Assembly: GCF_001693385.1 (NCBI RefSeq)
Contig: NZ_CP016428.1
Span: 5,828,001-5,892,000, forward strand
Length of the DNA: 64,000 nt
Source: Bradyrhizobium icense
GTDB lineage: Bacteria > Pseudomonadota > Alphaproteobacteria > Rhizobiales > Xanthobacteraceae
Direction: 5' to 3'
The notes beneath the pieces were generated by a model that was not told the DNA's origin, did no database searches, and saw only the letters and a program-made list of their open reading frames with translations. This document shows, one piece after another, positions 1 to 64,000 of this stretch (its first letter is position 1; each line of letters starts with the position of its first letter). Made by a program: the position numbers and the translations under genes.

Positions 1-1
1 G

Positions 2-865
2 AGCCTCGGAGTTCAGAGCTTCGACCCAAGAGTGCAGCGCACAATAAATCGATTGCAAAGCTTCGAGCAGACGGCAGCTGCAGTCGAAAGGCTTCGCCGG
101 GCAGGTGTGCGGGGGATCAACTTCGACCTTCTCTATGGTCTCCCCTTTCAGACGGTAAGCTCTTGTCTAGACAGCATTGCCAAGTGCGTCGAATTGCGCC
201 CCGACCGGCTTTCGGTTTTCGGCTACGCGCACGTCCCCTCATTCAAGAAGCATCAGCGCAAGATCGCGGAGGAGAGCTTACCTGACAGTGTCGAGCGACA
301 CGTTCAGTCCGAGACCATCGCAGAGGCCCTTCAGGACGCGGGGTATGTGCGCATCGGGTTGGATCACTTCGCGCTCCCAGACGATGCGCTCGCGACGACG
401 CAGCGCGATGGCCGACTGCGGCGCAATTTCCAGGGCTACACCGATGACGGCGCTGACACACTCATAGGCCTCGGGGCGAGCGCGATCGGTCGGATGCCAC
501 ACGGCTTTGTCCAGAACGTGGTGGCAATCCGCGACTACCTGAACCGCATCGCGGAGGGCCGGCTAGCCACGGTGAAGGGTTATGCTTTCACCGAGGATGA
601 TCTTTTCCGCGCTGATATCATCGAGCGGATCATGTGCGATTTGACCGTTGACCTGGAGCAGATATCCCGCATCCATCATCAGGATCCAATGACAGCAATC
701 GTCGATCGCGCCCGCATCGACCGGCTTTTAGCCGACGGAGTCGCGACAATGTCTAAAGGTCGGCTAACCGTCAGCGAAGGATCAGAATTTCTGGTGCGTA
801 GCGTCGCCTCAGCGTTTGATGCTCACCTTTCGCGGTCAACACGCGTGCTCAGTCGCGCGGTTTAA
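2..865 (+). CDS. hemN: Oxygen-independent coproporphyrinogen III oxidase, C-terminal part
   Basis: This is the 3' part of a HemN-type radical SAM enzyme, which makes protoporphyrinogen from coproporphyrinogen III without oxygen during haem synthesis. The reading frame is open from base 2, so the gene starts outside the window and the N-terminal CxxxCxxC cluster motif is missing. The first visible residues, SLGVQSFDPRVQRTINRLQS, are typical of the HemN core. Later blocks such as GINFDLLYGLP and GLGASAIG are also HemN-like. Haem supply fits the cytochrome oxidase genes that follow. It is convergent with the next gene, with about 30 bp between the two stop codons. The assignment is firm; only the left end is undetermined. 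Confidence 0.93.
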   Translation, partial: SLGVQSFDPRVQRTINRLQSFEQTAAAVERLRRAGVRGINFDLLYGLPFQTVSSCLDSIAKCVELRPDRLSVFGYAHVPSFKKHQRKIAEESLPDSVERHVQSETIAEALQDAGYVRIGLDHFALPDDALATTQRDGRLRRNFQGYTDDGADTLIGLGASAIGRMPHGFVQNVVAIRDYLNRIAEGRLATVKGYAFTEDDLFRADIIERIMCDLTVDLEQISRIHHQDPMTAIVDRARIDRLLADGVATMSKGRLTVSEGSEFLVRSVASAFDAHLSRSTRVLSRAV

Positions 866-897
866 GGACCGAGAGGCCCTAGACCATTTGTAGCATG

Positions 898-1347
898 TCA
901 GCAGCAGCTCGGACCACGAACGATATCCATCGCATCTGGCTTTGGCTTCGTCCGGAGCGCATCGATCGTGTAGCTGTTGGCGCAGTATTCATGAAGGTGC
1001 TGCGCCGTTGTTTCCGCCTCTATCTCGCGATTGCATCGGATCTTTTCGGCGCACAGCGCACATACCAGCGTCATGTCGCGCAGCACGCCCGGATCCTTGC
1101 GCGCAATGGCCCTCTCGTCGATGCCGAGCGCCTTGAGTAGTCCCGACAGCTCATCAGCGCCACGCCGCCCACGGCAAGTGAGGGTTTCGAGCTCGATCGG
1201 TGAGACGCGAAGGTCGCGCGCGATGCAATCGAGCTCGGCGGCTCCAAGAGCGCGGAGGTCGGCGGTATCACGGAGCCGGCCGAGCCACTCCGAAAACCTG
1301 CCCATGAGCCTACCGCCGATCGATTCCGTTCTTATAGGCGATGCCAT
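898..1347 (-). CDS. DUF6455-like cysteine-containing hypothetical protein
   Basis: A 149-residue protein of unknown function. It resembles the small DUF6455-type proteins common in Bradyrhizobium and Rhodopseudomonas. The middle is polar and helical (LRALGAAELDCIARDLRV). The C-terminal third has the cysteine pattern CALCAEKIRC followed by YCAN, which could bind a metal or iron-sulfur cluster. The ATG at 1347 was chosen over an ATG nine codons upstream because GGGAGG lies at a good distance before it. It sits between hemN and fixS, a usual setting for such genes, so a link to microaerobic growth is plausible but unproven. Confidence 0.7.
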   Translation of the reverse strand: MASPIRTESIGGRLMGRFSEWLGRLRDTADLRALGAAELDCIARDLRVSPIELETLTCRGRRGADELSGLLKALGIDERAIARKDPGVLRDMTLVCALCAEKIRCNREIEAETTAQHLHEYCANSYTIDALRTKPKPDAMDIVRGPSCC

Positions 1348-1476
1348 AGTACCCTCCCGGCACGGTTTGAGCACGTCAAGTATGCGGGGCGAAATAGCCG
1401 ACCGTATTGCGCCAGATCAAAATTGGAAGGATCCCGAGACGCGCGACGACGAGGCGTTACGGTCGCGATTCCGACC

Positions 1477-1644
1477 TCAGCTCGACGCGGGCGGAGCCGG
1501 CGTTTCGTCGTCGCCAGAAATCGCCCGCCAGGCCGCGCCATCGAGATCGTCATACTGGCCGTTCTTCAACGACCACAGAAATCCGAGCAGCCCGAACAGT
1601 CCGAGCAAGAGCGCCAGCGGCACCAGGAACACGATCACTTCCAT
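1477..1644 (-). CDS. fixS: Cytochrome cbb3 oxidase maturation protein FixS (CcoS)
   Basis: A 55-residue protein with one N-terminal membrane helix (MEVIVFLVPLALLLGLFGLL), followed by FLWSLKNGQYDDLDG, the diagnostic CcoS/FixS block. CcoS is needed for cofactor insertion or assembly of cbb3-type oxidase in the inner membrane. The start is fixed by context: its ATG overlaps the TGA stop of fixI in the string TGATG, so the two genes are translationally coupled. It is the last gene of fixGHIS. About 100 bp without a gene separate it from the DUF6455-like gene. Confidence 0.95.
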   Translation of the reverse strand: MEVIVFLVPLALLLGLFGLLGFLWSLKNGQYDDLDGAAWRAISGDDETPAPPASS

Positions 1645-3836
1645 CACAGAGTCTCCTGCGGGACATGGCGGCCCCGCAGCGCATTTAGCATCACCAGAAT
1701 CGATGAGCCCGACATCGCGGCGGCCGCGATCAGAGGCGTCACGAAGCCCAGAATGGCGATCGGCACGGCGAGGAAATTGTAGCCAACCGCGAGATAGAGG
1801 TTCTGCCGCATCAGGCGCAACGCTTTCCGCGAATGGTCGACCGCGGCAATCACCGGCGCGAGGCGGTTGCCGAGGAAGACGAGATCGGCCGTCGCCTGGC
1901 TCAAATGCGCCGCCGAGATCGGCGACATCGAGACATGCGCCGCCGCCAGCGACGGCGCATCGTTGAGCCCATCGCCGACCATCATGACCATAAAACCTTG
2001 CCGCTTCAGTTCCTCGATCCGCGCGATCTTGTCGGCCGGCGTGACGCCGGCGCGCCATTCGGGAACTTGAAGCATCTCGGCCGCGGCGCGCACCGCCGGC
2101 TCACGATCACCAGAAAGAAGCTCGACCGCTATGCCACGCTTCTGCAGCGCCGCGATGACCGCGCTCGCGTCCGGCCGCAGGCTCTGGCGGATCGCGAACA
2201 CGTAGCGCTTTCCGCCGCGGGAGAAGGCAACGACGGAAGCCTCGGGATCCCGGCTCAGGATTATGTTCGCGAGATTATCGGCCTTGCAGAAAGAGGGACT
2301 TCCAAGCCTCACCTCTTCACCTTTAAGGATGCCGCGAACGCCCTGCCCCGGCTGTTCCGTGACGCCGGGCAGCGGCGACTTCGCGCCGGCCGCACGCGCC
2401 AGCGCAGCGGCGACGGGGTGATGGCTCGCCAGCGCAAGCCGGCCCGCGAGCTCGAACACATCGGCGGGCACGGCCGCCGAGTTCACCACATCGAACTCAG
2501 GCAAGGTTAGCGTTCCCGTCTTGTCGAAGATGATACGGTCGATCTCGGCGACGCGCTCGATGGCATCACCCGAATTGAGCAGCACGCCAGCGCGGAACAT
2601 CGCGCCCGACGCCACTGTCTGCACCGTCGGGATCGCAAGCCCCAGCGCACAGGGACAGGTGATGATCAGAACCGCGATCGCGCTGATGATGGAGTCATGG
2701 AAGCTGGCGCCAGCGATGAACCAGCCGGTCATGGTCAGGAAAGCGGTCGCATGGACCACCGGTGCGTAGAGGCGCGAGGCACGGTCGGCGAGCTGCACAT
2801 ACCGCGAGCGCACCTGCACGGCATGGTCAAGCAGCCGCTGGATTTCCGCAAGCAGGGTGCCTTCGGAAGCGGCCGAGACACGGATGCGCAAGGAGCCGGA
2901 GATGTTGAGCGAGCCGGCGTAGACCTCGCTGCCCGGCTCGACCGACGCGTGCAGCGTTTCACCCGTGATCAAACTCTGGTCGATCTCCGACCTGCCGTCG
3001 ATGATCGTGCCATCGATCGCCGAACGTTCGCCCGGCCGCAGCAGCACGATGTCGCCGGCCGTGACCGCCGCGGCCGGCACCACGGATATCTCGTCTGGAC
3101 CGACGAATTTGGTCACCGTCTCGGCCTTCAGCGCGGCGAGATTGCCGGCCACCGCGCGGGTCCGCCGCCGCGTGTTCTGGTCAAGGTATCGCCCGACCAG
3201 GAGAAAGGTGATCAGCATAATCGAGGCGTCGAAATAGGCGTGCTCGGCATGGCCGATGGTCTCGACGATCGAGGTCGCAAGCGCCAGGATCACGCCGATG
3301 CTGATCGGCACATCCATGTTGACGTTGCCAGTGCGTAGCGCGTTGAACGCCGAGCGAAAGAAAGGCTGGCCGGCATAGGCCGCCGCGGGCAGCGCGATCA
3401 GCGCCGATATCCAATGGAAGAAATCGCGCTGCTCCGGCAGCATATCGCTGACATTGCCGGACCACACCGGGATCGACAGCATCATGACGTTCATGGTCGC
3501 GAATGCCGCAACACCCAGGCAGCGCAGCAGGAAACGGGAGTTCTCGGCCTCTACCGCTTCGGCGGTGACGATCTCGAACGGATAGGCCTTGTAGCCGAGC
3601 TCGGCCAGGCGATCAATGAAGCGCGCCGGATCGAGCGCGCCCTCCTTCCACTCCAGCGCGACACGGCGGTCGGTCAGGTTAACGCGCGCCAGCGTCACGT
3701 CCGGGATGGCTGAAAGGCCACGCTCGATCTTCGAGATGCAGCCGGCGCAGCTGACGCCTTCGACCGCGAGGTCAATATGCGCCAGTCCGGAGCCGAGATG
3801 CTTGACATAATGCGAAAAGTCCCGCGTCGCCTGCAT
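1644..3836 (-). CDS. fixI: Copper-translocating P-type ATPase FixI (CcoI)
   Basis: A 730-residue P1B-type ATPase that supplies copper for assembly of the cbb3 oxidase active site. Visible features in order are an N-terminal heavy-metal domain with CAGC, several membrane helices, the A-domain block TGE (LITGETL), the CPC metal motif in ITCPCALGLAIP, the phosphorylation motif DKTGTLT, and the hinge GDGLNDAPSL. All catalytic residues appear intact. Length is usual for FixI. It lies 11 bp downstream of fixH and overlaps fixS by one base, so it belongs to the fixGHIS operon. Confidence 0.96.
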   Translation of the reverse strand: MQATRDFSHYVKHLGSGLAHIDLAVEGVSCAGCISKIERGLSAIPDVTLARVNLTDRRVALEWKEGALDPARFIDRLAELGYKAYPFEIVTAEAVEAENSRFLLRCLGVAAFATMNVMMLSIPVWSGNVSDMLPEQRDFFHWISALIALPAAAYAGQPFFRSAFNALRTGNVNMDVPISIGVILALATSIVETIGHAEHAYFDASIMLITFLLVGRYLDQNTRRRTRAVAGNLAALKAETVTKFVGPDEISVVPAAAVTAGDIVLLRPGERSAIDGTIIDGRSEIDQSLITGETLHASVEPGSEVYAGSLNISGSLRIRVSAASEGTLLAEIQRLLDHAVQVRSRYVQLADRASRLYAPVVHATAFLTMTGWFIAGASFHDSIISAIAVLIITCPCALGLAIPTVQTVASGAMFRAGVLLNSGDAIERVAEIDRIIFDKTGTLTLPEFDVVNSAAVPADVFELAGRLALASHHPVAAALARAAGAKSPLPGVTEQPGQGVRGILKGEEVRLGSPSFCKADNLANIILSRDPEASVVAFSRGGKRYVFAIRQSLRPDASAVIAALQKRGIAVELLSGDREPAVRAAAEMLQVPEWRAGVTPADKIARIEELKRQGFMVMMVGDGLNDAPSLAAAHVSMSPISAAHLSQATADLVFLGNRLAPVIAAVDHSRKALRLMRQNLYLAVGYNFLAVPIAILGFVTPLIAAAAMSGSSILVMLNALRGRHVPQETL

Positions 3837-3847
3837 GAAGAGTTCCC

Positions 3848-4369
3848 TTAGTTCAGTACCACGCGGTTCCTAGACATGAACAGACGCCGGCCGTCGGCTT
3901 CGCTTTCCAGCACCAGATTCCATTGCCCGGGTCCGACCGCGCCGCCGCTGCCCCGATAAATACCGCCCGTCACCTCCGACAGCGCGATCACCCGGTCCGC
4001 CCGCCGGTCGGTCGGCCGCTCCAGGCGACCGGTGAATTTCAGCCCGGTCAGCGCCTTTCCGTTCTCGTCGCGTGCCTTGACTTCCAGCGCGGTGTCGCCG
4101 TTCGCACTGCGCGCAAGATGCGCGTCCACCTTCCAGCTGCGTGCATCCTGCTCGCGTGCGGCGGCGATCTCCTTCTCATAGGCAAGGCTCGCCGCATAGG
4201 CGCTGTCGACGTCGGTGCCAGGCAGCGTCATGGAAGCAAGCCTTATTATGGTGAGGTTGACGCCGATGATGACGCCAAAGAACGCAAGTAGCATGAAAAG
4301 CACCTTGCGGCCGGTGAGCGGCTTTGGCGATGCACTGGCTCTGTTCACGACAACTCCACTTGTTCTCAT
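3848..4369 (-). CDS. fixH: Cytochrome cbb3 oxidase assembly protein FixH (CcoH)
   Basis: A 173-residue membrane-anchored protein of the FixH family, needed for stable cbb3 oxidase assembly. After a short basic N-terminus there is one membrane helix (VLFMLLAFFGVIIGVNLTIIRLA). The periplasmic part has the family blocks PGTDVDSAYAASLAYEKEI and a C-terminal beta-rich region ending in LFMSRNRVVL. Its ATG overlaps the fixG stop codon in an ATGA arrangement, which supports this start and translational coupling. Confidence 0.94.
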   Translation of the reverse strand: MRTSGVVVNRASASPKPLTGRKVLFMLLAFFGVIIGVNLTIIRLASMTLPGTDVDSAYAASLAYEKEIAAAREQDARSWKVDAHLARSANGDTALEVKARDENGKALTGLKFTGRLERPTDRRADRVIALSEVTGGIYRGSGGAVGPGQWNLVLESEADGRRLFMSRNRVVLN

Positions 4370-5829
4370 GGCAAGACGAAATTGTCGATCGCGGAAGCGA
4401 CCTCGCCGAGACCGATATCGGTGATCCGGAATTTGATCGGAATCGATCTTTTGGAGTTCTTCTCCGAGGGGGCGGTCACCAGCACGCGCAATTCCGTGGT
4501 GCCGTCGCGTCCGAGCACGACCATCGGCCTATCAGGTGTGGTCGAATCGTCGCCCACGACGTGCAGCACAGCATCCTGCGGACCATCGACGTCAATCGTC
4601 ACCACGCGGTCAAAACCGCGCTTGTTGAGGAAACGGACCGTGTAGGCGTTGCGGATCGAGCCGTCGCTGAGCTTCACCGCAACCGGGTTGCGATCGTGCA
4701 GCACGTTGATGTCGAGCAGCGAACGGGTGAGCAGCGCATACAGCATGATCCCACCGACGAGTGCGATCAGCGCGATGTAGATGATCGTGCGTGGCCGCAC
4801 GATACCGTAGATCGGCGGCTTGCCGGCCATTCGGCGCTGGATGTTAATGTCATTGTCGTAGCCGATCAGCCGAGTCGGCCGGCCGATCTTCTTCATCACG
4901 TTGTCGCATGCGTCGATGCACAGGCCGCACTGGATGCAATCGATCTGCGGGCCATTGCGGATATCGATGCCGGTCGGGCAGGTCGCCACGCATTGATAGC
5001 AATCGACGCAGTCGCCGGCAGGCAGGCAGAGCGCCCGCAGCTCGTTCGCCTTCTTTACCGACATGCGCTTTTCGCCCCGGTCGTAGCGATAGGTGACGTT
5101 CAGCGCCCACTCGTCGGTCAGCGCCGCCTGGATACGCGGCCAGGGGCACATGTAGACGCAGACCTGCTCGCGCATGAACCCGGCGAGCAGATAGGTCGTG
5201 GCGGTGAGGATTGCGATCCAGATATAGGCGATCGCCGGCGCCTGGAAGGTGACGAGCTCCTTCACCAGCGTCGGCGCGTCGGTGAAATAGAGCACCCAGG
5301 CGCCGCCCGTCCACCAGGCGAGCAAGAGCCAGATCGAATGCTTGAGCACGATTTCGGAGATGCGCTCGAGTTTTAGGGGATCGGCGGAAGCCGCCTTCCT
5401 CATGCGCTCGCGCCGGTCGCCCTCGATCAGGCGCTCGACCGCATAGAACAGGTCGGTCCAGACCGTTTGCGGGCAGAGATAGCCGCACCAGATGCGGCCG
5501 CCGACCGAATTCATCAGAAACAGTGTGAGCGCGGCGATGATGAGGAGGCCGGTGAAGTAATAGACCTCCTGCGGCCACAGCTCGATGAAAAAGAAATAGA
5601 AGCGACTGTTCGGCAGATCGATCAGCACCGCCTGATCTGGGGCGCCAAGGCCGCGATTCCAGCGCACGAAGGGCAGCAAGTAGTAGACGCCCAGGCAGAA
5701 CGCCATCAGGCCCCATTTGATCCGACGGAAGGTGCCGAAAACACTCTGCGGGTAGACCTTCTTGGGGGCCGCGTAAAGCGGCCCAACACCTTCGACTTGG
5801 TCGGGGTCTGTTTGGACGATCTTGTTCAT
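4366..5829 (-). CDS. fixG: Cytochrome cbb3 oxidase accessory ferredoxin FixG (CcoG)
   Basis: A 487-residue membrane iron-sulfur protein. CcoG is thought to reduce copper for cbb3 oxidase biogenesis. Membrane helices in the first half (WGLMAFCLGVYYLLPF and others) are followed by WCGYLCPQTVWTDLF. The cytoplasmic domain carries two 4Fe-4S motifs, CVDCYQCVATCPTGID and CIQCGLCIDACDNVM. A C-terminal Ig-like domain completes the usual order. The ATG at 5829 was chosen because MNKIVQTDP fits the family N-terminus; the open frame upstream has no family-like sequence. It follows fixP after a 76-bp gap that contains a possible FixK box. Confidence 0.96.
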   Translation of the reverse strand: MNKIVQTDPDQVEGVGPLYAAPKKVYPQSVFGTFRRIKWGLMAFCLGVYYLLPFVRWNRGLGAPDQAVLIDLPNSRFYFFFIELWPQEVYYFTGLLIIAALTLFLMNSVGGRIWCGYLCPQTVWTDLFYAVERLIEGDRRERMRKAASADPLKLERISEIVLKHSIWLLLAWWTGGAWVLYFTDAPTLVKELVTFQAPAIAYIWIAILTATTYLLAGFMREQVCVYMCPWPRIQAALTDEWALNVTYRYDRGEKRMSVKKANELRALCLPAGDCVDCYQCVATCPTGIDIRNGPQIDCIQCGLCIDACDNVMKKIGRPTRLIGYDNDINIQRRMAGKPPIYGIVRPRTIIYIALIALVGGIMLYALLTRSLLDINVLHDRNPVAVKLSDGSIRNAYTVRFLNKRGFDRVVTIDVDGPQDAVLHVVGDDSTTPDRPMVVLGRDGTTELRVLVTAPSEKNSKRSIPIKFRITDIGLGEVASAIDNFVLP

Positions 5830-5866
5830 GGGCCCGCGCTCTCCTAGTCTCCTCCTCTCTGCCGGG

Positions 5867-5880
5867 TTGATCCAGCGCAA
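5867..5880 (-). promoter_or_regulatory. Possible FixK/Fnr box upstream of fixG
   Basis: On the minus strand the 14-mer reads TTGCGCTGGATCAA. It fits the rhizobial FixK pattern TTG(A/C)-N6-(T/G)CAA and lies 38 bases before the fixG start. An activator centred about 41 bases before a start site would give a leader of only about four bases, so the spacing is awkward. The box may serve a nearly leaderless transcript, or it may be chance. Confidence 0.45.
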
Positions 5881-5905
5881 CCCAAAGCCGCTTCCCTTTG
5901 CTCCG

Positions 5906-6775
5906 CTACTTGCCGCCGCCGAGCGTGTGGACGTAGACCGCCAGCGCCTTGATGGTGGACGGATCAAGCCGGCCCACCCACGTCGGCATCACGCCGGCCC
6001 GACCATTCGTGATGGTCTCAATCAGGGTCGCCTCGTCCGATCCGTAGAGCCAGATCTTGTCAGTGAGATTGGGTGCGCCGAGCTCCTGGTTGCCCTTGCC
6101 CGCCTCACCATGGCAGCTCGTGCAGTTCTCGACGAAAATTTTTGCGCCGGCGATGACATCGTAACCCTGGCGCGTCGACAAGCCCGAGAGCGAGCGCACA
6201 TAGTTGGCGACCGTGCCAATCTCGTCCCGCTTCAAGATGCCATCCTTGCCGAAGGCGAGCATCGCGCCCTCATGGGTCTTGGTGTGACCCGAGCGCGCGC
6301 CGAACTGGATGGTCTGCACGATCTGGTCGAGCGAGCCGCCCCACAACCAGTCGTCGTCGTTCAGGTTGGGATAGCCTTTTGCGCCAGCGCCGCCCGAGCC
6401 GTGGCAGGGCGCGCAATTGTCGCCGAACGCGGCCTTGCCGCGGGCGCGCGCCAGCGCAAGTAGCGCCGGATCCTTTTCGATATCGGCGAGCGAAGCCGCA
6501 CCCAGGGCAATCATCTTGTCGCCGCGGATCTTTTCCAGATTGGCAAGCTCGACGGCGACCGCGGCGCGCGTCGAATAGTTGAGCGCGCCCGTGGTGTGGC
6601 TCCACAGAAGCGGCCAGGCCGGGTACACGACCCAATAACCGATCGCCCACAGGATGGTGGCGTAGAAAGTGATCAGCCACCAGCGCGGCAGCGGCGTGTT
6701 CAGTTCCTTGATGCCGTCCCACTGGTGACCGGTGGTGGTCTTGCCGGAAACCTTATCGAGTTCGCTTTCCGCCAT
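5906..6775 (-). CDS. fixP: Cytochrome cbb3 oxidase dihaem subunit FixP (CcoP)
   Basis: A 289-residue membrane-anchored dihaem cytochrome c that passes electrons from the bc1 complex or soluble cytochrome c into the cbb3 oxidase. The N-terminus carries HQWDGIKELNTPLPRWW, typical of CcoP, and then a membrane helix. Two haem c sites, CAPCH and CTSCH, lie in two similar cytochrome domains (YPNLNDDDWLWGG and APNLTDKIWLYG). Length and order match FixP from other bradyrhizobia. It starts 6 bp after the fixQ stop and is part of fixNOQP. Confidence 0.97.
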   Translation of the reverse strand: MAESELDKVSGKTTTGHQWDGIKELNTPLPRWWLITFYATILWAIGYWVVYPAWPLLWSHTTGALNYSTRAAVAVELANLEKIRGDKMIALGAASLADIEKDPALLALARARGKAAFGDNCAPCHGSGGAGAKGYPNLNDDDWLWGGSLDQIVQTIQFGARSGHTKTHEGAMLAFGKDGILKRDEIGTVANYVRSLSGLSTRQGYDVIAGAKIFVENCTSCHGEAGKGNQELGAPNLTDKIWLYGSDEATLIETITNGRAGVMPTWVGRLDPSTIKALAVYVHTLGGGK

Positions 6776-6781
6776 GACCTC

Positions 6782-6946
6782 TCAGTCCTCCCGCAACGGC
6801 ATCCGAGATGCCTGGTCGAAAACCGCCTGGTTGCGGGGCCAAAGCGCGTAGATCACGATCGCAATGAACAGCCCGACGAAGCTCGGCGTCCACACACTGG
6901 TGACGAGGTCCGACGCGATGTTGTGAACGGTCAAGATTGCTTTCAT
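6782..6946 (-). CDS. fixQ: Cytochrome cbb3 oxidase small subunit FixQ (CcoQ)
   Basis: A 54-residue subunit found by reading the gap between fixO and fixP on the minus strand. It has one membrane helix (SFVGLFIAIVIYALW) followed by PRNQAVFDQASRMPL, the typical CcoQ tail. CcoQ stabilises the association of FixP with the FixN-FixO core. The ATG at 6946 lies 11 bp after the fixO stop, and the TGA is 6 bp before fixP. The tight packing supports the call. Confidence 0.93.
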   Translation of the reverse strand: MKAILTVHNIASDLVTSVWTPSFVGLFIAIVIYALWPRNQAVFDQASRMPLRED

Positions 6947-6957
6947 CGTCCTGCCTC

Positions 6958-7692
6958 TCAGCGAAGATTGGCCTTTTCGTTGTAGAGCTTGAAGTCGACC
7001 AGCGTGCCGAGCATCTGCAAATACGCGACCAGCGCATCCATCTCGGTCGGCGCACCGGCCTTGCTGTCGAAATTGCGGATCACAGCTTTTGGATAGCGCT
7101 TCGCGAACGCATCGGTGCCGACATTGTCCGGATCGGCCTGCGCCTTCAGGTCGGCGACCGCGTTCTTGATTTGCTCGTCCGAATAGGGCACGCCAACGAC
7201 GCGGCTGGCCTTGAGGTTATCGGCGACAATAGCGGTGTCGACCTCGGTCTGGGCGAGGAACGGATAGCCCGGCATCACCGACTGCGGCACAATCGCGCGC
7301 GGATTGGTCAGGTGAGTGACGTGCCACTCATCGGAATACTTTGCGCCGACCCGCGCGAGATCCGGCCCAGTGCGCTTCGAACCCCACTGGAATGGATGGT
7401 CGTACATGCTCTCGGCAGCGAGCGAGAAGTGGCCATAGCGCTCAACCTCATCGCGGAGCGGCCGGACCATCTGCGAGTGGCAGAGATAGCAGCCCTCGCG
7501 GACATAGATATTGCGGCCAGCTAGTTCGAGAGGTGTGTAGGGCCTGACGCCATCGACCACCTCGATCGTGCTTTTCAGGTAGAACAGCGGCGTGATCTCG
7601 ACCAGGCCGCCGATCGCAATCACAACCAGAATGCCCGCGATCAGGATGATGGAATTCTTCTCGAAGATTTGATGGCGGGTCCAGAAGGACAT
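6958..7692 (-). CDS. fixO: Cytochrome cbb3 oxidase monohaem subunit FixO (CcoO)
   Basis: A 244-residue membrane-anchored monohaem cytochrome c subunit of the cbb3 oxidase. The N-terminal helix ([21 protein letters not shown]) is followed by the haem site CYLCH in the block [17 protein letters not shown]. Methionine-bearing VMPGYPFL and the C-terminal [12 protein letters not shown] are typical of the family. The ATG at 7692 gives the normal FixO start [13 protein letters not shown]; the open frame continues upstream only as an overlap with fixN. It lies 11 bp after fixN. Confidence 0.97.
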
Positions 7693-7703
7693 CCGATCGC
7701 TCC

Positions 7704-9353
7704 TTATTCCGCCGCCTGCAACGCGAGCTCTCTGCCGACGTCCGCCTCGCTTGCACGCACCGTCATCCATAGATTGTAGGCCATGATCAGCGCGCCGATC
7801 AGGAACAGCGCGCCGCCGGCGGCCCGGATGACGTAGAACGGGTGCATCGCTTCCACCGTCTCGAGGAAGGAATATTCGAGGAAGCCGAGCGAGGTGTAGG
7901 CGCGCCACATCAGGCCCTGCAGGATTCCCGAGACCCACATCGCCGAGATGTAGAGCACGATGCCGATGGTCGAGATCCAGAAGTGCCAGTTGACGAGCTT
8001 CAAGCTGTACAGTTCCTTGCGGCCCCACAGCCAGGGCACCAGGCAATACAGCGCACCGAAGGAGACGAAGCCGACCCACCCCAACGCACCGGAGTGAACG
8101 TGGCCGATGGTCCAGTCTGTATAGTGACTCAGCGAGTTCACCACCTTGATCGACATCATCGGACCTTCAAAGGTGGACATGCCGTAGAAAGCCACGGAAA
8201 CCACCAGCATGCGCAGCACCGGATCAGTGCGCAGCTTGTCCCAGGAGCCCGACAGCGTCATCAGGCCGTTCATCATGCCGCCCCAGGATGGCATCCAGAG
8301 CATCACAGAAAAAGTCATGCCGAGCGTCTGCGTCCAGTCCGGCAGCGCCGTGTAGTGCAGATGGTGCGGGCCGGCCCAGATGTAGAGGAAAATCAGCGAC
8401 CAAAAGTGGATGATCGAGAGCCGATAGGAATAGACCGGGCGCTCCGCGCGCTTCGGGATGAAGTAGTACATGATGGCGAGGAAGCCGGCGGTCAGGAAGA
8501 AGCCGACCGCGTTGTGGCCGTACCACCACTGGAACATCGCATCCTGCACACCGGCCCAGGCGATGTAGGATTTCGAGCCGAGCAGTGACACCGGCAGCGC
8601 TGGGTTGTTGCCGAGATGCAGCACGGCGATGGTGACGATGAAGGCGAGATAGAACCAGTTGGCGACGAAGATGTGCGGCTCTTTGCGCTTTAACAGCGTC
8701 ATCACGAACACGACGAGATAGACCACCCAGACGATCGTAAGCCACAGATCGGCGTACCATTCGGGCTCGGCATATTCCTTGGATTGCGTCACGCCAAGTA
8801 GATAGCCGGTGCCCGCGATCAGAATGAAGAAATTGTAGCCGAGCACGACGAACCATGGCGCGAGATCGCCCACGAGCCGCGTCCGGCAGGTCCGCTGCAC
8901 CACATAGAACGAGGTCGCGATCAGCACGTTGCCGCCGAAGGCGAAGATCACCGCCGAGGTGTGCAGCGGCCGGAGCCGGCCGAAGCTGGTCCAGGGCAGA
9001 TCGAGGTTCAGCGCCGGCCAGGCGAGCTGGGATGCGATCAAGAGCCCGACGGCGAAGCCGGCGATGCCCCAGAACATCGCCATGAAGGAAGCAAACTTGA
9101 TCGGACCGAGATTATAGTTCGGCTTCCCGTTGATCTCCTCCGGCGGCAGCGACGCGGGGCGGTCAAGATACCGATTCATGATGGCGAAGGAGGCGACGCC
9201 GCTTGCCACGGCAGCGAGCGAAGCATGAAACGCGAACGGCGCGTCCAGCGCCTTGGCGGCCGCGAACGCGCAGACGAAGGCCGCCATTGAGAAGAATAGC
9301 ATCAGCCCGGCTTCGCCGTGAGTCATCCATTTCGTGAATTGAGTTTGCTGCAT
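7704..9353 (-). CDS. fixN: Cytochrome cbb3 oxidase catalytic subunit FixN (CcoN)
   Basis: A 549-residue haem-copper oxidase subunit I, the oxygen-reducing core of the high-affinity cbb3 oxidase used in microaerobic and symbiotic respiration. Membrane helices run along the whole protein. Histidine ligand regions are visible in [40 protein letters not shown] and [14 protein letters not shown]. The ATG at 9353 gives the same length I recall for B. japonicum FixN; a more upstream start would run into the FixK box. It is first in fixNOQP and is probably induced by FixK under low oxygen. Confidence 0.97.
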
Positions 9354-9411
9354 GTGTGATGCTCTTTGCATGGGCGCCTGCCCCGTCAGCCGGGATCTCG
9401 CTGTGTTTTCC

Positions 9412-9425
9412 TTGATTGAGATCAA
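9412..9425 (-). promoter_or_regulatory. FixK/Fnr box of fixNOQP
   Basis: The sequence TTGATTGAGATCAA is a perfect 14-bp FixK/Fnr palindrome (TTGAT-N4-ATCAA). Its centre is about 65 bases before the fixN ATG. An activator bound there would place the start site near 9377, giving a leader of about 24 bases. The site fits class II activation by FixK2 or FixK1, both encoded nearby. Confidence 0.9.
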
Positions 9426-9489
9426 CCCGATCAGCTACCCCCGCGACCGGCGAGCGTTTTGCACCAGCTCCAGCAGCTGCCTGAAGGAA

Positions 9490-9630
9490 TCAGAATGGAC
9501 GACGCTTGCGCGCTCCCGGTGTTGCCTGATGCGACCTTGGTGATTGGACACTGGCCCAAGCAAGAGCAGCGGCGAAAATCATGAAGACCGAGATGACAGC
9601 TGCGGAAACCAAGAGCGCATCGGCGGGCAT
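9490..9630 (-). CDS. Small single-helix membrane protein upstream of fixN
   Basis: A 46-residue ORF. It has one hydrophobic helix (LLVSAAVISVFMIFAAALAWASV) and a short basic tail (RKRRPF). GGAGG stands five bases before the ATG, and a FixK box lies about 55 bases upstream. These two signals suggest a real, oxygen-regulated gene. No family is recognised. Its place just before fixNOQP suggests an accessory role in the oxidase or in respiration, which is only inference. Confidence 0.7.
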   Translation of the reverse strand: MPADALLVSAAVISVFMIFAAALAWASVQSPRSHQATPGARKRRPF

Positions 9631-9684
9631 GACGACCTCCATTGAAGCTGATGCGAATATATCGCCATTTCAACAGAGACGTCT

Positions 9685-9698
9685 TTGACCTTGATCAA
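9685..9698 (-). promoter_or_regulatory. FixK/Fnr box before the small membrane protein
   Basis: TTGACCTTGATCAA matches the FixK pattern TTG(A/C)-N6-(T/G)CAA. The centre is about 61 bases before the ATG at 9630, giving a predicted leader near 20 bases, as for the fixN box. It lies between the fixK1 stop and the small ORF, so that ORF probably has its own low-oxygen promoter. Confidence 0.82.
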
Positions 9699-9729
9699 AC
9701 GAGGACAAAAGAACCCTGCGCGACGCGCT

Positions 9730-10449
9730 TCAACTTACGCCCGCAGACAACGCTTCGGCGCGCGGGGCATCCAACAGGACGACGCCACTCGCAAAGGTTT
9801 GGATGACACCATCACGTTCGAGCTTCGAGAAGGTACGGCTCACCGTCTCGATGGTGAGCCCCAGATGATCCGCGATGTCCAGCCTTTTCATCGGCAGCGG
9901 CAGAATTTCTCCGCCACGTCCAATTCCACTCAGTCGGTCGCGCCAGCCGATCAGGAAGCTCGCTATCTTCTCTTCGGCGGAGCGCCGTCCGAGCAAGACC
10001 ATATGTTCCTGTGCCCGGGCCAGCTCGTGGCCCGCCAATTCGACCATGCGGCGCAGCAACTGCGGCCGTTTCTCGGCGAATGTCGCGAATGACTCCTTGG
10101 GGAACTGACACAGCGTGACACGGCCGACCGCGTCAGCGGAGAATTCGTGGTGCGGCAAGCCGGGGAGCCCGAGGAAATCGCCTGGCAATGCAAAACCGAC
10201 GATCTGCCGCCGACTGTCCGGCAACAGCTTGTAGAGGCGCAGGGTACCCGCATGCACGCTGAAGAACGACGTTGCTATGTTTGCCTGTGCGAACACGGTG
10301 GCGCCTGATTCGAAACGAACATGCCGCGACAGCTGCGCCAATTCGCGCAATTCGGTCTTGTCGAGCGCTGCGCAGATGGCAAAGCCCCTCGCCGTGCAAT
10401 CGTGACACGATCGACAATGCATTCCTTCCCCCAAAACCGAAATCTTCAC
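9730..10449 (-). CDS. fixK1: Fnr/FixK1-type transcription regulator with Fe-S cysteines
   Basis: A 239-residue Crp/Fnr family activator. The N-terminus has Cys12, Cys15, Cys18 and Cys26, and Cys114 lies in the sensor domain. This is the Fnr arrangement for an oxygen-labile 4Fe-4S cluster, unlike the cluster-free FixK2 elsewhere in the window. The cyclic-nucleotide-binding-like fold includes RRQIVGFALPGDFLGL. The C-terminal winged helix DIADHLGLTIETVSRTFSKLERDGVI matches the FixK/Fnr recognition helix, consistent with the TTGA...TCAA boxes nearby. I call it FixK1 because of the cysteines and size; FnrN or AnrF are equivalent names. A near-perfect FixK box lies upstream. Confidence 0.88.
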   Translation of the reverse strand: MKISVLGEGMHCRSCHDCTARGFAICAALDKTELRELAQLSRHVRFESGATVFAQANIATSFFSVHAGTLRLYKLLPDSRRQIVGFALPGDFLGLPGLPHHEFSADAVGRVTLCQFPKESFATFAEKRPQLLRRMVELAGHELARAQEHMVLLGRRSAEEKIASFLIGWRDRLSGIGRGGEILPLPMKRLDIADHLGLTIETVSRTFSKLERDGVIQTFASGVVLLDAPRAEALSAGVS

Positions 10450-10535
10450 GCGTCCCTCCGATTGCCGCCTGCAGGCCTCATGGGCGCGTTTCCCTGCGGG
10501 TCGATGCAGTGTAGCGTCCGTAGGGATGAGGTGTT

Positions 10536-10549
10536 GTGATGCAGATCAA
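10536..10549 (-). promoter_or_regulatory. Near-match FixK box upstream of fixK1
   Basis: The minus strand reads TTGATCTGCATCAC, which matches the FixK pattern except for the last base. It lies 87 bases before the fixK1 ATG, giving a predicted leader near 50 bases. Activation of fixK1 by FixK2, or autoregulation, would fit known rhizobial circuits, but one mismatch keeps this tentative. Confidence 0.45.
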
Positions 10550-11721
10550 TCGCCGGAGGACGCCCTGAGGCTGCGTCGTTCCGCGCCCCACGGAGGTCGT
10601 TAAGGGCGCGAGCTCGAGCTTGTCAATGAGATCCAGGGGGCACCTCGCTTGACGCGCTCCAGATCGAGGCGCCCCGCTATCGCAGGTCTCGGGCCTGCTG
10701 CACCATCCCCTGAACGGACGGTCAGCCTGCTCGTGCCGCTGGTCAGCATCATTATCAAGGCCTGACCAAACCCGCAGCTAGCCAGCTCCCACTAAGATCC
10801 CACTTAAGCTGCCTGTTGAACAGAGCAGGATCGCGACGAAGAAACCTCCCTGAAGCCGATTCTTAACCCTCCCTCCCATCGCAGATTTCGTAAGATCCGG
10901 CTGGAGTCTGCGCAACAGCCGGGTCACCCCGAAGGCGGCGCGGGCACCGGCCATGTGATCGTTGGACGATGACTTCAGGATCGACGCCAAACTCCGGCGG
11001 GCCCGCCGCGAAGCGTGCCGCTTCGCAAGACTGCGACCCTATGAGGAAAACGCCCTCGGCCAACTCGTTCGCCGTCAAGGAGGTGGCTGGGTGTTACACT
11101 ATGATTCCTCACTCCGCCGGTCCTCACGAAGTTCGATTCATTCAAGGACGAGCGTTCGCTCCCGGCGAATATATCTCGATCGGCGGTCTAATCGGGTCGC
11201 CGCCGTGCGGGGTCCGCGAGGGAGCAAGGAAGGCGGAAGTGCCGTTCCACCTCACCAATCCGAATTGTGGAATATTGTGTTGGTTTGGACTGTCCGGATC
11301 AATCCAATCTCGGATTTCGTGTTGGAGTCACCAGCCGCGTGCGCGACTATCCTTTCGAGGCCATGCTGCCGATGGTGCCCAGTCACCCCCTGGCGTTGTA
11401 CTGGCTGATCGACCGCGCACCACCTCTTGGGAGAAACGACCGATCAAGCATGCCTGACGAGCACCCGATTCGTGCTCACCCAAGTGCGCGAACGTTTGGC
11501 TGCGTTGCTCGGAATCGACTGAACTACTGGCCCCCGGAGAGGGAAGGCCGCTATAGAACCCACACGAACCAATGCTCCACCAGAGATCGCCGTTCAATAC
11601 GACAATCCGGATGGCCCGCATTCGTCATAGGGATACTTCGGAGGATGGGGCGCCCGATCCGAACGAGCTGCTCAACTCATTGACCTCAAGCGACTGCCGG
11701 TCATACGCGGCACTGCTGCGA
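10550..11721. other. Gene-poor stretch, no gene recognised
   Basis: About 1.2 kb between fixK1 and the CBS protein. Several overlapping frames are open on both strands, but none shows a recognised family, a convincing ribosome site or a consistent coding pattern. Short runs such as HEVRFIQGRAFAPGEYISI near 11117-11175 (plus) could be fragments of lost genes. I could not identify them. Confidence 0.5.
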
Positions 11722-12162
11722 TCAGACTCGGTCAGCGTCCGCCGCGGCGCAATCCTGCAGCGCCCGCATCACGTCCTTCCGCGAAATAATGCCGGCAAGC
11801 CGCTGCTCGCTGTCGAGCACTGGCATGCTGCGGAGTCGGTGGTTGACCATCAGCTCCAGCACGCGGGTCAGCCTGGTTTCGGGAGCGACATAAATGAATT
11901 CCGCTGTCATCAGATCAACGGCAGTCCGCAGCATCAGGTCGCGATAGCTCGGGATGATGCGCGCCGGCGTGAAAACGAAGCAGGACAGGTAGTCAAACTT
12001 GGAGATGACGCCGACCACCTGCGATCCGTCCATGACCGGATAGGCGTTGAAATCCTGCTTCTCGAAGAGATCGCCGAGTTCGCACATCGTCATATCGCGC
12101 GCAACCATCCTAGGCTCGCGCGTCATGTAATCGGCAACCGTCTGCTCGAGAAACTTGTACAA
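11722..12162 (-). CDS. CBS-domain protein
   Basis: A 146-residue protein made of two CBS motifs that together form one Bateman module. Examples are VADYMTREPRMVARDMTM with DFNAYPVMDGSQVVGVISKFD, and AVDLMTAEFIYVAPETRL with RSMPVLDSEQRLAGIISRKD. Such modules usually bind adenine nucleotides and act as energy sensors. There is no attached catalytic domain. The start at 12162 is TTG with GAGG upstream; the ATG 12 codons further in is an alternative. It is divergent from fixL, and similar CBS genes occur near fix loci, so a role in low-oxygen adaptation is possible. Confidence 0.85.
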   Translation of the reverse strand: MYKFLEQTVADYMTREPRMVARDMTMCELGDLFEKQDFNAYPVMDGSQVVGVISKFDYLSCFVFTPARIIPSYRDLMLRTAVDLMTAEFIYVAPETRLTRVLELMVNHRLRSMPVLDSEQRLAGIISRKDVMRALQDCAAADADRV

Positions 12163-12347
12163 GGCGAAATCCTCGCTGTCGACGGCGTCACTTCAAGCAC
12201 GCGGGGCGGCCGCGCACATTGAGCGAGGTCAAACGGATGAAATCGGCGCGATCTACATATTTTCTCGCCCTTGAGTGGGGCCGGGCATTCGGCCCATAAT
12301 CGGGAAAATCTCAACCGAATCCGCGCTCCGGAATTGGACAAGGACAA

Positions 12348-13878
12348 TTGAGCGGCATAGCTCCCTTCCCGTGTGACGACAGCAGCCACGATCAGCGCTT
12401 TCGGCTGGGTGCCGACGGCGCTGGCGTCGGCGGCTGGGATATCGATCTGTCCACCAGGGAGTTGTTCTGGTCGAATACCGCGCGAAAACTGTTCGGCGTT
12501 TCCAATGCCGCTGCGGTCAGCTACGACCTGTTCCTTTCGCTGCTCGAGCCTGAGGACCGCGAGCGAACCGAGCAGGCGATCTCCCGTTCACTCGAGACCG
12601 TCGTTTGACCTCTCCTACCGGCTAAGACCCGAGGACGGCGGCAGCCATTGGGTCCGCGCCCGCGGCAGCGTCATCAGGGACAAGGATGGCATTCCGTCCC
12701 ACCTTTCCGGCGTCGTGCTCGACCTCGACGAGGAGAAGCGGCTCGAGGAGGACCTGCGCACGCGCGAACGGCACCTGCAGTTGATACTGGAGACCATCCC
12801 GGACGCGATGATCGTCATCGACGGCCGCGGCATCATGCAGTTCTTCTCGAGCGCGGCGGAACGCCAGTTCGGCTACCTCCAGAGCGAGGCAATCGGCCAG
12901 AATGTCAGCATGCTGATGCCCGAGCCCGACCGTTCACGCCATGACGGCTATATGGCGCGATACGCCGCCACCGGCGAGCGGCACATCATCGGCAGCGGCC
13001 GCATCGTCACCGGTCAGCGCAAGGACGGCACCACCTTCCCGATGCACCTGTCGATCGGCGAGATGCAATCCGGCGGCATGCCCTATTTTACCGGCTTCGT
13101 CCGCGACCTCACTGAGCATCAGCAGACCCAGGCGCGGCTGCAGGAATTGCAGTCGGAGCTCGTCCACATGTCACGGCTGAGCGCGATGGGAGAGATGGGT
13201 TCTGCATTGGCACATGAGCTTATCCAGCCGCTGGCTGCCATCAGCAACTATGTGAAGGGCTCGCGCCGGCTGCTTGCCGCGAGCCCCGATCCGAACCGCG
13301 CTAGAATCGAGAACGCGATGGATCGCGCCGCGGAACAGGCGATCCGCGCCGGGCAGATCATGCGGCGGCTGCGCGATTTCGTCGCCCGCGGCGAATCCGA
13401 AAAGCGCGTCGAGAGTCTTTCGAAGATGATCGAAGAAGCCGGCGCGCTTGGCCTAGCCGGTGCGCGCGAACAGGACGTGCGAATCCGCTTCAGCCTGGAC
13501 CCGCAGCATGACCATGTCCTGGTCGACCGCGTCCAGATCCAGCAGGTGCTGGTCAATCTGTTCCGCAACGCGCTGGAAGCCATGGCCCAGTCCGCACGGC
13601 GCGAGCTCATCGTCTCTAACCGGCCGATCGACGAGGACATGACCGAAGTCTCGGTGTTCGACACCGGTCACGGATTCCCCGAAGATGTGGAAAAGCACCT
13701 GTTCCAGACCTTCTTTACGACCAAAGAAACCGGCATGGGGGTCGGGCTGTCGATCAGCCGCTCCATCATCGAGGCCCATGGCGGCAGGATGTGGGCCGAA
13801 TCCGATGACGCAGGCGGCGCGACGTTTCGCTTCACCCTGCCGGCGGCACCCAACGAGAGTTTGAAAGATGGCAACTAG
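12348..13878 (+). pseudogene. fixL: Oxygen sensor kinase FixL, frameshifted
   Basis: FixL is the haem-PAS histidine kinase that phosphorylates FixJ when oxygen is low. The start is TTG at 12348 with AAGGA upstream. The first PAS domain (VGGWDIDLSTRELFWSNTARKLFG) runs in one frame and stops at about 12608. The rest continues in another frame from about FDLSYRL: the haem PAS with RSRHDGYMARY and GRIVTGQRKDGTTFPMHLSIGEM, the H-box, N-box NLFRNALEAM and G-box GMGVGLSISRSI. One extra base or two missing bases near 12600 explains the break. The H-box reads HELIQPLAA where FixL normally has HELNQPLAA. The C-terminus overlaps fixJ by 11 bases. It is either a decaying copy or carries a sequencing error. 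Confidence 0.88.
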
Positions 13879-14485
13879 AGGAAATGTCTACGTCATCGAC
13901 GATGATGAGGCGATGCGTGACTCGCTGCACTTCTTGCTCGATTCCGCGGATTTTGAGGTCAGTGTGTTCGAGACGGCGCAGAAATTCCTCGATCACCTTT
14001 CCACCACCGAATTCGGCTGTGTGGTCTCGGACGTCCGCATGCCCGGCATCGATGGCGTCGAATTGCTAAAGCGCCTCAAGGTGAGCCGCGCATCCTTGGC
14101 CGTCATCATCATGACCGGCCATGGCGACGTCCCCCTCGCCGTCGAGGCGATGAAACTCGGTGCGGTCGATTTCCTGGAGAAGCCGTTCGAGGATTGCCGC
14201 CTGGTCGCGATGATCGACGCCGCGCTCCGGCAGGCTGAAGCCGGCGCCCGCGACGAGGCAATGACGCAGGACATCGCCGCGCGGGTCGCCGCGCTGAGCC
14301 AGCGCGAGCGGCAGGTGATGGAGGGATTGGTGGCTGGCCTGTCCAATAAGATGATCGCACGCGACTACAATATCAGCCCGCGCACCATCGAGGTCTACCG
14401 AGCCAACATGATGACCAAGATGCAGGCTTCGAGTCTTTCGGAACTCGTCCGCCTCGCCATGCGAGCCGGGGCGCTTAAAGATTGA
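13868..14485 (+). CDS. fixJ: Response regulator FixJ
   Basis: A 205-residue FixJ, the length I recall for the B. japonicum protein. The receiver domain has the acidic pair in VYVIDDDEAMRDS, the phosphoacceptor aspartate in VVSDVRMPGIDG, the threonine in IIMTGHGDV and the lysine in FLEKPFED. The C-terminal LuxR-type helix-turn-helix reads LSQRERQVMEGLVAGLSNKMIARDYNIS and onward. Phosphorylated FixJ activates fixK2 in rhizobia. The gene overlaps the fixL end, so it depends on fixL translation or transcription. It is intact although fixL is not. Confidence 0.95.
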   Translation: MATRGNVYVIDDDEAMRDSLHFLLDSADFEVSVFETAQKFLDHLSTTEFGCVVSDVRMPGIDGVELLKRLKVSRASLAVIIMTGHGDVPLAVEAMKLGAVDFLEKPFEDCRLVAMIDAALRQAEAGARDEAMTQDIAARVAALSQRERQVMEGLVAGLSNKMIARDYNISPRTIEVYRANMMTKMQASSLSELVRLAMRAGALKD

Positions 14486-14570
14486 GCTGAATCAAGTCGG
14501 CCCCGCTGGAAGGCCTTATGGATGCTCTGATCGACCGCATGGCTGATCAGAAAGCCGCATAAATCCTGTG

Positions 14571-14968
14571 ATGCCCTCACCCAACAGAACGCCCCTTGTC
14601 TACGTCGTCGATGATGACACCGACGTGCTCGGATCGCTGCGCTTTCTCCTGGAAACCGACGGTTTTGTGTACGCACTTTCCGCAGCGGCGAGGCGCTCCT
14701 GAACGCCATGACTATGGGCTGCGCCGATTGCTTCGTGATCGACTACAAGATGCCGGGCATGAGCGGCATCGACCTTGCCAGTCTCTTGCGCCGGCGCGAT
14801 ATCGATACGCCGATCATCCTGATCACCGGTCACCCCGACGCGTCCATTCCGGCCAAAGCAGCAGTCGCCGGTATTCGCCATGTGCTGGTCAAGCCCCATG
14901 TCGAGGACAGCCTTTCCTCCCATATCTGGGACGCGATCAACACGGAGCGGCGGCCCTCTGCGTACTGA
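14571..14968 (+). pseudogene. Single-domain response regulator of the fixJ-fixK2 interval, frameshifted
   Basis: A receiver-only response regulator lies between fixJ and fixK2, the place of the B. japonicum regulator I recall as bll2758. The ATG at 14571 begins PLVYVVDDDTDVLGSLRFLLETDGF in one frame, which stops at 14702. From about 14672 the homologous sequence continues one frame over as RTFRSGEALLNAM, then CFVIDYKMPGMSG with the phosphoacceptor Asp, ILITGHPD and VLVKPHVED. A one-base deletion after the codons for DGF accounts for this. Either the gene is dead or this is a base-calling error. Confidence 0.8.
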
Positions 14969-14994
14969 AACCGGCACAGCTCCGGGATTCTACG

Positions 14995-15016
14995 TAAGGC
15001 ATTGCCCCTAAGGCAT
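14995..15016. promoter_or_regulatory. Direct repeat upstream of fixK2
   Basis: TAAGGCAT occurs twice, at 14995-15002 and 15009-15016, 14 bases apart start to start and about 70 bases before the fixK2 ATG. In B. japonicum fixK2 is activated by FixJ, so this repeat is a candidate operator. I cannot confirm that it fits the FixJ consensus. Confidence 0.3.
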
Positions 15017-15083
15017 GGAGCGGAATTTCCCAGCCGTTTTGTTCCACCTACCAGTTCGCCATCCGCTGCACAGGAGTTGGCTC

Positions 15084-15773
15084 ATGCTCACCCGATCGAC
15101 CGCCCCGTCCCTCAACGTCAACCGAGCCGCTCCCGGCGCGTTTGGGCCTGTCGAACCGTTTTTCGGCTTCACGGGCCATGCTGGCCTGATCGCCACGGAG
15201 TTCACCTACGGCAAGGACGAGGAAATCTACGGTGAGGACGAGCCGGCGGAATATGTTTACCAGGTCGTTCGCGGCGCGGTGCGCACCTACAAGCTGCTGT
15301 CCGACGGACGTCGTCAAATCGGCGCGTTCCATTTGCCTGGCGACGTGTTCGGGCTGGAGTCCGGCACCAAGCACCGCCTGGCCGCCGAAGCCATCATCGA
15401 CAGCACCGTGCGCCTGTTGAAGCGCCGCAGCGTCGAACAGGCGGCCGGCACCGACGTCCGGGTCGCCCACAAGCTCTGGACCATGACGGCTGATGACCTC
15501 AAGCGCGCCGAGGAGCACATGCTGCTGCTTGGTCGCAAAAGCGCGATGGAACGAGTCGCCAACTTCCTCCTGGAGATGGACTGCCGCCTCACGGTGGCCG
15601 GCATGATGGCGCTCCCGATGTGCCGCCGCGACATCGGCGATTATCTCGGGCTTACGCTGGAAACGGTGTCACGTGCCCTGTCTCAATTGAACGACGAAGG
15701 CGTGCTGGGCTTTTCCGGTGCCCGCCAGATCGTGCTGCGCAACCGCCAGCGCCTGCGCAACATGGATATCTGA
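15084..15773 (+). CDS. fixK2: Crp/Fnr regulator FixK2
   Basis: A 229-residue Crp/Fnr activator without the N-terminal iron-sulfur cysteines. The sensor domain (RRQIGAFHLPGDVFGLESG) leads to the DNA-binding block ALPMCRRDIGDYLGLTLETVSRA. Cys180 in PMCRRDIG corresponds to the redox-sensitive Cys183 described for B. japonicum FixK2. The ATG at 15084 was chosen because AGGAG stands eight bases before it; the upstream open frame has no family-like sequence. As the last gene of fixL-fixJ-regulator-fixK2, it should act on the TTGA...TCAA boxes in this window. Confidence 0.92.
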   Translation: MLTRSTAPSLNVNRAAPGAFGPVEPFFGFTGHAGLIATEFTYGKDEEIYGEDEPAEYVYQVVRGAVRTYKLLSDGRRQIGAFHLPGDVFGLESGTKHRLAAEAIIDSTVRLLKRRSVEQAAGTDVRVAHKLWTMTADDLKRAEEHMLLLGRKSAMERVANFLLEMDCRLTVAGMMALPMCRRDIGDYLGLTLETVSRALSQLNDEGVLGFSGARQIVLRNRQRLRNMDI

Positions 15774-16219
15774 TCGGCCTCATTATGGCGAAGCCAAGTC
15801 GAGCGGATTCAGGTTGGCCGATGTGTTAAGCAGTCGCTCCAACCCGAAGCATTCCGGCGCGTTGACGAAGATCAAGTGATGCCGGTCGTGAGGCCAAAAC
15901 AATGCGCAGGCCATAGATGTCGCCAAACGAAAGTTTTGCGAGATGCATGGTGTTCGCGATTGGACGTTGCATCCGACCGGCTCAAGGTAACGGGAGCGCA
16001 GCCGACGGCAGATCGCAATTGAACGCGATCGCCGCCTCGCCTCCGCCCGCCTGGTCCGCGAGCAGGGGGCTTGATGTTGCACCGCCTGCCGAGACCTGGC
16101 CACTTACCTTGCGAGGTTTGTTCATGGAGTAGGAGAAGCTAGAGGCGCTTTGGAACGCCCGCGGTGATAAGAAAGCCTTCATATGGCGGCCGGGAATGAA
16201 ACTGCCCAAGTCTCTATGA
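15774..16219. other. Intergenic region, no gene recognised
   Basis: About 450 bp between fixK2 and cspA. A minus-strand frame near 15790-15900 is open (for example RHHLIFVNAPECFGLERLL), but it has no start, ribosome site or family I recognise. It may be a gene remnant. Confidence 0.45.
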
Positions 16220-16423
16220 TCAACCGATCACGACCTTTTCGGCCCGACTACGTCCGGTCCTGCGGTCTACACCGATTTCATAGCTTACGCGGTCTCCTTG
16301 CTTGGGCGTTACACCTGGCAACAAGCTGCTCACGTGGAAGAATAGGTCTTCACCGCCGGTGTCAGGCGCTATAAAGCCGAAACCCTTATCGTCCTTAAAC
16401 AACTTCACCTTGCCTTGGGGCAT
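16220..16423 (-). CDS. cspA: Cold-shock family protein
   Basis: A 67-residue CSD protein that binds single-stranded RNA and DNA. The RNP1-like motif GFGFIAPD and RNP2-like DLFFHVSSL are both present, within the normal small-protein length. The C-terminus [12 protein letters not shown] is typical of alphaproteobacterial Csp paralogues. GGAGAGGAG precedes the ATG. It stands alone, and the exact paralogue cannot be named from sequence. Confidence 0.92.
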
Positions 16424-16458
16424 GTTCTCCTCTCCGAATCACTTAAATTAACGGCGTA

Positions 16459-17007
16459 TCAGATCATTAAACTCGACATACCTGCTCGCCTCAAGTGATT
16501 TGCGGAATTAGGATTAGCTTTAGTGCGCCAGCTCCGCCGCGTTGAGCCGTGATAACAGCAATGCAGCCGGCAATCCCTGACGACGCCTTTCGACAATGGC
16601 ACCTGCCGATAGGCGCAGCGATCTTCCAGCGCGAACAGATCGCCCTGTCTTTGCCGAACGACGACGGTTCGCTCGCGAGACGAGGAAGCAAAAGTGTTCT
16701 CCGGCCTGATCTCACGCGACCAGGCAAGAGCATGCCAATGGTCCGGATGCGCATCGCCCGTTCGCAAATCCACCGATACTTCGGCGGCTCCGGTTCCCAA
16801 AATCTGCAACGCTCGACTCAATAACTCCACCGAGATGGATCGAGAGATTTCGTCCGGCGTCTCGTTCACCTGGATCGTTTGGGCGTTGCTTCCGACGAAC
16901 TCCAGGATCGTTTTCTCGCCATCACGCCACATCGCCCCGACAAGCGAGAAATTCACGCAACGGGGCTCCTCCTTTCCAAAGCGGGTGCAGTTGATGCAGA
17001 AACGCAT
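16459..17007 (-). pseudogene. Rieske-like protein fragment with a lost iron ligand
   Basis: A 182-residue ORF with GGGAG before its ATG. The N-terminal half (MRFCINCTRFGKEEPRC) is not recognised. The C-terminal part is a Rieske 2Fe-2S domain start: GDLFALEDRCAYRQVPLSKG followed by CRLHCCYHG. The first ligand pair should read CxH, but here it is CAYR, so one histidine ligand is replaced by tyrosine. After CYHG the sequence becomes STRRSWRTK and soon stops, where family members continue for over 200 residues. The domain therefore cannot carry a normal cluster. It lies between metE and cspA and is most likely decaying. Confidence 0.6.
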
Positions 17008-17057
17008 CGGCGCTCCCTGTGAAAAAAGGCGCCGGACATCGGCGATTGCCTCGGGGA

Positions 17058-19385
17058 TCAGGACGCCGCCCGCAATTCACGGGCAGCGGCGACCATATTG
17101 ATGAGCGCAGGACGCACCTCATCCCATCGGCGCGTTTTCAGGCCGCAATCGGGATTGATCCAGAGCTGCGCATCGGAAAGCCGCTGCCGCGCTAGCGCAA
17201 TGAGGCTCTTCATCTCGGCCGCGTCCGGCACGCGCGGCGAATGGATGTCGTAAACGCCGGGTCCGATCTCGTTCGGATATTTGTAGCTCTTGAAGGCGTC
17301 AAGCAGTTGCATCTTTGACCGCGACGTCTCGATCGAGATGACGTCGGCATCCATTGCCGCGATCGCATCGATGATGTCGTTGAACTCGGAATAACACATA
17401 TGGGTGTGGATCTGAGTCTCGTCGGCCACGCCCGACGAGCAAATGCGGAAGCTGTCTACGGCCCAGCCGAGGTAGGTCTTCCATTGTGACTTGCGCAGCG
17501 GCAATCCTTCTCGGAGCGCAGCCTCGTCAATCTGGATCATCATCGCACTGGACCTCTCGAGGTCGATCACCTCGTCACGGATCGCTAGCGCGATCTGACG
17601 GCATGCTTCGCTCCGTGGAATATCATCACGGACGAACGACCAGTTCAGGATCGTCACCGGTCCTGTCAGCATCGCCTTCAGTGGCTTCTTGGTCAGCGAT
17701 TGCGCGTAGCGCCACCACTCCACCGCCATCGGCTTCGGCCGGGAGACATCACCAAACAGGATGGGCGGCCGGACACAACGCGAGCCGTAGGACTGAACCC
17801 AACCATGCTTGGTGAATGCGAAGCCGGACAGCTGCTCGCCGAAATACTGCACCATGTCATTGCGCTCGAACTCGCCATGCACGAGAACGTCGAGACCGAT
17901 GTCTTCCTGCCAGCGCACCGCGCGTGCCGTCTCCTCTTTGAGAAACTGCTCGTATTGTGCGTCGCTCATCGTTCCCCGCGCATGGGCCGCGCGGGCGTTG
18001 CGAACTTCCGCCGTCTGCGGGAACGATCCGATCGTCGTCGTGGGAAATGTCGGCAATCCGAACCGCGCGCGCTGAACCTCGGCGCGCCGGGCGAAAGAAC
18101 TGCGACGGCGCCGCATGCCGTCATCGATTGCAGCCATCCGCTTGGCGACGTTCGCATTGTGAACGTTGGGCGACGTTTCGCGCGCGACGGCCGCGCCTTC
18201 TGAGGCCTCAAGTACATCCGCCGCTTCCTCCCAGCCTTTAGCCAGCACGCGCCCCAGCGTTGCGAGTTCTCCGATCTTCTGGACGGAGAAAGCGAGCCAG
18301 CTTTTCACATCGGGATCGAGATCGGCCTCGAGTTCGAGGTCGATCGGGACATGAAGCAGCGAGCATGAGGGTGCAATCTGCACGCGGTCCTTGCCGAGCT
18401 TTGCGATGGCAGGTTCGAGCTGGTCGAGCACCGCTGGAAGGTTCGAACGCCAGACATTGCGGCCATCGACGACGCCGAGAGAGAGGACAATATCCCTTCG
18501 AGCGTCGGCGACAATCGCGCTCAATTGCTCCGGGGCGCGGACCAGGTCGATGTGAAGGCCCGCGACCGGCAACGTCAAAGCGGTTTCCAGGTTGTCGCCG
18601 ATCGTTCCAAAATAGGTAGCGAGCATGATCTTGAGGTCGGGAACCTTCTTGGCCAGGTGGGCGTAGGTCCGGCGCAGCGCGTCGCGTGTGGCATCATCGA
18701 GGTCCAGGACCAGACATGGCTCGTCCAGCTGCACCCACTCGGCGCCCCTTAGGGTGAGTTCGCGGAGAACATCTATATAGACCGGCAGCAGCCTATCGAG
18801 GAGCAACAGCGGATCGAATGCAGGATCGGCGCTCTTGCCGAGCTTCAGAAAGGTGACCGGACCAACCAGCACCGGGCGCGTCTGACAACCCAGGCTTTTC
18901 GCTTCTTCATACTCCTCGATCGGCTTGCGAGAGGAAAGCGTGAAGGTCTGGTCCTTGTGATATTCCGGCACCATGTAGTGATAATTGGTGTCGAACCATT
19001 TGGTCATCTCCTGCGCTGCCGCGCCGTGCTCGGCGTGACCGCCATTCGCATCATGGTCATCGCGCTGTGCGCCCCGTGCCATCGCGAAGTAGGTCTTGAG
19101 CGAAACAGGGCCTGCGCTCCAACCGTAAATTTCCGGAATGGCACCGACCATCACGCTGGTATCGAGCACATGGTCATAAAGCGAGAAGTCATTTGAAGGA
19201 ATAAGGGTTACGCCGAGCGATTTCTGCCGCGCCCAGTTGGCGGCGCGAAGCGCAGCCGCAGCCTCAAGAAGCTGCGTTTCGTCAGACTTTCCGGCCCAAT
19301 AGCTCTCGAGCGCGAGTTTGAGTTCGCGGCGCGGACCGATGCGCGGCGTGCCGAGGGTAGCGACAGGAATCGAGAGAAGAGACAT
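17058..19385 (-). CDS. metE: Cobalamin-independent methionine synthase
   Basis: A 775-residue MetE that transfers the methyl group of 5-methyltetrahydrofolate (polyglutamate form) to homocysteine in the cytoplasm. Both barrels are present: the N-terminal half begins near LGTPRIGPRRELKLALESYW, and the catalytic half has FPTTTIGSFPQTAEVR. Zinc-binding residues are visible in HTHMCYSEFNDIIDAI and in NPDCGLKTR. The ATG at 19385 fits the family N-terminus. It is preceded by a cobalamin riboswitch, so expression should fall when B12 is present, as expected for the B12-free isozyme. Confidence 0.96.
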   Translation of the reverse strand: MSLLSIPVATLGTPRIGPRRELKLALESYWAGKSDETQLLEAAAALRAANWARQKSLGVTLIPSNDFSLYDHVLDTSVMVGAIPEIYGWSAGPVSLKTYFAMARGAQRDDHDANGGHAEHGAAAQEMTKWFDTNYHYMVPEYHKDQTFTLSSRKPIEEYEEAKSLGCQTRPVLVGPVTFLKLGKSADPAFDPLLLLDRLLPVYIDVLRELTLRGAEWVQLDEPCLVLDLDDATRDALRRTYAHLAKKVPDLKIMLATYFGTIGDNLETALTLPVAGLHIDLVRAPEQLSAIVADARRDIVLSLGVVDGRNVWRSNLPAVLDQLEPAIAKLGKDRVQIAPSCSLLHVPIDLELEADLDPDVKSWLAFSVQKIGELATLGRVLAKGWEEAADVLEASEGAAVARETSPNVHNANVAKRMAAIDDGMRRRRSSFARRAEVQRARFGLPTFPTTTIGSFPQTAEVRNARAAHARGTMSDAQYEQFLKEETARAVRWQEDIGLDVLVHGEFERNDMVQYFGEQLSGFAFTKHGWVQSYGSRCVRPPILFGDVSRPKPMAVEWWRYAQSLTKKPLKAMLTGPVTILNWSFVRDDIPRSEACRQIALAIRDEVIDLERSSAMMIQIDEAALREGLPLRKSQWKTYLGWAVDSFRICSSGVADETQIHTHMCYSEFNDIIDAIAAMDADVISIETSRSKMQLLDAFKSYKYPNEIGPGVYDIHSPRVPDAAEMKSLIALARQRLSDAQLWINPDCGLKTRRWDEVRPALINMVAAARELRAAS

Positions 19386-19492
19386 AGCTTCAACCCCATG
19401 TTGGGAGCAAAGGCCATGGCGGACGCGTGCAGAAAAAGCCGCCGAAGCGGCAACTGCTTGGCGCACCACCGGGACACCCCGCCCGTGGACGA

Positions 19493-19690
19493 ATATGTTG
19501 TCGGGCCAGGTCTCCTGGCTCGCGGGTCGTCGCTGCTGTCCGGCCTTCCCAAAGCCGCGCGGCTTCAGTGACTTCTATTGGACAGCGGCTCGCCGCTTAC
19601 AGTTGCGGGGGCAGCGCCGGCATCGCACCGGCTTCCCTCTTAGCTCCGGATCAATCCGGAGAACCTCGACATCTCCGATTACCTGCAAGA
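19493..19690 (-). ncRNA. Cobalamin riboswitch in the metE leader
   Basis: Read on the minus strand, the leader has the conserved B12-element core: GCCGGTGCGATGCCGGC, then GCTGCCCCCGCAACTGTAAG at about 19593-19616. About 70 bases later comes the closing part GCCAGGAGACCTGGC (19505-19519), followed by CCGACA. It ends about 110 bases before the metE ATG. Binding of adenosylcobalamin should switch metE off. Confidence 0.92.
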
Positions 19691-19744
19691 GGACCGTTCC
19701 GTCAACCTCTCGATAATTACCTGTGAGGTTCTCGGGAGCGATCG

Positions 19745-20085
19745 TCTGGACAACGGAGGCATCTAGCGCCTCGTCGTCGTGCGGCCCGATCCTCGCATAG
19801 AGTTCGGTGCGCGTCTGGATTCGATCGACAATCTTGTGGGTGCCGCGGTCGCGCGATCGCAGCTTACAGATCTTCCTGCGCCTTGTTCGCCACCCGCAGC
19901 GCAGGACACCGGCCAGATCACCATTGAATAATTACCTCGAATTCTGCCGCCGCAAAGCAACGGCGTCTTGCCGAAGGCCGTCATGTTGGCGAGCAGCGGC
20001 ACGCCCGGCATCCGCTCGGCAAAGGCACGAACATTTCCGCGGTGTTGAGCGCGCCGGGAAAATCGGTAGGCGCCCGCCTCCAACT
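19745..20085 (-). pseudogene. Methylisocitrate lyase (prpB) C-terminal remnant
   Basis: Two frames on the minus strand together give recognisable PrpB sequence. One reads VPLLANMTAFGKTPLL, followed after a gap by YSMVIWPVS. The other reads RIQTRTELYARIGPHDDEALDASVV, near the family C-terminus. Frameshifts and deletions separate the pieces and no start remains. The intact enzyme cleaves 2-methylisocitrate in propionate degradation. The remnant abuts the metE riboswitch. Confidence 0.7.
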
Positions 20086-20869
20086 CTGCACGCGCTTATG
20101 TGCTGTATCGCGAGGCACACCCATATCTTGCCGAAACTACTGTCGCATCGCCGTACCCATGCGGTGACGTAGCCATTGCCCGATGGTGGCCAACTGCGCG
20201 CATATCTTCCCCTGCATCCGCTCCGCGACCACCTAGGCCAAAAACGCCCGTTCAGGCATGACTGCCGCATCACCTTCCAGGCCCTTGCTTGAAAGTTACC
20301 GGCAACCCCGATCTCGCGGCCTTCGAGCGGCATGTCATCCATTCCGTCGTCTGGGACTTGAACCGTCCACCGTCGCACTCCGAAACGACCATTCTGCCCG
20401 CGCCATATTCCGCGTAACGCTTCGTCAGTTGCAGGCCTTGGAGCAGACATCGGCAGTGCTTGCGGCTTGGCTGTCGGCCTGGGACCAGCTCGGTCCGGCG
20501 GACGCCGACGACCCATCGATGCGCTACATTGACATTCCTATCGGCCTGTAGCTGCTCAAGATTCTGAACTCGCAGTGTACGTTACGTACAGACCATAATA
20601 GATCACCGAAACCCGTGATGAGGGTCGCCGAGATGACCATCCCGCCTGAACAACGAAGGGAAACGGTGACCTCCCTAGGCATCCGGGCTTATCGCGGTAG
20701 ACCGACCGATACGTTGAGCTGCACGCTGCGTCCAGTTGATCATCTTTGCACAAAAGATGCGACACATGCACAAAAATCACCGCCAAACGGCGCAAGAACT
20801 CGAGTATTCGATCATTTGTTCGCGCGACTAGAGACGACTAAAACGGCATCTCGTAACACTGATGTTCTC
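20086..20869. other. Eroded region, no intact gene
   Basis: About 780 bp upstream of the prpB remnant. Frames are open in places, but none resembles a family. The near-palindrome TGTACGTTACGTACA occurs at about 20575-20590. I saw no RNA gene or mobile element. Confidence 0.4.
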
Positions 20870-20986
20870 ACAAGCTTGGAGTTCTCGGTGAGTGATCGAT
20901 CTACTCATCTCGATGCTCCTTCAGCGGCCCCTTGGGGCGTTTCCTCCCTGACTTGGCCGCGCGTAATGTTCGCGCGGCCTTTTTTC
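20870..20986 (+). ncRNA. Candidate trans-acting sRNA ending in an intrinsic terminator
   Basis: A compact non-coding stretch ends in a perfect rho-independent terminator. Just before it is a pyrimidine-rich segment, GTTTCCTCCCTGAC, complementary to ribosome-binding sites. The short stem GGCCCCTTGGGGC precedes that. Anti-Shine-Dalgarno loops next to a terminator are typical of alphaproteobacterial sRNAs such as the AbcR family. The 5' end is a guess, and no protein gene upstream would need this terminator. Confidence 0.42.
20955..20985 (+). terminator. Rho-independent terminator
   Basis: A nine-base perfect stem, GGCCGCGCG / CGCGCGGCC, with loop TAATGTT, followed directly by six T residues. 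The T-run is on the plus strand, so it ends rightward transcription. It is the clearest intrinsic terminator I saw in the window. Confidence 0.9.
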
Positions 20987-21312
20987 TGCATCCAGCAAGA
21001 GATTGACTTGCAGGATTCAATGGGCTTTGAACGCAAAAACGCATGGTGCGAGTAGGTTCTCGCGCGGGGTCATTAGCTCCAATTTTCGATTTGATTTCGA
21101 GAAGAGGACGCTTCCGCAAGGCCGGTGATTGACGTCTTCGTAATGTAATAAGCCGCCTCCGCGTCTTCGGGCGAGCGGCTCTGCAAGAAAGGTTGCGGTC
21201 GGTATCTTCAAGCGGACTCCAGAGCGTCGCTCATGTATATCGAGTTCACGACTCGGCCACATCCAATCAACGGTGAGCCGCCAGATCCGTCGGAATACTT
21301 CCAGACGACCAA

Positions 21313-21468
21313 TTAGTTTGGTCGTGCTTTGTCATCTGAGACCGTCGGTCTCATCCGTCTGTCATACCGTTCCGCTAGATCCAGCAGCCTTTTTCTGGTG
21401 AAAGGGTCTGCCTTGTCCGCTAGATCGCGAATGATCTGGGCCCGGTCCTTTAAAAATTGCTCATCCAC
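21313..21468 (-). CDS. Small conserved-looking hypothetical protein
   Basis: A 51-residue protein starting at GTG 21468 with AGGTG upstream. The sequence DEQFLKDRAQIIRDLADKADPFTRKRLLDLAERYDRR is a pair of charged helices. It resembles a group of short Bradyrhizobium proteins of unknown function. The open frame extends further upstream, but that part is not family-like. It stands alone in an eroded region. Confidence 0.55.
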   Translation of the reverse strand: MDEQFLKDRAQIIRDLADKADPFTRKRLLDLAERYDRRMRPTVSDDKARPN

Positions 21469-21679
21469 GAAAACACCTATCCAGTGCAAGTTTCCATATC
21501 TCTTAGCACACTCAGTCGTTCGGTTCTCATCGGCTTTCCTTCCCTGCACCTTGGATCCACCCATGACATTAACGCTCTTGGGGGGTGGGACCGAGATGGT
21601 CCATTATAGGAATTTCGCAATTGACCAAGGCACGCACCATTCGACACGCTTGGCATCACCCTCGAGCTTCACGGCGTAG

Positions 21680-21977
21680 GCGCTAGAAGGAAGCCTCCGG
21701 CGTTCCGCCAGAAGCAAGGCGTGGGTCTGCCTGTGTGCGCGCAACCGCATCTAAGTTATAATTCCCATGGCCATGCTGACCGGCACTGTGTTGCCGAGCC
21801 CAGGCAGACGTTGCCAACGCTATCTCCGACCAGGATGACTTCGACGGTGGGGTCCGCGAAACGTGCCGTACCAGCGTCGTACGCGGTGGCCCAGGCGACA
21901 CGACGTCCCTTCACCGTCCACCGCTGCAGCATTGGAGTCGCGACACGTTCAAGAGGCTGCTCTGAACTGTGACTCAT
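21680..21977 (-). pseudogene. panB: Ketopantoate hydroxymethyltransferase (panB) 5' remnant
   Basis: The frame from the ATG at 21977 gives TPMLQRWTVKGRRVAWATAY, then DAGTARFADPTVEVILVGDSVGNVCLG. This is the PanB N-terminus including the conserved GDS block. The homologous frame then shifts (NTVPVSMAMG in a second frame, DAVARTQADPRL in a third) and the gene ends within about 100 codons, where PanB needs about 270. PanB makes ketopantoate for pantothenate synthesis. The intact panD in the nearby bio operon suggests a former pan gene set on this island. Confidence 0.75.
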
Positions 21978-22160
21978 TTTAGATCTCGATCGATCGCTTG
22001 CCCCGTATCCCTGCAGTCAGTGCTTCCTATGGAAGTCGAGAGAAAACTGTCAATGGTAGGAAGAACGATCTCGTCTCCAAAATTGGTGACCTACGCCCAA
22101 ACGTTAACAGTCGCGCATCCATCTCTGTCGCTAGTTCCCTGCGCCGCGTCCGGGGACTGC

Positions 22161-22358
22161 TCACGAAGGCTCCTGTTCCGACGCTGACGGATCCAGCAAA
22201 CCAAACGGGATCCAGGCCAGAAACGGCCAGAAGAAATAGAAGAATGCGACCGCTGGATACGGCGCGGTCAACCTAATTTCGTCGCGCGACAGGTCAGCCG
22301 CAGCACGCTTGTTCATCCTGTAAGCAGTAAAGTCGATGATTGTTGCCGTCTCTGTCAC
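22161..22358 (-). CDS. Small membrane protein, hypothetical
   Basis: A 65-residue protein. The N-terminus TATIIDFTAYRMNKRAAADLSRDEI is polar, and the C-terminus has one aromatic-rich membrane helix (PYPAVAFFYFFWPFLAWIPFGLL). It resembles short Bradyrhizobium proteins that begin with a similar TATIIDF block. Function is unknown. It stands alone. Confidence 0.55.
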   Translation of the reverse strand: MTETATIIDFTAYRMNKRAAADLSRDEIRLTAPYPAVAFFYFFWPFLAWIPFGLLDPSASEQEPS

Positions 22359-22475
22359 TTGATACTTTCATGCTACTCTTTAACGCGTGACACCGAATTC
22401 TAGTGACAAGTTTTTCAACTCGGCTAATGCGCTTCTGCCCCGAGCCTGTCTCCCGCGGCGACTCAGTGCCACGTA

Positions 22476-22661
22476 TTAAGCCGCTCGCAACCAGCGAAGC
22501 CATTTGTGGTCGGCCTCCCGCCGCGCCTTGAAGCGGTCGACGCATTTCTGGGAACAAAGGGCCGTTCGCCAGCAGTAGTAGCGGATCAGTCCGAACTTTC
22601 CGCCGCACACCGCACAGCACCTCACTGAACCGTGGGAGGGAATATGTGAGCTGTTGCGCAT
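22476..22661 (-). CDS. Small cysteine-rich (zinc-ribbon-like) protein
   Basis: A 61-residue basic protein. It contains CCAVCGGKFGLIRYYCWRTALCSQKCVDRF, with cysteine pairs CAVC and CSQKC spaced like a treble-clef zinc finger. The tail KARREADHKWLRWLRAA is basic and aromatic. Similar short proteins occur in bradyrhizobial genomes, but the function is unknown. The ATG at 22661 is the first in frame. Confidence 0.6.
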   Translation of the reverse strand: MRNSSHIPSHGSVRCCAVCGGKFGLIRYYCWRTALCSQKCVDRFKARREADHKWLRWLRAA

Positions 22662-23416
22662 TTTCGCCTCCTGTCGGCGTTAGGTGGATAGCCCCTGCAC
22701 TTTCCTCGCCTCAGCACCACGCCCGGACGTGAAATGCCGCGTCGGCGATGCCAAGTCTCCCGGCAGGTACGGGCACTGGGCGCAAGAGTTTGACGCTCAT
22801 ATGCGCCTCCTTCGTGAAGCGACGGTTCAATCGGAGTACTTCGCTGAGATTTCCAATTTGTAACGAATATATTTGTCTTGATTAATGCAATGAGCGGGGC
22901 GTTGGCGGTGAAATCCTGCGATCGAACGACTTCCTTCGACGGATTTCAACTACCCGAGCTGAGGGGGTGCAGCACTCGCCCGATCTCGTCGCTGCGACGT
23001 CATCCTTTCGCGCTGTCAAAGGTCGGCAATCCGATTTTTACCTCCAGCTGCTCGAAATGCATGTCACTGTGGGCTGGGTAAGATGTAGATTTTGCGGCTG
23101 CCTTGGGGAGCCGAGGTGTTCGCGTTCCTCATAAGAACGTGCGGAGACGTTTTGACCGCGGACCATCGAATAAGAACTTCTCAGCCGCGCTTTCCTCATG
23201 GGGAGCGTCTTTGGGTCGCGCTGCCGTGCACCCTGTGGGAGCGCTGCCAGGAACACTAGCAGAATTCACGCCATCTACGTTTGGTATCTGGTGTATCAGC
23301 AACACTCTCTCAGATCGGTTCTAAGCTTGCTGTAGATTGATATTCAGCTAGATAAGGATCGCCCAAGCGCCAAAACGGTTAAAAGCTGCTAGTGGCTACA
23401 CGCACCAAGCGCATCC
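22662..23416. other. Intergenic region, no gene recognised
   Basis: About 750 bp before the end of bioA. Short frames are open on both strands, but none has family features or a clear ribosome site. The DNA looks richer in A and T than the fix block. Confidence 0.45.
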
Positions 23417-24679
23417 TCAAGCCAGCGCATCAGCAGAATCCTTGATGGCGGCATAGATTTGGTCAAGATCTGTCGCCGTGACGCAATAAGGCGGCATCAC
23501 ATAGATCGTGTTGCCGAGTGGCCGCAGCAGCAGATTCCGGGCTTTAAAGAATGCCTGAAGCTTCGGACCGATGCCCGCGAGATAGCCCGCATCATTCCTT
23601 TTCAGATCGAGTGCTGTGATGGTTCCGGTCCGACGAACGTTTGCAAAGCGCGGATCAGCGCGGAATGGCTCAATTGCCTGCTCTTGCATTGTGGCGACCG
23701 ATGCCACGCGTTGGCGCGTTTCCCGATCTTGCCAGATATCCAGGTTGGCCTTTGCGGCGGCGCAGGCCACTGGATTGGCGGTATATGAACTCGAATGAAA
23801 GAACGTACGCGTACGTTCTTTCGAATAATGAGCGTCAAAAATATCCGCGCGGCAGATTGTTACCGCGAGCGGAAGCGCCCCTCCCGTGAGGCCCTTCGAA
23901 TAGCAGGCAATATCGGGCGTCACATTGGCCTGCTCGCAGGCGAATAAGGTTCCGGTACGGCCCCAGCCCGTCATGACCTCGTCGGCAATGAACAGGACGT
24001 CAAAGGCCTCGCAGATCCGCTTCATCTCTCTTAGCACCCAGGCGGGGTACATCAGCATTCCGCCCGCGCCCAGTATCAGAGGCTCCACAATAAAGGCGGC
24101 TGGCATTTCGTTTCGACATGCAGACTCCAGCGCATCTAGCGTCGCTTGTTCATGACCTCTCGCGGGGAACGGGATTGAAGTAACGTCGAACAGCAGGGGC
24201 CCGTACACCGCATTGAACACGCCTCGGACACCGACCGACATCGCCCCAATCGTGTCGCCGTGATAGGAATGTTGCATCACGACAATGCGTACTCGTTGCT
24301 TGCCGACGTTATGCCAATAGCCGAGTGCCATTTTTAAGGCTACTTCCACACTCGTCGAACCACTGTCAGAAAAGAAGACATGGTCGAGGCCACGGGGCGC
24401 GAGCTTCAAAAGTAGCGCCGCAACCTCCTCGGCCGGATCGTGGGTGTAACCGGCGAAGATCATCTGGTTGAGCTTGCCTGCCTGTTTCTGAATCGCGCGT
24501 ACGATATGTGGATGGCAATGACCATGGGTCACGACCCACCAGGATGAGATTGCATCTATGATACGGCGACCATCCGCGGTGTGGAGATAAGCGCCGTCAC
24601 CACGCACGATCTTGATCATCTCATCCTGAAGCGCGTGTTGCGTGAACGGATGCCAGATCGGCGACTTCGTCTTTATCAT
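23417..24679 (-). CDS. bioA: Adenosylmethionine-8-amino-7-oxononanoate aminotransferase
   Basis: A 420-residue PLP enzyme that converts KAPA to DAPA, the third step of the bio genes here. Class III aminotransferase marks include SSWWVVTHGHCHPHI, the cofactor block IADEVMTGWGRTG and the PLP lysine in CYSKGLTGGALPLA. The ATG at 24679 overlaps the bioD stop in an ATGA junction, which fixes the start. It is the last gene of bioB-panD-bioF-bioD-bioA. A perfect 26-bp palindrome lies inside it at 23797-23822. Confidence 0.95.
   Translation of the reverse strand: MIKTKSPIWHPFTQHALQDEMIKIVRGDGAYLHTADGRRIIDAISSWWVVTHGHCHPHIVRAIQKQAGKLNQMIFAGYTHDPAEEVAALLLKLAPRGLDHVFFSDSGSTSVEVALKMALGYWHNVGKQRVRIVVMQHSYHGDTIGAMSVGVRGVFNAVYGPLLFDVTSIPFPARGHEQATLDALESACRNEMPAAFIVEPLILGAGGMLMYPAWVLREMKRICEAFDVLFIADEVMTGWGRTGTLFACEQANVTPDIACYSKGLTGGALPLAVTICRADIFDAHYSKERTRTFFHSSSYTANPVACAAAKANLDIWQDRETRQRVASVATMQEQAIEPFRADPRFANVRRTGTITALDLKRNDAGYLAGIGPKLQAFFKARNLLLRPLGNTIYVMPPYCVTATDLDQIYAAIKDSADALA
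23797..23822. repeat. Perfect 26-bp palindrome inside bioA
   Basis: GAAAGAACGTACG is followed at once by its exact reverse complement, with no loop. The stretch encodes ERTRTFF in bioA, in a place where the family has similar residues, so the gene is not interrupted. No T-run follows. It may be chance, or a strong protein-binding or cruciform-forming site. Confidence 0.85.
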
Positions 24680-25308
24680 GGCTTGAAGTCCCAAGGGATA
24701 AACGAGTCTTTGAAGACTGCCTGCAGCGTGTTTGCCGTGAGAGGAGAAAGCCAAGGCAATCGCCCCAACCAACGCACGCGCCCGATTTCGCAAATTGCCC
24801 TCTCAGGCTCAAAATTTCGTTCGCCAATGAATGCAATTCCGAGAATGCGGATCTGGCGCTTTCGCAGAGCCTCTATCGACAGCAGCGCGTGATTGATTGT
24901 GCCAAGTCGTGTGCTTGCGCAAAGCACGACGGGAAGCCGCCAGCGCTCGAAGACGTCGACAAAAAGTGTGCCGCCACTCAGCGGGACCATTAGCCCGCCG
25001 GCGCCCTCGATCACGAGCGGGCGCTCCCCGCTGTCCGGCACATCGATCGCGTCTGTGTCGATGCGAACTCCGTCGATTTCGGCTGAGTAATGGGGCGAAG
25101 CGGGCGTTCGAAGGCGGTAAAGCTCCGGCACGATGCGATCGGGTGAGAGACTGCCCAGCCGCGCGACGAGCTCGCTATCGGTCTCTCCTTCGAGGCCGGC
25201 CTGAATCGGTTTCCAATAGTTCGCACCGAGGAGATTGGCGAGCCCTGCGGAAAAGACCGATTTCCCAATCCCGGTATCTGTGCCTGTCACCACGATCCGC
25301 TGAGTCAT
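24676..25308 (-). CDS. bioD: Dethiobiotin synthetase
   Basis: A 210-residue ATP-dependent carboxylase that closes the ureido ring of dethiobiotin from DAPA and CO2. The P-loop is GTDTGIGKS at the N-terminus. The block VIEGAGGLMVPL and the nucleotide-site segment STRLGTINHALLSIEAL are typical. The ATG at 25308 is chosen over one five codons upstream because it overlaps the bioF stop (ATGA). It is likewise coupled to bioA downstream. Confidence 0.94.
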   Translation of the reverse strand: MTQRIVVTGTDTGIGKSVFSAGLANLLGANYWKPIQAGLEGETDSELVARLGSLSPDRIVPELYRLRTPASPHYSAEIDGVRIDTDAIDVPDSGERPLVIEGAGGLMVPLSGGTLFVDVFERWRLPVVLCASTRLGTINHALLSIEALRKRQIRILGIAFIGERNFEPERAICEIGRVRWLGRLPWLSPLTANTLQAVFKDSFIPWDFKP

Positions 25309-26459
25309 CGCGAATCGCTCCACGTCTCTTCGACCAACGCATCAAGCATGTCGGATACATCATCTTCCCTGACGTTAAGCGTGAGTGAAATTCGCAATCG
25401 TGCCGTTCCCGCCGGCACGGTTGGCGGCCGGATTCCACGAATGTCGAAGCCGCGAGCCTGCATCGCCGATGCGAGCCGCATCGCGCGCGAGTTGTCGCCA
25501 ACGACATAGGGCACGACCTGTGAATTCGAAGGACTCGAGCGACCGCGCACGACGATCTCCCGATGTGTGAATGCGACCAGCTTGGCCAGACGCTGCTGAC
25601 GCTCAGGTTCCTCCCGCAGAATTGAGAGTGCCTCCCGCACGGCGACGGCCGTCAACGGTGGGGGCGCGGTGGCGAAGATAAACGGGCGACAGCGATTGAC
25701 CAAGAAGTCGCGCAGCACGCGTGTGCCGGTGACGAGCGCACCGGCAGCGCCCAGCGCCTTGCCGCAGGTATGAACGACCACGAGATTTTCGCGCCCCTCG
25801 TAGGGCGCGGTGAGGCCCCGTCCCTGCTCGCCGTAAACGCCTGTGGCATGAGCCTCATCCACGATGAGGAACGCGTCGTAACGATCCGCAAGCGCGACCA
25901 GATGTTTAAGCGGTGCGAAATCACCATCCATGCTGTAGAGGCTCTCGGCCACGATCCAGACGCGACCCGTTCCGCCCTTGGCCCGCCAGTCACGAATTGT
26001 GTCTTCGACTGACTGGGGATCGTTGTGGGCGCTGATCCGAAACTCGGCCCGGCCAGCTCGCGCGCCTTCATGAATACTCGCGTGCACGAGAGAATCGAGA
26101 ACAAGAAAATCGCCGCGCTGAGGCAGCGTTGTCAGGACAGCAAAATTTGCGAAATAACCGCCACTAAAGAAAAGCGCCGTCTCTGCCCCAAAGAACTGAG
26201 CTGCTTTTGCTTCGAGACTTTCGTGTTCCTCGCAATTGCCGCGCAGGAGCCGCGACCCGCCGGCTCCAACTGGTGTGCCGGCTTCGAGCGCGGACACGAC
26301 GGCCATTTTCATACGAGGCGCGCTCGCCAGCGCAAGGTAATCGTTCGAAGAAAAGTCGACGCCAGCGCGCGGCTTGAGGCAGCGCAGCCGGCCGTCTTCT
26401 TTTAAGGCATGCAGGGCCGTAACATAATTGGTCATTTTGGCCGCATGGGTCGAGTTCAT
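25305..26459 (-). CDS. bioF: 8-Amino-7-oxononanoate synthase
   Basis: A 384-residue PLP enzyme that condenses pimeloyl-thioester with alanine to give KAPA. Family marks are FSSNDYLALA, GAGGSRLLRGN, the cofactor block LIVDEAHATGVYG, and the PLP lysine in HTCGKALGAAGALVTG. Length is normal. It is 82 bp downstream of panD and overlaps bioD by four bases. Confidence 0.95.
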   Translation of the reverse strand: MNSTHAAKMTNYVTALHALKEDGRLRCLKPRAGVDFSSNDYLALASAPRMKMAVVSALEAGTPVGAGGSRLLRGNCEEHESLEAKAAQFFGAETALFFSGGYFANFAVLTTLPQRGDFLVLDSLVHASIHEGARAGRAEFRISAHNDPQSVEDTIRDWRAKGGTGRVWIVAESLYSMDGDFAPLKHLVALADRYDAFLIVDEAHATGVYGEQGRGLTAPYEGRENLVVVHTCGKALGAAGALVTGTRVLRDFLVNRCRPFIFATAPPPLTAVAVREALSILREEPERQQRLAKLVAFTHREIVVRGRSSPSNSQVVPYVVGDNSRAMRLASAMQARGFDIRGIRPPTVPAGTARLRISLTLNVREDDVSDMLDALVEETWSDSR

Positions 26460-26541
26460 CGTTCACTCCCAGGTCGCATTTATCGCGCAGAAATTCCATT
26501 GGCAGCCAAGAAAAAGGCTTCATCCATCGGCCTTCACGTTT

Positions 26542-26895
26542 TCAACCTGGTAAGATGCGATTTTCTTGATCCACCAGCACAACGCGTGGTCTGAAGATTT
26601 TCGCTTCCGCCTCATCAAAGGAAGCATATGCAACGATGATGATTTTCTCTCCGGGCATCGCGATTCGAGCGGCCGCACCGTTGAGGCTTATCGTGCCAGA
26701 GCCCTTGGGCGCCTCGATCACATAGGTAGCAAAGCGCGCTCCGGTTTCGATATTATAGATTTCAACGCGCTCGTTAATCAGGAATTCGGCAGCATCCAGC
26801 AGCGTACGATCGATCGATATCGAGCCGTCATAGTGCAGATCGGCTTCGGTCACCGACGCGCGATGGATTTTACCTTTCATCAATGTAATCTGCAT
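26542..26895 (-). CDS. panD: Aspartate 1-decarboxylase
   Basis: A 117-residue pyruvoyl enzyme that makes beta-alanine for pantothenate and coenzyme A. It begins [16 protein letters not shown]. Self-cleavage is expected between Gly24 and Ser25 in HYDGSISID, and the downstream block [10 protein letters not shown] is typical. It sits between bioB and bioF, an arrangement I recall for rhizobial symbiosis islands, where biotin and CoA precursor genes travel together. No other intact pan gene is seen. Confidence 0.95.
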
Positions 26896-26947
26896 TGTTC
26901 ACCTAGACTGAAATTTCCGCGGGGGGCTCGCCGCTGGTTTGCTTTAC

Positions 26948-27961
26948 TCAGGCAAGCCCGGACGTGATACCAAGCCGGTTCAGCAAATTGGCGTCCCGGT
27001 CGGCTTTCGGGTTTTCGGTGGTCAACAGCACATCGCCGATGAAGATTGAATTGGCGCCCGCCAAAAAACACAGCGCCTGTAGTTCATCGGTCATGTATCG
27101 CCGTCCGGCGGACAACCGCACCACGCTCTTGGGCATCATGATCCGGGCCGTCGCGACCAGGCGCACCTGCGCGATCGGATCGGGACGCTCGGCGCTGTCA
27201 TAGACCGGTACGCCCTTGACCTCGTTCCACAGGTTGATCGGCACACTTTCCGGATGCTTACGGAGATTGGCGAGCAGCACGAGCATGCCGAGTCGGTCCT
27301 CGACACGCTCGCCCATTCCGATAATGCCGCCGCTGCACACCTTGATGCCGGCGTCACGGACATGCGCAAGTGTGTCGATGCGGTCCTGCAAGGTGCGACT
27401 GGTGATGATCGTGCCGTAGAACTCCGGCGAGGTGTCGACATTGTGATTGTAGAAGTCGAGCCCGGCCTCTGCGAGCCGTGCGGCCTGTCTCAAGGTCAGC
27501 ATGCCGAGCGTGACGCAGGTTTCCATGCCCAGAGCCTTAACCGCGCTGACCATGTCGCAGACAGAATCGAGATCGCGGTCTTTTGGACTGCGCCAAGCCG
27601 CGGCCATGCAGAAGCGGGTCGCGCCGGCATTCTTGGCGAGCTGCGCGGTGGCGACCACATCCGCGTGATCCATCAGGCGGGTGGCTTTCAGGCCGGTGTC
27701 GTAATGCGCACTCTGTGAGCAGTAGCCGCAATCTTCCGGACAGCCGCCGGTCTTGATGCTGAGCAGGCTTGCGGTTTCGACGTGATTTGGATCGAAGTTC
27801 TCGCGATGAACGCTCTGCGCCCGAAACATCAGGTCGGCAAACGGCAGGCCATAAAGTGCTTCGGCCTCGGCGCGCTCCCAGTCACTGCGAACCGGCGCGC
27901 TGTTGCCGTTTTCGTTCCGTTGCACTCCCACACCACCAACCATTAAGCCTTGCTTTCCCAT
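26948..27961 (-). CDS. bioB: Biotin synthase
   Basis: A 337-residue radical SAM enzyme that inserts sulfur into dethiobiotin. The 4Fe-4S motif is CPEDCGYC in [18 protein letters not shown]. The blocks [17 protein letters not shown] and the C-terminal [13 protein letters not shown] complete the family pattern. The start at 27961 lacks a clear ribosome site; the ATG six codons in has GCAAGG just upstream and may be used instead. It is the first gene of the biotin operon, and a probable BioR operator overlaps its leader. Confidence 0.95.
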
Positions 27962-27970
27962 CAGCAGCTA

Positions 27971-27980
27971 CCGTAGATAA
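27971..27980 (-). promoter_or_regulatory. Probable BioR operator upstream of bioB
   Basis: The minus strand reads TTATCTACGG, matching seven of ten positions of the BioR site TTATCTATAA known from alphaproteobacteria. It lies about ten bases before the first possible bioB start. A better copy sits before the divergent bioR gene, so the pair probably forms the biotin-responsive switch. Confidence 0.55.
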
Positions 27981-28231
27981 TGGAAGATATAATCCATAAC
28001 AATTGCTCACGGCAACGGAACTTGAACGGTTCAAGGAGATGACCTTCGGGACGCCGCAGGCGTCCCAGCCGAGCGCTCAAGGCAAAGGTGTAAAGTGCGT
28101 TGGCGCCTAAAGACCGCGAAATCAGCCAGGGTTTGGAGAAATTCCGCAAAATGAGGGCACCTCTTACTATTTTGACGCCTGGCCATGGCGTATGGCCGGC
28201 CGCTCGCCCGAGCCCCAGTGCCAGACGCTTA

Positions 28232-28241
28232 TGATAGATAA
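28232..28241 (+). promoter_or_regulatory. BioR operator before bioR
   Basis: TGATAGATAA matches nine of ten bases of the BioR palindrome TTATAGATAA. It ends only four bases before the first bioR ATG, so bound repressor would cover the transcription or translation start. This supports autoregulation. Confidence 0.75.
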
Positions 28242-28244
28242 TCT

Positions 28245-28880
28245 ATGATGACCGACGAGAATACGACGACCGCGGGGCGCATTGCAGAGGCAATCGGTGA
28301 GCGCATCATCAGCGGCGAGCTGCAGCCAGACGCCCCACTCCGGCAGGACCATATCGCGCGAGAATTCAATTCCAGCCACGTCCCGGTGCGCGAGGCCTTT
28401 CGGCAACTTCAGGCCCAACATCTTGTCGTCGCCGTGCCCCGTCGCGGTGTGCGAGTTGCCCCGCTTAATATCAATTCCGTGAAGGAGATCGCCGAGATGC
28501 GCGCCGCGCTCGAAGTGGTCGCGTTGCGCAATGCGGCGCCAAAGCTCACCTCTAGCCATTTGGCACGGATCGAGCTCGCCCTGATTGAAGGAGACACCGC
28601 CCAGACCATTCAGGAGTTTGAAATGGCCAACCGCGCCTTTCACCACGCGCTGGTGGCGCCCTGCGCGATGCCGCGCCTGCTCGCGAGCCTCGACGGACTA
28701 CAGCTTGCAAATTCACGACTCGTGTTCGCGATGGCGCGCAGTAGCGGCTGGCGACCGCGGTCTAATCAGGATCACCGCCTGATTTTGCAAGCCCTGCGGG
28801 CGCGCAACATCGATCAAGCCTGTAGTCTGCTCGCGCGCCACATTCAAACGATTGAGCGCCTTGCCCTTCCGTCGTCATGA
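28245..28880 (+). CDS. bioR: GntR/FCD biotin repressor BioR
   Basis: A 211-residue GntR-family regulator divergent from bioB. The N-terminal winged helix (GRIAEAIGERIISGELQPDAPLRQDHIAREF and HVPVREAFRQLQAQHLV) is followed by a helical FCD effector domain (MRAALEVVALRNAAPKL). In alphaproteobacteria that lack the BirA repressor domain, BioR represses bio genes through TTATCTATAA sites. The near-perfect site touching its start and a weaker one at bioB support the name. No Shine-Dalgarno sequence is visible before either ATG (28245 or 28248), so the mRNA may be leaderless. Confidence 0.85.
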   Translation: MMTDENTTTAGRIAEAIGERIISGELQPDAPLRQDHIAREFNSSHVPVREAFRQLQAQHLVVAVPRRGVRVAPLNINSVKEIAEMRAALEVVALRNAAPKLTSSHLARIELALIEGDTAQTIQEFEMANRAFHHALVAPCAMPRLLASLDGLQLANSRLVFAMARSSGWRPRSNQDHRLILQALRARNIDQACSLLARHIQTIERLALPSS

Positions 28881-29053
28881 CCGCGAACGAGATCTGGCGA
28901 GGTCCGTTGCAAACCCCGGGGCGAAGCGCAAGAGCGCCAAACCTCCGACCGTTTTGCCGCGCGACGCGGCTTGCGGCTGCGCCCCCGTTGCAGCGGGCTC
29001 GATCCCAAGATAGTTATGCGACCTCCTTGCGACATCACTCCTTAAGGCCATCC

Positions 29054-29413
29054 ATGATTCGTCACATCGTCTTGTTCAGCGCCAAGGATCAGGCCCACAT
29101 CGAGCAAATCATCGAAGGCCTATCGGTTCTCACCACAATCCCGCATGCACGCCGGCTCGAGATTGCGCGCAATTGCAAGACCGACCAGCTCGGCAACGAG
29201 ATCGACGTGGTGGTGTATGGTGAGTTCGACAACGAGACAGAGCTGGCAGCGTACAAAGCGCATGATCTGTACCAGGAATCGATCAGGCGGGTACGTCCCC
29301 TTCGGGAGCTGCGGTTCGCGGCCGACTACAATGTATCAGCCGATGCGCGGTTCGCCTCGACGGCAGCGATAAGCCAAGTTAGTGGGCGCTTCGGGTCAAC
29401 TGACGGGGGTTAA
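29054..29413 (+). CDS. Dabb (stress-responsive A/B barrel) domain protein
   Basis: A 119-residue protein beginning MIRHIVLFSAKDQAHIEQII, the usual start of the small dimeric Dabb alpha/beta-barrel family. The middle has DVVVYGEFDNETELAAYKAHDLYQESI, the second conserved block. Members range from oligoketide cyclases to plant stress proteins; the bacterial function is unknown. The ATG at 29054 has AAGG upstream. The C-terminal 25 residues (ARFASTAAISQVSGRF) extend past the domain and may be read-through into degraded DNA. Confidence 0.75.
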   Translation: MIRHIVLFSAKDQAHIEQIIEGLSVLTTIPHARRLEIARNCKTDQLGNEIDVVVYGEFDNETELAAYKAHDLYQESIRRVRPLRELRFAADYNVSADARFASTAAISQVSGRFGSTDGG

Positions 29414-29530
29414 TCTGGCAATCGGTCTCAAAAGCTTGCGGGTGCCAGACGAGCGTCGCTCGCGTCGCCGTGGGATTCGCAATCGGAGCGCGTCTCACCA
29501 GCACGGCAGTTGTCGGTGACTGACAAGGCG

Positions 29531-30922
29531 ATGCACGTCCGCGAACTGCAGTGGATTGAGCCTGTCACCGCGATGCGCTGTCTCGCGCATCGACCGCACC
29601 TGACGTTTCTCGATAGCGCGGCAACGCAGCTGCTTGGGCGCTATTCCTATCTGAGCTGCGAGCCGTTCAGCACCTATATGGTCACGGACGGACAGGCGAG
29701 TTGCAACGGAGAGGCTCTCGCGGGCGATCCGTGGCGAGCTCTTCGCACCCTGCTCGCCAGGTACCGAGAAGTGCATCGTCCCGATCTGCCGCCGTTCCAG
29801 GGCGGTGCAGCCGGCTTCTTTGCTTATGATCTGAACAGGACACTGGAGCAACTGCCCGCGCCGGCAATTTCCGGTCAAGGGTTGCCGCAATCCATCCTGC
29901 ATTTCTATGACGTGGTCGTCAGCTTCGACCACCGTGACGACAGATGCTGGATCGTCTCGACCGGATGGCCGGAGCAGGATCCCGCACGACGCCGCGAGCG
30001 TGCGCGCCGTCGAGCCGATAAGTTTGCGGCGCGGCTCGCCGCCCCAAGGACGCCGCGGAATGACTTTCCCGGCACAGCGGGAGCATGGCGTTCGAACTTC
30101 AGCCGTGAGGGCTACATTGCGGCGGTGCAGCGCGTCATCGACTTGATTCTGGCTGGCGACCTCTTCCAAGCGAACATTGCGCAGCGCTTCAGCGCGCACC
30201 TGTCGAGCTCATTTGATCCGCTGGCCTTCTACTGCCAGTTGCGGTCATTGAACCCGGCCCCCTTTGCCGCCCTCCTGCGCTACGGCAAGCTGACCATTGC
30301 CTCGAGCTCGCCGGAACGATTCCTCAAGCTTGATGGACGGCAGGTCGAAACGCGCCCGATCAAGGGCACGATTGCGCGCTCCGCTGATTCGAAGGACGAC
30401 CGGCGCTGCGCTGAACTCCTCCTCGCGTCCGAAAAAGAACGTGCCGAGAACACGATGATCGTCGACCTCCTGCGCAACGATCTGTCACGCGTTTGCACGC
30501 CGCAGTCGGTCGAGGTTCCAGCGCTGTGTGCCCTCGAATCCTACGCCTCAGTGCACCACCTCGTGTCGACCGTGACGGGTGAACTTGCCGGAGATGAAGA
30601 CGCCGTCACCTTACTGCGAGCTTGCTTTCCCGGCGGCTCCATCACCGGAGCGCCCAAGGTGCGATCGATGGAAATCATTGCGGAGATCGAGCGGGTGGCG
30701 CGAGAGGTCTATTGCGGGGCGATCGGCTTTATCGGCTTCAACGGGCACATGGATACGAATATTGCGATCCGCACTGTCACGATCGACGATGACTTGGCTG
30801 TGTTTCATGCAGGTGGCGGAATCACGGCATTGTCGGATCCAGAGGCCGAATACGAGGAGACGTTCGCCAAGGCGCAGCGCATCTTTGACGCGTTTCGTGC
30901 TGAGACATCTGGTGCATTTTGA
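29531..30922 (+). CDS. pabB: Aminodeoxychorismate synthase component I
   Basis: A 463-residue chorismate-using enzyme that makes 4-amino-4-deoxychorismate for folate. The lysine nucleophile motif PIKGTIAR points to PabB rather than TrpE, which has PIAGT. The blocks DLFQANIAQRF, ENTMIVDLLRNDLSRV and PGGSITGAPKVRSMEI also fit. The ATG at 29531 (AAGG upstream) gives the family N-terminus VRELQWIEPV; an upstream TTG at 29510 is possible. It overlaps pabA by four bases. A second folate or chorismate supply on an accessory island is unusual. Confidence 0.88.
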   Translation: MHVRELQWIEPVTAMRCLAHRPHLTFLDSAATQLLGRYSYLSCEPFSTYMVTDGQASCNGEALAGDPWRALRTLLARYREVHRPDLPPFQGGAAGFFAYDLNRTLEQLPAPAISGQGLPQSILHFYDVVVSFDHRDDRCWIVSTGWPEQDPARRRERARRRADKFAARLAAPRTPRNDFPGTAGAWRSNFSREGYIAAVQRVIDLILAGDLFQANIAQRFSAHLSSSFDPLAFYCQLRSLNPAPFAALLRYGKLTIASSSPERFLKLDGRQVETRPIKGTIARSADSKDDRRCAELLLASEKERAENTMIVDLLRNDLSRVCTPQSVEVPALCALESYASVHHLVSTVTGELAGDEDAVTLLRACFPGGSITGAPKVRSMEIIAEIERVAREVYCGAIGFIGFNGHMDTNIAIRTVTIDDDLAVFHAGGGITALSDPEAEYEETFAKAQRIFDAFRAETSGAF

Positions 30923-31503
30923 TTGTCATTATCGATAACTACGACTCCTTTGTCTTCAACATTGCCCGCTATTTTCGCAAGCTGGGTGCAGCAACGGCAG
31001 TGATTCGGAATGACGCCGTCAGCGTCGGCGATCTTGCCTGCCTCAAGCCGCGCGCCGTGGTCCTCTCCCCTGGTCCCTGCACACCACTTCAGGCCGGAAT
31101 CTCGACCGCCGTCATCCGCGAACTGTCAGGTTGCGTCCCAATTCTCGGCATCTGCCTCGGACACCAGTGTATTGGGAGCGTATTCGGCGGACGCGTCGCG
31201 CGCGCCCGTCGTCCGATGCACGGCCGGTCCTCATACGTCACCCATGACGGCCGCGGGCTGTTTAAGGGCCTCGCGTCCCCACTTTGCGTTGGCCGCTACC
31301 ATTCTCTTGTTGTTGAGCTCGACGAATCATGCGCGCTCCAACTAACGGTGACTGCGCGTTCGGATGAAGGCGAGATCATGGCCCTCGCACATCGCTCTCA
31401 CCCGACCTATGGCGTACAGTTCCACCCGGAATCTATACTTACCCAACAAGGGCAGGTGCTGCTGATGAACTTCTTGAGACTCGCAGAGACTTGCCGATCG
31501 TGA
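30919..31503 (+). CDS. pabA: Glutamine amidotransferase component (PabA/TrpG type)
   Basis: A 194-residue class I glutamine amidotransferase that supplies ammonia to the chorismate-binding partner. It begins VIIDNYDSFVFNIARYF. The nucleophile cysteine is in LGICLGHQCIGSVFGG, and the catalytic His-Glu pair is in VQFHPESIL. The start codon is TTG, which overlaps the pabB stop as TTGA, so the two subunits are translationally coupled. Pairing with PabB favours the pabA name; dual use with TrpE cannot be excluded. Confidence 0.88.
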   Translation: MIVIIDNYDSFVFNIARYFRKLGAATAVIRNDAVSVGDLACLKPRAVVLSPGPCTPLQAGISTAVIRELSGCVPILGICLGHQCIGSVFGGRVARARRPMHGRSSYVTHDGRGLFKGLASPLCVGRYHSLVVELDESCALQLTVTARSDEGEIMALAHRSHPTYGVQFHPESILTQQGQVLLMNFLRLAETCRS

Positions 31504-32008
31504 GGATATCGGAGAGCGTGTCGCACACTTGTTAGCTTAACGCACGGAAGCGAATCGTCAGCTTCTGCGAGTCTGATAGATGCTAAGCAGATGGCTTATG
31601 GCAGGCAATGGATCGCGATCGCTTGGACGTGCTGATGGCACCAGCCCTGCAGAGCCGCGTAACGGCGGACCTCCGCCAACGGCGTTATCCAAGGCGAGTT
31701 GTCCGCCTTCTCGTCGTAATAGCTTGGCTCGTCTACCATTTGCGGCCTCGGAGAACCCGGGCCTTGGTCTTCAGCTCCGCCTTGAGCCGTCGCCTTCGGG
31801 CGCAAAGCCCACCGACCGCAGTTCTAGCCATGAGCAAATAAGGACCGCCCGGCTGGGAGCCGCACCGGCGACGCGGCGAATGTCCCGGGGTTTCGCTTGC
31901 TTCAGATTTACAGTCAACATTTCGTTAACTTCAAATTGTAGGTTGAGAATTGAGGGAGTCATTGCTAGCAGCGGCTGCTCTCCAAACACTAAAGAAAGGA
32001 GTTGAACA
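31504..32008. other. Intergenic region, no gene recognised
   Basis: About 500 bp after pabA. A plus-strand frame at 31608-31841 is open and arginine-rich, like many shadow frames in GC-rich DNA. I see no family, start signal or RNA gene. Confidence 0.4.
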
Positions 32009-32197
32009 TTGAAAGCTGCTCGAACCAAGAAGAATGCCCCGCGTCGCGAGTGGACTTCGGCGGATTTGAGAGAACTCAAGAAGCATTCGAAGGCGCGCAC
32101 TCCTGTCGAGAAAGTTTCCAAAGCGATGAAGCGTACTATCGGCGCGTTGCGCGTAAAGGCATCGCAGCTCGGATTAGGCTTAGGTCATCAACGCTAG
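32009..32197 (+). CDS. Small basic protein, possibly SANT/Myb-like
   Basis: A 62-residue protein starting at TTG with GGAG eight bases before it, a good ribosome site. The sequence EWTSADLRELKKHSKARTPV followed by KAMKRTIGALRVKASQLGL has the tryptophan and helix spacing of a small Myb/SANT-type or homeodomain-like DNA-binding fold. Such short proteins are common in rhizobia, with unknown roles. There is no operon partner. Confidence 0.6.
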   Translation: MKAARTKKNAPRREWTSADLRELKKHSKARTPVEKVSKAMKRTIGALRVKASQLGLGLGHQR

Positions 32198-32479
32198 TGC
32201 CTGTGAGGGCTGTGCGGCGTTGGGTCGCGCAACCCCGCAAAGTCGTAGGGCGAACGTCTTTCAGCTTAATGTCGGACCGGCGCTGCGGCGCGCTCAGCCT
32301 GGATCACAACGTTTTTGAGCGGCTCAGCGATGTCAGACGATAAGATTTTAGTCATCGTCTGCGTCTGGACTGTTAACGTCACGGCGAAAAAAGCGTGTGC
32401 CGTTTAAGCACTCCCCACCGACCGACCTAGCCTGCCGCCGTGCTCGCAAACCTCTCTTGTCGCCGGTCGAGGCATATAC

Positions 32480-32765
32480 AGGTCGTTGCTGCCCATTGAA
32501 CGACTCGGAATTGCAGTAACCGAGCGATGTGTGGATTGTGCCGCGACCAGCATTAAGCTCCATGAGCCCATTCATGTAGTCGGCGACCAGAATGCGGCCA
32601 TCCGGCGCAATATTCGGCTAACCCTCATATTCGATGATCAAGGACCGGGAGCCATCGGGTGCAATCCTGAAGATGCGGCCGAAGGGAATGTCGACCAGAT
32701 AGTGATTTCCAGACGCATCGAACGACGGCCCGTCGATGAAGCAGTCCGCCGGCTTTCCTAAACGG
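32480..32765 (-). pseudogene. SMP-30/gluconolactonase family remnant
   Basis: One minus-strand frame reads LGKPADCFIDGPSFDASGNH, then YLVDIPFGRIFRIAPDGS. After a TAG stop it continues PNIAPDGRILVADYMNGLM. These are beta-propeller repeats of the SMP-30/gluconolactonase family. The in-frame stop near 32610, the lack of a start and the loss of sequence after about 32500 show a dead fragment. It may once have belonged with the neighbouring CoA transferase genes. Confidence 0.72.
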
Positions 32766-32867
32766 TTGACGTCCGTTCAATCGGAGCGGACTCCGGGCCG
32801 GCGAAATTTGGCGGGCATGGCCGAAAAGACGCGCGTTCGATGAGCTGCGGCGGTCCCTTAAGGTACA

Positions 32868-33695
32868 TCATGGCGCTTCCCTCAGGCTGCGCTTTGGCTG
32901 CCCCTGATATTTGTAGGCGAACTGCTTGGGCATCGGCCCTTTATTGCGGTCCTTGCGTCCGGTCTGCTCCCATGCATGCGCCAGGATGCCTACCGCGCGT
33001 GACAAGCAGAAGATGCCGCGGGCTAGGGGTGCAGCAAAGCCCAGCTCCCCGTAGATGACTGCAGTGGCTCCATCGATGTTCATCGGGATGAGCTTGCCTT
33101 TGCGCTCGCGCATGACGCGCTCGATCGCGCGCGCAGCGCTGGCATAGCGACCGCTGACGGCGGCGTCACTGACCGCGGCATCGACTAGTGCGAGCAGCGG
33201 GTCAGCGCGCGGGTCGACGGGATGGAACCGGTGACCGAAGCCGGGCAGATATTTGCTGCGCGTGGCGGTGAAATGGTCGATCGCCTCAGCGGCAGCCTCA
33301 TCGATATCCTTGGTCTCGCTCAGGCGCAGGACCTCGTCATAGAGCTCAATCGCCTGCTCCCCCGCTCCGCCATGCAGGTCGTCGAGCGTGTTGATCGCGG
33401 AAGCCATCGCGCCGTTGAGCGGCAGCCCACAACTGACAGCGATCTGCGCGATGGCGATGGAAGGTGCATGCGGGCCATGATCCACTGATGCAACCAGCGC
33501 AGCCTGCAACAGCCGCTCCTGCGCCGGTGTGGGTAGCTCGCCGCGCAGCATCAACCAGATCATCGCGGTGAAGGAAATATGACCAATCAATTCCTCGATC
33601 GTGTATCCGCGGTAGGCGATCCGCCCAGGCGCAATGTCGCATATGGAAGTCCGCCACCAATGGGCGGCCTGCTCTCGCAGCTCCGTTTCGCTCAT
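32868..33695 (-). CDS. Citrate synthase / citryl-CoA lyase family protein
   Basis: A 275-residue member of the citrate synthase superfamily, much shorter than true citrate synthase (about 430) and similar to citryl-CoA-lyase-like or CitE-independent short forms. It has RIAYRGYTIEELIG, the small-domain histidine block LPGFGHRFHPVDPRADPLL, and helices typical of the large domain. The ATG at 33695 gives the family start MSETELREQAAHWW. It lies just downstream of a class III CoA transferase, so it probably cleaves or forms a CoA thioester of a branched or hydroxy-diacid. The substrate cannot be stated. Confidence 0.78.
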   Translation of the reverse strand: MSETELREQAAHWWRTSICDIAPGRIAYRGYTIEELIGHISFTAMIWLMLRGELPTPAQERLLQAALVASVDHGPHAPSIAIAQIAVSCGLPLNGAMASAINTLDDLHGGAGEQAIELYDEVLRLSETKDIDEAAAEAIDHFTATRSKYLPGFGHRFHPVDPRADPLLALVDAAVSDAAVSGRYASAARAIERVMRERKGKLIPMNIDGATAVIYGELGFAAPLARGIFCLSRAVGILAHAWEQTGRKDRNKGPMPKQFAYKYQGQPKRSLREAP

Positions 33696-33759
33696 TCTGT
33701 TTTTCCAATCTCTCAGCCTATGTCCTGCCGAAGCTTGCTTGCGCGCAACTCCCTGCCCG

Positions 33760-35022
33760 TCACGCTGCTCCATCCGTCGCCGGACGGACCCGCGGAAAAT
33801 GCGCTCCTCCTTGACGTGGCGTTCCGGCGGCACCGCTTGCGATAAGGTGCTCAATTTCCGGATAGGTATAACCGAGCCGAGCCAGCCATCGCTCTGTGTT
33901 CGCACCGAGCGACGGAGGGAGTGCGGGGACAGGAAACGCCTCATCCAGCCGAAAACCAGGGCGCGTAATGCGTAATGGTGGTTCGCCAGCCCTGTCGAGC
34001 GGCAGCGTCTCGACAAAGCCGCGCTCCAGCAACTGCGGCTCGCGCAAAACTTGCGGAACTGTCAGCACACAGCCGGCAGGGACGCCGGCGGCATTCAACA
34101 GCGCCTCCCACTCCTCCGCAGGCCTGCAGCTCAACGCCGCATTCAACTCATCGCTGAGCGCCCCGCGGTTCAATTTACGTGCTTCGCGCTTTGCGAAGCG
34201 CGGATCTGTCTTCAGATCCGGCCGGCCGATCAGATCGCAAAGGGTCCGGTACTGCTTCTGCTCGTTGGCGGCTATATTCAGCGGGCCGGTCGCGGTGCGG
34301 AACGTGCCGGAGGGTGCAGCCGTGAAATTCTCGTTCCCCATCGGCTGCGGCTCGACCCCGCCGTTCAGGTGATTGGAAACCACCCATCCCATGGCAGCGA
34401 TTGTCGCCTCGAGTAGCGACACGTCGATGAACCGGCCCCTGCCCATTTGCTGCTGCTCGACGAGCGCCGCGGAGATGGCAAAGGCGGCCGTTAGTCCGGC
34501 GATGGTATCGGAGATCGGGAAGCCGGTCCGCAGCGGAGCCGTGGCTGCGTCACCGGTAACACTCATCGCGCCGGAAAGGCCCTGGACGATCTGGTCGTAG
34601 GCCGGGCGCGCGGACCAAGGACCGCTTTGCCCAAAGCCTGAGATCGCACAATAAATGAGACGCGGGTTGCGCTTGCACAACGCGTCAAAACCGAGACCAA
34701 GCCGCTCCATGACCTTGGGCCGGAAGTTTTCGAGAAGGACGTCGGCCTCGGACACCAGCCTAAAAAACACTTCCCTTCCCGCTTCAGACTTCAGATCGAG
34801 CGCCACCGACTGCTTACCGGCGTTCACGGCGACGAAGGAGAGGCCCTGAAGGCGCTTCGCCCTTTGCAGATCGGCGCCAAGGCGCCGCGCGAGATCGCCT
34901 CCGTTGGGGTTTTCGATCTTGATAACCTCCGCGCCGAGGCGCGCGAGATGGTAGCCGCAGAACGGGCCTGCCAATACGTTCGACAGGTCGAGGACATGGA
35001 TACCGGTGAGCGGCAGGGACAT
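33760..35022 (-). CDS. Class III (CaiB/BaiF family) CoA transferase
   Basis: A 420-residue CoA transferase of the family that includes formyl-CoA, succinyl-CoA:mesaconate and carnitine CoA transferases. It begins LTGIHVLDLSNVLAGPFCGYHLARLGAEVIKIE. The catalytic aspartate is expected in the block RPAYDQIVQGLSG. The conserved ENFRPKVMERLGLGF and TGFPISDTIAG are present. It is followed after 64 bp by the citrate-synthase-like gene, suggesting a linked step of organic acid activation and cleavage. The last 25 residues (AAGTPRQGGAHFPRVRP) look less conserved. Confidence 0.88.
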   Translation of the reverse strand: MSLPLTGIHVLDLSNVLAGPFCGYHLARLGAEVIKIENPNGGDLARRLGADLQRAKRLQGLSFVAVNAGKQSVALDLKSEAGREVFFRLVSEADVLLENFRPKVMERLGLGFDALCKRNPRLIYCAISGFGQSGPWSARPAYDQIVQGLSGAMSVTGDAATAPLRTGFPISDTIAGLTAAFAISAALVEQQQMGRGRFIDVSLLEATIAAMGWVVSNHLNGGVEPQPMGNENFTAAPSGTFRTATGPLNIAANEQKQYRTLCDLIGRPDLKTDPRFAKREARKLNRGALSDELNAALSCRPAEEWEALLNAAGVPAGCVLTVPQVLREPQLLERGFVETLPLDRAGEPPLRITRPGFRLDEAFPVPALPPSLGANTERWLARLGYTYPEIEHLIASGAAGTPRQGGAHFPRVRPATDGAA

Positions 35023-35062
35023 CTGACGAAGCCTTCTTTGCGGTATTCGGCCGCTGCGGTTG

Positions 35063-35992
35063 TTATTTCAGTTGCTGGGCCGCACGCTCGGCGAAGCGAT
35101 TGGTGAAGGTTTTGCTGAGGTCAATGTTGGCCGTAGCGATCCTGGGGCCGAAATCGCTCAACACAGCCAGCGGTACCTTGGCCGCTTCGGCGTCCATCGG
35201 GCCGGTCTGGGAAAACAGCGCCTTCGACGCTTTCAGGGCATCGATGTTCAGCTCGCGATTATCAGTCTTGTACCGGGCCGGGACCGCGTCAAAGAGTTGC
35301 TCCGCGACGAACTCGTCCGTGGTCTGCACCGCAGAGACGTCCCGTGGACGAGGCAGCGTGATCCTGACCTCGCCGACCATCCGGCTGGCAGGGCCTGCGG
35401 ACATCACTACGACGCGGTCGGTGATCGCCTCGTCGAGATCATGGGTGATGAAGATCGAGGAACGGCGCTCGGCCTGCCAGAGATGGGGCAGGATGGGGTG
35501 CATCAGCCGGCGCGTGTGAACGTCGGGCGTCGAGAAGGGCTCGTCCATCAGAATGATTTTCGGCTCCATGATGACCGTCTGCGCCATCGCCGCGTGCTTG
35601 CGTTGCCCGCCTGATAGCTGATGCGGATAACGCTGCTCAAATCCCGTCAGGCCGACTTTGGCGAGCCACGGCCGAGCCTCGGCGCGCGCCTCCTTGAGTG
35701 ACTTGCCATGAAAGACGAGCCCGAGCCCAACGTTGTCCTGTGCGGTCTTCCACGGCAGTAGGCCCTCCTGTTGGAGCATGTAGCCGGACTGATCATTCAG
35801 TCCCGTGAGCGGCTTGCCGAAGATCTGAACGTCTCCCGACGCGGGTTTTAAGAGACCTGTGACAGTGTTCAGGATGGCGGACTTGCCGCAACCGGTTGGG
35901 CCCACAACCGCAACGAACTCCGCATCGCCTACCTGGAGGTTCATGCTTTTGACTGCGATGAATGCGCCGAAGCGGATCATTACCTCGCGCAA
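35063..35992 (-). CDS. Chimeric ABC ATPase fused to a binding-protein C-terminus
   Basis: A 309-residue ORF. Residues 1 to about 220 are an ABC ATPase of the nitrate/sulfonate/taurine type: Walker A GPTGCGKSAIL, QQEGLLPW at the Q-loop, signature LSGGQRKHAAMAQ, Walker B LMDEPFS and switch FITHDLDEAI. Several positions are unusual, with Ala after the Walker A lysine-serine and FSTPD where FSALD is usual. The last 70 residues (RYKTDNRELNIDALKASKALF, then LSDFGPRIATANIDLSKTF) resemble the C-terminus of a periplasmic binding protein. A deletion has apparently removed the permease and most of the binding protein. The start is TTG and weak. The fusion is unlikely to work as a transporter. Confidence 0.75.
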   Translation of the reverse strand: MREVMIRFGAFIAVKSMNLQVGDAEFVAVVGPTGCGKSAILNTVTGLLKPASGDVQIFGKPLTGLNDQSGYMLQQEGLLPWKTAQDNVGLGLVFHGKSLKEARAEARPWLAKVGLTGFEQRYPHQLSGGQRKHAAMAQTVIMEPKIILMDEPFSTPDVHTRRLMHPILPHLWQAERRSSIFITHDLDEAITDRVVVMSAGPASRMVGEVRITLPRPRDVSAVQTTDEFVAEQLFDAVPARYKTDNRELNIDALKASKALFSQTGPMDAEAAKVPLAVLSDFGPRIATANIDLSKTFTNRFAERAAQQLK

Positions 35993-36172
35993 GTCAACGG
36001 CCAGCGTTGGCTGCCCTTCGCGCTTCAGAACTCGTTATGTTACGTGCAACCCATAGACCTGTGTGTGATAAGAGTCAATCTGTTCTGGTGTTCAGAACCA
36101 CCTTCTTACTTCCGTGATGGATTTTTGCGCCTGAAACTGATAGTGGTTCTACACTGCAGAACTGGAGCCGAG

Positions 36173-36862
36173 ATGAGCAAGACAGGGGTTGACGCGGTCA
36201 GGAGAGCGCTCGCGATCCTGAAAAGCTTCAACGCGGAGCGGTCTGCGATGACGCTGACGCAGATTGCGGAGATGACGGACCTCTACAAGAGCACAGTGCT
36301 CCGATTGGCCTCTTCGTTGGAGGCTGAAGGCTTTCTCGTCCGCGGCGCGGACCGGTTGTTTCGACCGGGACCGGAGTTGTGGCGTCTTGGGGCGCTCTAT
36401 CAGCGCGGTCTGGATCTTGGCGAAGTCATGCGGCCATCGCTTCGTCGACTGGTTGAGGCAACGGGGGAAACTGCATCCTTTTATGTTGCAGATGGCGACG
36501 AACGCATCTGTCTCTACCGCGTCAATTCTCCACGTTCAGTTCGACATCATCTCGAAGAAGGCCAGCGATTGCCGATTGATCGCGGCGCCGCCGGGCGAAT
36601 TCTCACTGCATACCGCGAGCCAGCGAACGTCGAAGGGAAGAAGATCCGCAATAGAGGCTTTTATGTTTCGATCGGAGAGCGGGATCCGGAGGTCGCCGCG
36701 GCGGCCGTGCCGTTGATCGACGTACACGGCAAACTGAGGGGCGCCCTTTCGGTATCAGCGATCAGGACGCGCTTCGATACCGACGCCCGAAAGGCGGCAA
36801 TCGATGCTCTCAAATCGGAAGCCAAAGCCTTAGCGGGGTTGCTGCCTGCGAGTGATCAGTGA
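36173..36862 (+). CDS. IclR-family transcription regulator
   Basis: A 229-residue IclR-type regulator. The N-terminal winged helix reads VRRALAILKSFNAERSAMTLTQIAEMTDLYKSTVLRLASSL. The effector domain includes FYVADGDERICLYRVNSPRSVRHHLEEGQ and the loop RNRGFYVSIGERDPEV. The ATG at 36173 has GGAG upstream and gives a normal N-terminus. It is divergent from the chimeric ABC gene, so it probably once controlled the transporter/CoA transferase operon. Its ligand is unknown. Confidence 0.88.
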   Translation: MSKTGVDAVRRALAILKSFNAERSAMTLTQIAEMTDLYKSTVLRLASSLEAEGFLVRGADRLFRPGPELWRLGALYQRGLDLGEVMRPSLRRLVEATGETASFYVADGDERICLYRVNSPRSVRHHLEEGQRLPIDRGAAGRILTAYREPANVEGKKIRNRGFYVSIGERDPEVAAAAVPLIDVHGKLRGALSVSAIRTRFDTDARKAAIDALKSEAKALAGLLPASDQ

Positions 36863-37005
36863 GGGCGTCCGCTGTGCGGCATTTGTGAAGAAGTCGACGC
36901 GGCTTCGGCAAGGGCTGGCAGTATCCTGGCGCAGCATGAGCCAATCAGGGACTTACCGGCTGTTCAGAGGCAGAGCAGCCACGTTGAACGATCGAGTACA
37001 GAGTG

Positions 37006-37272
37006 ATGGACGCGAACGACATTCACATTCGATTCGATGCGCCCGCCATGCTTCGCAAATGGCCCTCCATAAACAATGAGCGTCGTGCAGACAGAAGCAC
37101 CTATCTGCTGGCGGAAGGCACGCTGGACGACTGCATACGAGAGTTTATGACCAAGCCTGAGGCCACACGTCATCTTTACGAAATCCACACAGCGCCGCAG
37201 CCTCCACTTATAACGGAAATCTTATCAGCCGATCCGATCACGGAACTCGCCAGATTCCGAAGTTTCCTCTGA
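37006..37272 (+). CDS. Small hypothetical protein
   Basis: An 88-residue protein. The core (YLLAEGTLDDCIREFMTKPEATRHLYEIHTAPQPPL) is well structured, and the tail SADPITELARFRSFL is helical. I recall similar short proteins in bradyrhizobia but no function. GTG at 37003 overlaps the ATG chosen here. It stands between the IclR gene and an opposite-strand membrane protein. Confidence 0.55.
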   Translation: MDANDIHIRFDAPAMLRKWPSINNERRADRSTYLLAEGTLDDCIREFMTKPEATRHLYEIHTAPQPPLITEILSADPITELARFRSFL

Positions 37273-37438
37273 TCGGGATGTTCTTGTCGGCACTTCTGGG
37301 CCAGGCGAAGATCAGCCTCAAAGTCGGTGGAGTCTCAGATCAAGGACAACAGTTCCGCTTTGCCCTCGAATGCAGAGCTAGCGCAGGTGCCGCTTTCGTT
37401 CTTGAGACCGACTGCCCGGAACATAGGCTCTTATTCAA

Positions 37439-37795
37439 TCAGAAGCGATCATGCAGCTGCCCGCTGCGCGCCTTGTCGCCGACCGTCTCAGCCACGAACC
37501 GTCCCGATCCGCGCGGCGGGCCCTCCGGTTGCCGTCGCCCCATCGCCATGATGGCGGTGCCCATCGCGCTGGAGCTGAGGGTGACGATGAAGCCGAACAG
37601 GAGCAGCCCCAGCGCGACGCCGGGGGTGTGATCGGCCAGGATGAGGCCTCGTATGTTGCCGGGATTGAGCAGCATGAGGCCACCGACCAGGAGCACCGCC
37701 AGCGACACGCCCGCGGAAAAGTTGATCGCGAGCAGCCGGAACAGCGGCGCTTCCAAAGCAAGGCGCCGGCGCGGCGACAGCGCCTCTTCCTGCAT
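37439..37795 (-). CDS. Two-helix membrane protein, hypothetical
   Basis: A 118-residue protein with two membrane helices (LAINFSAGVSLAVLLVGGLMLL and GVALGLLLFGFIVTLSSSAMGTAIMAM) joined by NPGNIRGLILADHTP. The start at 37795 was chosen because GGAGG stands five bases before it; the frame stays open upstream. The sequence after GRRQPEGPPRGSGRF looks less conserved. Similar small inner-membrane proteins occur in Bradyrhizobium. No role is known. Confidence 0.6.
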   Translation of the reverse strand: MQEEALSPRRRLALEAPLFRLLAINFSAGVSLAVLLVGGLMLLNPGNIRGLILADHTPGVALGLLLFGFIVTLSSSAMGTAIMAMGRRQPEGPPRGSGRFVAETVGDKARSGQLHDRF

Positions 37796-37920
37796 GTCGT
37801 CCTCCATCGCAAGAAAACCCATCGCATTTTTCGACCGATCGACCGCCGGCTCGCCTGTTGAAAGACGAAGCGGCGCCCGGTTCTGATCACAATCGATATA
37901 CCCTTGTTTTAGTTCCCAAT

Positions 37921-38115
37921 TCAGCGCGCTCGCGCCGTTCGCACCATGCGACAATCAAGCATCAGGCGGCCGAGCGCCACCTCGCCGTCCTCGAAATTGC
38001 TGCCCAGAACCGTCGGTTCGGTCACCACACGCGCGCGGCGCCAGGAGTCCTCGTGGTCGCGTCCATTGAACCCGAATAGGGCCGCAGTGATCGCTTCCAA
38101 CGCTGTGCTCGGCAT
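37921..38115 (-). CDS. Possible small hypothetical protein
   Basis: A 64-residue frame with strong G/C preference at third codon positions, as in real genes of this genome. The sequence TALEAITAALFGFNGRDHED, then SWRRARVVTEPTVLGSNF, looks soluble and structured. No family is recognised and no clear ribosome site is seen. It could be a gene fragment. Confidence 0.35.
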   Translation of the reverse strand: MPSTALEAITAALFGFNGRDHEDSWRRARVVTEPTVLGSNFEDGEVALGRLMLDCRMVRTARAR

Positions 38116-39183
38116 CAATCAAGGGCCGCTTGGTCGATGACGTCGGAGTTCTCCCAGATTCTGGGCCTTTGACCGACGTCTATACTCCGAAGATTTTCGC
38201 TTTGCCCAAGTGCGGCCCAACCCTCTGCATGATCAACCGTGCGTGTAGGAGACTCTATCCGCGCCGGCAACTTTCGCACACAAATAATCAGATGCCGGGA
38301 CACGCTGATGCATGACGTACCGAGCGTGACCGCTTTACACTGGCCGAGTGCCGATCTTTCTTGATCTCCCGGTGTACACGTCCTGCACACGCCGCCTTCT
38401 ACCTCGTTGAGATCACCGGACGACAAACGAAAGGTCAGCAAACTTCGTCCGGCTTGGCACGGCGCGAGGGAACACCGGGCCTGATGTAAACCAGAATGCT
38501 GTTGATGCTATTGGCGGGGATAGCTGAGTTCGAATTGTCGATGCGTACATCCCACCACGGATTCCACAGCCGTTGATTGGAATGACGTTGATCACAAAAA
38601 ATGTGATCGCATTACTCTAGCTGCGATCAGAACATATGAAGTGAGACGCGTCCCAAATGAGATAGAAAAAGCAAAATGTGCTGACCGGTGTTCAATAGCG
38701 TTCCCCGACGAACCTCCTAGAGCTGCATAGGGCTCGTCGCAGTGCTCAGGTCCTTCCGCCCAATTGTCTATGACCTGTCCGCTTCAATCCGCCTGCGAGT
38801 GATGCGGGCTTTCCGACTCATCGCGCGACAATGGGCGAGCAGGCATCTGGGACCCGGGCAGAGAGTGGCGCTCCCATTGGCCAGCGAGCGTTGCGCAGCC
38901 CCTGCCTGTGGATGGTCGCGTTTGCAGAACCAGACCTTATCGTCCCCAAGTGCCGCGCGTCTTGAGGTTTGGGCTGAACGATCTATTCTCTGAATCTGAC
39001 CGCGACATCGGGCTGGCCATTGCCGCGGCCCGGACTGTTCATCCCGCTCGGTTTCATCGTACGTTATGTACAAAACTGGTGCGCCATAGACACAATCGGC
39101 TGTTCGAAGCTGCTTTCGCAGAATGAACGCCGTCTTAAAGCCCCGGTGGCAAGCTAGCATCTCGTTCCTGATAGAATCCGCCG
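38116..39183. other. Eroded region with an IS-end-like motif
   Basis: About 1 kb with no recognisable gene. At 38651-38672 it contains TCCCAAATGAGATAGAAAAA, which closely resembles a motif at 52014-52035 and part of one at 39657-39670. The regions around these motifs are all gene remnants, so they may be scars of one mobile element family. A near-palindrome CGTACGTTATGTACA lies at about 39059. Confidence 0.4.
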
Positions 39184-39408
39184 ATGATCAGCGAAAACTT
39201 GGCCGCCATGCGCACGCACCGCATCCACCGCTATCGCCGCTTGCTTGAAACAGGCCTGGCAAGGCTTGATCGCCAATCTATCGAGAAGCGCCTGTGCGAG
39301 GACATCGCGCTCTCGATGCTTTAGTCTCCGCCAATTTTCCTTTCGGTACCGACCAGACCCGAGCTGGAAAGCCGGCAGGCGCCTCAAATCAGAATACCCT
39401 CATGGTGA
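39184..39408 (+). pseudogene. Small conserved bradyrhizobial protein, frameshifted
   Basis: The ATG at 39184 begins MISENLAAMRTHRIHRYRRL and continues LARLDRQSIEKRLCEDIALSML, then stops at 39324. The homologous continuation is in the next frame (RALDALVSANFPFG). Short proteins of the pattern THRxxIxRYRRLL...YIEKRLSEERxAL are common in this group, so this looks like one of them broken by a one-base change near 39303. Function is unknown. Confidence 0.5.
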
Positions 39409-39770
39409 GAGCCAGTCGCAATGAAATTCGGCGCGAAAGCGGGGAAATTCCCCTGAAGTATGCAGGCGCGGAATTGTATGTTTGGCGCTTTCCTTTCCGT
39501 GACAAAGTTGAACTTTCACTTTTGGATCGATCGCAACCAAATGGCATCGAACAAGCGTGCAAATCGAACGAGCAAACGCAGCCCGAATCCGACCGCGAAA
39601 AGTTCGGCTGCCCGCGAACGCAATCTGAAACTGACTAGAAATTAATGAGGCACATATCCCAAATGGGACTGTCGACTTGGAGTCACGCAGCTATAAGTTG
39701 CCGCCCTGATTGATGATGTTTCTAGCTTTAGTATTGGCGAGCACGATTTGATTATTCCAAATGCTCAAGA
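39409..39770. other. Intergenic region, no gene recognised
   Basis: About 360 bp. It contains TCCCAAATGGGACT at 39657-39670, a palindromic motif whose reverse complement matches part of the 52011-52030 sequence. Nothing else is recognised. Confidence 0.4.
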
Positions 39771-40418
39771 GTGAAGAGGCAACGGGGGGCCGGTCCAAAG
39801 GGAATTCTATTTTGCCCGAGAGAACTGCGCATCGCTCGTGGGGAACGGCGCAGGATGATTGGTGCGCTTGGATTACTGAAACGGCCTGCGATTGTGGTCG
39901 ATCGTCACGGCATGGTGCTGGATGTCAACGACGACGCCTTGAAGCTTTTCGATGACGATCTCTCGATCAAGGGAAAACGTCTGTTCGCGGCCGACCCTCA
40001 ATCGCGAATGAGATTGGACCGATTGGTCAACCAGATCCGTCTCGCATCGAGTAACCCGGGTCGTACCACCTTGCAAACCGTGATCGCCAGACGCCAGGGC
40101 CGTCCGGTCGTCGTTGATGCCTTTGTGCAAGGGTTGGAAGGCGAGGACCTATTACCGGATGTGGGCGCCCTTCTTCTCCTAACCGATCTGAACGAAAACC
40201 TTCAGGTGTCGCAGAGCTCTTTGATGGAGATCTTCGGACTGACACCTGCCCAGGCTCGTCTCGCATCGCTCCTGGTCGAGGGAAAAGCGCTGGAGGAAAT
40301 TGCCCTTGATATGAAAATTTCGCCGGGGACGGCGCGCAACCATCTCAAGGCCGTCTTCCTGCGGACCGGGACGAGACGGCAAGCCGAGTTGGTATCACTG
40401 TTGTCCCGCCTACGATAA
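39771..40418 (+). CDS. LuxR-type regulator with PAS-like part, probably N-truncated
   Basis: A 215-residue ORF. The C-terminal LuxR helix-turn-helix is clear: FGLTPAQARLASLLVEGKALEEIALDMKIS and TARNHLKAVFLRTG. Before it, AIVVDRHGMVLDVNDDALKLFDDDL has the look of a PAS sensor domain. Related proteins are usually about 370 residues with another N-terminal domain, so the gene is probably truncated. The formal start is GTG at 39771; the ATG at 39855 (MIGALGLLKRP) is another option. The first 25 residues look like non-coding sequence. Confidence 0.6.
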   Translation: MKRQRGAGPKGILFCPRELRIARGERRRMIGALGLLKRPAIVVDRHGMVLDVNDDALKLFDDDLSIKGKRLFAADPQSRMRLDRLVNQIRLASSNPGRTTLQTVIARRQGRPVVVDAFVQGLEGEDLLPDVGALLLLTDLNENLQVSQSSLMEIFGLTPAQARLASLLVEGKALEEIALDMKISPGTARNHLKAVFLRTGTRRQAELVSLLSRLR

Positions 40419-40928
40419 GTGTCGGTCGAGGTCCGGCTCGCCGGATCGAGATTTTCGAGTTTGACCGCCGCGCTGCCTTGGCCTGAGCATTTCGCAGTGG
40501 CTGCGGTCAATTTCCTCATCTTTGACAGATTGTGTCGCTGTTTCCCAAGCCGAAATCCGTGCTGCTGCCCAACACCTATGCCTTCGAATCCGAACCGATG
40601 GTGAAGGCGACCGGCTTTCGCGAATATGACGCGCGCTGGCTGTTCAACAAGGAAATCAACCTGATGGGCGTGCAGGCGCTGGGCATGGGGCTCGGCGCGC
40701 TGATCGCGGAGCTCGGTGTCAAACAGGAGATCGTCACCGGCCACGATTTCCGCGGGCTATTCGGCCTCGATCAAATATGCGCTAATCTCGGGCCTGATGG
40801 CGGCAGGATGCAAGGTGCATGACATCGGGCTTGCGGTCACGCCAATGTCATACTTCGCGCAGTTCGACCTTGACGTATCCTGTATCGCGATGGTCACCGC
40901 GTCGCATAACGACAGTGGCTGGACCGGC

Positions 40929-40936
40929 GTGAAGAT
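40929..40936. repeat. Target-site duplication, left copy
   Basis: GTGAAGAT directly before the IS21 left end. The same eight bases follow the right end. The size fits the 4-8 bp duplications made by IS21 elements. Confidence 0.85.
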
Positions 40937-41079
40937 CCCCGACGGTCGGTCAAAATCCCCCGGGTGTGGTCACCTCAAACTCCCCCACCTGATTCCGCCT
41001 GGCTGGGCGGCTGATCGGCCGCCAAGCGCGTAGCAGGACGTTTATTTTCGCCCCCTTTTAGGGAAGAGGGGACGGGGAG

Positions 41080-42840
41080 TTGAACGTCTTGAAGCCGCAC
41101 CTGCAAAGCACCGTATTTACGTTACTTGAGCGCCAGACGAGCCAACGAGAGATCCAGCGGCTGACGGGGATCGACCGCAAGACGATCCGGCGCTACCAGG
41201 CGATTTTCATGTCCCGGCGAGCGGCGGAGGCAAATTCCCCCGGGGTGACCGCCGGCTCCGAGGCCGCCGATGGCCAAACTCCCCCACCTCCGCGACCGCC
41301 GGCTATCGGAGCGACGGTGGCCGCCAAGTCGTTTGATTTCGCCCGCTCCGCCTGTGAACCGCATCGGGAATGGATCGAACAGCAGGTCCGTCTGAAGCGC
41401 AATGCGCAGGCGATCTACCAGGATCTGGTAGACCAGTTCGGCTTCACGGCGAGCTATGAGAGCGTCAAGCGTTTCGTGCGCGCCTTGCGCCACAGCGATC
41501 CCCAACAGTTTGACCGTCTCGAGTTTGCCCCCGGCGAGGAAGCTCAGGTCGATTATGGCGAAGGCGCGCTGACCCGTGATCCGAAGAGCGGTCGTTACCG
41601 CCGGCCGCGCCTGTTCGTGATGACCCTGCGCTACTCGCGGCGCAGCTTCCGGCGGGTGGTCTGGAAGTCGAGCCAGCAGATCTGGGCACAGCTCCACGAA
41701 GAGGCTTTCCGGTATTTCGGCGGCGCCGCCGGCTATGTCGTGCTCGATAATCTCAAGGAAGGCGTCATCACGCCCGACCTGTACGAGCCCGAGCTCAACC
41801 GGCTCTACGGCGCGGTGCTCGCGCATTACGGCGTCGTGGCCGATCCGGCACGGGTGCGGGACCCGAACCGCAAGGGGACCGTGGAGAACGCGATCCAGCA
41901 CACCCAGGGCACCGCGCTCGCCGGGCGGCGCTTCGAGTCACTCGAGGCTCAGAACGGGTTTCTGGAGCACTGGGAGACGAACTGGGCTTCCAAACGCATT
42001 CATGGCAGCACCAGGCGTCAGGTCGAGGCCATGTTCCAGGAGGAGAAGCCGCATCTGCAGCCATTGCCCGCGACCGGCTTCCGTTATTTCTCCGAGCTCG
42101 TGCGCACCGTCTATGACGACACCACCGTGCGGGTGGATCATAGCGACTACGCCGCACGCCCCGCGCCGATCGGCAGCCAGGTCGTGGTCCGCCTCTACGA
42201 GAGCACGATCGAGATCCGCGACCGCAGCACCCAGGCGCTGCTGCGCGTTCATGCCCGCGCCGCACGGCCGGGTTCGCTCAAACTGCCGGACAAGGAGCGC
42301 CCGTTCAATCCATCCCGTCAGACCGGCTTCCTGCTGGCAAGCGCCGGCGACATCGGACCGCAAGCGAAGGCGCTCTGTCAGCGCCTGTTCGACACCGAAG
42401 GCCGCGTCGGGCAACGCGCGATGTGGGGCATTGTCGGACTTGCGAAGAAGTATCCCGCCCGGCTCGTCGAACAGGCCTGCGATCACGCGGTGCGTCATCA
42501 CATCCATCGCTACAAACAGGTGCGCGCCCTCGTCGAGCGATTGTTCGAGCAGGCGCTCGAGCACCTTGATCAAGCACCACAACTCACGCTGCCGCTGACG
42601 CAGGATCATGCACTGATCCGTCCCGCGGCCGAATACGGCGATCTCTTTCGCCTCGGCGCCCAGAACCGTGCCAGCAACGAGAGCCGGCCCATCAACACCG
42701 GCGATGATCAGCGTGCACCAAACCGCGCTCGCGTCGTCTCCGCAACCCCGGCCAGCTCCGCCGACGCGAGCGCTCCTGCCGAGACCTTGATTGCCGATCA
42801 ACTCCGCCTTTCAACCTCCACAGGAGATCCTTCGGAATGA
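41080..42840 (+). CDS. istA: IS21-family transposase IstA
   Basis: A 586-residue DDE transposase. The N-terminal helix-turn-helix reads TSQREIQRLTGIDRKTIRRYQ. The catalytic region shows aspartates in EEAQVDYGEGAL and YVVLDNLKEGV and the glutamate in KGTVENAIQHTQ. The C-terminal part is arginine-rich. The start is TTG just after a GGGGAG run. It overlaps istB by four bases (ATGA), the usual IS21 coupling. It appears intact, so the element may still be mobile. Confidence 0.95.
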   Translation: MNVLKPHLQSTVFTLLERQTSQREIQRLTGIDRKTIRRYQAIFMSRRAAEANSPGVTAGSEAADGQTPPPPRPPAIGATVAAKSFDFARSACEPHREWIEQQVRLKRNAQAIYQDLVDQFGFTASYESVKRFVRALRHSDPQQFDRLEFAPGEEAQVDYGEGALTRDPKSGRYRRPRLFVMTLRYSRRSFRRVVWKSSQQIWAQLHEEAFRYFGGAAGYVVLDNLKEGVITPDLYEPELNRLYGAVLAHYGVVADPARVRDPNRKGTVENAIQHTQGTALAGRRFESLEAQNGFLEHWETNWASKRIHGSTRRQVEAMFQEEKPHLQPLPATGFRYFSELVRTVYDDTTVRVDHSDYAARPAPIGSQVVVRLYESTIEIRDRSTQALLRVHARAARPGSLKLPDKERPFNPSRQTGFLLASAGDIGPQAKALCQRLFDTEGRVGQRAMWGIVGLAKKYPARLVEQACDHAVRHHIHRYKQVRALVERLFEQALEHLDQAPQLTLPLTQDHALIRPAAEYGDLFRLGAQNRASNESRPINTGDDQRAPNRARVVSATPASSADASAPAETLIADQLRLSTSTGDPSE

Positions 42841-43607
42841 CCATGACCTTGCCAGAAATCGATCGCTGCCTACGACAGTTGCGGCTGTCGGGCATACGCG
42901 ACACGCTCGAGACCCGGGTCCTGCAGGCCCAGGGCGCCAGCCAACCGTTCCTCGAGACCTTCTGCCTGCTCCTGCAGGACGAACTCGATCGTCGTCAGTC
43001 CCGTCTCATCGCTCGCCGCTACCAGCAATCTGGGCTCGAAGAGAAGCTCACGCTCGCGGAGTTCGACTGGTCCTTCAATCCCAAACTGCCGCGTCAGGCC
43101 TGCTTCCAGCTGCATGCGCTGAAATTTGTCGCCGTCGGTGAAAACGCTCTGCTCATTGGCAAGCCCGGCACCGGAAAGTCGCACGTGGCCAAGGCCGTCG
43201 CCTACCAGGCCATCCTGCAAGGCCACAAGGTCCAGTATCTCGAGGCCGATGACTTCTTTCACCGTTACGCCCTCAGCCCCGCCGCTCAGCGCGAAGCGCG
43301 ACTGCGCAGCATCTTTGACTGCGATCTGCTTGTGCTTGACGATCTGTTCCTCGCTCGCACCATCCCCGACGAAGCTGGCGCTTTGCTGCAGACTCTGATC
43401 CATCAACGCTACAAATTGCACCGCAGCGTCATCGTCACGTCCAATCGCGTCGTGCAGGATTGGGGCGCTTATCTCCGCGACAACACCATGAGCACGACGA
43501 TCCTTGACCGCCTCATGCACCATTGCCATCTGCTCGAGTTCGACGGCCGCAGCTACCGCCTCAAGGAAGCCGCCGAAGCCCTTGCACGCAAAACCCAGTC
43601 AACCTAA
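42837..43607 (+). CDS. istB: IS21-family transposition ATPase IstB
   Basis: A 256-residue AAA+ helper ATPase that guides target choice and stimulates IstA. Walker A is GKPGTGKSHVAKAV and Walker B is CDLLVLDDLFLA; sensor-type TSNRVVQDWG follows. The N-terminal helical part (LPEIDRCLRQLRLSGIRDTLETR) is normal. It overlaps istA and ends about 75 bp before the right end of the element. Confidence 0.95.
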   Translation: MTMTLPEIDRCLRQLRLSGIRDTLETRVLQAQGASQPFLETFCLLLQDELDRRQSRLIARRYQQSGLEEKLTLAEFDWSFNPKLPRQACFQLHALKFVAVGENALLIGKPGTGKSHVAKAVAYQAILQGHKVQYLEADDFFHRYALSPAAQREARLRSIFDCDLLVLDDLFLARTIPDEAGALLQTLIHQRYKLHRSVIVTSNRVVQDWGAYLRDNTMSTTILDRLMHHCHLLEFDGRSYRLKEAAEALARKTQST

Positions 43608-43681
43608 TAACCTCTTGTCCTGCTCCACAGGTGGGGGAGTTTGCGCGACCACAGGTGGGGGAATTTGAAGTGACCGTCCGG

Positions 43682-43689
43682 GTGAAGAT
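43682..43689. repeat. Target-site duplication, right copy
   Basis: GTGAAGAT directly after the IS21 right end, identical to 40929-40936. The mutase reading frame resumes here. Confidence 0.85.
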
Positions 43690-44919
43690 GGGCGCCAACC
43701 GTCCGCTGACCTTCGGCCCCGACGAGATGACGCGGCTGAAGGAGATCGTGCTCAATGCCGAGTTCGACAACAAGGCCGGCGGCTCCTACCAGTTCCACGA
43801 GAATTATCCGGCGCGCTACATCGCCGATCCACCACCCGGCCGAAACTGAAGCGCAAGCTGAAGGTCGTAGCGGCCTGCGGCAACGGCGCCGCAGGCGCTG
43901 GAGACGATTGGCTGCGAGGTGATCCCGCTCGACACCGAGCTCCACCACACCCCGAAATTCAATCCAAATCCTGAAGACATGGAGGTGCTGCACACGATCC
44001 GCGACGCCGTGCTGCATCACAAGGCCGATGTCGGCTTCGATGGCGACGGCGACCGCTGCGACGCGCGACAACACCAGCGAGGAGATTTTTGCCGACAAGA
44101 TCGGCGTGATGCTGGCGCGCGACATGTCGGCGATCCACAAGAATGCGCAGTTCGTCGTCGACGTGAAGTCGACCGGCCTGTTCGTCACCAACCCCGTGTT
44201 ACGGAAGCAGGGCGCGGGGACCGCCTATTGGAAGACCGAGCATTCCTACATGAAGCGGCGCACCAACGAGATGGGCGCGCTTGCCGGCTTCGAGAAGTCG
44301 GGCCATTTCTTCTTCAAGCCGTTCGGCCGCGGTTATGACGATGGCCCGGTCTCGGCGATCGCGATCTGCGACATTCTCGACCGCGCGCCCGGCAAGTCGA
44401 TGGCCGCGGATCTGAAGAACGCGCTGCCGAAAACCTGGTCGTCGCCAACCACGTCGCTGCACTGTGCGGATGAAGCCAAGTACGGCGTCGTCCACGCCGT
44501 GGTGAAGACTTTGAAGGTCTCCAGAAAAGCGGTGCGAAGATCGGCGGCCAGGCGATCCGCGACCTCGTCACAGTCAACGGCGTGCGCGTCACGGTGGAGG
44601 ATGGCAGCTGGGGCCTGGTGCGTGCCTCGTCCAACAAGCCCGAGCTGGTCGTGGTAGTCCATAGCCCGGTCTCCGAGCAGCACATGCGCGACATGTTCGA
44701 GATGATGGACGGCGTGCTGCTCACGCATCCAGAAGTGGGCGAGTACAATCAGAAGATCTGAGGCGGGCTTCCTGAGGACGGCATCTGCGACAATCATTTG
44801 GATCACCACCGGCGTAGGGATTGACAGTCCAGTCGATCAAATTAGCCTTCTCCGAGTTTTTATAACCTATTGGGAGCAAAGCGTGGCGACCATTGTTGTT
44901 TCCTCGGACACGAGCACAC

Positions 44920-45301
44920 TCAATTCAAACTCGCGGATGAAGTCGCAGCTGGCGAGCCGCTGTAACCGTTCGCGACGGCTGCCGACCAGAGCATGATAAC
45001 GTTGAAACCATTATAAGCAACGCCTTTGCCGCGCAGCGGCCGCGAGATGCGACCTGCAGAATGCTCGGGAGCCGAGCTCGCATCGATTGGGCAGAAGATT
45101 TGGCTCCGAAACATGCCATGGACACGTTCAATCGCGGCAATGACCAACTTGTCCTTTCCAGAAAAGTGATGGTAGAGCCCGCCCTTGGTGATGCCGCAAG
45201 TACGCACGATCTCCCCCGACGCTTGTGGCCGAATAGCCCTTGGCTCGAAACAAGCCGACTGCTTGTTCGACCAGCTTTCGTTCGCCACGTGAGGCGCTCA
45301 T
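44920..45301 (-). pseudogene. TetR-family regulator, frameshifted
   Basis: The ATG at 45301 begins SASRGERKLVEQAVGLFRAK, then GYSATSV. The normal continuation GEIVRTCGITKGGLYHHFSGKDKL is in the next frame. One extra G in the run GTCGGGGGAG near 45208 explains this. The helix-turn-helix is otherwise well kept (TKGGLYHHFSGKDKLVIAAIERVH). After about 70 residues the ligand domain degenerates, with PIDASSAPEHSAGRISRPL unlike the family. A near-palindrome that may be its operator lies just upstream. Confidence 0.72.
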
Positions 45302-45327
45302 CGATTGAGACCCTTTTGCGCCGGTTG

Positions 45328-45343
45328 CATACTATATGGTATG
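45328..45343. promoter_or_regulatory. Near-palindrome upstream of the TetR gene
   Basis: CATACTATATGGTATG is a 16-bp near-perfect inverted repeat lying 27 bases before the TetR start. Position and symmetry suggest the autoregulatory operator. The regulator itself is broken, so the site is probably a relic unless another TetR protein uses it. Confidence 0.5.
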
Positions 45344-45666
45344 GACGACGTCATCGAAGTCGCTGTGGGCGCATGGCGACCCGCACCCCCCCTAGCTCGG
45401 CAAGGCTCTGCCTCTGCCGTGATGCGCGAGCCGAGCCCGGGCCGATCGACAGGGTGAGCATGGCTGCTGGAGCGACGCCATGGCGCAACGATCAGCTGCC
45501 GAGCTCACGTTGACCGCTGCAAAGCCGTGCTTACACGGGGATGGTTGGGGAATCCGGAAAGCGCTCTCGAGTGTTCAAGAAATGGCGAGGTGAGCACCTT
45601 GTCAAATGGTCAGGGCCAATTTTTCCGACGCAGGTCTGCCCGATGCAAACTACGAGCTACACAGTC
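45344..45666. other. Gap after the RiPP operon, no gene recognised
   Basis: About 320 bp between the end of the methyltransferase gene and the TetR operator. Some frames are open but none is family-like. I saw no clear terminator for the operon. Confidence 0.4.
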
Positions 45667-46407
45667 TTATTTGACGGCCAGAAATCCCTCAAAACAGACA
45701 TGCTTGTATATGGTCATGGTGTCCACAAAACCCGCACGATGCAACATATCGAGATTGCCCTTGGTCGAAAACGGCTCAAGTACGCCTTTCAAACTACTTG
45801 CTTTTCCCAGGACTTCTTCCGGAGAGTAGCCGTTCTCCAATTTGTAGTCGATATAGATCGCGCTCATAATGTCCTGGAATCGCGCATCTGGCGCTCTGAC
45901 TTTCTCGAAAAACAGGAATGCTCCACCCCAATTAAGCGACTTATAAACCAAATCAATCAAGCTTTGCCGGTGTCGCGGCGGAACGAACTGAATCGTATAA
46001 TAGGAGACGATAAAATCGCTGGCTTCGTAATCTACCTCGCATGCGTTTGCGAGCAGGTACTCAACGTTCGGCGCTTTGCCCTGAGCGCTGCGCGCGTATT
46101 CAATCATGGCACGTTCGTTATCGATCCCGATCCAGCGCGTGCCGTGTGGATGACGCTTCGCCAATTGCCGTAGGAGCGTTCCGGTTGAAGTACCGATTTC
46201 ATAACCGACGGAGTCACTCTTTACGAAAAAGTCACTCACCTGTTCGATCAGCCTATGGCCGGCTTCATAGTTGGGAACGGACCTTGCGACGTGGCGATCA
46301 AAATATTGAGGTGTATCACCACCAAAGCTCCAGCCAGCCCGTTCGGCCCGTATGCCGTCTCCCGTAGGCCCGCTTTGCCTTGTAGTAGTCTGCTCCAAGC
46401 TGTCCAT
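45667..46407 (-). CDS. CmoA-like SAM-dependent methyltransferase of the RiPP operon
   Basis: A 246-residue protein, close to the 247 of E. coli CmoA, the carboxy-SAM synthase of tRNA modification. Shared blocks include the SAM loop VGYEIGTSTGTLLRQL, IGIDNERAMIEYAR, YYTIQFVPPRHRQSLI, LNWGGAFLFFEK and ENGYSPEEV. The residue aligned with CmoA Arg199, which as I recall holds the carboxylate, is Ala203 here (GKASSL against QKRSML). It is therefore more likely a methyltransferase of CmoA fold than a carboxy-SAM synthase. The ATG at 46407 follows GAGAGG. It is the last gene of the operon, 22 bp after the radical SAM gene. Confidence 0.8.
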   Translation of the reverse strand: MDSLEQTTTRQSGPTGDGIRAERAGWSFGGDTPQYFDRHVARSVPNYEAGHRLIEQVSDFFVKSDSVGYEIGTSTGTLLRQLAKRHPHGTRWIGIDNERAMIEYARSAQGKAPNVEYLLANACEVDYEASDFIVSYYTIQFVPPRHRQSLIDLVYKSLNWGGAFLFFEKVRAPDARFQDIMSAIYIDYKLENGYSPEEVLGKASSLKGVLEPFSTKGNLDMLHRAGFVDTMTIYKHVCFEGFLAVK

Positions 46408-46429
46408 GACGACCTCTCCGGCCTTTCGG

Positions 46430-47926
46430 TTATGCGAGCTGCAGCTTGCGTTCGCTTGTCGTTTTTGTGGCCAATGCGCTTTTGACCGCGGGACTGAAGA
46501 AGAAGGACAAGGCTTCATCTTCAAAGAGCTTACCGAGCGAGGAAAGTCTCAGTCCGGCCTGGCCGCTATCGTCGAGATAAGCCTCTAATGCGCCGGCATT
46601 GTTCAGCTCATTGACAAGAGCGTCATAATACCGCGAAAGCTGGGGATGAGCGGAGCGGAGCGACCGCCGGCTTTCGTCCTCGATCCGTCCGGTACGAAGC
46701 CCTGTCGCATAAGACCCGGCCAGCAATTCCTCTTCGTCGACGCCGCGTCCCGTGGCGATCGGAACGTTGCCTGTCAAAACGGCATCCACATAAGTCCGGA
46801 TATTCGGGTCGTTGCGAAACACGTGCCCCCGATAGTTTGCCTTCGCCACTTTGACGCCGACGTGGGAATAAGCTCCCGCCCCCACTCCAAGAAGATCGCT
46901 CGACGCCGACGTCCGGATCTTCTTGAATGGATCGGTAAATTCATGCGATCGCACAAAGCGGTTTCCGTCGGTTTGGTCATAGCCGAGCGCGGCCATTTCC
47001 TGCCAGATAAGCATGCGGCCAAGAAGCGTGGCGAACTCGTCCTCGAACTCCGCTCGCTTTGTTTCCGTCCTATACCAGTGTCCTTGAGGACGATCCCCAA
47101 ATCGCCCGTGATACCAAGTGAGGTGTGGCGGACGGATCTCGGCAATGGCTTCAAGGTTATCCCATACTTCCGAAGTCGACGCCTTATAGAGACCCTGGAT
47201 CAGGTCGAGATTCCAGTTCTCAAAGATCCGATTTGCAATTGCGCATGCACGAATTGGAGTCTCGCGTTTGTAGCCGCGGGCTGCATATTTGAGCACTTCA
47301 TCATCGAACGACTGTACTCCAAAGCTCAGGCGGGTAATGCCTTGAGCCTTGAGAGACCACAGCTTGTGTTCCCCCTCAGGCGCGGCGATTGTGAGGGGAC
47401 TGCCTTCGATGCAAAACTCTGCGTCGGGTCGCAAATCATATTCATTTCGAATGGTACGTATCAAACTGTGCAACGCTGGCTCATCGAGAACGAGCGGCGT
47501 GCCTCCGCCGATATAGATTGATGACACTACGGTGCCGGCGCGAGCGAGCCGCGCGCCCCAAAAAGCGAGTTCACGTTTTAGCGCCGTGAGATAACGAGCA
47601 ACTTTAGCGTCGTCCTCGATAGAGTGTTTTGCCCGGCCAGCGTAGTGATCGACCGTGTAATGACAGAAGGTGCAGCGCGTTTCACAGAACGCTACATGAA
47701 CGTACAGGCTCGTTTCTCCGCCCCACTCGATCGTATCGATCACACTCGTTGAATCGAGCGGTGTCAATGAGTTGATGGGCGGGTAGATTGCCACTGAATG
47801 CGATCCGCCCAGGACCGCACGACTGATGCCGATGCCGGCGGCATGAAGCGCCGGCAACGCCGCTGGAATTCCGAGCCGTTGCAGCGACGAGCGTGCTTGC
47901 TCAAGAGCGGATTCTCGCGATCTCAT
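46430..47926 (-). CDS. HemN-like radical SAM enzyme of the RiPP operon
   Basis: A 498-residue radical SAM protein. The 4Fe-4S motif is CETRCTFC (Cys81, Cys85, Cys88) in LYVHVAFCETRCTFCHYTVD. It is followed by IYIGGGTPLVL and RLSFGVQSFDDEVLKYAARGY, both typical of the HemN/HemW branch. The C-terminal winged-helix-like part (DEEELLAGSYATGLRTGRI) also resembles HemN. It differs from the hemN at the left end of the window, and its place among maturation genes suggests peptide or cofactor modification rather than haem synthesis. HemN-like class C enzymes are known methylases in peptide biosynthesis. GAGGTG precedes the ATG. Confidence 0.85.
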   Translation of the reverse strand: MRSRESALEQARSSLQRLGIPAALPALHAAGIGISRAVLGGSHSVAIYPPINSLTPLDSTSVIDTIEWGGETSLYVHVAFCETRCTFCHYTVDHYAGRAKHSIEDDAKVARYLTALKRELAFWGARLARAGTVVSSIYIGGGTPLVLDEPALHSLIRTIRNEYDLRPDAEFCIEGSPLTIAAPEGEHKLWSLKAQGITRLSFGVQSFDDEVLKYAARGYKRETPIRACAIANRIFENWNLDLIQGLYKASTSEVWDNLEAIAEIRPPHLTWYHGRFGDRPQGHWYRTETKRAEFEDEFATLLGRMLIWQEMAALGYDQTDGNRFVRSHEFTDPFKKIRTSASSDLLGVGAGAYSHVGVKVAKANYRGHVFRNDPNIRTYVDAVLTGNVPIATGRGVDEEELLAGSYATGLRTGRIEDESRRSLRSAHPQLSRYYDALVNELNNAGALEAYLDDSGQAGLRLSSLGKLFEDEALSFFFSPAVKSALATKTTSERKLQLA

Positions 47927-47964
47927 CGTCGCACCTCACGGTATCGCGCCACCAGTTGAATAGA

Positions 47965-49740
47965 TCACCGCCGTTGCGCGATGACCGTAAGATAAACGTC
48001 GGCGCGCGTATCTGGACTGTCGTCGTATCTGTAGATTACGTCGTAGGGATTTATCAGGCGCGGCATATACTGCTTGCGCCAAAGGGTTGCATGCTCGCCC
48101 ACGAGCGACGGGACGATTTGACCCCAGATGCGTTCGGCGATGATCGTCAGGTCCGGATGCACGCAGGCTTCGCGAATCCAAGTATAGATTTCGTTATACT
48201 GGACCCATGGCTGCCAGAGCGAGGCGAGATGAAGCTGCACGAGCCGATGGGTGATCGCGATGCGGCCTCCGGGGCGAACGACCCTCGCCATTTCTTTGAC
48301 CATGCTCGGTCCGAGTCCCAACTCCCAGATGCCTCCGGTCCATTCGTTAACGGCCGCATCAACTGACGCATCGGGCAGAGCGAGACGCTGCGCAAGACCA
48401 GGACGAAAATGGAGGTTCGTGAAGTTTCGTTCGGAGGCGAACCGGCGCGCCCGATCGCTCAGGCAGCGAAACATCTCGACGGAAATCACGAGTCCGTCTT
48501 CGCCAACCGCCGGCGACAATCTCCGTGCAACACGTCCCAGGCCGCCGCACACGTCGACCACGATGCTACCTGGCTTGAGCAGCAGCAATTCCGGGTGATT
48601 GGGAAGCAGATCCTCCTGCGCGCGGACCAGTTTGTCCTCGACTTCAGGTAGCTGGCTCCAGCTGTTGTCGTTCTCACACGACTTCAACAAAGGGAGACGC
48701 CATCGCAAATACGCCGCACGAAAGCGGTTGGAAAAATCGGACAGCCGGCCGGGAGACGTAGAAGACGCCGCATTGCCCAGCAACACTTCATCACTCGGCA
48801 AATTAAGGATCAAGACGTCGCCGAGCGCGTTCTCGATCGTGCGAACTGCGTTGAAAATGGCGACAAAATCATCTTCGCCGGCATCGCCCGCTGGCCAGAG
48901 AGCTTCCGGCTCAAGCCGTAAGCATAGACCGGAGATGAAGGCCGAGGCCGCCCAGGTCAGAACGCGGCCCCGCTCAGTCTCATTCAGGATCGATAGGTCG
49001 GGCGTCATGAGTAGATGGACGGCGACGCAATCGCGGACCATCTCCTCAAGCCCGGCAATCGGATGGTTCGGCACCGGCCAAGAAATTCTGTCGAGGTAGA
49101 CCGAGGCGCCGAGACGAACGAGCGATCGCCGGAGTTCACGGTCGCTCGACAGGTGTTGCGTTTGCACCACGGTCTGGTGCATTCGAACGATGCCGTTCTG
49201 ACGAAGGCGGGACAGTTCGCCCAAAATCGACATGTGATCTGCCAGCCGCGCGCAACGCAGCAGCAGCTCCGGCGGATGCGTTTCGTCCTTCAAGCGTGTG
49301 GAGATCTGCGCAATCGAAATCTCGGCATCCAGGTCGATTACGATGGAGCGGCGCAAGATTGAGGTGCGCGCCCCTTCCGCGATACGTCGGAGATGCTCAA
49401 GCTCTTCGGTCGACGGCTTCGTTTGCGAGGTAACGTGCATAAAGCCGTGCTGGCGCAGCGAAGCCAGCATCTTGTCGATCATGTGCTGATCGTCGAATTG
49501 AGCGCGCAGAACCGCCAGATTAACAGGCTCGTTGATGAGCGTGGTGACAAAATCCAATAGGCCGTCGCCGGGTGGTACAACCATGCCGATTTCGAAGTAG
49601 CGGTGACTGAGCAATCGATGTTCGGCAATCTCGACGCCTAGAACCTCGACGTCCGGGTCGAGCATGACAAATGCATCGTCCGGCAGCCCGCCGGAAAGGC
49701 TATCGGGACTGGAGGTCTTAAGGTGCTCAAGCAGTTTCAT
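47965..49740 (-). CDS. Large protein: PqqD-like region plus C-terminal methyltransferase
   Basis: A 591-residue protein of no named family. Residues about 30-100 (FEIGMVVPPGDGLLDFVTTLINEP and MIDKMLASLRQHGFMHVTS) look like a PqqD-type winged helix that binds precursor peptides. The middle (IVIDLDAEISIAQISTRLKD and VRLGASVYLDRISWP) is not recognised and has no cysteine cluster. The C-terminal third is a class I methyltransferase: VVDVCGGLGRVARRLSP is the SAM loop, then ALPDASVDAAVNEW and MARVVRPGGRIAITH. The ATG at 49740 overlaps the upstream gene by 14 bases; a TTG at 49773 is also open. It probably modifies the Cys-rich peptide with the neighbouring enzymes. Confidence 0.72.
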   Translation of the reverse strand: MKLLEHLKTSSPDSLSGGLPDDAFVMLDPDVEVLGVEIAEHRLLSHRYFEIGMVVPPGDGLLDFVTTLINEPVNLAVLRAQFDDQHMIDKMLASLRQHGFMHVTSQTKPSTEELEHLRRIAEGARTSILRRSIVIDLDAEISIAQISTRLKDETHPPELLLRCARLADHMSILGELSRLRQNGIVRMHQTVVQTQHLSSDRELRRSLVRLGASVYLDRISWPVPNHPIAGLEEMVRDCVAVHLLMTPDLSILNETERGRVLTWAASAFISGLCLRLEPEALWPAGDAGEDDFVAIFNAVRTIENALGDVLILNLPSDEVLLGNAASSTSPGRLSDFSNRFRAAYLRWRLPLLKSCENDNSWSQLPEVEDKLVRAQEDLLPNHPELLLLKPGSIVVDVCGGLGRVARRLSPAVGEDGLVISVEMFRCLSDRARRFASERNFTNLHFRPGLAQRLALPDASVDAAVNEWTGGIWELGLGPSMVKEMARVVRPGGRIAITHRLVQLHLASLWQPWVQYNEIYTWIREACVHPDLTIIAERIWGQIVPSLVGEHATLWRKQYMPRLINPYDVIYRYDDSPDTRADVYLTVIAQRR

Positions 49741-50698
49741 GGGGCGCAGCGCCGCAGATCCGGTGGGAAGCAAGATCGAGATCGTCTGCGGCTTGCCTTC
49801 CCTGCCCGGGAGGCACTTGCACCTCTCGACTGGTAAGGCTGAGCAGATCCGATGCGCTTACGATGACACCGAGCCCCGCCAAACAGTCGATCAGCGAGAG
49901 CACATCAGCGTGGGGAACATCGTTCAGGGCCGTCGCCAGTTCCACCAAGCTCTTCGGGACGCGAAGAACATCAAAGACGCGGGTGGCCCGCTGCGAAAGC
50001 TCCGCATATTCATGGGCGGCTTCGGCGGCCGGAACATAGATCAGCCAATGTCGTGGAGAGGCTTCGAGGTCGTGGCGGGGGTCGAAGTCGAACGGACTTT
50101 CAATCCATGGGGTGAGATCACAGGATGACGAAATCATGGTCGCTGCCGGATGGGCGACGAAGCGGATTGACCGCAAATTCCTGCTCGGGCTTGTCCCTGC
50201 CGGGAAGGCCTCCGCCGCGGTATTGGGCCATATCAGGGGAGCGCACTCGCCAAGCTGCCGCGCAAGCGCAATGCCAGCCGCGTCGATCGCCAGCACGTCC
50301 TGGTGTGCGCGGGAGAAGAACTCCGGACGACCGGCCAAATATGCGACAAAGGCCGCCGCGGTCCGCCAGAAGTAAGGCCCATTATCCGCGTAACCATCTG
50401 ACTGCACAAATTCTGCCGCAACCGCTTCGATATCGAGTCCACTCGCGTGCAGCAGACGGCGGGTGAGCGGGACAAGGTCCAGCGCACCCAGAGCATTCCT
50501 GACCAATCCGCGACGATACATGCCAATGTTGGATTCGGTCGGCGCGGGAGTGCCCGCATAGTCTGCCAGTATTGCAACCTCATCCGCCGTGCAGCCATGA
50601 GGATCTTCCGTCCTTGAGTTGGGATCCATGACCCAATTCGCGAGGCGATCGTCTGTCAGGACGCGCCGCCACGTATCCCAGACCAGCCGCGCGTCCAT
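49727..50698 (-). CDS. MNIO partner protein (MbnC/TglI-like role)
   Basis: A 323-residue protein whose ATG overlaps the stop codon of the MNIO gene as TAATG, so the two are made together. The N-terminal half has YRRGLVRNALGALDLVPLTRR and DNGPYFWRTAAAFVAYLAGRPEF. This resembles the partner proteins paired with DUF692 enzymes (MbnC, TglI) in pattern, though not closely. The C-terminal part (ASPRHWLIYVPAAEAAHEYAEL and PKSLVELATALNDVPHADV) looks like a PqqD-type peptide-binding winged helix. It probably delivers the precursor peptide to the oxidase. The family assignment rests mainly on gene order and pattern. Confidence 0.68.
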   Translation of the reverse strand: MDARLVWDTWRRVLTDDRLANWVMDPNSRTEDPHGCTADEVAILADYAGTPAPTESNIGMYRRGLVRNALGALDLVPLTRRLLHASGLDIEAVAAEFVQSDGYADNGPYFWRTAAAFVAYLAGRPEFFSRAHQDVLAIDAAGIALARQLGECAPLIWPNTAAEAFPAGTSPSRNLRSIRFVAHPAATMISSSCDLTPWIESPFDFDPRHDLEASPRHWLIYVPAAEAAHEYAELSQRATRVFDVLRVPKSLVELATALNDVPHADVLSLIDCLAGLGVIVSASDLLSLTSREVQVPPGQGRQAADDLDLASHRICGAAPHETA

Positions 50699-51618
50699 TA
50701 GGCAGCCTCGCTGCGCGTCGTGCGCCTGCTCGCCCGGCCGTAGGCGCGATCCCATGCCGCGCGTCCCCGCTCGAGATCCGAGAGGATTAGATCGGTGGTC
50801 CGGCCGGTATCGGCCATTTCCCCATTGCAGTAGAGGGATTGGGTTTCATATTCGAGGATGACGGCGCCAGGGCGCGCGCGCGACAAAACATCGTCGAGCA
50901 GGCCCCAAACGGCTTCTGCAACCTGGGTATCGTGAAGGTCGTGATACTGACCGTTGATCCAACGCCCTCCTGCCATATGAATAGTGATGATACGGTCGAG
51001 CGGTATAGTGCTCAGAAATCGATGAATGGAATAGCCTCTCGCGCGGTGGTTCTGCTCGTTCGCGTATAGATTGTGCAAGTCCAGGTGCAAGTAGGTGCCT
51101 GATAGCTCAAGCATTCGCGCGAGGAATTCCTCTTCGGGCATATCGCTGCCGGGGCACACGCGGTAGTACGCAGCGTTTTCGTGTGCGAGCGGAACGCCGT
51201 AAAGATCTTGAAGCGCGCGCGCCCTCGCTGCCACACGAACAGCTTCAGCCCGCGAGAATTGCAACGGACTGCTCCAAACGTCGGACCAGGAGGCATCGCC
51301 ATAGAAACAGTGGTTGGCGACTGAGGAAACGTTGAATTTCTGAGAGAGCGGCACGTGTCGCCGCACCGCCGCTGTGCTCATCAGATCGTCGAAGCCGAAG
51401 TCACCGCCGTAGTTCGAATGTCCGAGGAGCGGATATTTATCCGTAATGTCGCGCATGAGATCGACGGCACGGGGAGAAATAAGCCCCGGCCCATCAAGAG
51501 GGCTCATGACCGAGTCGAACAGTATTTCCAGCGCATCAAGGGGTTGGTCCAGAAACGGAAACCAACCAATCAATTCCGGATTGAACTGAAGCCCAACGCC
51601 CAAGCGCGGAACGCTCAT
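50698..51618 (-). CDS. MNIO (DUF692-family) multinuclear iron oxidase
   Basis: A 306-residue TIM-barrel protein of the DUF692/MNIO family, which includes MbnB and TglH. These enzymes use two or three iron atoms and oxygen to rework cysteine residues of ribosomal peptides. Family blocks are LGVGLQFNPEL, LLGHSNYGGDFG, NHCFYGD, AHENAAYY, HLDLHNLYANEQNH, TIHMAGG and DLHDTQV. His, Asp, Asn and Glu in these blocks are the likely metal ligands. GGAGG stands eight bases before the ATG at 51618; an ATG ten codons upstream falls in the hairpin region. It follows the Cys-rich peptide gene by 76 bases. Confidence 0.86.
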   Translation of the reverse strand: MSVPRLGVGLQFNPELIGWFPFLDQPLDALEILFDSVMSPLDGPGLISPRAVDLMRDITDKYPLLGHSNYGGDFGFDDLMSTAAVRRHVPLSQKFNVSSVANHCFYGDASWSDVWSSPLQFSRAEAVRVAARARALQDLYGVPLAHENAAYYRVCPGSDMPEEEFLARMLELSGTYLHLDLHNLYANEQNHRARGYSIHRFLSTIPLDRIITIHMAGGRWINGQYHDLHDTQVAEAVWGLLDDVLSRARPGAVILEYETQSLYCNGEMADTGRTTDLILSDLERGRAAWDRAYGRASRRTTRSEAA

Positions 51619-51635
51619 TTCCGAGGCCTCCAATA

Positions 51636-51671
51636 GCCTTAGCACCATCGCCTGAAGCGATGCGCCAAGGC
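51636..51671 (-). promoter_or_regulatory. Hairpin between precursor peptide and MNIO genes
   Basis: GCCTTAGC and CATCGC pair with GCGATG and GCCAAGGC around a CTGAA loop, with two small mismatches. No T-run follows, so it is not a classic terminator. It lies between the peptide stop and the MNIO ribosome site. Such hairpins often limit read-through or protect the upstream mRNA, which keeps precursor peptides more abundant than their enzymes. Confidence 0.65.
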
Positions 51672-51694
51672 CCCACCGGATCAGAGTCCGTCAG

Positions 51695-51919
51695 TTAGGG
51701 ATGATCTGCCGCGCACTTCGCCGCGGTTGCGGCGCATCTCGCTGCGGTTGCAGCGCACCGCGCCGCGGTTGCCGCGCATCGCGCTGCGGCGGCTTTTGCC
51801 TGGGCATGCGCCGCAGTCGCCGCACATTTGGCAGCCGTAGCGGCGCATTGCGCAGCCGTTGCCGCACATTTAGCGGCTGCTGCCGCCGCTTCTTTCACCG
51901 AGAGCTTTTTGACGTCCAT
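51695..51919 (-). CDS. Cys-heptad-repeat precursor peptide (putative RiPP)
   Basis: A 74-residue peptide. After a short polar start (MDVKKLSVKE) and six alanines, it has seven units of the form (K/Q/R)CAATAA. Cysteines are at 18, 25, 32, then 48, 55, 62 and 69. The two blocks are separated by HAQAKAAAA, which breaks the seven-residue register by two residues. The end is KCAADHP. About half of the residues are alanine, so a helix with all cysteines along one stripe is likely. GGAG lies seven bases before the ATG. It opens an operon with an MNIO enzyme, partner, methyltransferases and a radical SAM enzyme, so it is most likely the substrate. No described RiPP family that I know has this repeat. 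Confidence 0.78.
   Translation of the reverse strand: MDVKKLSVKEAAAAAAKCAATAAQCAATAAKCAATAAHAQAKAAAARCAATAARCAATAARCAATAAKCAADHP
51712..51885. repeat. 21-bp tandem repeats encoding the Cys heptads
   Basis: The DNA inside the precursor gene is a set of diverged 21-bp units, each encoding one seven-residue repeat; on the plus strand they read roughly GCGGTTGC.GCGCA.C. Unit number could change by slippage or unequal crossover. A break of 48 bases instead of 42 between the third and fourth cysteine codons marks the boundary between two blocks. Confidence 0.8.
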
Positions 51920-52479
51920 TAGATTTCTCCATGTTTGGAATCAAGTCTGCCGAAAACCGCGAGGACCGCGCTCAATCACTAGTAGAACTACCTCATCCAG
52001 ACGCGGGGGCCAGTCCCATTTGAGATAGGAAAAAGATTATTTTTGCCGGGATAACCAGAAAGCAGAACATGATCTCGAAGAAGCCCGTCACAAAAGGGTT
52101 ACAGATTTTTAACATCGAGCATATCGCTGGCTGCCGGAGCACGAGGCCGCTTCCACCAGCCAGACGATGCCGTTGCAGCGGCGACTGAAGGCGCCTCAAC
52201 GAGCGTCCGCTCTTGATGCCGATGAGCTCGGAGCGAGCATCTTGCTGGCCGAACAGATCGAGCGGGCGGCCGCGACCGCCGTCGACCAGGTGGTCGCGCG
52301 CGTCGAGCGCAGAACGATGGCGGGCTGAAGGAGGTCAATCTCCGGTACAAGCTATATTGGCAGCGACAAATGGCGAAGGTCGAGAAGGCCATGAACTATT
52401 CGACGCACCTCGCACAGTTCACGCTCTCCATCGTCATTGCAGCGGCGCAGCAAGCGCGCCGCTGCTAATCTCACCGAAA
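51920..52479. other. Upstream region of the RiPP operon with mobile-element scar
   Basis: The operon promoter must lie here, but no box is obvious. TCCCATTTGAGATAGGAAAA at 52014-52035 resembles motifs at 38651 and 39657 and may be an IS end. At 52215-52465 (plus) two frames give LGASILLAEQIERAAATAVDQ, then LKEVNLRYKLYWQRQMAKVE. They look like a frameshifted small gene of unknown function. Confidence 0.4.
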
Positions 52480-53611
52480 GGAAGCTGCTATAGTGGCCCG
52501 CCACGCCTGCCGCGCAGAAGAGGGTTTCCCAGACTGGCTCGACACACTGAACCGCGTCGAGACCATGTCTGGCGAAGTGTCGCCGAAGCCCTGGCAAAAT
52601 ATCCTCATGATCGACGCCGACGACGAAGCGGAGCTGACAGCGGGCCCAGGCACTCGGAGAAGTGGCGTTGACCGGTGCGTCCGGGTTTCCCGACCTCATG
52701 GCGAGAACATCGAACGAGCACCAGCCATACACCTGCTCTGCTGGGCTCAGTCCCGGTTCGCCCCAACCCGGGTCGACCTCGGGTCCTCCGAGTCCCCCGT
52801 CAACGACACAATTAGCGAGCACCCGCCGTACGGATTTCAGTGCAACTCGCTTGGAATCCATTCTGGAATCAGAATGCGGCCGGTCGGAAAGACGATCGTC
52901 GTCAACGCATGCGCAATCTGGATTGCGGGATCAGACAGCAAACCACCCCAATTGCCCGAATGGTATGCGCTCGCGCGCGCCTTGATGGAAATGTCGAACG
53001 TGAGAGATCCCCGCGAACCCAGGAATATGGTGGGCCGATGCTCAGACAGCCGCGGCCCGTCGGACGCAACGAGAAGATCCTCAGACAGGAGCTCCTTGTG
53101 AGTCGTACATAGTTCGCGGAGGCCCGGCGAGTCGATCTCTTCTCCCATCTCGATGAGATACTTTACGTTGAATCCTAGCCGACCTCTCGTCTCGACGATG
53201 GCGCGAAGGCCGGCAATATTGATGGCATGCTGCCCCTTATTGTCTGCGACACCCCCGTCCATACCAGCATTCATCGGCCTCGACGAGAAGCCACGGTGAC
53301 ATCCCCTTGCTCCAGCAATCGTCCTGACCCCAAACCACATCACCGTGGCCATACCCAAGCACCGTCAGCAATTCTCGATCTTCTATGCGCTCGGCTTATA
53401 GAAAATGAGCGTCGGCAACGGTCAAGACCCGGCAGTCGCAGCCGAAATCTTCAAAGATGCGCCGGAGCTCGTTGAGATAATCGACTATCTGCAGTTTTCG
53501 CTCGGGGTTCTGACTCTCGGAAGGAATGGCTACGAGGCGCGACAGCACAGCCTCGAAGCCTCCAGAATCGAGATGGTCTCTCGCGCGCGCGATCGCGGCG
53601 TTCCGAGTCAT
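52480..53611 (-). pseudogene. M20-family peptidase/deacylase, frameshifted
   Basis: The ATG at 53611 has AGGAG upstream and begins TRNAAIARARDHLDSGGFEAVLSRLVAIPSESQNPERKLQIV. The frame stops at about 53396. Homologous sequence continues in other frames: WGQDD and MDGGVADNKGQHAINIAGLRAI with the metal-site region, KYLIEMGEEIDSPGL with the catalytic Glu pair, LGSRGSLTFDISIKARASAYHSG from the lid domain, and VDHEDILPGLRRHFARHG. The C-terminal catalytic end is missing. M20 enzymes hydrolyse acyl-amino acids or dipeptides. It lies 39 bp (to this ATG) downstream of the ABC ATPase, so it was part of that operon. Confidence 0.8.
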
Positions 53612-53650
53612 TTCGAGTAGCTCCTGCACACCAAAGAGGACGATCGGAGG

Positions 53651-54778
53651 TTAACGCGCGGCTGGAAATACGCGGGTATGCGCAGCCTCAATCGAAACGC
53701 GGACCCGCTGACCGGATTGGAATAATGGCCGCCCCGGATTGACCGGAGTCCGCGCCGTCAGCCTAAGCTCTCCGACTTGCACCAGAACGCTCTGGTTCGT
53801 GCCAGTGTATGCGGATTCCAGCACCGTCGCTGTGGCATCGTCGTCAGTCTCTAAACGAACAAATTCGGGACGAACCGCGAGCAGACCGCGATCGTCCTGA
53901 GCGAGCACCTGATCCTTCCGCAGGTCGAGTAGCAGCCCAAGGTCAGGCGCAGTCACCCCAACAATCTGACCGGATCGACGTAACTCCGCCGGCAAGAAGT
54001 TCATCTCGCCGATGAAATCGGCGACGAAGGCCGTAGCCGGCTCCTCGTACAGATCCCGAGGCGATCCGAACTGCTGCAGGCGGCCGCGCTCCAGGACGGC
54101 TACGCGATCGGCCATGGACAGCGCCTCTTCCTGATCGTGAGTGACGAAGATTATCGTGCTCCCTACCTCTTTATGGATTAGCTTGATCTCCATCTGGAGC
54201 TGTTGTCGAAGCTTTCGATCCAGAGCCCCGAGTGGCTCGTCCATCAACAGAAGGGGTGGACGGAACACCAATGCGCGGGCTAGCGCGACACGCTGCTGCT
54301 GCCCTCCCGAAAGCTGGCTTGGAAGCCGCGCACCGTAACCGTCAAGCGCGACCAGCTTCAACGCCTTCGTGACTTCACGCTCGGCATCGCGACCGCTCAT
54401 GCCCCGTCTGCGAAGAGGATACGCAATGTTCTCGGCAACTGTCATGTGCGGGAAAAGTGCATAATTCTGGAACACCATTCCGAAGCCGCGGCGATGTCCT
54501 GGCACATCGTTGATCCGGACACCGTCAAGCTTGATATCGCCGGAAGAAGGAGCCTCGAAACCGGCAATCATCATGAGCAGCGTGGACTTACCCGATCCAC
54601 TGGCGCCGAGCAGCGCCACGAACTCGCCAGGTTGCACTGACAACGACACGCCGTCGACCGCTTTGACCGAGCCGAACATCTTGGTGATCGCGTCGACTGA
54701 CACTGCGCCGCGTTGCTTTTTTGCCGAGAGAGGCGTCGTGGCCGAATGTTCGGCGGTCATCGCTGCAATGATCGTCAT
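53651..54778 (-). CDS. ABC transporter ATPase, PotA type
   Basis: A 375-residue ATPase of the spermidine/putrescine-type importers. Walker A is GASGSGKST, then the Q-loop [10 protein letters not shown], signature [15 protein letters not shown], Walker [13 protein letters not shown] and switch [12 protein letters not shown]-terminal TOBE regulatory domain follows ([27 protein letters not shown]). All catalytic residues are intact. The ATG overlaps the stop of the M24 gene (ATGA). It belongs with the fused permease and binding protein upstream. Confidence 0.93.
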
Positions 54779-55917
54779 TTTGCGTCCGTTTCGAAGATCT
54801 GACGGGGCGCTTTAGTGAGCCGTTCGCCGCCGCTTTTGGTCACCACGACGGAATCACTCATCGCAAGACCTGCCGCTGAGGTATACATGTGGAAGACCAT
54901 CCCCTCCTCAATCACCCAATCCGAGCGCGGTGTGAAACAGCGATGTAGATCGCTCGTATGCTGGGAGACGAGAGGCGTCACTCCGAGCGTATAGCCGGTA
55001 ATATTGTCGTAGGTGCTACGCAGACCAGCCGCCACAACACCCTCCCGCACAATGCGATCGACGTCAGCGGCGAGCGCTCCAGGACGAAGCCCAGCGATCT
55101 GCTGGTCCTGTAGTGAGATCAACTTTTCCGCAGCGGCGTTCTGCTCATCTGTCGCGCGTCCCACGATGACAGAGCGCATGATGCGCACGGTATAGAAGCG
55201 CAGGCGAGGCAAGAGCTCGATGTGAACGATGTCGCCGTCGACCAGAGGTCGCTCTTCCAGAAATCCGTGTAGAGAGTCCCAGCCGGACCCGACATTCAAC
55301 GGGCCGACGAAGCCATCGTCAAACCCGAGCTTGTAGTACGCGCTTGCGGCCACCGCCGCGACGTCACGCTGGCTTTTTCCACGCCCGACCTCCCTGACCG
55401 TCGTTTGGAGAGCGGCGTCCAGGAGCGTACCTGCACGCCTCATATGCGCGATCTCCTCGGACGACTTGCACCGTCGGAGATTCCATGCGGATCGTTCAAG
55501 ATCGCAGAAGTCGGAGTCAGGCAGGAGCTCGCGAAGACTCTGGTAGCGCTGAACAGTAAACGAATTCGACTGGAATTCGACGCCGATGTGCTTGTGAGTA
55601 AGCTTTCTGTCCCGTAACGCATCCACCAAGGCGACCAGCGGATCGTCCCAGTCGCCAAAGCCGACGATATCTTCCATCCAGCTCCGCTGACGTGCCGGCG
55701 GCATATCGAGCTTGCGAACCAAAAGGAACGGTTCTCCCAAGGCCGGAGCGACGCATGCACGCCAGAGATTCTCAGAAACGGTATACCCCGACAACCAAGC
55801 CATCATCTCCGGTTCGTCGAGAATCACGCAATCGAGCCTGCGATCGGCCATCAGCTCCTGTACTGCGAGCAACCGCCGCCTGTACTCACCGATAGAGAAG
55901 GTGAGATCGCGATTCAT
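54775..55917 (-). CDS. M24-family (creatinase/aminopeptidase P-like) hydrolase
   Basis: A 380-residue protein with the creatinase N-terminal domain (FSIGEYRRRLLAVQELMADRRLDCVIL) and a pita-bread C-terminal domain. The usual metal-binding aspartates are missing: the block VDGDIVHIELLPRLRFYTVRIMRS has Glu and Thr where peptidases have Asp pairs. It may therefore act without metal, like creatinase, or as an amide hydrolase of the ectoine-hydrolase type. Placement in an ABC transporter operon with an M20 gene and a PLP lyase points to hydrolysis of an imported amide-linked amino acid. GGAGG precedes the ATG. Confidence 0.83.
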   Translation of the reverse strand: MNRDLTFSIGEYRRRLLAVQELMADRRLDCVILDEPEMMAWLSGYTVSENLWRACVAPALGEPFLLVRKLDMPPARQRSWMEDIVGFGDWDDPLVALVDALRDRKLTHKHIGVEFQSNSFTVQRYQSLRELLPDSDFCDLERSAWNLRRCKSSEEIAHMRRAGTLLDAALQTTVREVGRGKSQRDVAAVAASAYYKLGFDDGFVGPLNVGSGWDSLHGFLEERPLVDGDIVHIELLPRLRFYTVRIMRSVIVGRATDEQNAAAEKLISLQDQQIAGLRPGALAADVDRIVREGVVAAGLRSTYDNITGYTLGVTPLVSQHTSDLHRCFTPRSDWVIEEGMVFHMYTSAAGLAMSDSVVVTKSGGERLTKAPRQIFETDAK

Positions 55918-56096
55918 GCACAGTCCTCCGACAAGCCTTTGGGTATCCAGAACCGTCCGACGCCGCCAAACCGTATGGTTCGATGTCCATCCGATGCATT
56001 CATCAAGAAGAGCATGATCGGCTCTCTCAGCTCAGTTTGCGAGTGCGCCGCGAGGTCACCCCCCGGGGCTCTTCCAATGCGACCTGGCACGTCCAA
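55914..56096 (-). CDS. Possible small ORF before the M24 gene
   Basis: A 60-residue open frame between the permease and M24 genes, overlapping the M24 start by four bases (ATGA). The part from an internal ATG (MLFLMNASDGHRTIRFGGVG, then RFWIPKGLSEDCA) looks more protein-like than the first half. No family is recognised. The overlap suggests coupling, but it may be chance. Confidence 0.28.
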   Translation of the reverse strand: MDVPGRIGRAPGGDLAAHSQTELREPIMLFLMNASDGHRTIRFGGVGRFWIPKGLSEDCA

Positions 56097-56108
56097 ACCA
56101 CACCATGG

Positions 56109-57911
56109 TCAAGTTCGGCCTCCGGCTTGCGTCCGGCGCCCTTCAATGGCCGCTCCGACAAAGAGACGCAGGAGACAGAGAATAACCAGCATGGCCAAGA
56201 ACAATACAGCGATCACCGCGATCTGCGGACTGATCTCCAGACGGATGTTGTCCCACATCCGCATAGGCAACGGCGTAGCGGATGGCCCGCTTAGAAAAAG
56301 GCCAAATACCACGTCATCGAAGCCCACAATGAAGGCGAATATCGCCGCGCTAGCGAGCGTGGGAAACAAGAGAGGCAGAGTCACGGTGCGCAGGGTCGTT
56401 ACCGGGCTCGCACCAAGGCTTGACGCCGCTCGCTCGAGGGTACGGTCGAACCGCTTCAGTCCGGCTATCATGACAACGACGGCATATGGCGCCCCGATCA
56501 TTGTGTAGCTGAGGACGAATGCTATCGGGGAGCCGATCAGCGGAGAGCCCGCAAGCGCAAAGAAGAGCGACACGGCCATGACCACATGTGGAACGATAAG
56601 CGGCGAGATCAGAAGAAGGTAGATCGGAAGCCGTCCCAAAAAGCGATGACGGACCAATGCGAACGCCGCCGGAACGCCAACAGCGACGCTCAAGAGCGCC
56701 GACAGGCCAGCCCAGCTCAAGCTAAAGCTCAGCGCATCCACCCATTGGGTATTGTTGAACAGCCGGGAGAACCACCGTAGCGAATAGGCTGGAGGCGGAA
56801 ACGTCAGATAAGGCGCATCACTGAACGCCAGCGGAATGACCACCGCGAACGGGAGAACGAGCAGCAGAAGCGCAAATCCGGCACAGGAGTAGAGCAATGG
56901 CTTCCGAATGCTCGAGAGGAGTTCATGTAGATGCAAAGAGGCACCGTGCGACAGCGTTGAGATGCGCTCCACGAGAGGTCGGCTCACGGCAAACCCGGAA
57001 GCAAGGGCGCTCGATGCACCGACGTCATCCGATCGCGAACGATCGTCTAGCTCTTCTGCAATCCGGCGTCGGAATACGAGAAAGATGACGATCACGGCGA
57101 GCAGAAGCAGCGAGGATTGAGCAGCCGCCTCGTTAAAATTCCCGAGGATCAGGACCCTGAGGCTGATACCCTGCGCGATGAGGTAGTCGTCCGGACCTCC
57201 CAAAAGCTCCGGCGTAATATAGAAGCCCAGGCAGGAGAGGAAAACGAGCGTACATCCACTGACCAGCCCCGGCATCGATGCCGGAAGCGTAACGCGGAGG
57301 AACGCATCGGTCGGCGGACTTCCCAGGCTCTGCGCGGCCTTGGTCAAATTCGGGTTGACTCGCGTCAGCGCCGCATACAACGGAAATACCATTAGCGGAA
57401 GCTGGACCTGGACCATCCCGATATAGACTCCGACGGAATTGAACACCATCTGAAGCGGCTCGGAAATAGCGCCCAGCCCGAGAAGCATTTTGTTTATCGG
57501 CCCACTGGGGCTGAGCAACACGATCCAGGCATATGTGCGGATGAGAACGCTAGTGAGGTACGGAAGCGTGACGATGAAGAGCAAGAGCGTCGCCACTCTC
57601 TGCGAACATCGAGAGATCGCATAGGCCAGCGGATATGCCACGACCAGGCAAATGATGGTCACGGTCAAGGCAAGCGTGAGCGTCCTCAGAACGATCCAGA
57701 AGAATGAGGACGAGCTCGCGATTTCGCCATAGCTCTTGAGGGACCAACTACCATCCGATTGGAGACTCTTGAGCATGAGCTGCGACAGCGGCATCAGATA
57801 ACCGAACGCGAACAGCACCACAATCGGAAGGAGCAATAGGACGGGAGTGAGCCTATCCCGCCCAATTGGCCACCTCCGGGTTGGTGATATCGTTACGCTC
57901 GGATTCGACAT
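56109..57911 (-). CDS. Fused double permease of a polyamine-type ABC importer
   Basis: A 600-residue membrane protein in which two permeases normally made as PotB and PotC are joined. The first half (MLKSLQSDGSWSLKSYGEI onward) has its EAA loop at AAQSLGSPPTDAFLRVTLP. The second half starts near residue 335 (KPLLYSCAGFALLLLVLPFAVVIP) and has its EAA loop at AASSLGASPVTTLRTVTLP. About twelve membrane helices are visible. The ATG at 57911 has AGGA upstream and lies 7 bp after the binding-protein gene. Fused permeases are known in some iron and polyamine systems. Confidence 0.9.
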   Translation of the reverse strand: MSNPSVTISPTRRWPIGRDRLTPVLLLLPIVVLFAFGYLMPLSQLMLKSLQSDGSWSLKSYGEIASSSSFFWIVLRTLTLALTVTIICLVVAYPLAYAISRCSQRVATLLLFIVTLPYLTSVLIRTYAWIVLLSPSGPINKMLLGLGAISEPLQMVFNSVGVYIGMVQVQLPLMVFPLYAALTRVNPNLTKAAQSLGSPPTDAFLRVTLPASMPGLVSGCTLVFLSCLGFYITPELLGGPDDYLIAQGISLRVLILGNFNEAAAQSSLLLLAVIVIFLVFRRRIAEELDDRSRSDDVGASSALASGFAVSRPLVERISTLSHGASLHLHELLSSIRKPLLYSCAGFALLLLVLPFAVVIPLAFSDAPYLTFPPPAYSLRWFSRLFNNTQWVDALSFSLSWAGLSALLSVAVGVPAAFALVRHRFLGRLPIYLLLISPLIVPHVVMAVSLFFALAGSPLIGSPIAFVLSYTMIGAPYAVVVMIAGLKRFDRTLERAASSLGASPVTTLRTVTLPLLFPTLASAAIFAFIVGFDDVVFGLFLSGPSATPLPMRMWDNIRLEISPQIAVIAVLFLAMLVILCLLRLFVGAAIEGRRTQAGGRT

Positions 57912-57918
57912 CGCGATC

Positions 57919-59034
57919 CTACCGCGCACCCGCGAGCCATCGCTCCCACTGAGCAACGGCAATTTCGTTGTTCGCGCGCCCGCCAGCACCTGGCGCGTTC
58001 CAGAACTCATAGTCCTGAACGAACTGTTGTTTGCGCGCATCTGACGACGTGGGCAGAAGCTTGGCCCGTTGTGGCGGGATAAATTCGAAGGCCCGCGAAT
58101 TCGGGGGTGCATACAGGATATGCTGAACGAACTTCGCCTGATTTTCGGCGCGAGCCGAGAAGGCGAGGAACTTGAAGGCATTGTCCGCGTTTTTCGCTCC
58201 TTTCAACACGACCCAGCAATCGTATTGCAGCATGCCTTGATTCCAGGTGTAGCCTATCTTCGCGCCCTGCTCGTTGGCGGCGGAAACTCGACCGTTCCAG
58301 GCGCTGCCGGCTGTGATCAACTTGTCGATGATAAGTTGAGGCGCTTCGGCACCCGTATTCCACCATTTCACAATGTTGGGCTTGATACGCGCGAGGCTCT
58401 TGAACGCACGATCCCAGTCCAAAGGATAGAGCTTAGATGGCTCAACACCGTCCGCCAACAGCGCTGCCTCGAACGTGCCGCCGTCGGAGGCCCACGTACC
58501 CGCCATTAAAGAACGGCGCCCTGCGAATTTCTGAACATCCCATACGTCCGCCCAAGAGTTCGGCGCGTTGGACGTAAATTTCGACGAGTCGTACGCGATG
58601 AATAGCGAATAGACGATTGCCGGTACCGTGAACTTGCCGACTTTGATGGGACTAAACGCATCGAGGTCGGCCTTGTCGAAATAGCCGTAATCGATAGGAA
58701 CCAACAGATTGTCCCGTTCGAAAGTCGGCGCCTTACCACCCGGCAAGATCATCACGTCATAGCGAGGCGCTCCCGCGAGAACGCTCGCGCGCGCAGCTCC
58801 CGTATCGGTGCGAGGTTGCGCGATCACTTTGATGCCGGTCTCGCGCTCGAAAGGCTCGAAGTAGGCTATCCGCTTTGCCTCACCCCAGGATCCGCCGCCG
58901 TCGTAGACGACAACTTGACCGGTGCCTTTCGGAATTTGAGCGATCGCCGGAGCGGGAAACAGCGAGCGGGTCGCCGCAAGGCCTCCAACCAACGCGGTGC
59001 CCTGAAGAAGTCTGCGCCTTACGATGTCGACCAT
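57919..59034 (-). CDS. Periplasmic substrate-binding protein, PotD/PotF type
   Basis: A 371-residue binding protein. The N-terminus MVDIVRRRLLQGTALVGGLAA followed by PAPAIAQ is a Tat-like signal with cleavage probably after AIAQ. The mature part begins GQVVVYDGGGSWGEAKRIAYFEPFERETGIKV, a typical start of polyamine/opine binding proteins. The ligand-site tryptophan and aspartate positions look present (GTWASDGGTFE). GGAGG precedes the ATG. It is first in the transporter operon and divergent from an Lrp regulator, which probably senses the same ligand. Confidence 0.92.
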   Translation of the reverse strand: MVDIVRRRLLQGTALVGGLAATRSLFPAPAIAQIPKGTGQVVVYDGGGSWGEAKRIAYFEPFERETGIKVIAQPRTDTGAARASVLAGAPRYDVMILPGGKAPTFERDNLLVPIDYGYFDKADLDAFSPIKVGKFTVPAIVYSLFIAYDSSKFTSNAPNSWADVWDVQKFAGRRSLMAGTWASDGGTFEAALLADGVEPSKLYPLDWDRAFKSLARIKPNIVKWWNTGAEAPQLIIDKLITAGSAWNGRVSAANEQGAKIGYTWNQGMLQYDCWVVLKGAKNADNAFKFLAFSARAENQAKFVQHILYAPPNSRAFEFIPPQRAKLLPTSSDARKQQFVQDYEFWNAPGAGGRANNEIAVAQWERWLAGAR

Positions 59035-59168
59035 GGCTGTCCTCCCTTACAGTGCTGATGATACTTGCTCAGGCACTCCTCATGCATATAATGTGACACC
59101 GCCGCGACGGAATTCGCCATTTTCGCGGGTTTGCGTGCCGGATAACGGCAATTTTGAGGGGCTCTTAA

Positions 59169-59651
59169 TTGGCCATCACACGCGCGGATCTGGATCGTCT
59201 CGATCTCAAGTTGCTGATGTTGCTGCAGGAGAATAACCAGCAGACCTCCGAAGAGCTTGCGGAGCGCGTAGGTCTGTCGCCGACTTCTTGCCTACGCCGA
59301 CTACGGCGGCTGCGCGAGAGCGGCGCAATCATGTCCGACGTGTCGATCGTCTCTCCGTCGGTGGCGGGGACACGCGTGACATCGATTGTACTAGTTGCTC
59401 TCGAACAGGAGCATCTCGCCCTTCTCGACACCTTCAAGAACCGAATGAGCGCTTATCCCGAAGTCACACAGTGTTACTATGTGACCGGGTCGGCCGATTT
59501 CATATTGGTCGTTAATACGGGTTCGATGGAGGAGTACGGAGCTTTCACTGAAAGGGCGTTTTTTCCCGACAAGAATATAAAGTCGTTCACTACGTTCGTT
59601 GCGATGCAGACGGTCAAGTTCACTACTCGCATCAATCTCGACGTCTCCTGA
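59169..59651 (+). CDS. Lrp/AsnC-family regulator
   Basis: A 160-residue Lrp-type regulator with an N-terminal winged helix (DRLDLKLLMLLQENNQQTSEELAERVGLSPTSCLRRLRRL) and a C-terminal RAM ligand domain (YPEVTQCYYVTGSADFILVVN). The start codon is TTG with GAGGGG upstream. Divergent position from the binding-protein gene and closeness to a PLP lyase are typical of local amino-acid-sensing regulators, as in ectoine or diaminopropionate catabolic clusters. The 134-bp gap with the transporter probably holds its operator. Confidence 0.9.
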   Translation: MAITRADLDRLDLKLLMLLQENNQQTSEELAERVGLSPTSCLRRLRRLRESGAIMSDVSIVSPSVAGTRVTSIVLVALEQEHLALLDTFKNRMSAYPEVTQCYYVTGSADFILVVNTGSMEEYGAFTERAFFPDKNIKSFTTFVAMQTVKFTTRINLDVS

Positions 59652-59679
59652 GCAGACGCCGAGCATTCCTTGCCGCTGC

Positions 59680-60891
59680 CTAACGCCTTCCGCTCCAGAC
59701 CGAAAGGTCGGTGGGGCCTTCGGTCGCGAACAGGAGGACTCTCGAGAACCGGTCAAGCGCAAGCCTGTCTCGATCCTCGCCCGCCGCTCTGATGAGACCG
59801 GCCAATCCCGCCGCTCCCGACTCACCAACGCGAAGCGCGTCGTCAGACTCGCCGGCGTTGAGCAGACGAACCGCATCTGCGGCTTGTTCGTCGGTGACCG
59901 TGAGGAAGCCTGTGGCCAAGGAATCGATAATGGGCCAGACGAGCAACGACGGGCTCTGGCACTCGAGCATGGCCATGTTCGTAGGCGGCCCTGGCGGAAG
60001 ACGTACCGGCCTCTCCGCGCGAGCGCTCTCGTAAAGACATGCCGACCGTTCTGGCTCTACGATCCACAGATGGGTCTCGGGTGCGAATAGACCTCGCGCC
60101 AAGCCATGCCCGAACACGCTCGCTGCAAGCCCTCCGACACCAGCTTGGACCAGAACATGTGTGAAGGGCGTTGGTTCTCCCGCAGTCGCTGCAATGATTT
60201 CGTCGATCAAGATTGCATACCCCTGGACCACAAACGTGCAGGCGGTCTCATCCTCTCCTGGGCCGACTGTATCCGGGACAGCAATCCAACTATCCTGCGA
60301 GGCAGCTTTCGCCGCAGCCTCGACGGAATCGTGATAGTCTCCGGCAACACGTACGATCGCAGCACCAAGCCGGGAGATGTGGGCGGCTCGCTCGTCGCTC
60401 ACGCCTTCGTGGAGATACACGATGGCCCGCGCTCCGACGAGCCTCGCTCCGGCCGACACTGAGCGGCCATGATTGCCGTCCGAAGCGCAGGAAAATGTAA
60501 GCCCCGCAAGAATGGAGCGTATCCCAGGTTCCAGCAACTCCGCCGGCAGAATCGTACGCCCCGTCTGTCTCTCGACATATTTCATGGCGAGCTTCAGCAC
60601 AGCGTAGGCTCCTCCGAGCCCTTTGAAACTCCCGATATCGAGCCGCTGTGTCTCGTCCTTGATCCAGATCTCGCCTACGCCTAGCCGCTCGGCTGTGCGC
60701 GGCAGCGAAATTAGGCGGGTAGGAGCGTAACGCGGACAGGCTCGAAGCAGGCGCAGAGGCTCATCACCTGCGCTTCGGTCGCACCACCAAGGAATTCGGC
60801 TTAGGCCGCGCGACGCACGCAGCAGGATCGGTCGAAGATGGCCGGACGGGTCCGTCGATGCAGCCTTGACAGGTTTCAGGGGCGCTCCCAA
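59680..60891 (-). CDS. Diaminopropionate ammonia-lyase-like PLP enzyme
   Basis: A 403-residue fold-type II PLP enzyme. The lysine is in GSFKGLGGAYAVLKLA and the phosphate and substrate region is FSCASDGNHGRSVSAGARLVGA. The glycine-rich loop VQAGVGGLAASVFGHG and the ending FATEGPTD also match diaminopropionate ammonia-lyase (YgeX type) better than threonine dehydratase. The expected reaction is conversion of 2,3-diaminopropionate to pyruvate and two ammonia. The start is TTG with GGAGG five bases before. It is convergent with lrp, and the neighbours suggest the substrate is released from an imported conjugate. Serine/threonine dehydratase activity is the main alternative. Confidence 0.82.
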   Translation of the reverse strand: MGAPLKPVKAASTDPSGHLRPILLRASRGLSRIPWWCDRSAGDEPLRLLRACPRYAPTRLISLPRTAERLGVGEIWIKDETQRLDIGSFKGLGGAYAVLKLAMKYVERQTGRTILPAELLEPGIRSILAGLTFSCASDGNHGRSVSAGARLVGARAIVYLHEGVSDERAAHISRLGAAIVRVAGDYHDSVEAAAKAASQDSWIAVPDTVGPGEDETACTFVVQGYAILIDEIIAATAGEPTPFTHVLVQAGVGGLAASVFGHGLARGLFAPETHLWIVEPERSACLYESARAERPVRLPPGPPTNMAMLECQSPSLLVWPIIDSLATGFLTVTDEQAADAVRLLNAGESDDALRVGESGAAGLAGLIRAAGEDRDRLALDRFSRVLLFATEGPTDLSVWSGRR

Positions 60892-61120
60892 TTCGTCCTC
60901 CTGGCAAAGGATTACCGTTGTATCGGTTCATACTCTGCCGGGAGCCGATGGTGATTACCGCAAACCTTGAGCCATTCCACGGCAGAATTGGGCGTTGTTC
61001 ACTCCAAAACGACTGGTTTGGGCCTCAAGCTCCAGTTACGATTCAAAGGATTTCCTGATGATCGAAGAGCATCGTGTGCTCAACCGGGCTCAAGCAGGCC
61101 GTTAAAGAAAGTGACCTCTG

Positions 61121-62338
61121 GTGCAGCAGTCGACGAGCCATACAGGATTCGCGGATCTTTCCGATTCCGACGTCCATCGCTTGCGAAGTGATACACCCGG
61201 CGTCGCAAATCGAATTCATTTCAACAATGCAGGCGCTGCATTGATGCCGAAGCCGGTTGTCGGGGGCATGATCGAGTACCTGCAGCGCGAAGCCGAAATT
61301 GGTGGATATGAGGCAAGCGCCGAAAGCATTTCTCGCCTTGAGCTCGTATACGACAGCGTCGCCCGACTCGTCGGCTCTGAACGGGAAGAGATCGCGCTGG
61401 CTGAGAACGCCACGCTGGCATGGCAGCGCGCCTTTTATTCGCTACGCTTTGGCCCGGGCGACCGCATTCTCACGACCTCCGCGGAATTTGCGGCCAACTA
61501 TGTCGCCTTCTTGCAGGTAGCACGTCGCACCGGCGCCCGGGTCGAGATCATACCCGACGATGCAAATCATGTTCTCGACCCGGAGGCGCTCGAGCGCATG
61601 ATCGATGCGCATGTGCGACTGATCGCTATCACGTGGGTGCCGACCAATGGCGGCCTCGTGAATCCGGCTGAAGCCGTGGGACGGATCGCGCGAGCACATG
61701 GTATTCCGTACTTACTTGACGCTTGCCAGGCGGTTGGACAGATGCCGATCGATGTCTCTGCACTTCGCTGCGATATGCTCACTGCAACAGGCCGAAAGTT
61801 CTTGCGCGGTCCACGCGGGACAGGCTTTCTATACATTCGTCATGATTTTCTGAAAGATGTCGAACCGGCCATGATCGACCTGTTCGGAGCACCGTGGGTT
61901 GGACCGCAGGGCTATGAACTCAGATCCGACGCGCGGAGATTCGAAACATGGGAAGCGAATTACGCGACGCGACTTGGCCTTGGGATAGCTGTCGATTACG
62001 CACTTTCGGTCGGCATCGATAAGATCGAACGGCGTTGTCGTCTGCTTGCGGAGGAGTTGCGCACCTTGCTCACCGCAGTTCCTGGATTGTCAATTCATGA
62101 CCTCGGGGAACGTCGCGCTTCAATCGTGTCGTTCACTCTTGGCAACGCGGGCGCACGCGAGGTCATGCGTCGTCTTGCAACAGAACAAATCAATGTGTCG
62201 GTCTCCCCACCAACAAGTACACCATTGGACGCGACGTGGAGAAAGCTTCCGGATATCGTTCGCGCTTCGCCGCATTACTATAATACAATTGAGGAGGTTC
62301 ACACTCTCGCGTCAGCGGTCTGCCGAATAGCAGCATGA
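61121..62338 (+). CDS. Class V aminotransferase-like PLP enzyme
   Basis: A 405-residue member of the aminotransferase class V / cysteine desulfurase-like group, of the EgtE and isopenicillin-N-epimerase-like type. The start IHFNNAGAALMPKPVV is typical. The cofactor aspartate is in YLLDACQAVGQMPID and the PLP lysine in TATGRKFLRGPRGTGFLY. The active-site cysteine of desulfurases is not evident. Such enzymes act as C-S lyases, epimerases or transaminases. The start is GTG at 61121 with a weak ribosome site. It points away from the lyase and may belong to the same catabolic island. Confidence 0.85.
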   Translation: MQQSTSHTGFADLSDSDVHRLRSDTPGVANRIHFNNAGAALMPKPVVGGMIEYLQREAEIGGYEASAESISRLELVYDSVARLVGSEREEIALAENATLAWQRAFYSLRFGPGDRILTTSAEFAANYVAFLQVARRTGARVEIIPDDANHVLDPEALERMIDAHVRLIAITWVPTNGGLVNPAEAVGRIARAHGIPYLLDACQAVGQMPIDVSALRCDMLTATGRKFLRGPRGTGFLYIRHDFLKDVEPAMIDLFGAPWVGPQGYELRSDARRFETWEANYATRLGLGIAVDYALSVGIDKIERRCRLLAEELRTLLTAVPGLSIHDLGERRASIVSFTLGNAGAREVMRRLATEQINVSVSPPTSTPLDATWRKLPDIVRASPHYYNTIEEVHTLASAVCRIAA

Positions 62339-63235
62339 CCTTAGCACCCAAAAGCGGGATGAGATTTAGGCTGAATCGACTTGGGATTTCAGCGTATTTA
62401 GCCTGAGGCCTCACGTCACGACTCGCATCCGCGTGCTAGAAGAGGCCACTAGGCGTACCTGTATTCCAGCGCCACGCCCGGAAGATTCCGGTTCCGACGT
62501 GATACGGGAGAGACAGCGAGGTGTATCGCCACCGCGCCGGGAAGAGCCCAGCCTCGGAAATTCACGAGCCGCTAGGAAATCTTGCTCACATGGAAGCAAC
62601 CGCAGACGGAACCCCGCAAGCAGAGTCCATTAGCTTTCACAATCGCTTGTGAGGCTTCTAGTCCGACTCCGGTCACATCGTTGCCTTCGATGACGCACCC
62701 TGCGGAGGAGTTCTCGTCGTCTCCCAAGATTAGAATTGGAAGGAGCGAGCCCAGTTTCTCCGTGGGCGCTGCCCTTCTGCTTTTCCTGGCGCGCTCGGAT
62801 TCACGTTACTAAAAATGGGCTGACCAATGCCTTGCGAATTCACAGATCGCCGGCGGAGACCATCTCGACATCGAACGCATCCAAAGAGGAACAAATGTCG
62901 CTCCCTATCAGCTGTACGGTGGGAAACTGTCAGGCACAGCCACCGGGGTGAGCTGCCGCGCGGGTTTCTATCGCTCCTCTACGAATTGATCCCCACACCG
63001 CCTGCCGATCGGAAAACGCCTTCGTTTCTAGCGATGAACGCTTTCGGCCAAACTCCAGTCTCCAAAGCGTCCGCACCGCCTACTTGGAACGAGTGTCTGA
63101 CACAAGTCCGTTCATCCCCTGACAGTGGTCACGCAGAAGCTGCGGCGGCATTTCGTTTGGGGTCATCTTCGGAGGTCACAGCTACTCCGCGCCATGTCCG
63201 TTGCTCGTAGGACCCGCACATGCACTCATCGGCAT
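62339..63235. other. Gene-poor region, nothing recognised
   Basis: About 900 bp after the aminotransferase. Plus-strand frames at 62433-62633, 62582-62812 and 62827-63210 are open, but they overlap each other and none is family-like. No repeat or RNA gene was found. Confidence 0.4.
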
Positions 63236-63469
63236 TTATAGCGGCAGCTCTGCCTGATTGCCGGACCAGTCGATAATGTTCAATGACAGTCCTCGCCTGA
63301 TCATCTCAACTTCGAGATCAGCAGCATGATTTTTCCAATCCTGCGTTTCTCGAACTCGAAATTGAGGTTCTTCGCCGCGAGCTTTTTTTTCGTCATCAGC
63401 GGCGAGCGCGCCGCGAACGCCCTCATACATCATCACGATGCTGGCATCGCTGAAAGCCTGATAGTTCAT
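63236..63469 (-). CDS. Small hypothetical protein
   Basis: A 77-residue protein beginning MNYQAFSDASIVMMYEGVRGALAADDEKK, then PQFRVRETQDWKNHAADLEVEMIRRGLSLNIIDW. It looks like a compact soluble helical protein, and I recall similar short ORFs in bradyrhizobial genomes. An ATG five codons upstream (63484) is also possible. Function is unknown. Confidence 0.55.
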   Translation of the reverse strand: MNYQAFSDASIVMMYEGVRGALAADDEKKARGEEPQFRVRETQDWKNHAADLEVEMIRRGLSLNIIDWSGNQAELPL

Positions 63470-64000
63470 CGAGTAGCGCCCCATAAACAAGCCGTCGCTG
63501 GATGAACCAGCAACGGCTTTACGTAAAGACGTGACCAGCAGAAGGTCGATACGATACTAGAACGACGATGGTTAAGTCGCAGTTAAGTACGAATCTGCCA
63601 ATATGGTCAATGTGATACGCGACGCCGCTTAGTTCGATTCTGGACCGAGCTTCAGAAGCTCCGTTTCCAAACGGGCAAAAAAAATTGGCCGAAATTGAGC
63701 TGCTTACATAGCGAACTCAGCAGCTTAAGTGCTGGCTGGGGCGGGAGGGACCGAAGCTCCGAATGGCGGAATCAAAATCCGCCTACTTTCCCTCATCTAT
63801 CAACGCACATTCCGAACGCGCCTGCTTGACTAAACTGCAGCATAGACCGTCGATTGGCCGAACCCTCAGACCGCCAGCACCTTCAGCATTGGCTTTCCCA
63901 AACACAACCGTGCGCGAATTCTCCGCCCGTGAACCACCACGCGCAATGTATGGCCATCTCTCCGCAATCACATCTTCACGTGATACAACAGCAGCCAGCT
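63470..64000. other. Right end, no gene recognised
   Basis: About 530 bp. A minus-strand frame at 63783-63971 is open, but I recognise no family in it. The sequence may continue into a gene beyond the window. Confidence 0.35.

Follow-up and report, generated by a model that had tools for sequence, protein, structure and literature searches.

The locus described here raises the question of what an MNIO enzyme does to a ribosomal peptide whose cysteines recur almost every seven residues. It lies in a window of 64,000 nt, the whole stretch of DNA analyzed, from Bradyrhizobium icense (GCF_001693385.1; NZ_CP016428.1, positions 5,828,001–5,892,000, forward strand). A sequence-only reading of this window had proposed an undescribed pathway encoded by six minus-strand genes in tight order, with two overlaps and short gaps. 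All six open reading frames were recovered at that place and on that strand (45667–51919), encoding the peptide, an MNIO, its partner, an RRE/methyltransferase protein, a HemN-like radical SAM enzyme and a CmoA-like protein, and no description of such a pathway was found in the open-access literature, supplements aside.

The operon and its precursor peptide

51695..51919, minus strand: precursor peptide of 74 amino acids (head MDVKKLSV, Cys heptads)
50698..51648, minus strand: TglH-like MNIO (PF05114; 8hci_D match; ligand positions and motifs)
49727..50755, minus strand: TglI-like MNIO partner (8hci_C match; NF058584 at 72 bits, below the cut-off of 450)
47965..49773, minus strand: RRE-like/TigE-like barrel/methyltransferase protein (domain matches, predicted fold, motif check)
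46430..47926, minus strand: HemN-like radical SAM enzyme (PF04055; CETRCTFC; matches to 1olt and NocN 9p2u)
45667..46524, minus strand: CmoA-like protein, closest to the TglE-like proteins of tgl clusters (sequence comparison)
51971..52029, minus strand: promoter-region block (CCTATCTCAAATGGGACTGGC ... GGTAGTTCTACTAGTGATTGAG) upstream of the peptide gene, common to three Bradyrhizobium
39771..40418, plus strand: LuxR-type gene (GerE helix-turn-helix just under cut-off; weak PAS match)
39653..39673, plus strand: further copy of the promoter block's left half, upstream of the LuxR-type gene (3 mismatches in 21)

Gene starts were corrected to the positions where homologues begin. The MNIO probably starts at 51618 (306 amino acids, the commonest length among the homologues listed), and the partner likely starts at 50698, abutting the MNIO stop, as several fused homologues align from partner residue 20. 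The likely start of the RRE/methyltransferase gene is 49740 (591 amino acids, a frequent homologue length), which overlaps the partner gene by approximately 14 nt, and that of the CmoA-like gene is 46407, approximately 22 nt past the radical SAM gene, at the Met from which the L003 and L005 alignments run. These starts would leave two short overlaps and short gaps in the operon.

The peptide carries seven Cys residues, at positions 18, 25, 32, 48, 55, 62 and 69, in heptads of the form [KRQ]CAATAA. Between the window and L001, its reading frame shows 12 synonymous and three non-synonymous codon changes, and 15 of the 16 substituted bases lie at third codon positions; the corresponding synonymous and non-synonymous counts are 13 and two between the window and L002, 22 and five between L001 and L002, and 17 and two between L052 and L006. 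This pattern indicates that the frame truly codes for the peptide and is under purifying selection. When the peptide was shuffled 100,000 times, five or more Cys spacings of seven never occurred; the heptad repeat is not due to chance. A chance open reading frame was ruled out by the two results together, and the 74-residue Ala/Cys repeat peptide of the sequence-only reading is confirmed as a coding frame.

Across nine precursors, eight of them distinct (those of L041 and L053 are identical), the Cys number ranges from 6 to 9, all ribosomal, internal and repeated, and the spacing is seven in 45 of 54 cases, each precursor having a single off-phase spacing (16 residues in eight, 9 in one). The residue preceding Cys is Lys or Arg in 44 of 56 cases in the eight distinct peptides. 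Both the basic residue and the variable Cys number would suit a multi-core precursor, in which cleavage after Lys/Arg frees copies of Cys*-Ala-Ala-Thr-Ala-Ala-Lys/Arg; however, Gln, His or Glu takes this place in 12 of the 56, the seven-residue phase with one offset of 9 or 16 is stricter than multi-core precursors require, and no protease or exporter recurs beside the operon across lineages among the flanks listed, which are unequal in length, so that this arrangement appears unlikely.

Peptide and MNIO are closely linked: the peptide precedes the MNIO in 9/9 heptad-type loci spanning that place and in 0/14 related tgl-type loci. A protein search with the peptide, a low-complexity query, yielded 959 candidates, none of them a homologue at E 0.001, and the enzyme chemistry is a prediction; the peptide could accordingly be imagined as a structural or regulatory helix, with the enzymes modifying something else. 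The linkage to the MNIO, the purifying selection and the Cys spacing all speak against this, and it is considered very improbable.

Relatives of the enzymes

The MNIO matches PF05114 with 121.9 bits (cut-off, 25; E 3.6e-35), which places it in the MNIO superfamily (DUF692), and TglH and TglI are the closest to the MNIO and its partner among solved structures. The match to TglH (8hci_D) reaches 364 bits (E 5.4e-108), the sole other PDB match being at 50 bits, and no TglH model is among the NCBIfam matches listed for the MNIO. The partner, for which Pfam lists no domain at E 0.1, matches TglI (8hci_C) at E 2e-14 and the NCBIfam TglI model NF058584 with 72 bits, under the equivalog cut-off of 450. 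The MNIO shares 50.5–55.4% identity with its counterparts in 14 tgl-type loci; in 60 related genomes the remaining MNIO matches lie at 23–34%, with the exception of the operon copy in G018 (96%). At the positions of the nine TglH iron ligands and Asn73, as given in the part of PMC10880893 covered, the window MNIO has the same residue in 10/10 cases, and all seven ligand motifs are present in 10/10 heptad loci.

In a rebuilt MNIO tree, from which L030 and L028 were dropped since the first tree had very long rows, the heptad and TglH rows group against seven paralogues of related genomes with a support of 100/100; four paralogue rows whose translations contained stops and five further paralogue loci were left out, and the tree carries little weight because the joining branches sum to approximately 10 changes per site. 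A single clade of 17 heptad rows, comprising nine loci and eight metagenome proteins whose neighbouring genes are not known, is compatible with the tree test (p 0.219), whereas the nine loci alone as one clade are rejected (p 9e-07) because the metagenome rows fall among them.

The CmoA-like protein matches TIGR00740 with 125 bits (E 4.2e-36), under the equivalog cut-off of 193, and the CmoA-like proteins of tgl loci likewise fall under this cut-off (125 and 138 bits). It is 52–59% identical to the CmoA-like proteins of 14 tgl loci. By sequence comparison, the nearest studied relatives of the MNIO, the partner and the CmoA-like protein are three proteins known from 3-thiaglutamate biosynthesis: TglH, TglI and TglE.

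This kinship bears on the alternative that the peptide is a metal ligand resembling bufferins or methanobactin, in which the MNIO would make thiooxazole or oxazolone/thioamide groups on Cys and the product would bind copper or another metal. MNIO peptides are often Cys-rich and bufferins are copper-binding (PMC12452194, in the part covered), the seven Cys are regularly spaced, and the best NCBIfam models for the MNIO are of bufferin type (HvfB, 91 bits; BufB, 87 bits), but far under their cut-offs. The MNIO and its partner are far nearer to TglH and TglI than to bufferin or methanobactin models, the peptide head shows no signal-peptide-like stretch by eye, and no DUF2063 protein, metal pump or metal regulator is found among the operon proteins or in the LuxR-type gene. 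Metal binding, for which the sequence-only reading had allowed, is unsupported, no result here pointing to metals, and this explanation is judged to have a small probability; the results speak neither for nor against a redox or signalling product, also allowed for in that reading. A bufferin system proper was ruled out, as no DUF2063 partner is present and MNIO_BufB scores 87 bits against a cut-off of 310. The bufferin and adjamnio families resemble the heptad operon in that an MNIO adjoins a Cys-containing peptide, and adjamnio-1 and -2, which have no signal peptide, also occur with PME-type 2 partners; that survey, in the part covered, names no precursor with a heptad repeat and no TglE-like gene (PMC12452194).

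The fourth gene had been read as a PqqD-like/methyltransferase fusion. The fusion exists, but the description is incomplete, since the 602-residue protein has three parts: an RRE-like winged helix (residues ~35–115), a TigE-like barrel (~140–340) and a class I methyltransferase (~390–602). When the model of all 602 residues was compared with known folds, the matches listed were methyltransferases, and the N-terminal part was therefore folded alone; in the predicted structure, the middle part is a radical-SAM fold resembling TigE. CmoB is not among the fold matches listed for the whole model or the N-terminal part, which excludes nothing. Of 227 homologues found, counts were taken from the 120 among the matches listed: the cluster motif CxxxCxxC occurs in the barrel of none of these, nor in any of 65 aligned rows, whereby the protein differs, as it does in its attached methyltransferase, from TigE and other RRE-bearing radical SAM RiPP maturases. 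The partner is fused to this protein in 35 of the same 120, which suggests immediate hand-over. The methyltransferase part resembles methyl-donating arsenite and UbiE-type enzymes, and BLAST finds no similarity between it and the methyltransferase gene adjoining tglE in L008 (taken for tglF). A methyltransferase joined to a radical-SAM-like domain that has no cluster motif is unusual and of structural interest on its own.

The fifth gene product was correctly recognized as a HemN-like radical SAM enzyme: CETRCTFC occurs at residue 81, PF04055 matches with 55.1 bits (cut-off, 29.5), and NCBIfam models of the HemN/HutW type match, all under cut-off.

A proposed model for modification of internal cysteines

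The sequence-only reading held that the MNIO oxidizes or rearranges the repeated cysteines. Action on these Cys is a supported inference, and because the nearest studied MNIO is TglH, carbon excision is likelier than that open wording. We consider the chances even that the TglH-like MNIO and its partner excise the beta-carbons of internal Cys residues and that the other enzymes alkylate the resulting thiols, the 3-thia residues likely staying in the chain. A fuller version is somewhat less likely than not: a TglHI-like enzyme would excise the beta-carbon at six to nine internal Cys, the carboxymethyl-thiols would stay, giving an Ala-rich helical peptide with two rows of 3-thiaglutamate at positions set by the gene, and the dead radical-SAM domain of the methyltransferase protein would act as a peptide guide.

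RRE-type domains would bind the conserved head DVKKLSV, which would serve as the leader. The MNIO and partner would then, with O2, convert each heptad Cys to 2-mercaptoglycine, formate being lost, by homology to TglHI, which performs such an excision once, on TglA-Cys. Alkylation of the thiol would fall to the RRE/pseudo-radical-SAM/methyltransferase protein; the group added would be carboxymethyl, yielding 3-thiaglutamate, if the TglE-like protein makes carboxy-SAM, and methyl otherwise. In the weakest step of the model, the HemN-like enzyme would add a later carbon change, comparable to that by TmoD in the 3-thiahomoleucine pathway. The modified residues would be retained in an Ala-rich peptide, putatively helical and in two blocks, rather than set free as amino acids, since no PEARL and no TglG were found.

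The absence of both was observed as follows. PF04738 (PEARL/LanB-type) is found in 0/8 heptad sets, of which G286 and G289 are seemingly one genome, W01 is one plasmid and G290 and G291 are MAGs, and is present in 3/3 tgl genomes; a TglG relative at E 1e-6 is found in 0/8 heptad genomes and in 2/2 tgl control genomes. A pearlin system was ruled out on these grounds. The operon nonetheless has in common with tgl (3-thiaglutamate, Pseudomonas, pearlin) a TglH-type MNIO, a TglI-type partner, a TglE/CmoA-type protein and a further methyltransferase. It differs in that the RRE/pseudo-radical-SAM/methyltransferase protein replaces the small tgl methyltransferase, in the added HemN-like enzyme, and in its substrate: TglHI removes the beta-carbon of one C-terminal Cys added by PEARL, whereas no FxLD scaffold peptide is present here, the FxLD/E motif of TglA occurring in 0/9 heptad precursors and in 14/14 tgl loci. 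This precedent counts against the model, as TglHI is reported, in the part of PMC9016710 covered, to act only on C-terminal Cys and to need the F[N/D]LD motif at a set distance, whereas all heptad Cys are internal and the motif is absent. Also counted against the model are the HvfB and BufB type of the best NCBIfam models for the MNIO and, for the methyltransferase part, the lack of BLAST similarity to the tglF candidate and the likeness to methyl-donating enzymes.

Whether the alkyl group would be carboxymethyl or methyl turns on the TglE-like protein, TglE being termed a carboxy-SAM synthase (PMC10491745, in the part covered). CmoA or CmoB over cut-off is found in 0/8 heptad genomes (both in 2/2 Pseudomonas), and the simplest consumer of any carboxy-SAM therefore lies in the operon. 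At the position of Escherichia coli CmoA Arg199, which contacts the carboxylate, the window protein has Ala and the heptad rows have Ala or Thr; tgl rows have Thr, Ala or Ser there, with Arg at the next position in 14/14, whereas Arg occurs at neither position in 10/10 heptad rows. Carboxy-SAM synthesis may have been lost because this neighbouring Arg is missing. The same excision followed by plain methylation, with the S-methyl group possibly C-methylated in turn by the radical SAM enzyme, would agree with that loss, with the methyl-donating look of the fused methyltransferase and with tmo, where S-methylation precedes a radical SAM step (PMC9303977, in the part covered). It is nevertheless rather unlikely, as the TglE-like gene is kept in 10/10 heptad loci at 52–59% identity to the tgl proteins and would have no simple need if SAM were the donor. 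The tmo system (3-thiahomoleucine, Tistrella mobilis), compared by its description in the part of PMC9303977 covered, also pairs an MNIO with a partner, followed by a methyltransferase and lastly a radical SAM enzyme, but the latter is B12-dependent (TmoD), a PEARL and a protease are present, and the gene list includes no carboxy-SAM-type gene. Beta-carbon excision plus one S-methylation amounts to zero net mass change, and an unchanged peptide mass, which the sequence-only reading took as refuting modification, therefore needs care.

In the literature consulted, carbon excision from Cys is reported only for a single Cys attached at the terminus of a carrier peptide. If internal excision is true, it would be encodable at chosen positions, many per peptide, beyond one appended residue, and would offer a genetically programmable route to 3-thia amino acids in peptides; it would also bear on a question that Yu and van der Donk brought up (PMC9303977, in the part covered), namely whether a 3-thia peptide can itself be the product.

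Distribution and promoter region

Heptad loci occur in Bradyrhizobium, Xanthobacteraceae and Burkholderia, and the peptide and five enzymes co-occur in two gene orders. Such co-occurrence in other strains had been named beforehand as a check, and its observation in 9/9 loci, together with the partner/methyltransferase fusions, favours the one RiPP-type pathway proposed. The operon is found in 3/265 Bradyrhizobium and 1/398 phylum-wide; this sparse spread fits a dispensable product and is counted against the main explanation, that of internal carbon excision. Some neighbour genes of the Burkholderia loci are common only to each other.

The LuxR-type gene is kept beside the operon in L001 and L002. 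In a comparison of 23 loci, both this gene and the promoter block upstream of the peptide gene were confined to these two and the window. The LuxR-type gene is the probable regulator of the operon. The element is absent before the LuxR-type gene in L001. In the genome of the window, the left-half copy upstream of the LuxR-type gene is the sole other match to the promoter block, and the right half occurs once.

Operon layout and precursor peptide

The six minus-strand genes that the sequence-only reading had placed at 45667-51919 are present at that position and on that strand; judging by the lengths of homologues, four of the enzymes probably start further downstream, which leaves two short overlaps and short gaps. 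The first gene encodes a peptide of 74 residues, 51% of them Ala and seven of them Cys (residues 18, 25, 32, 48, 55, 62 and 69), and its frame is coding, with most of the changes among relatives at third codon positions. All nine precursors (eight distinct) have in common DVKKLSV and six to nine Cys, which are spaced seven apart in 45 of 54 cases, with exactly one spacing break per precursor (16 in eight, 9 in one, i.e., 7n+2). Lys or Arg stands just ahead of 44 of the 56 Cys in the eight distinct precursors, and Ala follows at the first position in 53/56 and at the second in 55/56. Cys residues seven apart would share one face of an alpha-helix, and the +2 break would either place the second Cys block on approximately the other side of the helix or correspond to a turn; in the precursor of locus L005, a Pro is located at the break.

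MNIO RiPP clusters are already known as a kind; the gene combination and the substrate layout appear to be new. No description of the peptide or the gene set was found in searches of an open-access paper library or in the accessible portions of the text of the MNIO landscape paper (PMC12452194). This agrees with the earlier designation of the operon as undescribed, without amounting to proof.

Related loci and distribution

An MNIO scan over GTDB species contigs collected 20 loci, six of which (L001-L006) encode all five enzymes. The remaining 14 (L007-L020) contain, of the five, only the MNIO, partner and CmoA-like genes, and neither the RRE/methyltransferase protein nor the radical SAM protein has a match in them at E 1e-4. 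Since a peptide with an FxLDDIE..ESKVFA end is encoded in 14/14 of these loci, a heptad-Cys frame in 0/14, and a PEARL-type domain in all three genomes tested from the group, these were assigned as tgl-type clusters, i.e., of the 3-thiaglutamate pathway type. Additional loci of the heptad type were identified on a Burkholderia stagnalis plasmid (L041) and in two genomes of the same genus as Burkholderia sp. SRS-46 (L052, L053), giving a total of 10 with the window. The heptad type was set by the MNIO and the methyltransferase, and the presence of five enzymes in each locus partly follows from that. Co-occurrence of the repeat peptide with the enzymes in other strains, proposed earlier as support for a single pathway, was found, independently of the type definition, in 9/9 heptad loci where its place is visible, the window included; L003 stops 79 bases short of the MNIO match, so the place of its peptide is not visible. 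The six genes are very probably linked as one pathway.

In the Burkholderia heptad loci, the CmoA-like gene is placed after the MNIO gene, and the partner and methyltransferase protein are joined as one fusion. A partner-like region is present in 35 of the best 120 of 227 RRE/methyltransferase protein homologues, and in 34/34 of those 120 that exceed 800 residues. The L003 and L005 operons are nearly identical, and their source MAGs are labelled Candidatus Binataceae and Xanthobacteraceae, respectively; a binning error in the L003 MAG is likely.

The operon is rare among species genomes, being found in 3/265 of Bradyrhizobium, 3/65 of the genus of SRS-46, 2/296 of the family to which the Pseudolabrys genome belongs (both among the loci previously found) and 1/398 genomes drawn across the phylum, that one being the window's own. 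Metagenome proteins similar to the MNIO, compared as single sequences, number 360 at E 0.001, of which 120 were listed. The window's own genome encodes a second MNIO (G000:C1:6779290-6780024) with 27% identity to that of the operon.

Predicted chemistry

The sole strong PDB relative of the MNIO is TglH (8hci_D; 364 bits, the other PDB match scoring 50 bits), and its NCBIfam matches are to distant MNIO models only. All nine iron ligands of TglH, together with Asn73, as named in the available part of PMC10880893, have identical residues in the window MNIO (10/10), and the iron-ligand motifs are kept in 10/10 heptad MNIOs. The partner aligns to TglI across most of its length (residues 20-297), and TglHI excises the Cys beta-carbon as formate, according to the accessible text of PMC9016710. 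By analogy, a carbon would be excised at internal Cys residues, and S-alkylation would follow; this reading as a whole has an even chance of being correct, with carboxymethyl only a little more likely than methyl as the alkyl group. No relatives of the ligase PEARL or the release protease TglG were found in the heptad genomes searched; in the sample used for PEARL, G286 and G289 are apparently the same genome, W01 consists of just a plasmid, and two entries are MAGs, for which absence weighs less. It is therefore unlikely that a free amino acid is released from a scaffold, and the modified residues probably remain in the peptide.

The CmoA-like protein resembles the tgl-type proteins (52-59%) more closely than it does Escherichia coli CmoA (99 bits). 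In the tgl pathway, TglE is a carboxy-SAM synthase and TglF transfers to the norcysteine thiol (review PMC10491745, available sections). Arg199 of CmoA binds the carboxyl group (PMC3663124, available sections); this position is Ala or Thr in the heptad rows, and an Arg one position later occurs in 14/14 tgl rows and 0/10 heptad rows. The missing Arg is the main doubt over carboxy-SAM synthesis by the CmoA-like protein. Neither CmoA nor CmoB exceeded the cut-off in 8/8 heptad genomes, and both did so in both Pseudomonas controls; hence, the CmoA-like gene is no redundant duplicate of a tRNA enzyme gene, which favours carboxy-SAM.

Residue 174 of the RRE/methyltransferase protein (47965-49773), within its cluster-less radical-SAM-like domain, is a Cys invariant in 65/65 aligned rows.

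Regulation and genomic surroundings

Three Bradyrhizobium share a conserved block approximately 50-110 bases upstream of the peptide gene. The genome has a single copy of the right half of this block, and one further copy of the left half, with three mismatches, at 39653-39673 (plus), approximately 100 bases upstream of a LuxR-type gene.

Features surrounding the operon
1644-8079, minus, and 12373-13878, plus: fix-type genes (FixG-like, FixO-like, heavy-metal P-type ATPase, PAS histidine kinase)
39771-40418, plus: LuxR-type gene, sharing the promoter element with the operon
41080-43607, plus: transposase (rve and Mu-transposase C domains) and helper-like ATPase gene, IS21-type by eye
52840-53629, minus: M20-type peptidase pieces directly upstream of the operon, below the Pfam cut-off, the second by eye

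The LuxR-type gene also adjoins the operon in L001 and L002 (87% and 85% identity) and is absent from every other compared locus; the element lies upstream of it in the window and L002, but not in L001. In the window, the transposase and gene remnants separate it from the operon, and apparent sugar-phosphate mutase remnants flank the transposase/ATPase pair on both sides (by eye). The M20-type pieces adjoin an ABC transporter ATPase gene (53651-54778), and the fix-type genes are approximately 32-50 kb away from the operon. Near the B. stagnalis operon are a tyrosinase-family gene, a DUF2182 gene and a collagenase gene, and parts of this neighbourhood are found again in the flanks of L052 and L053.
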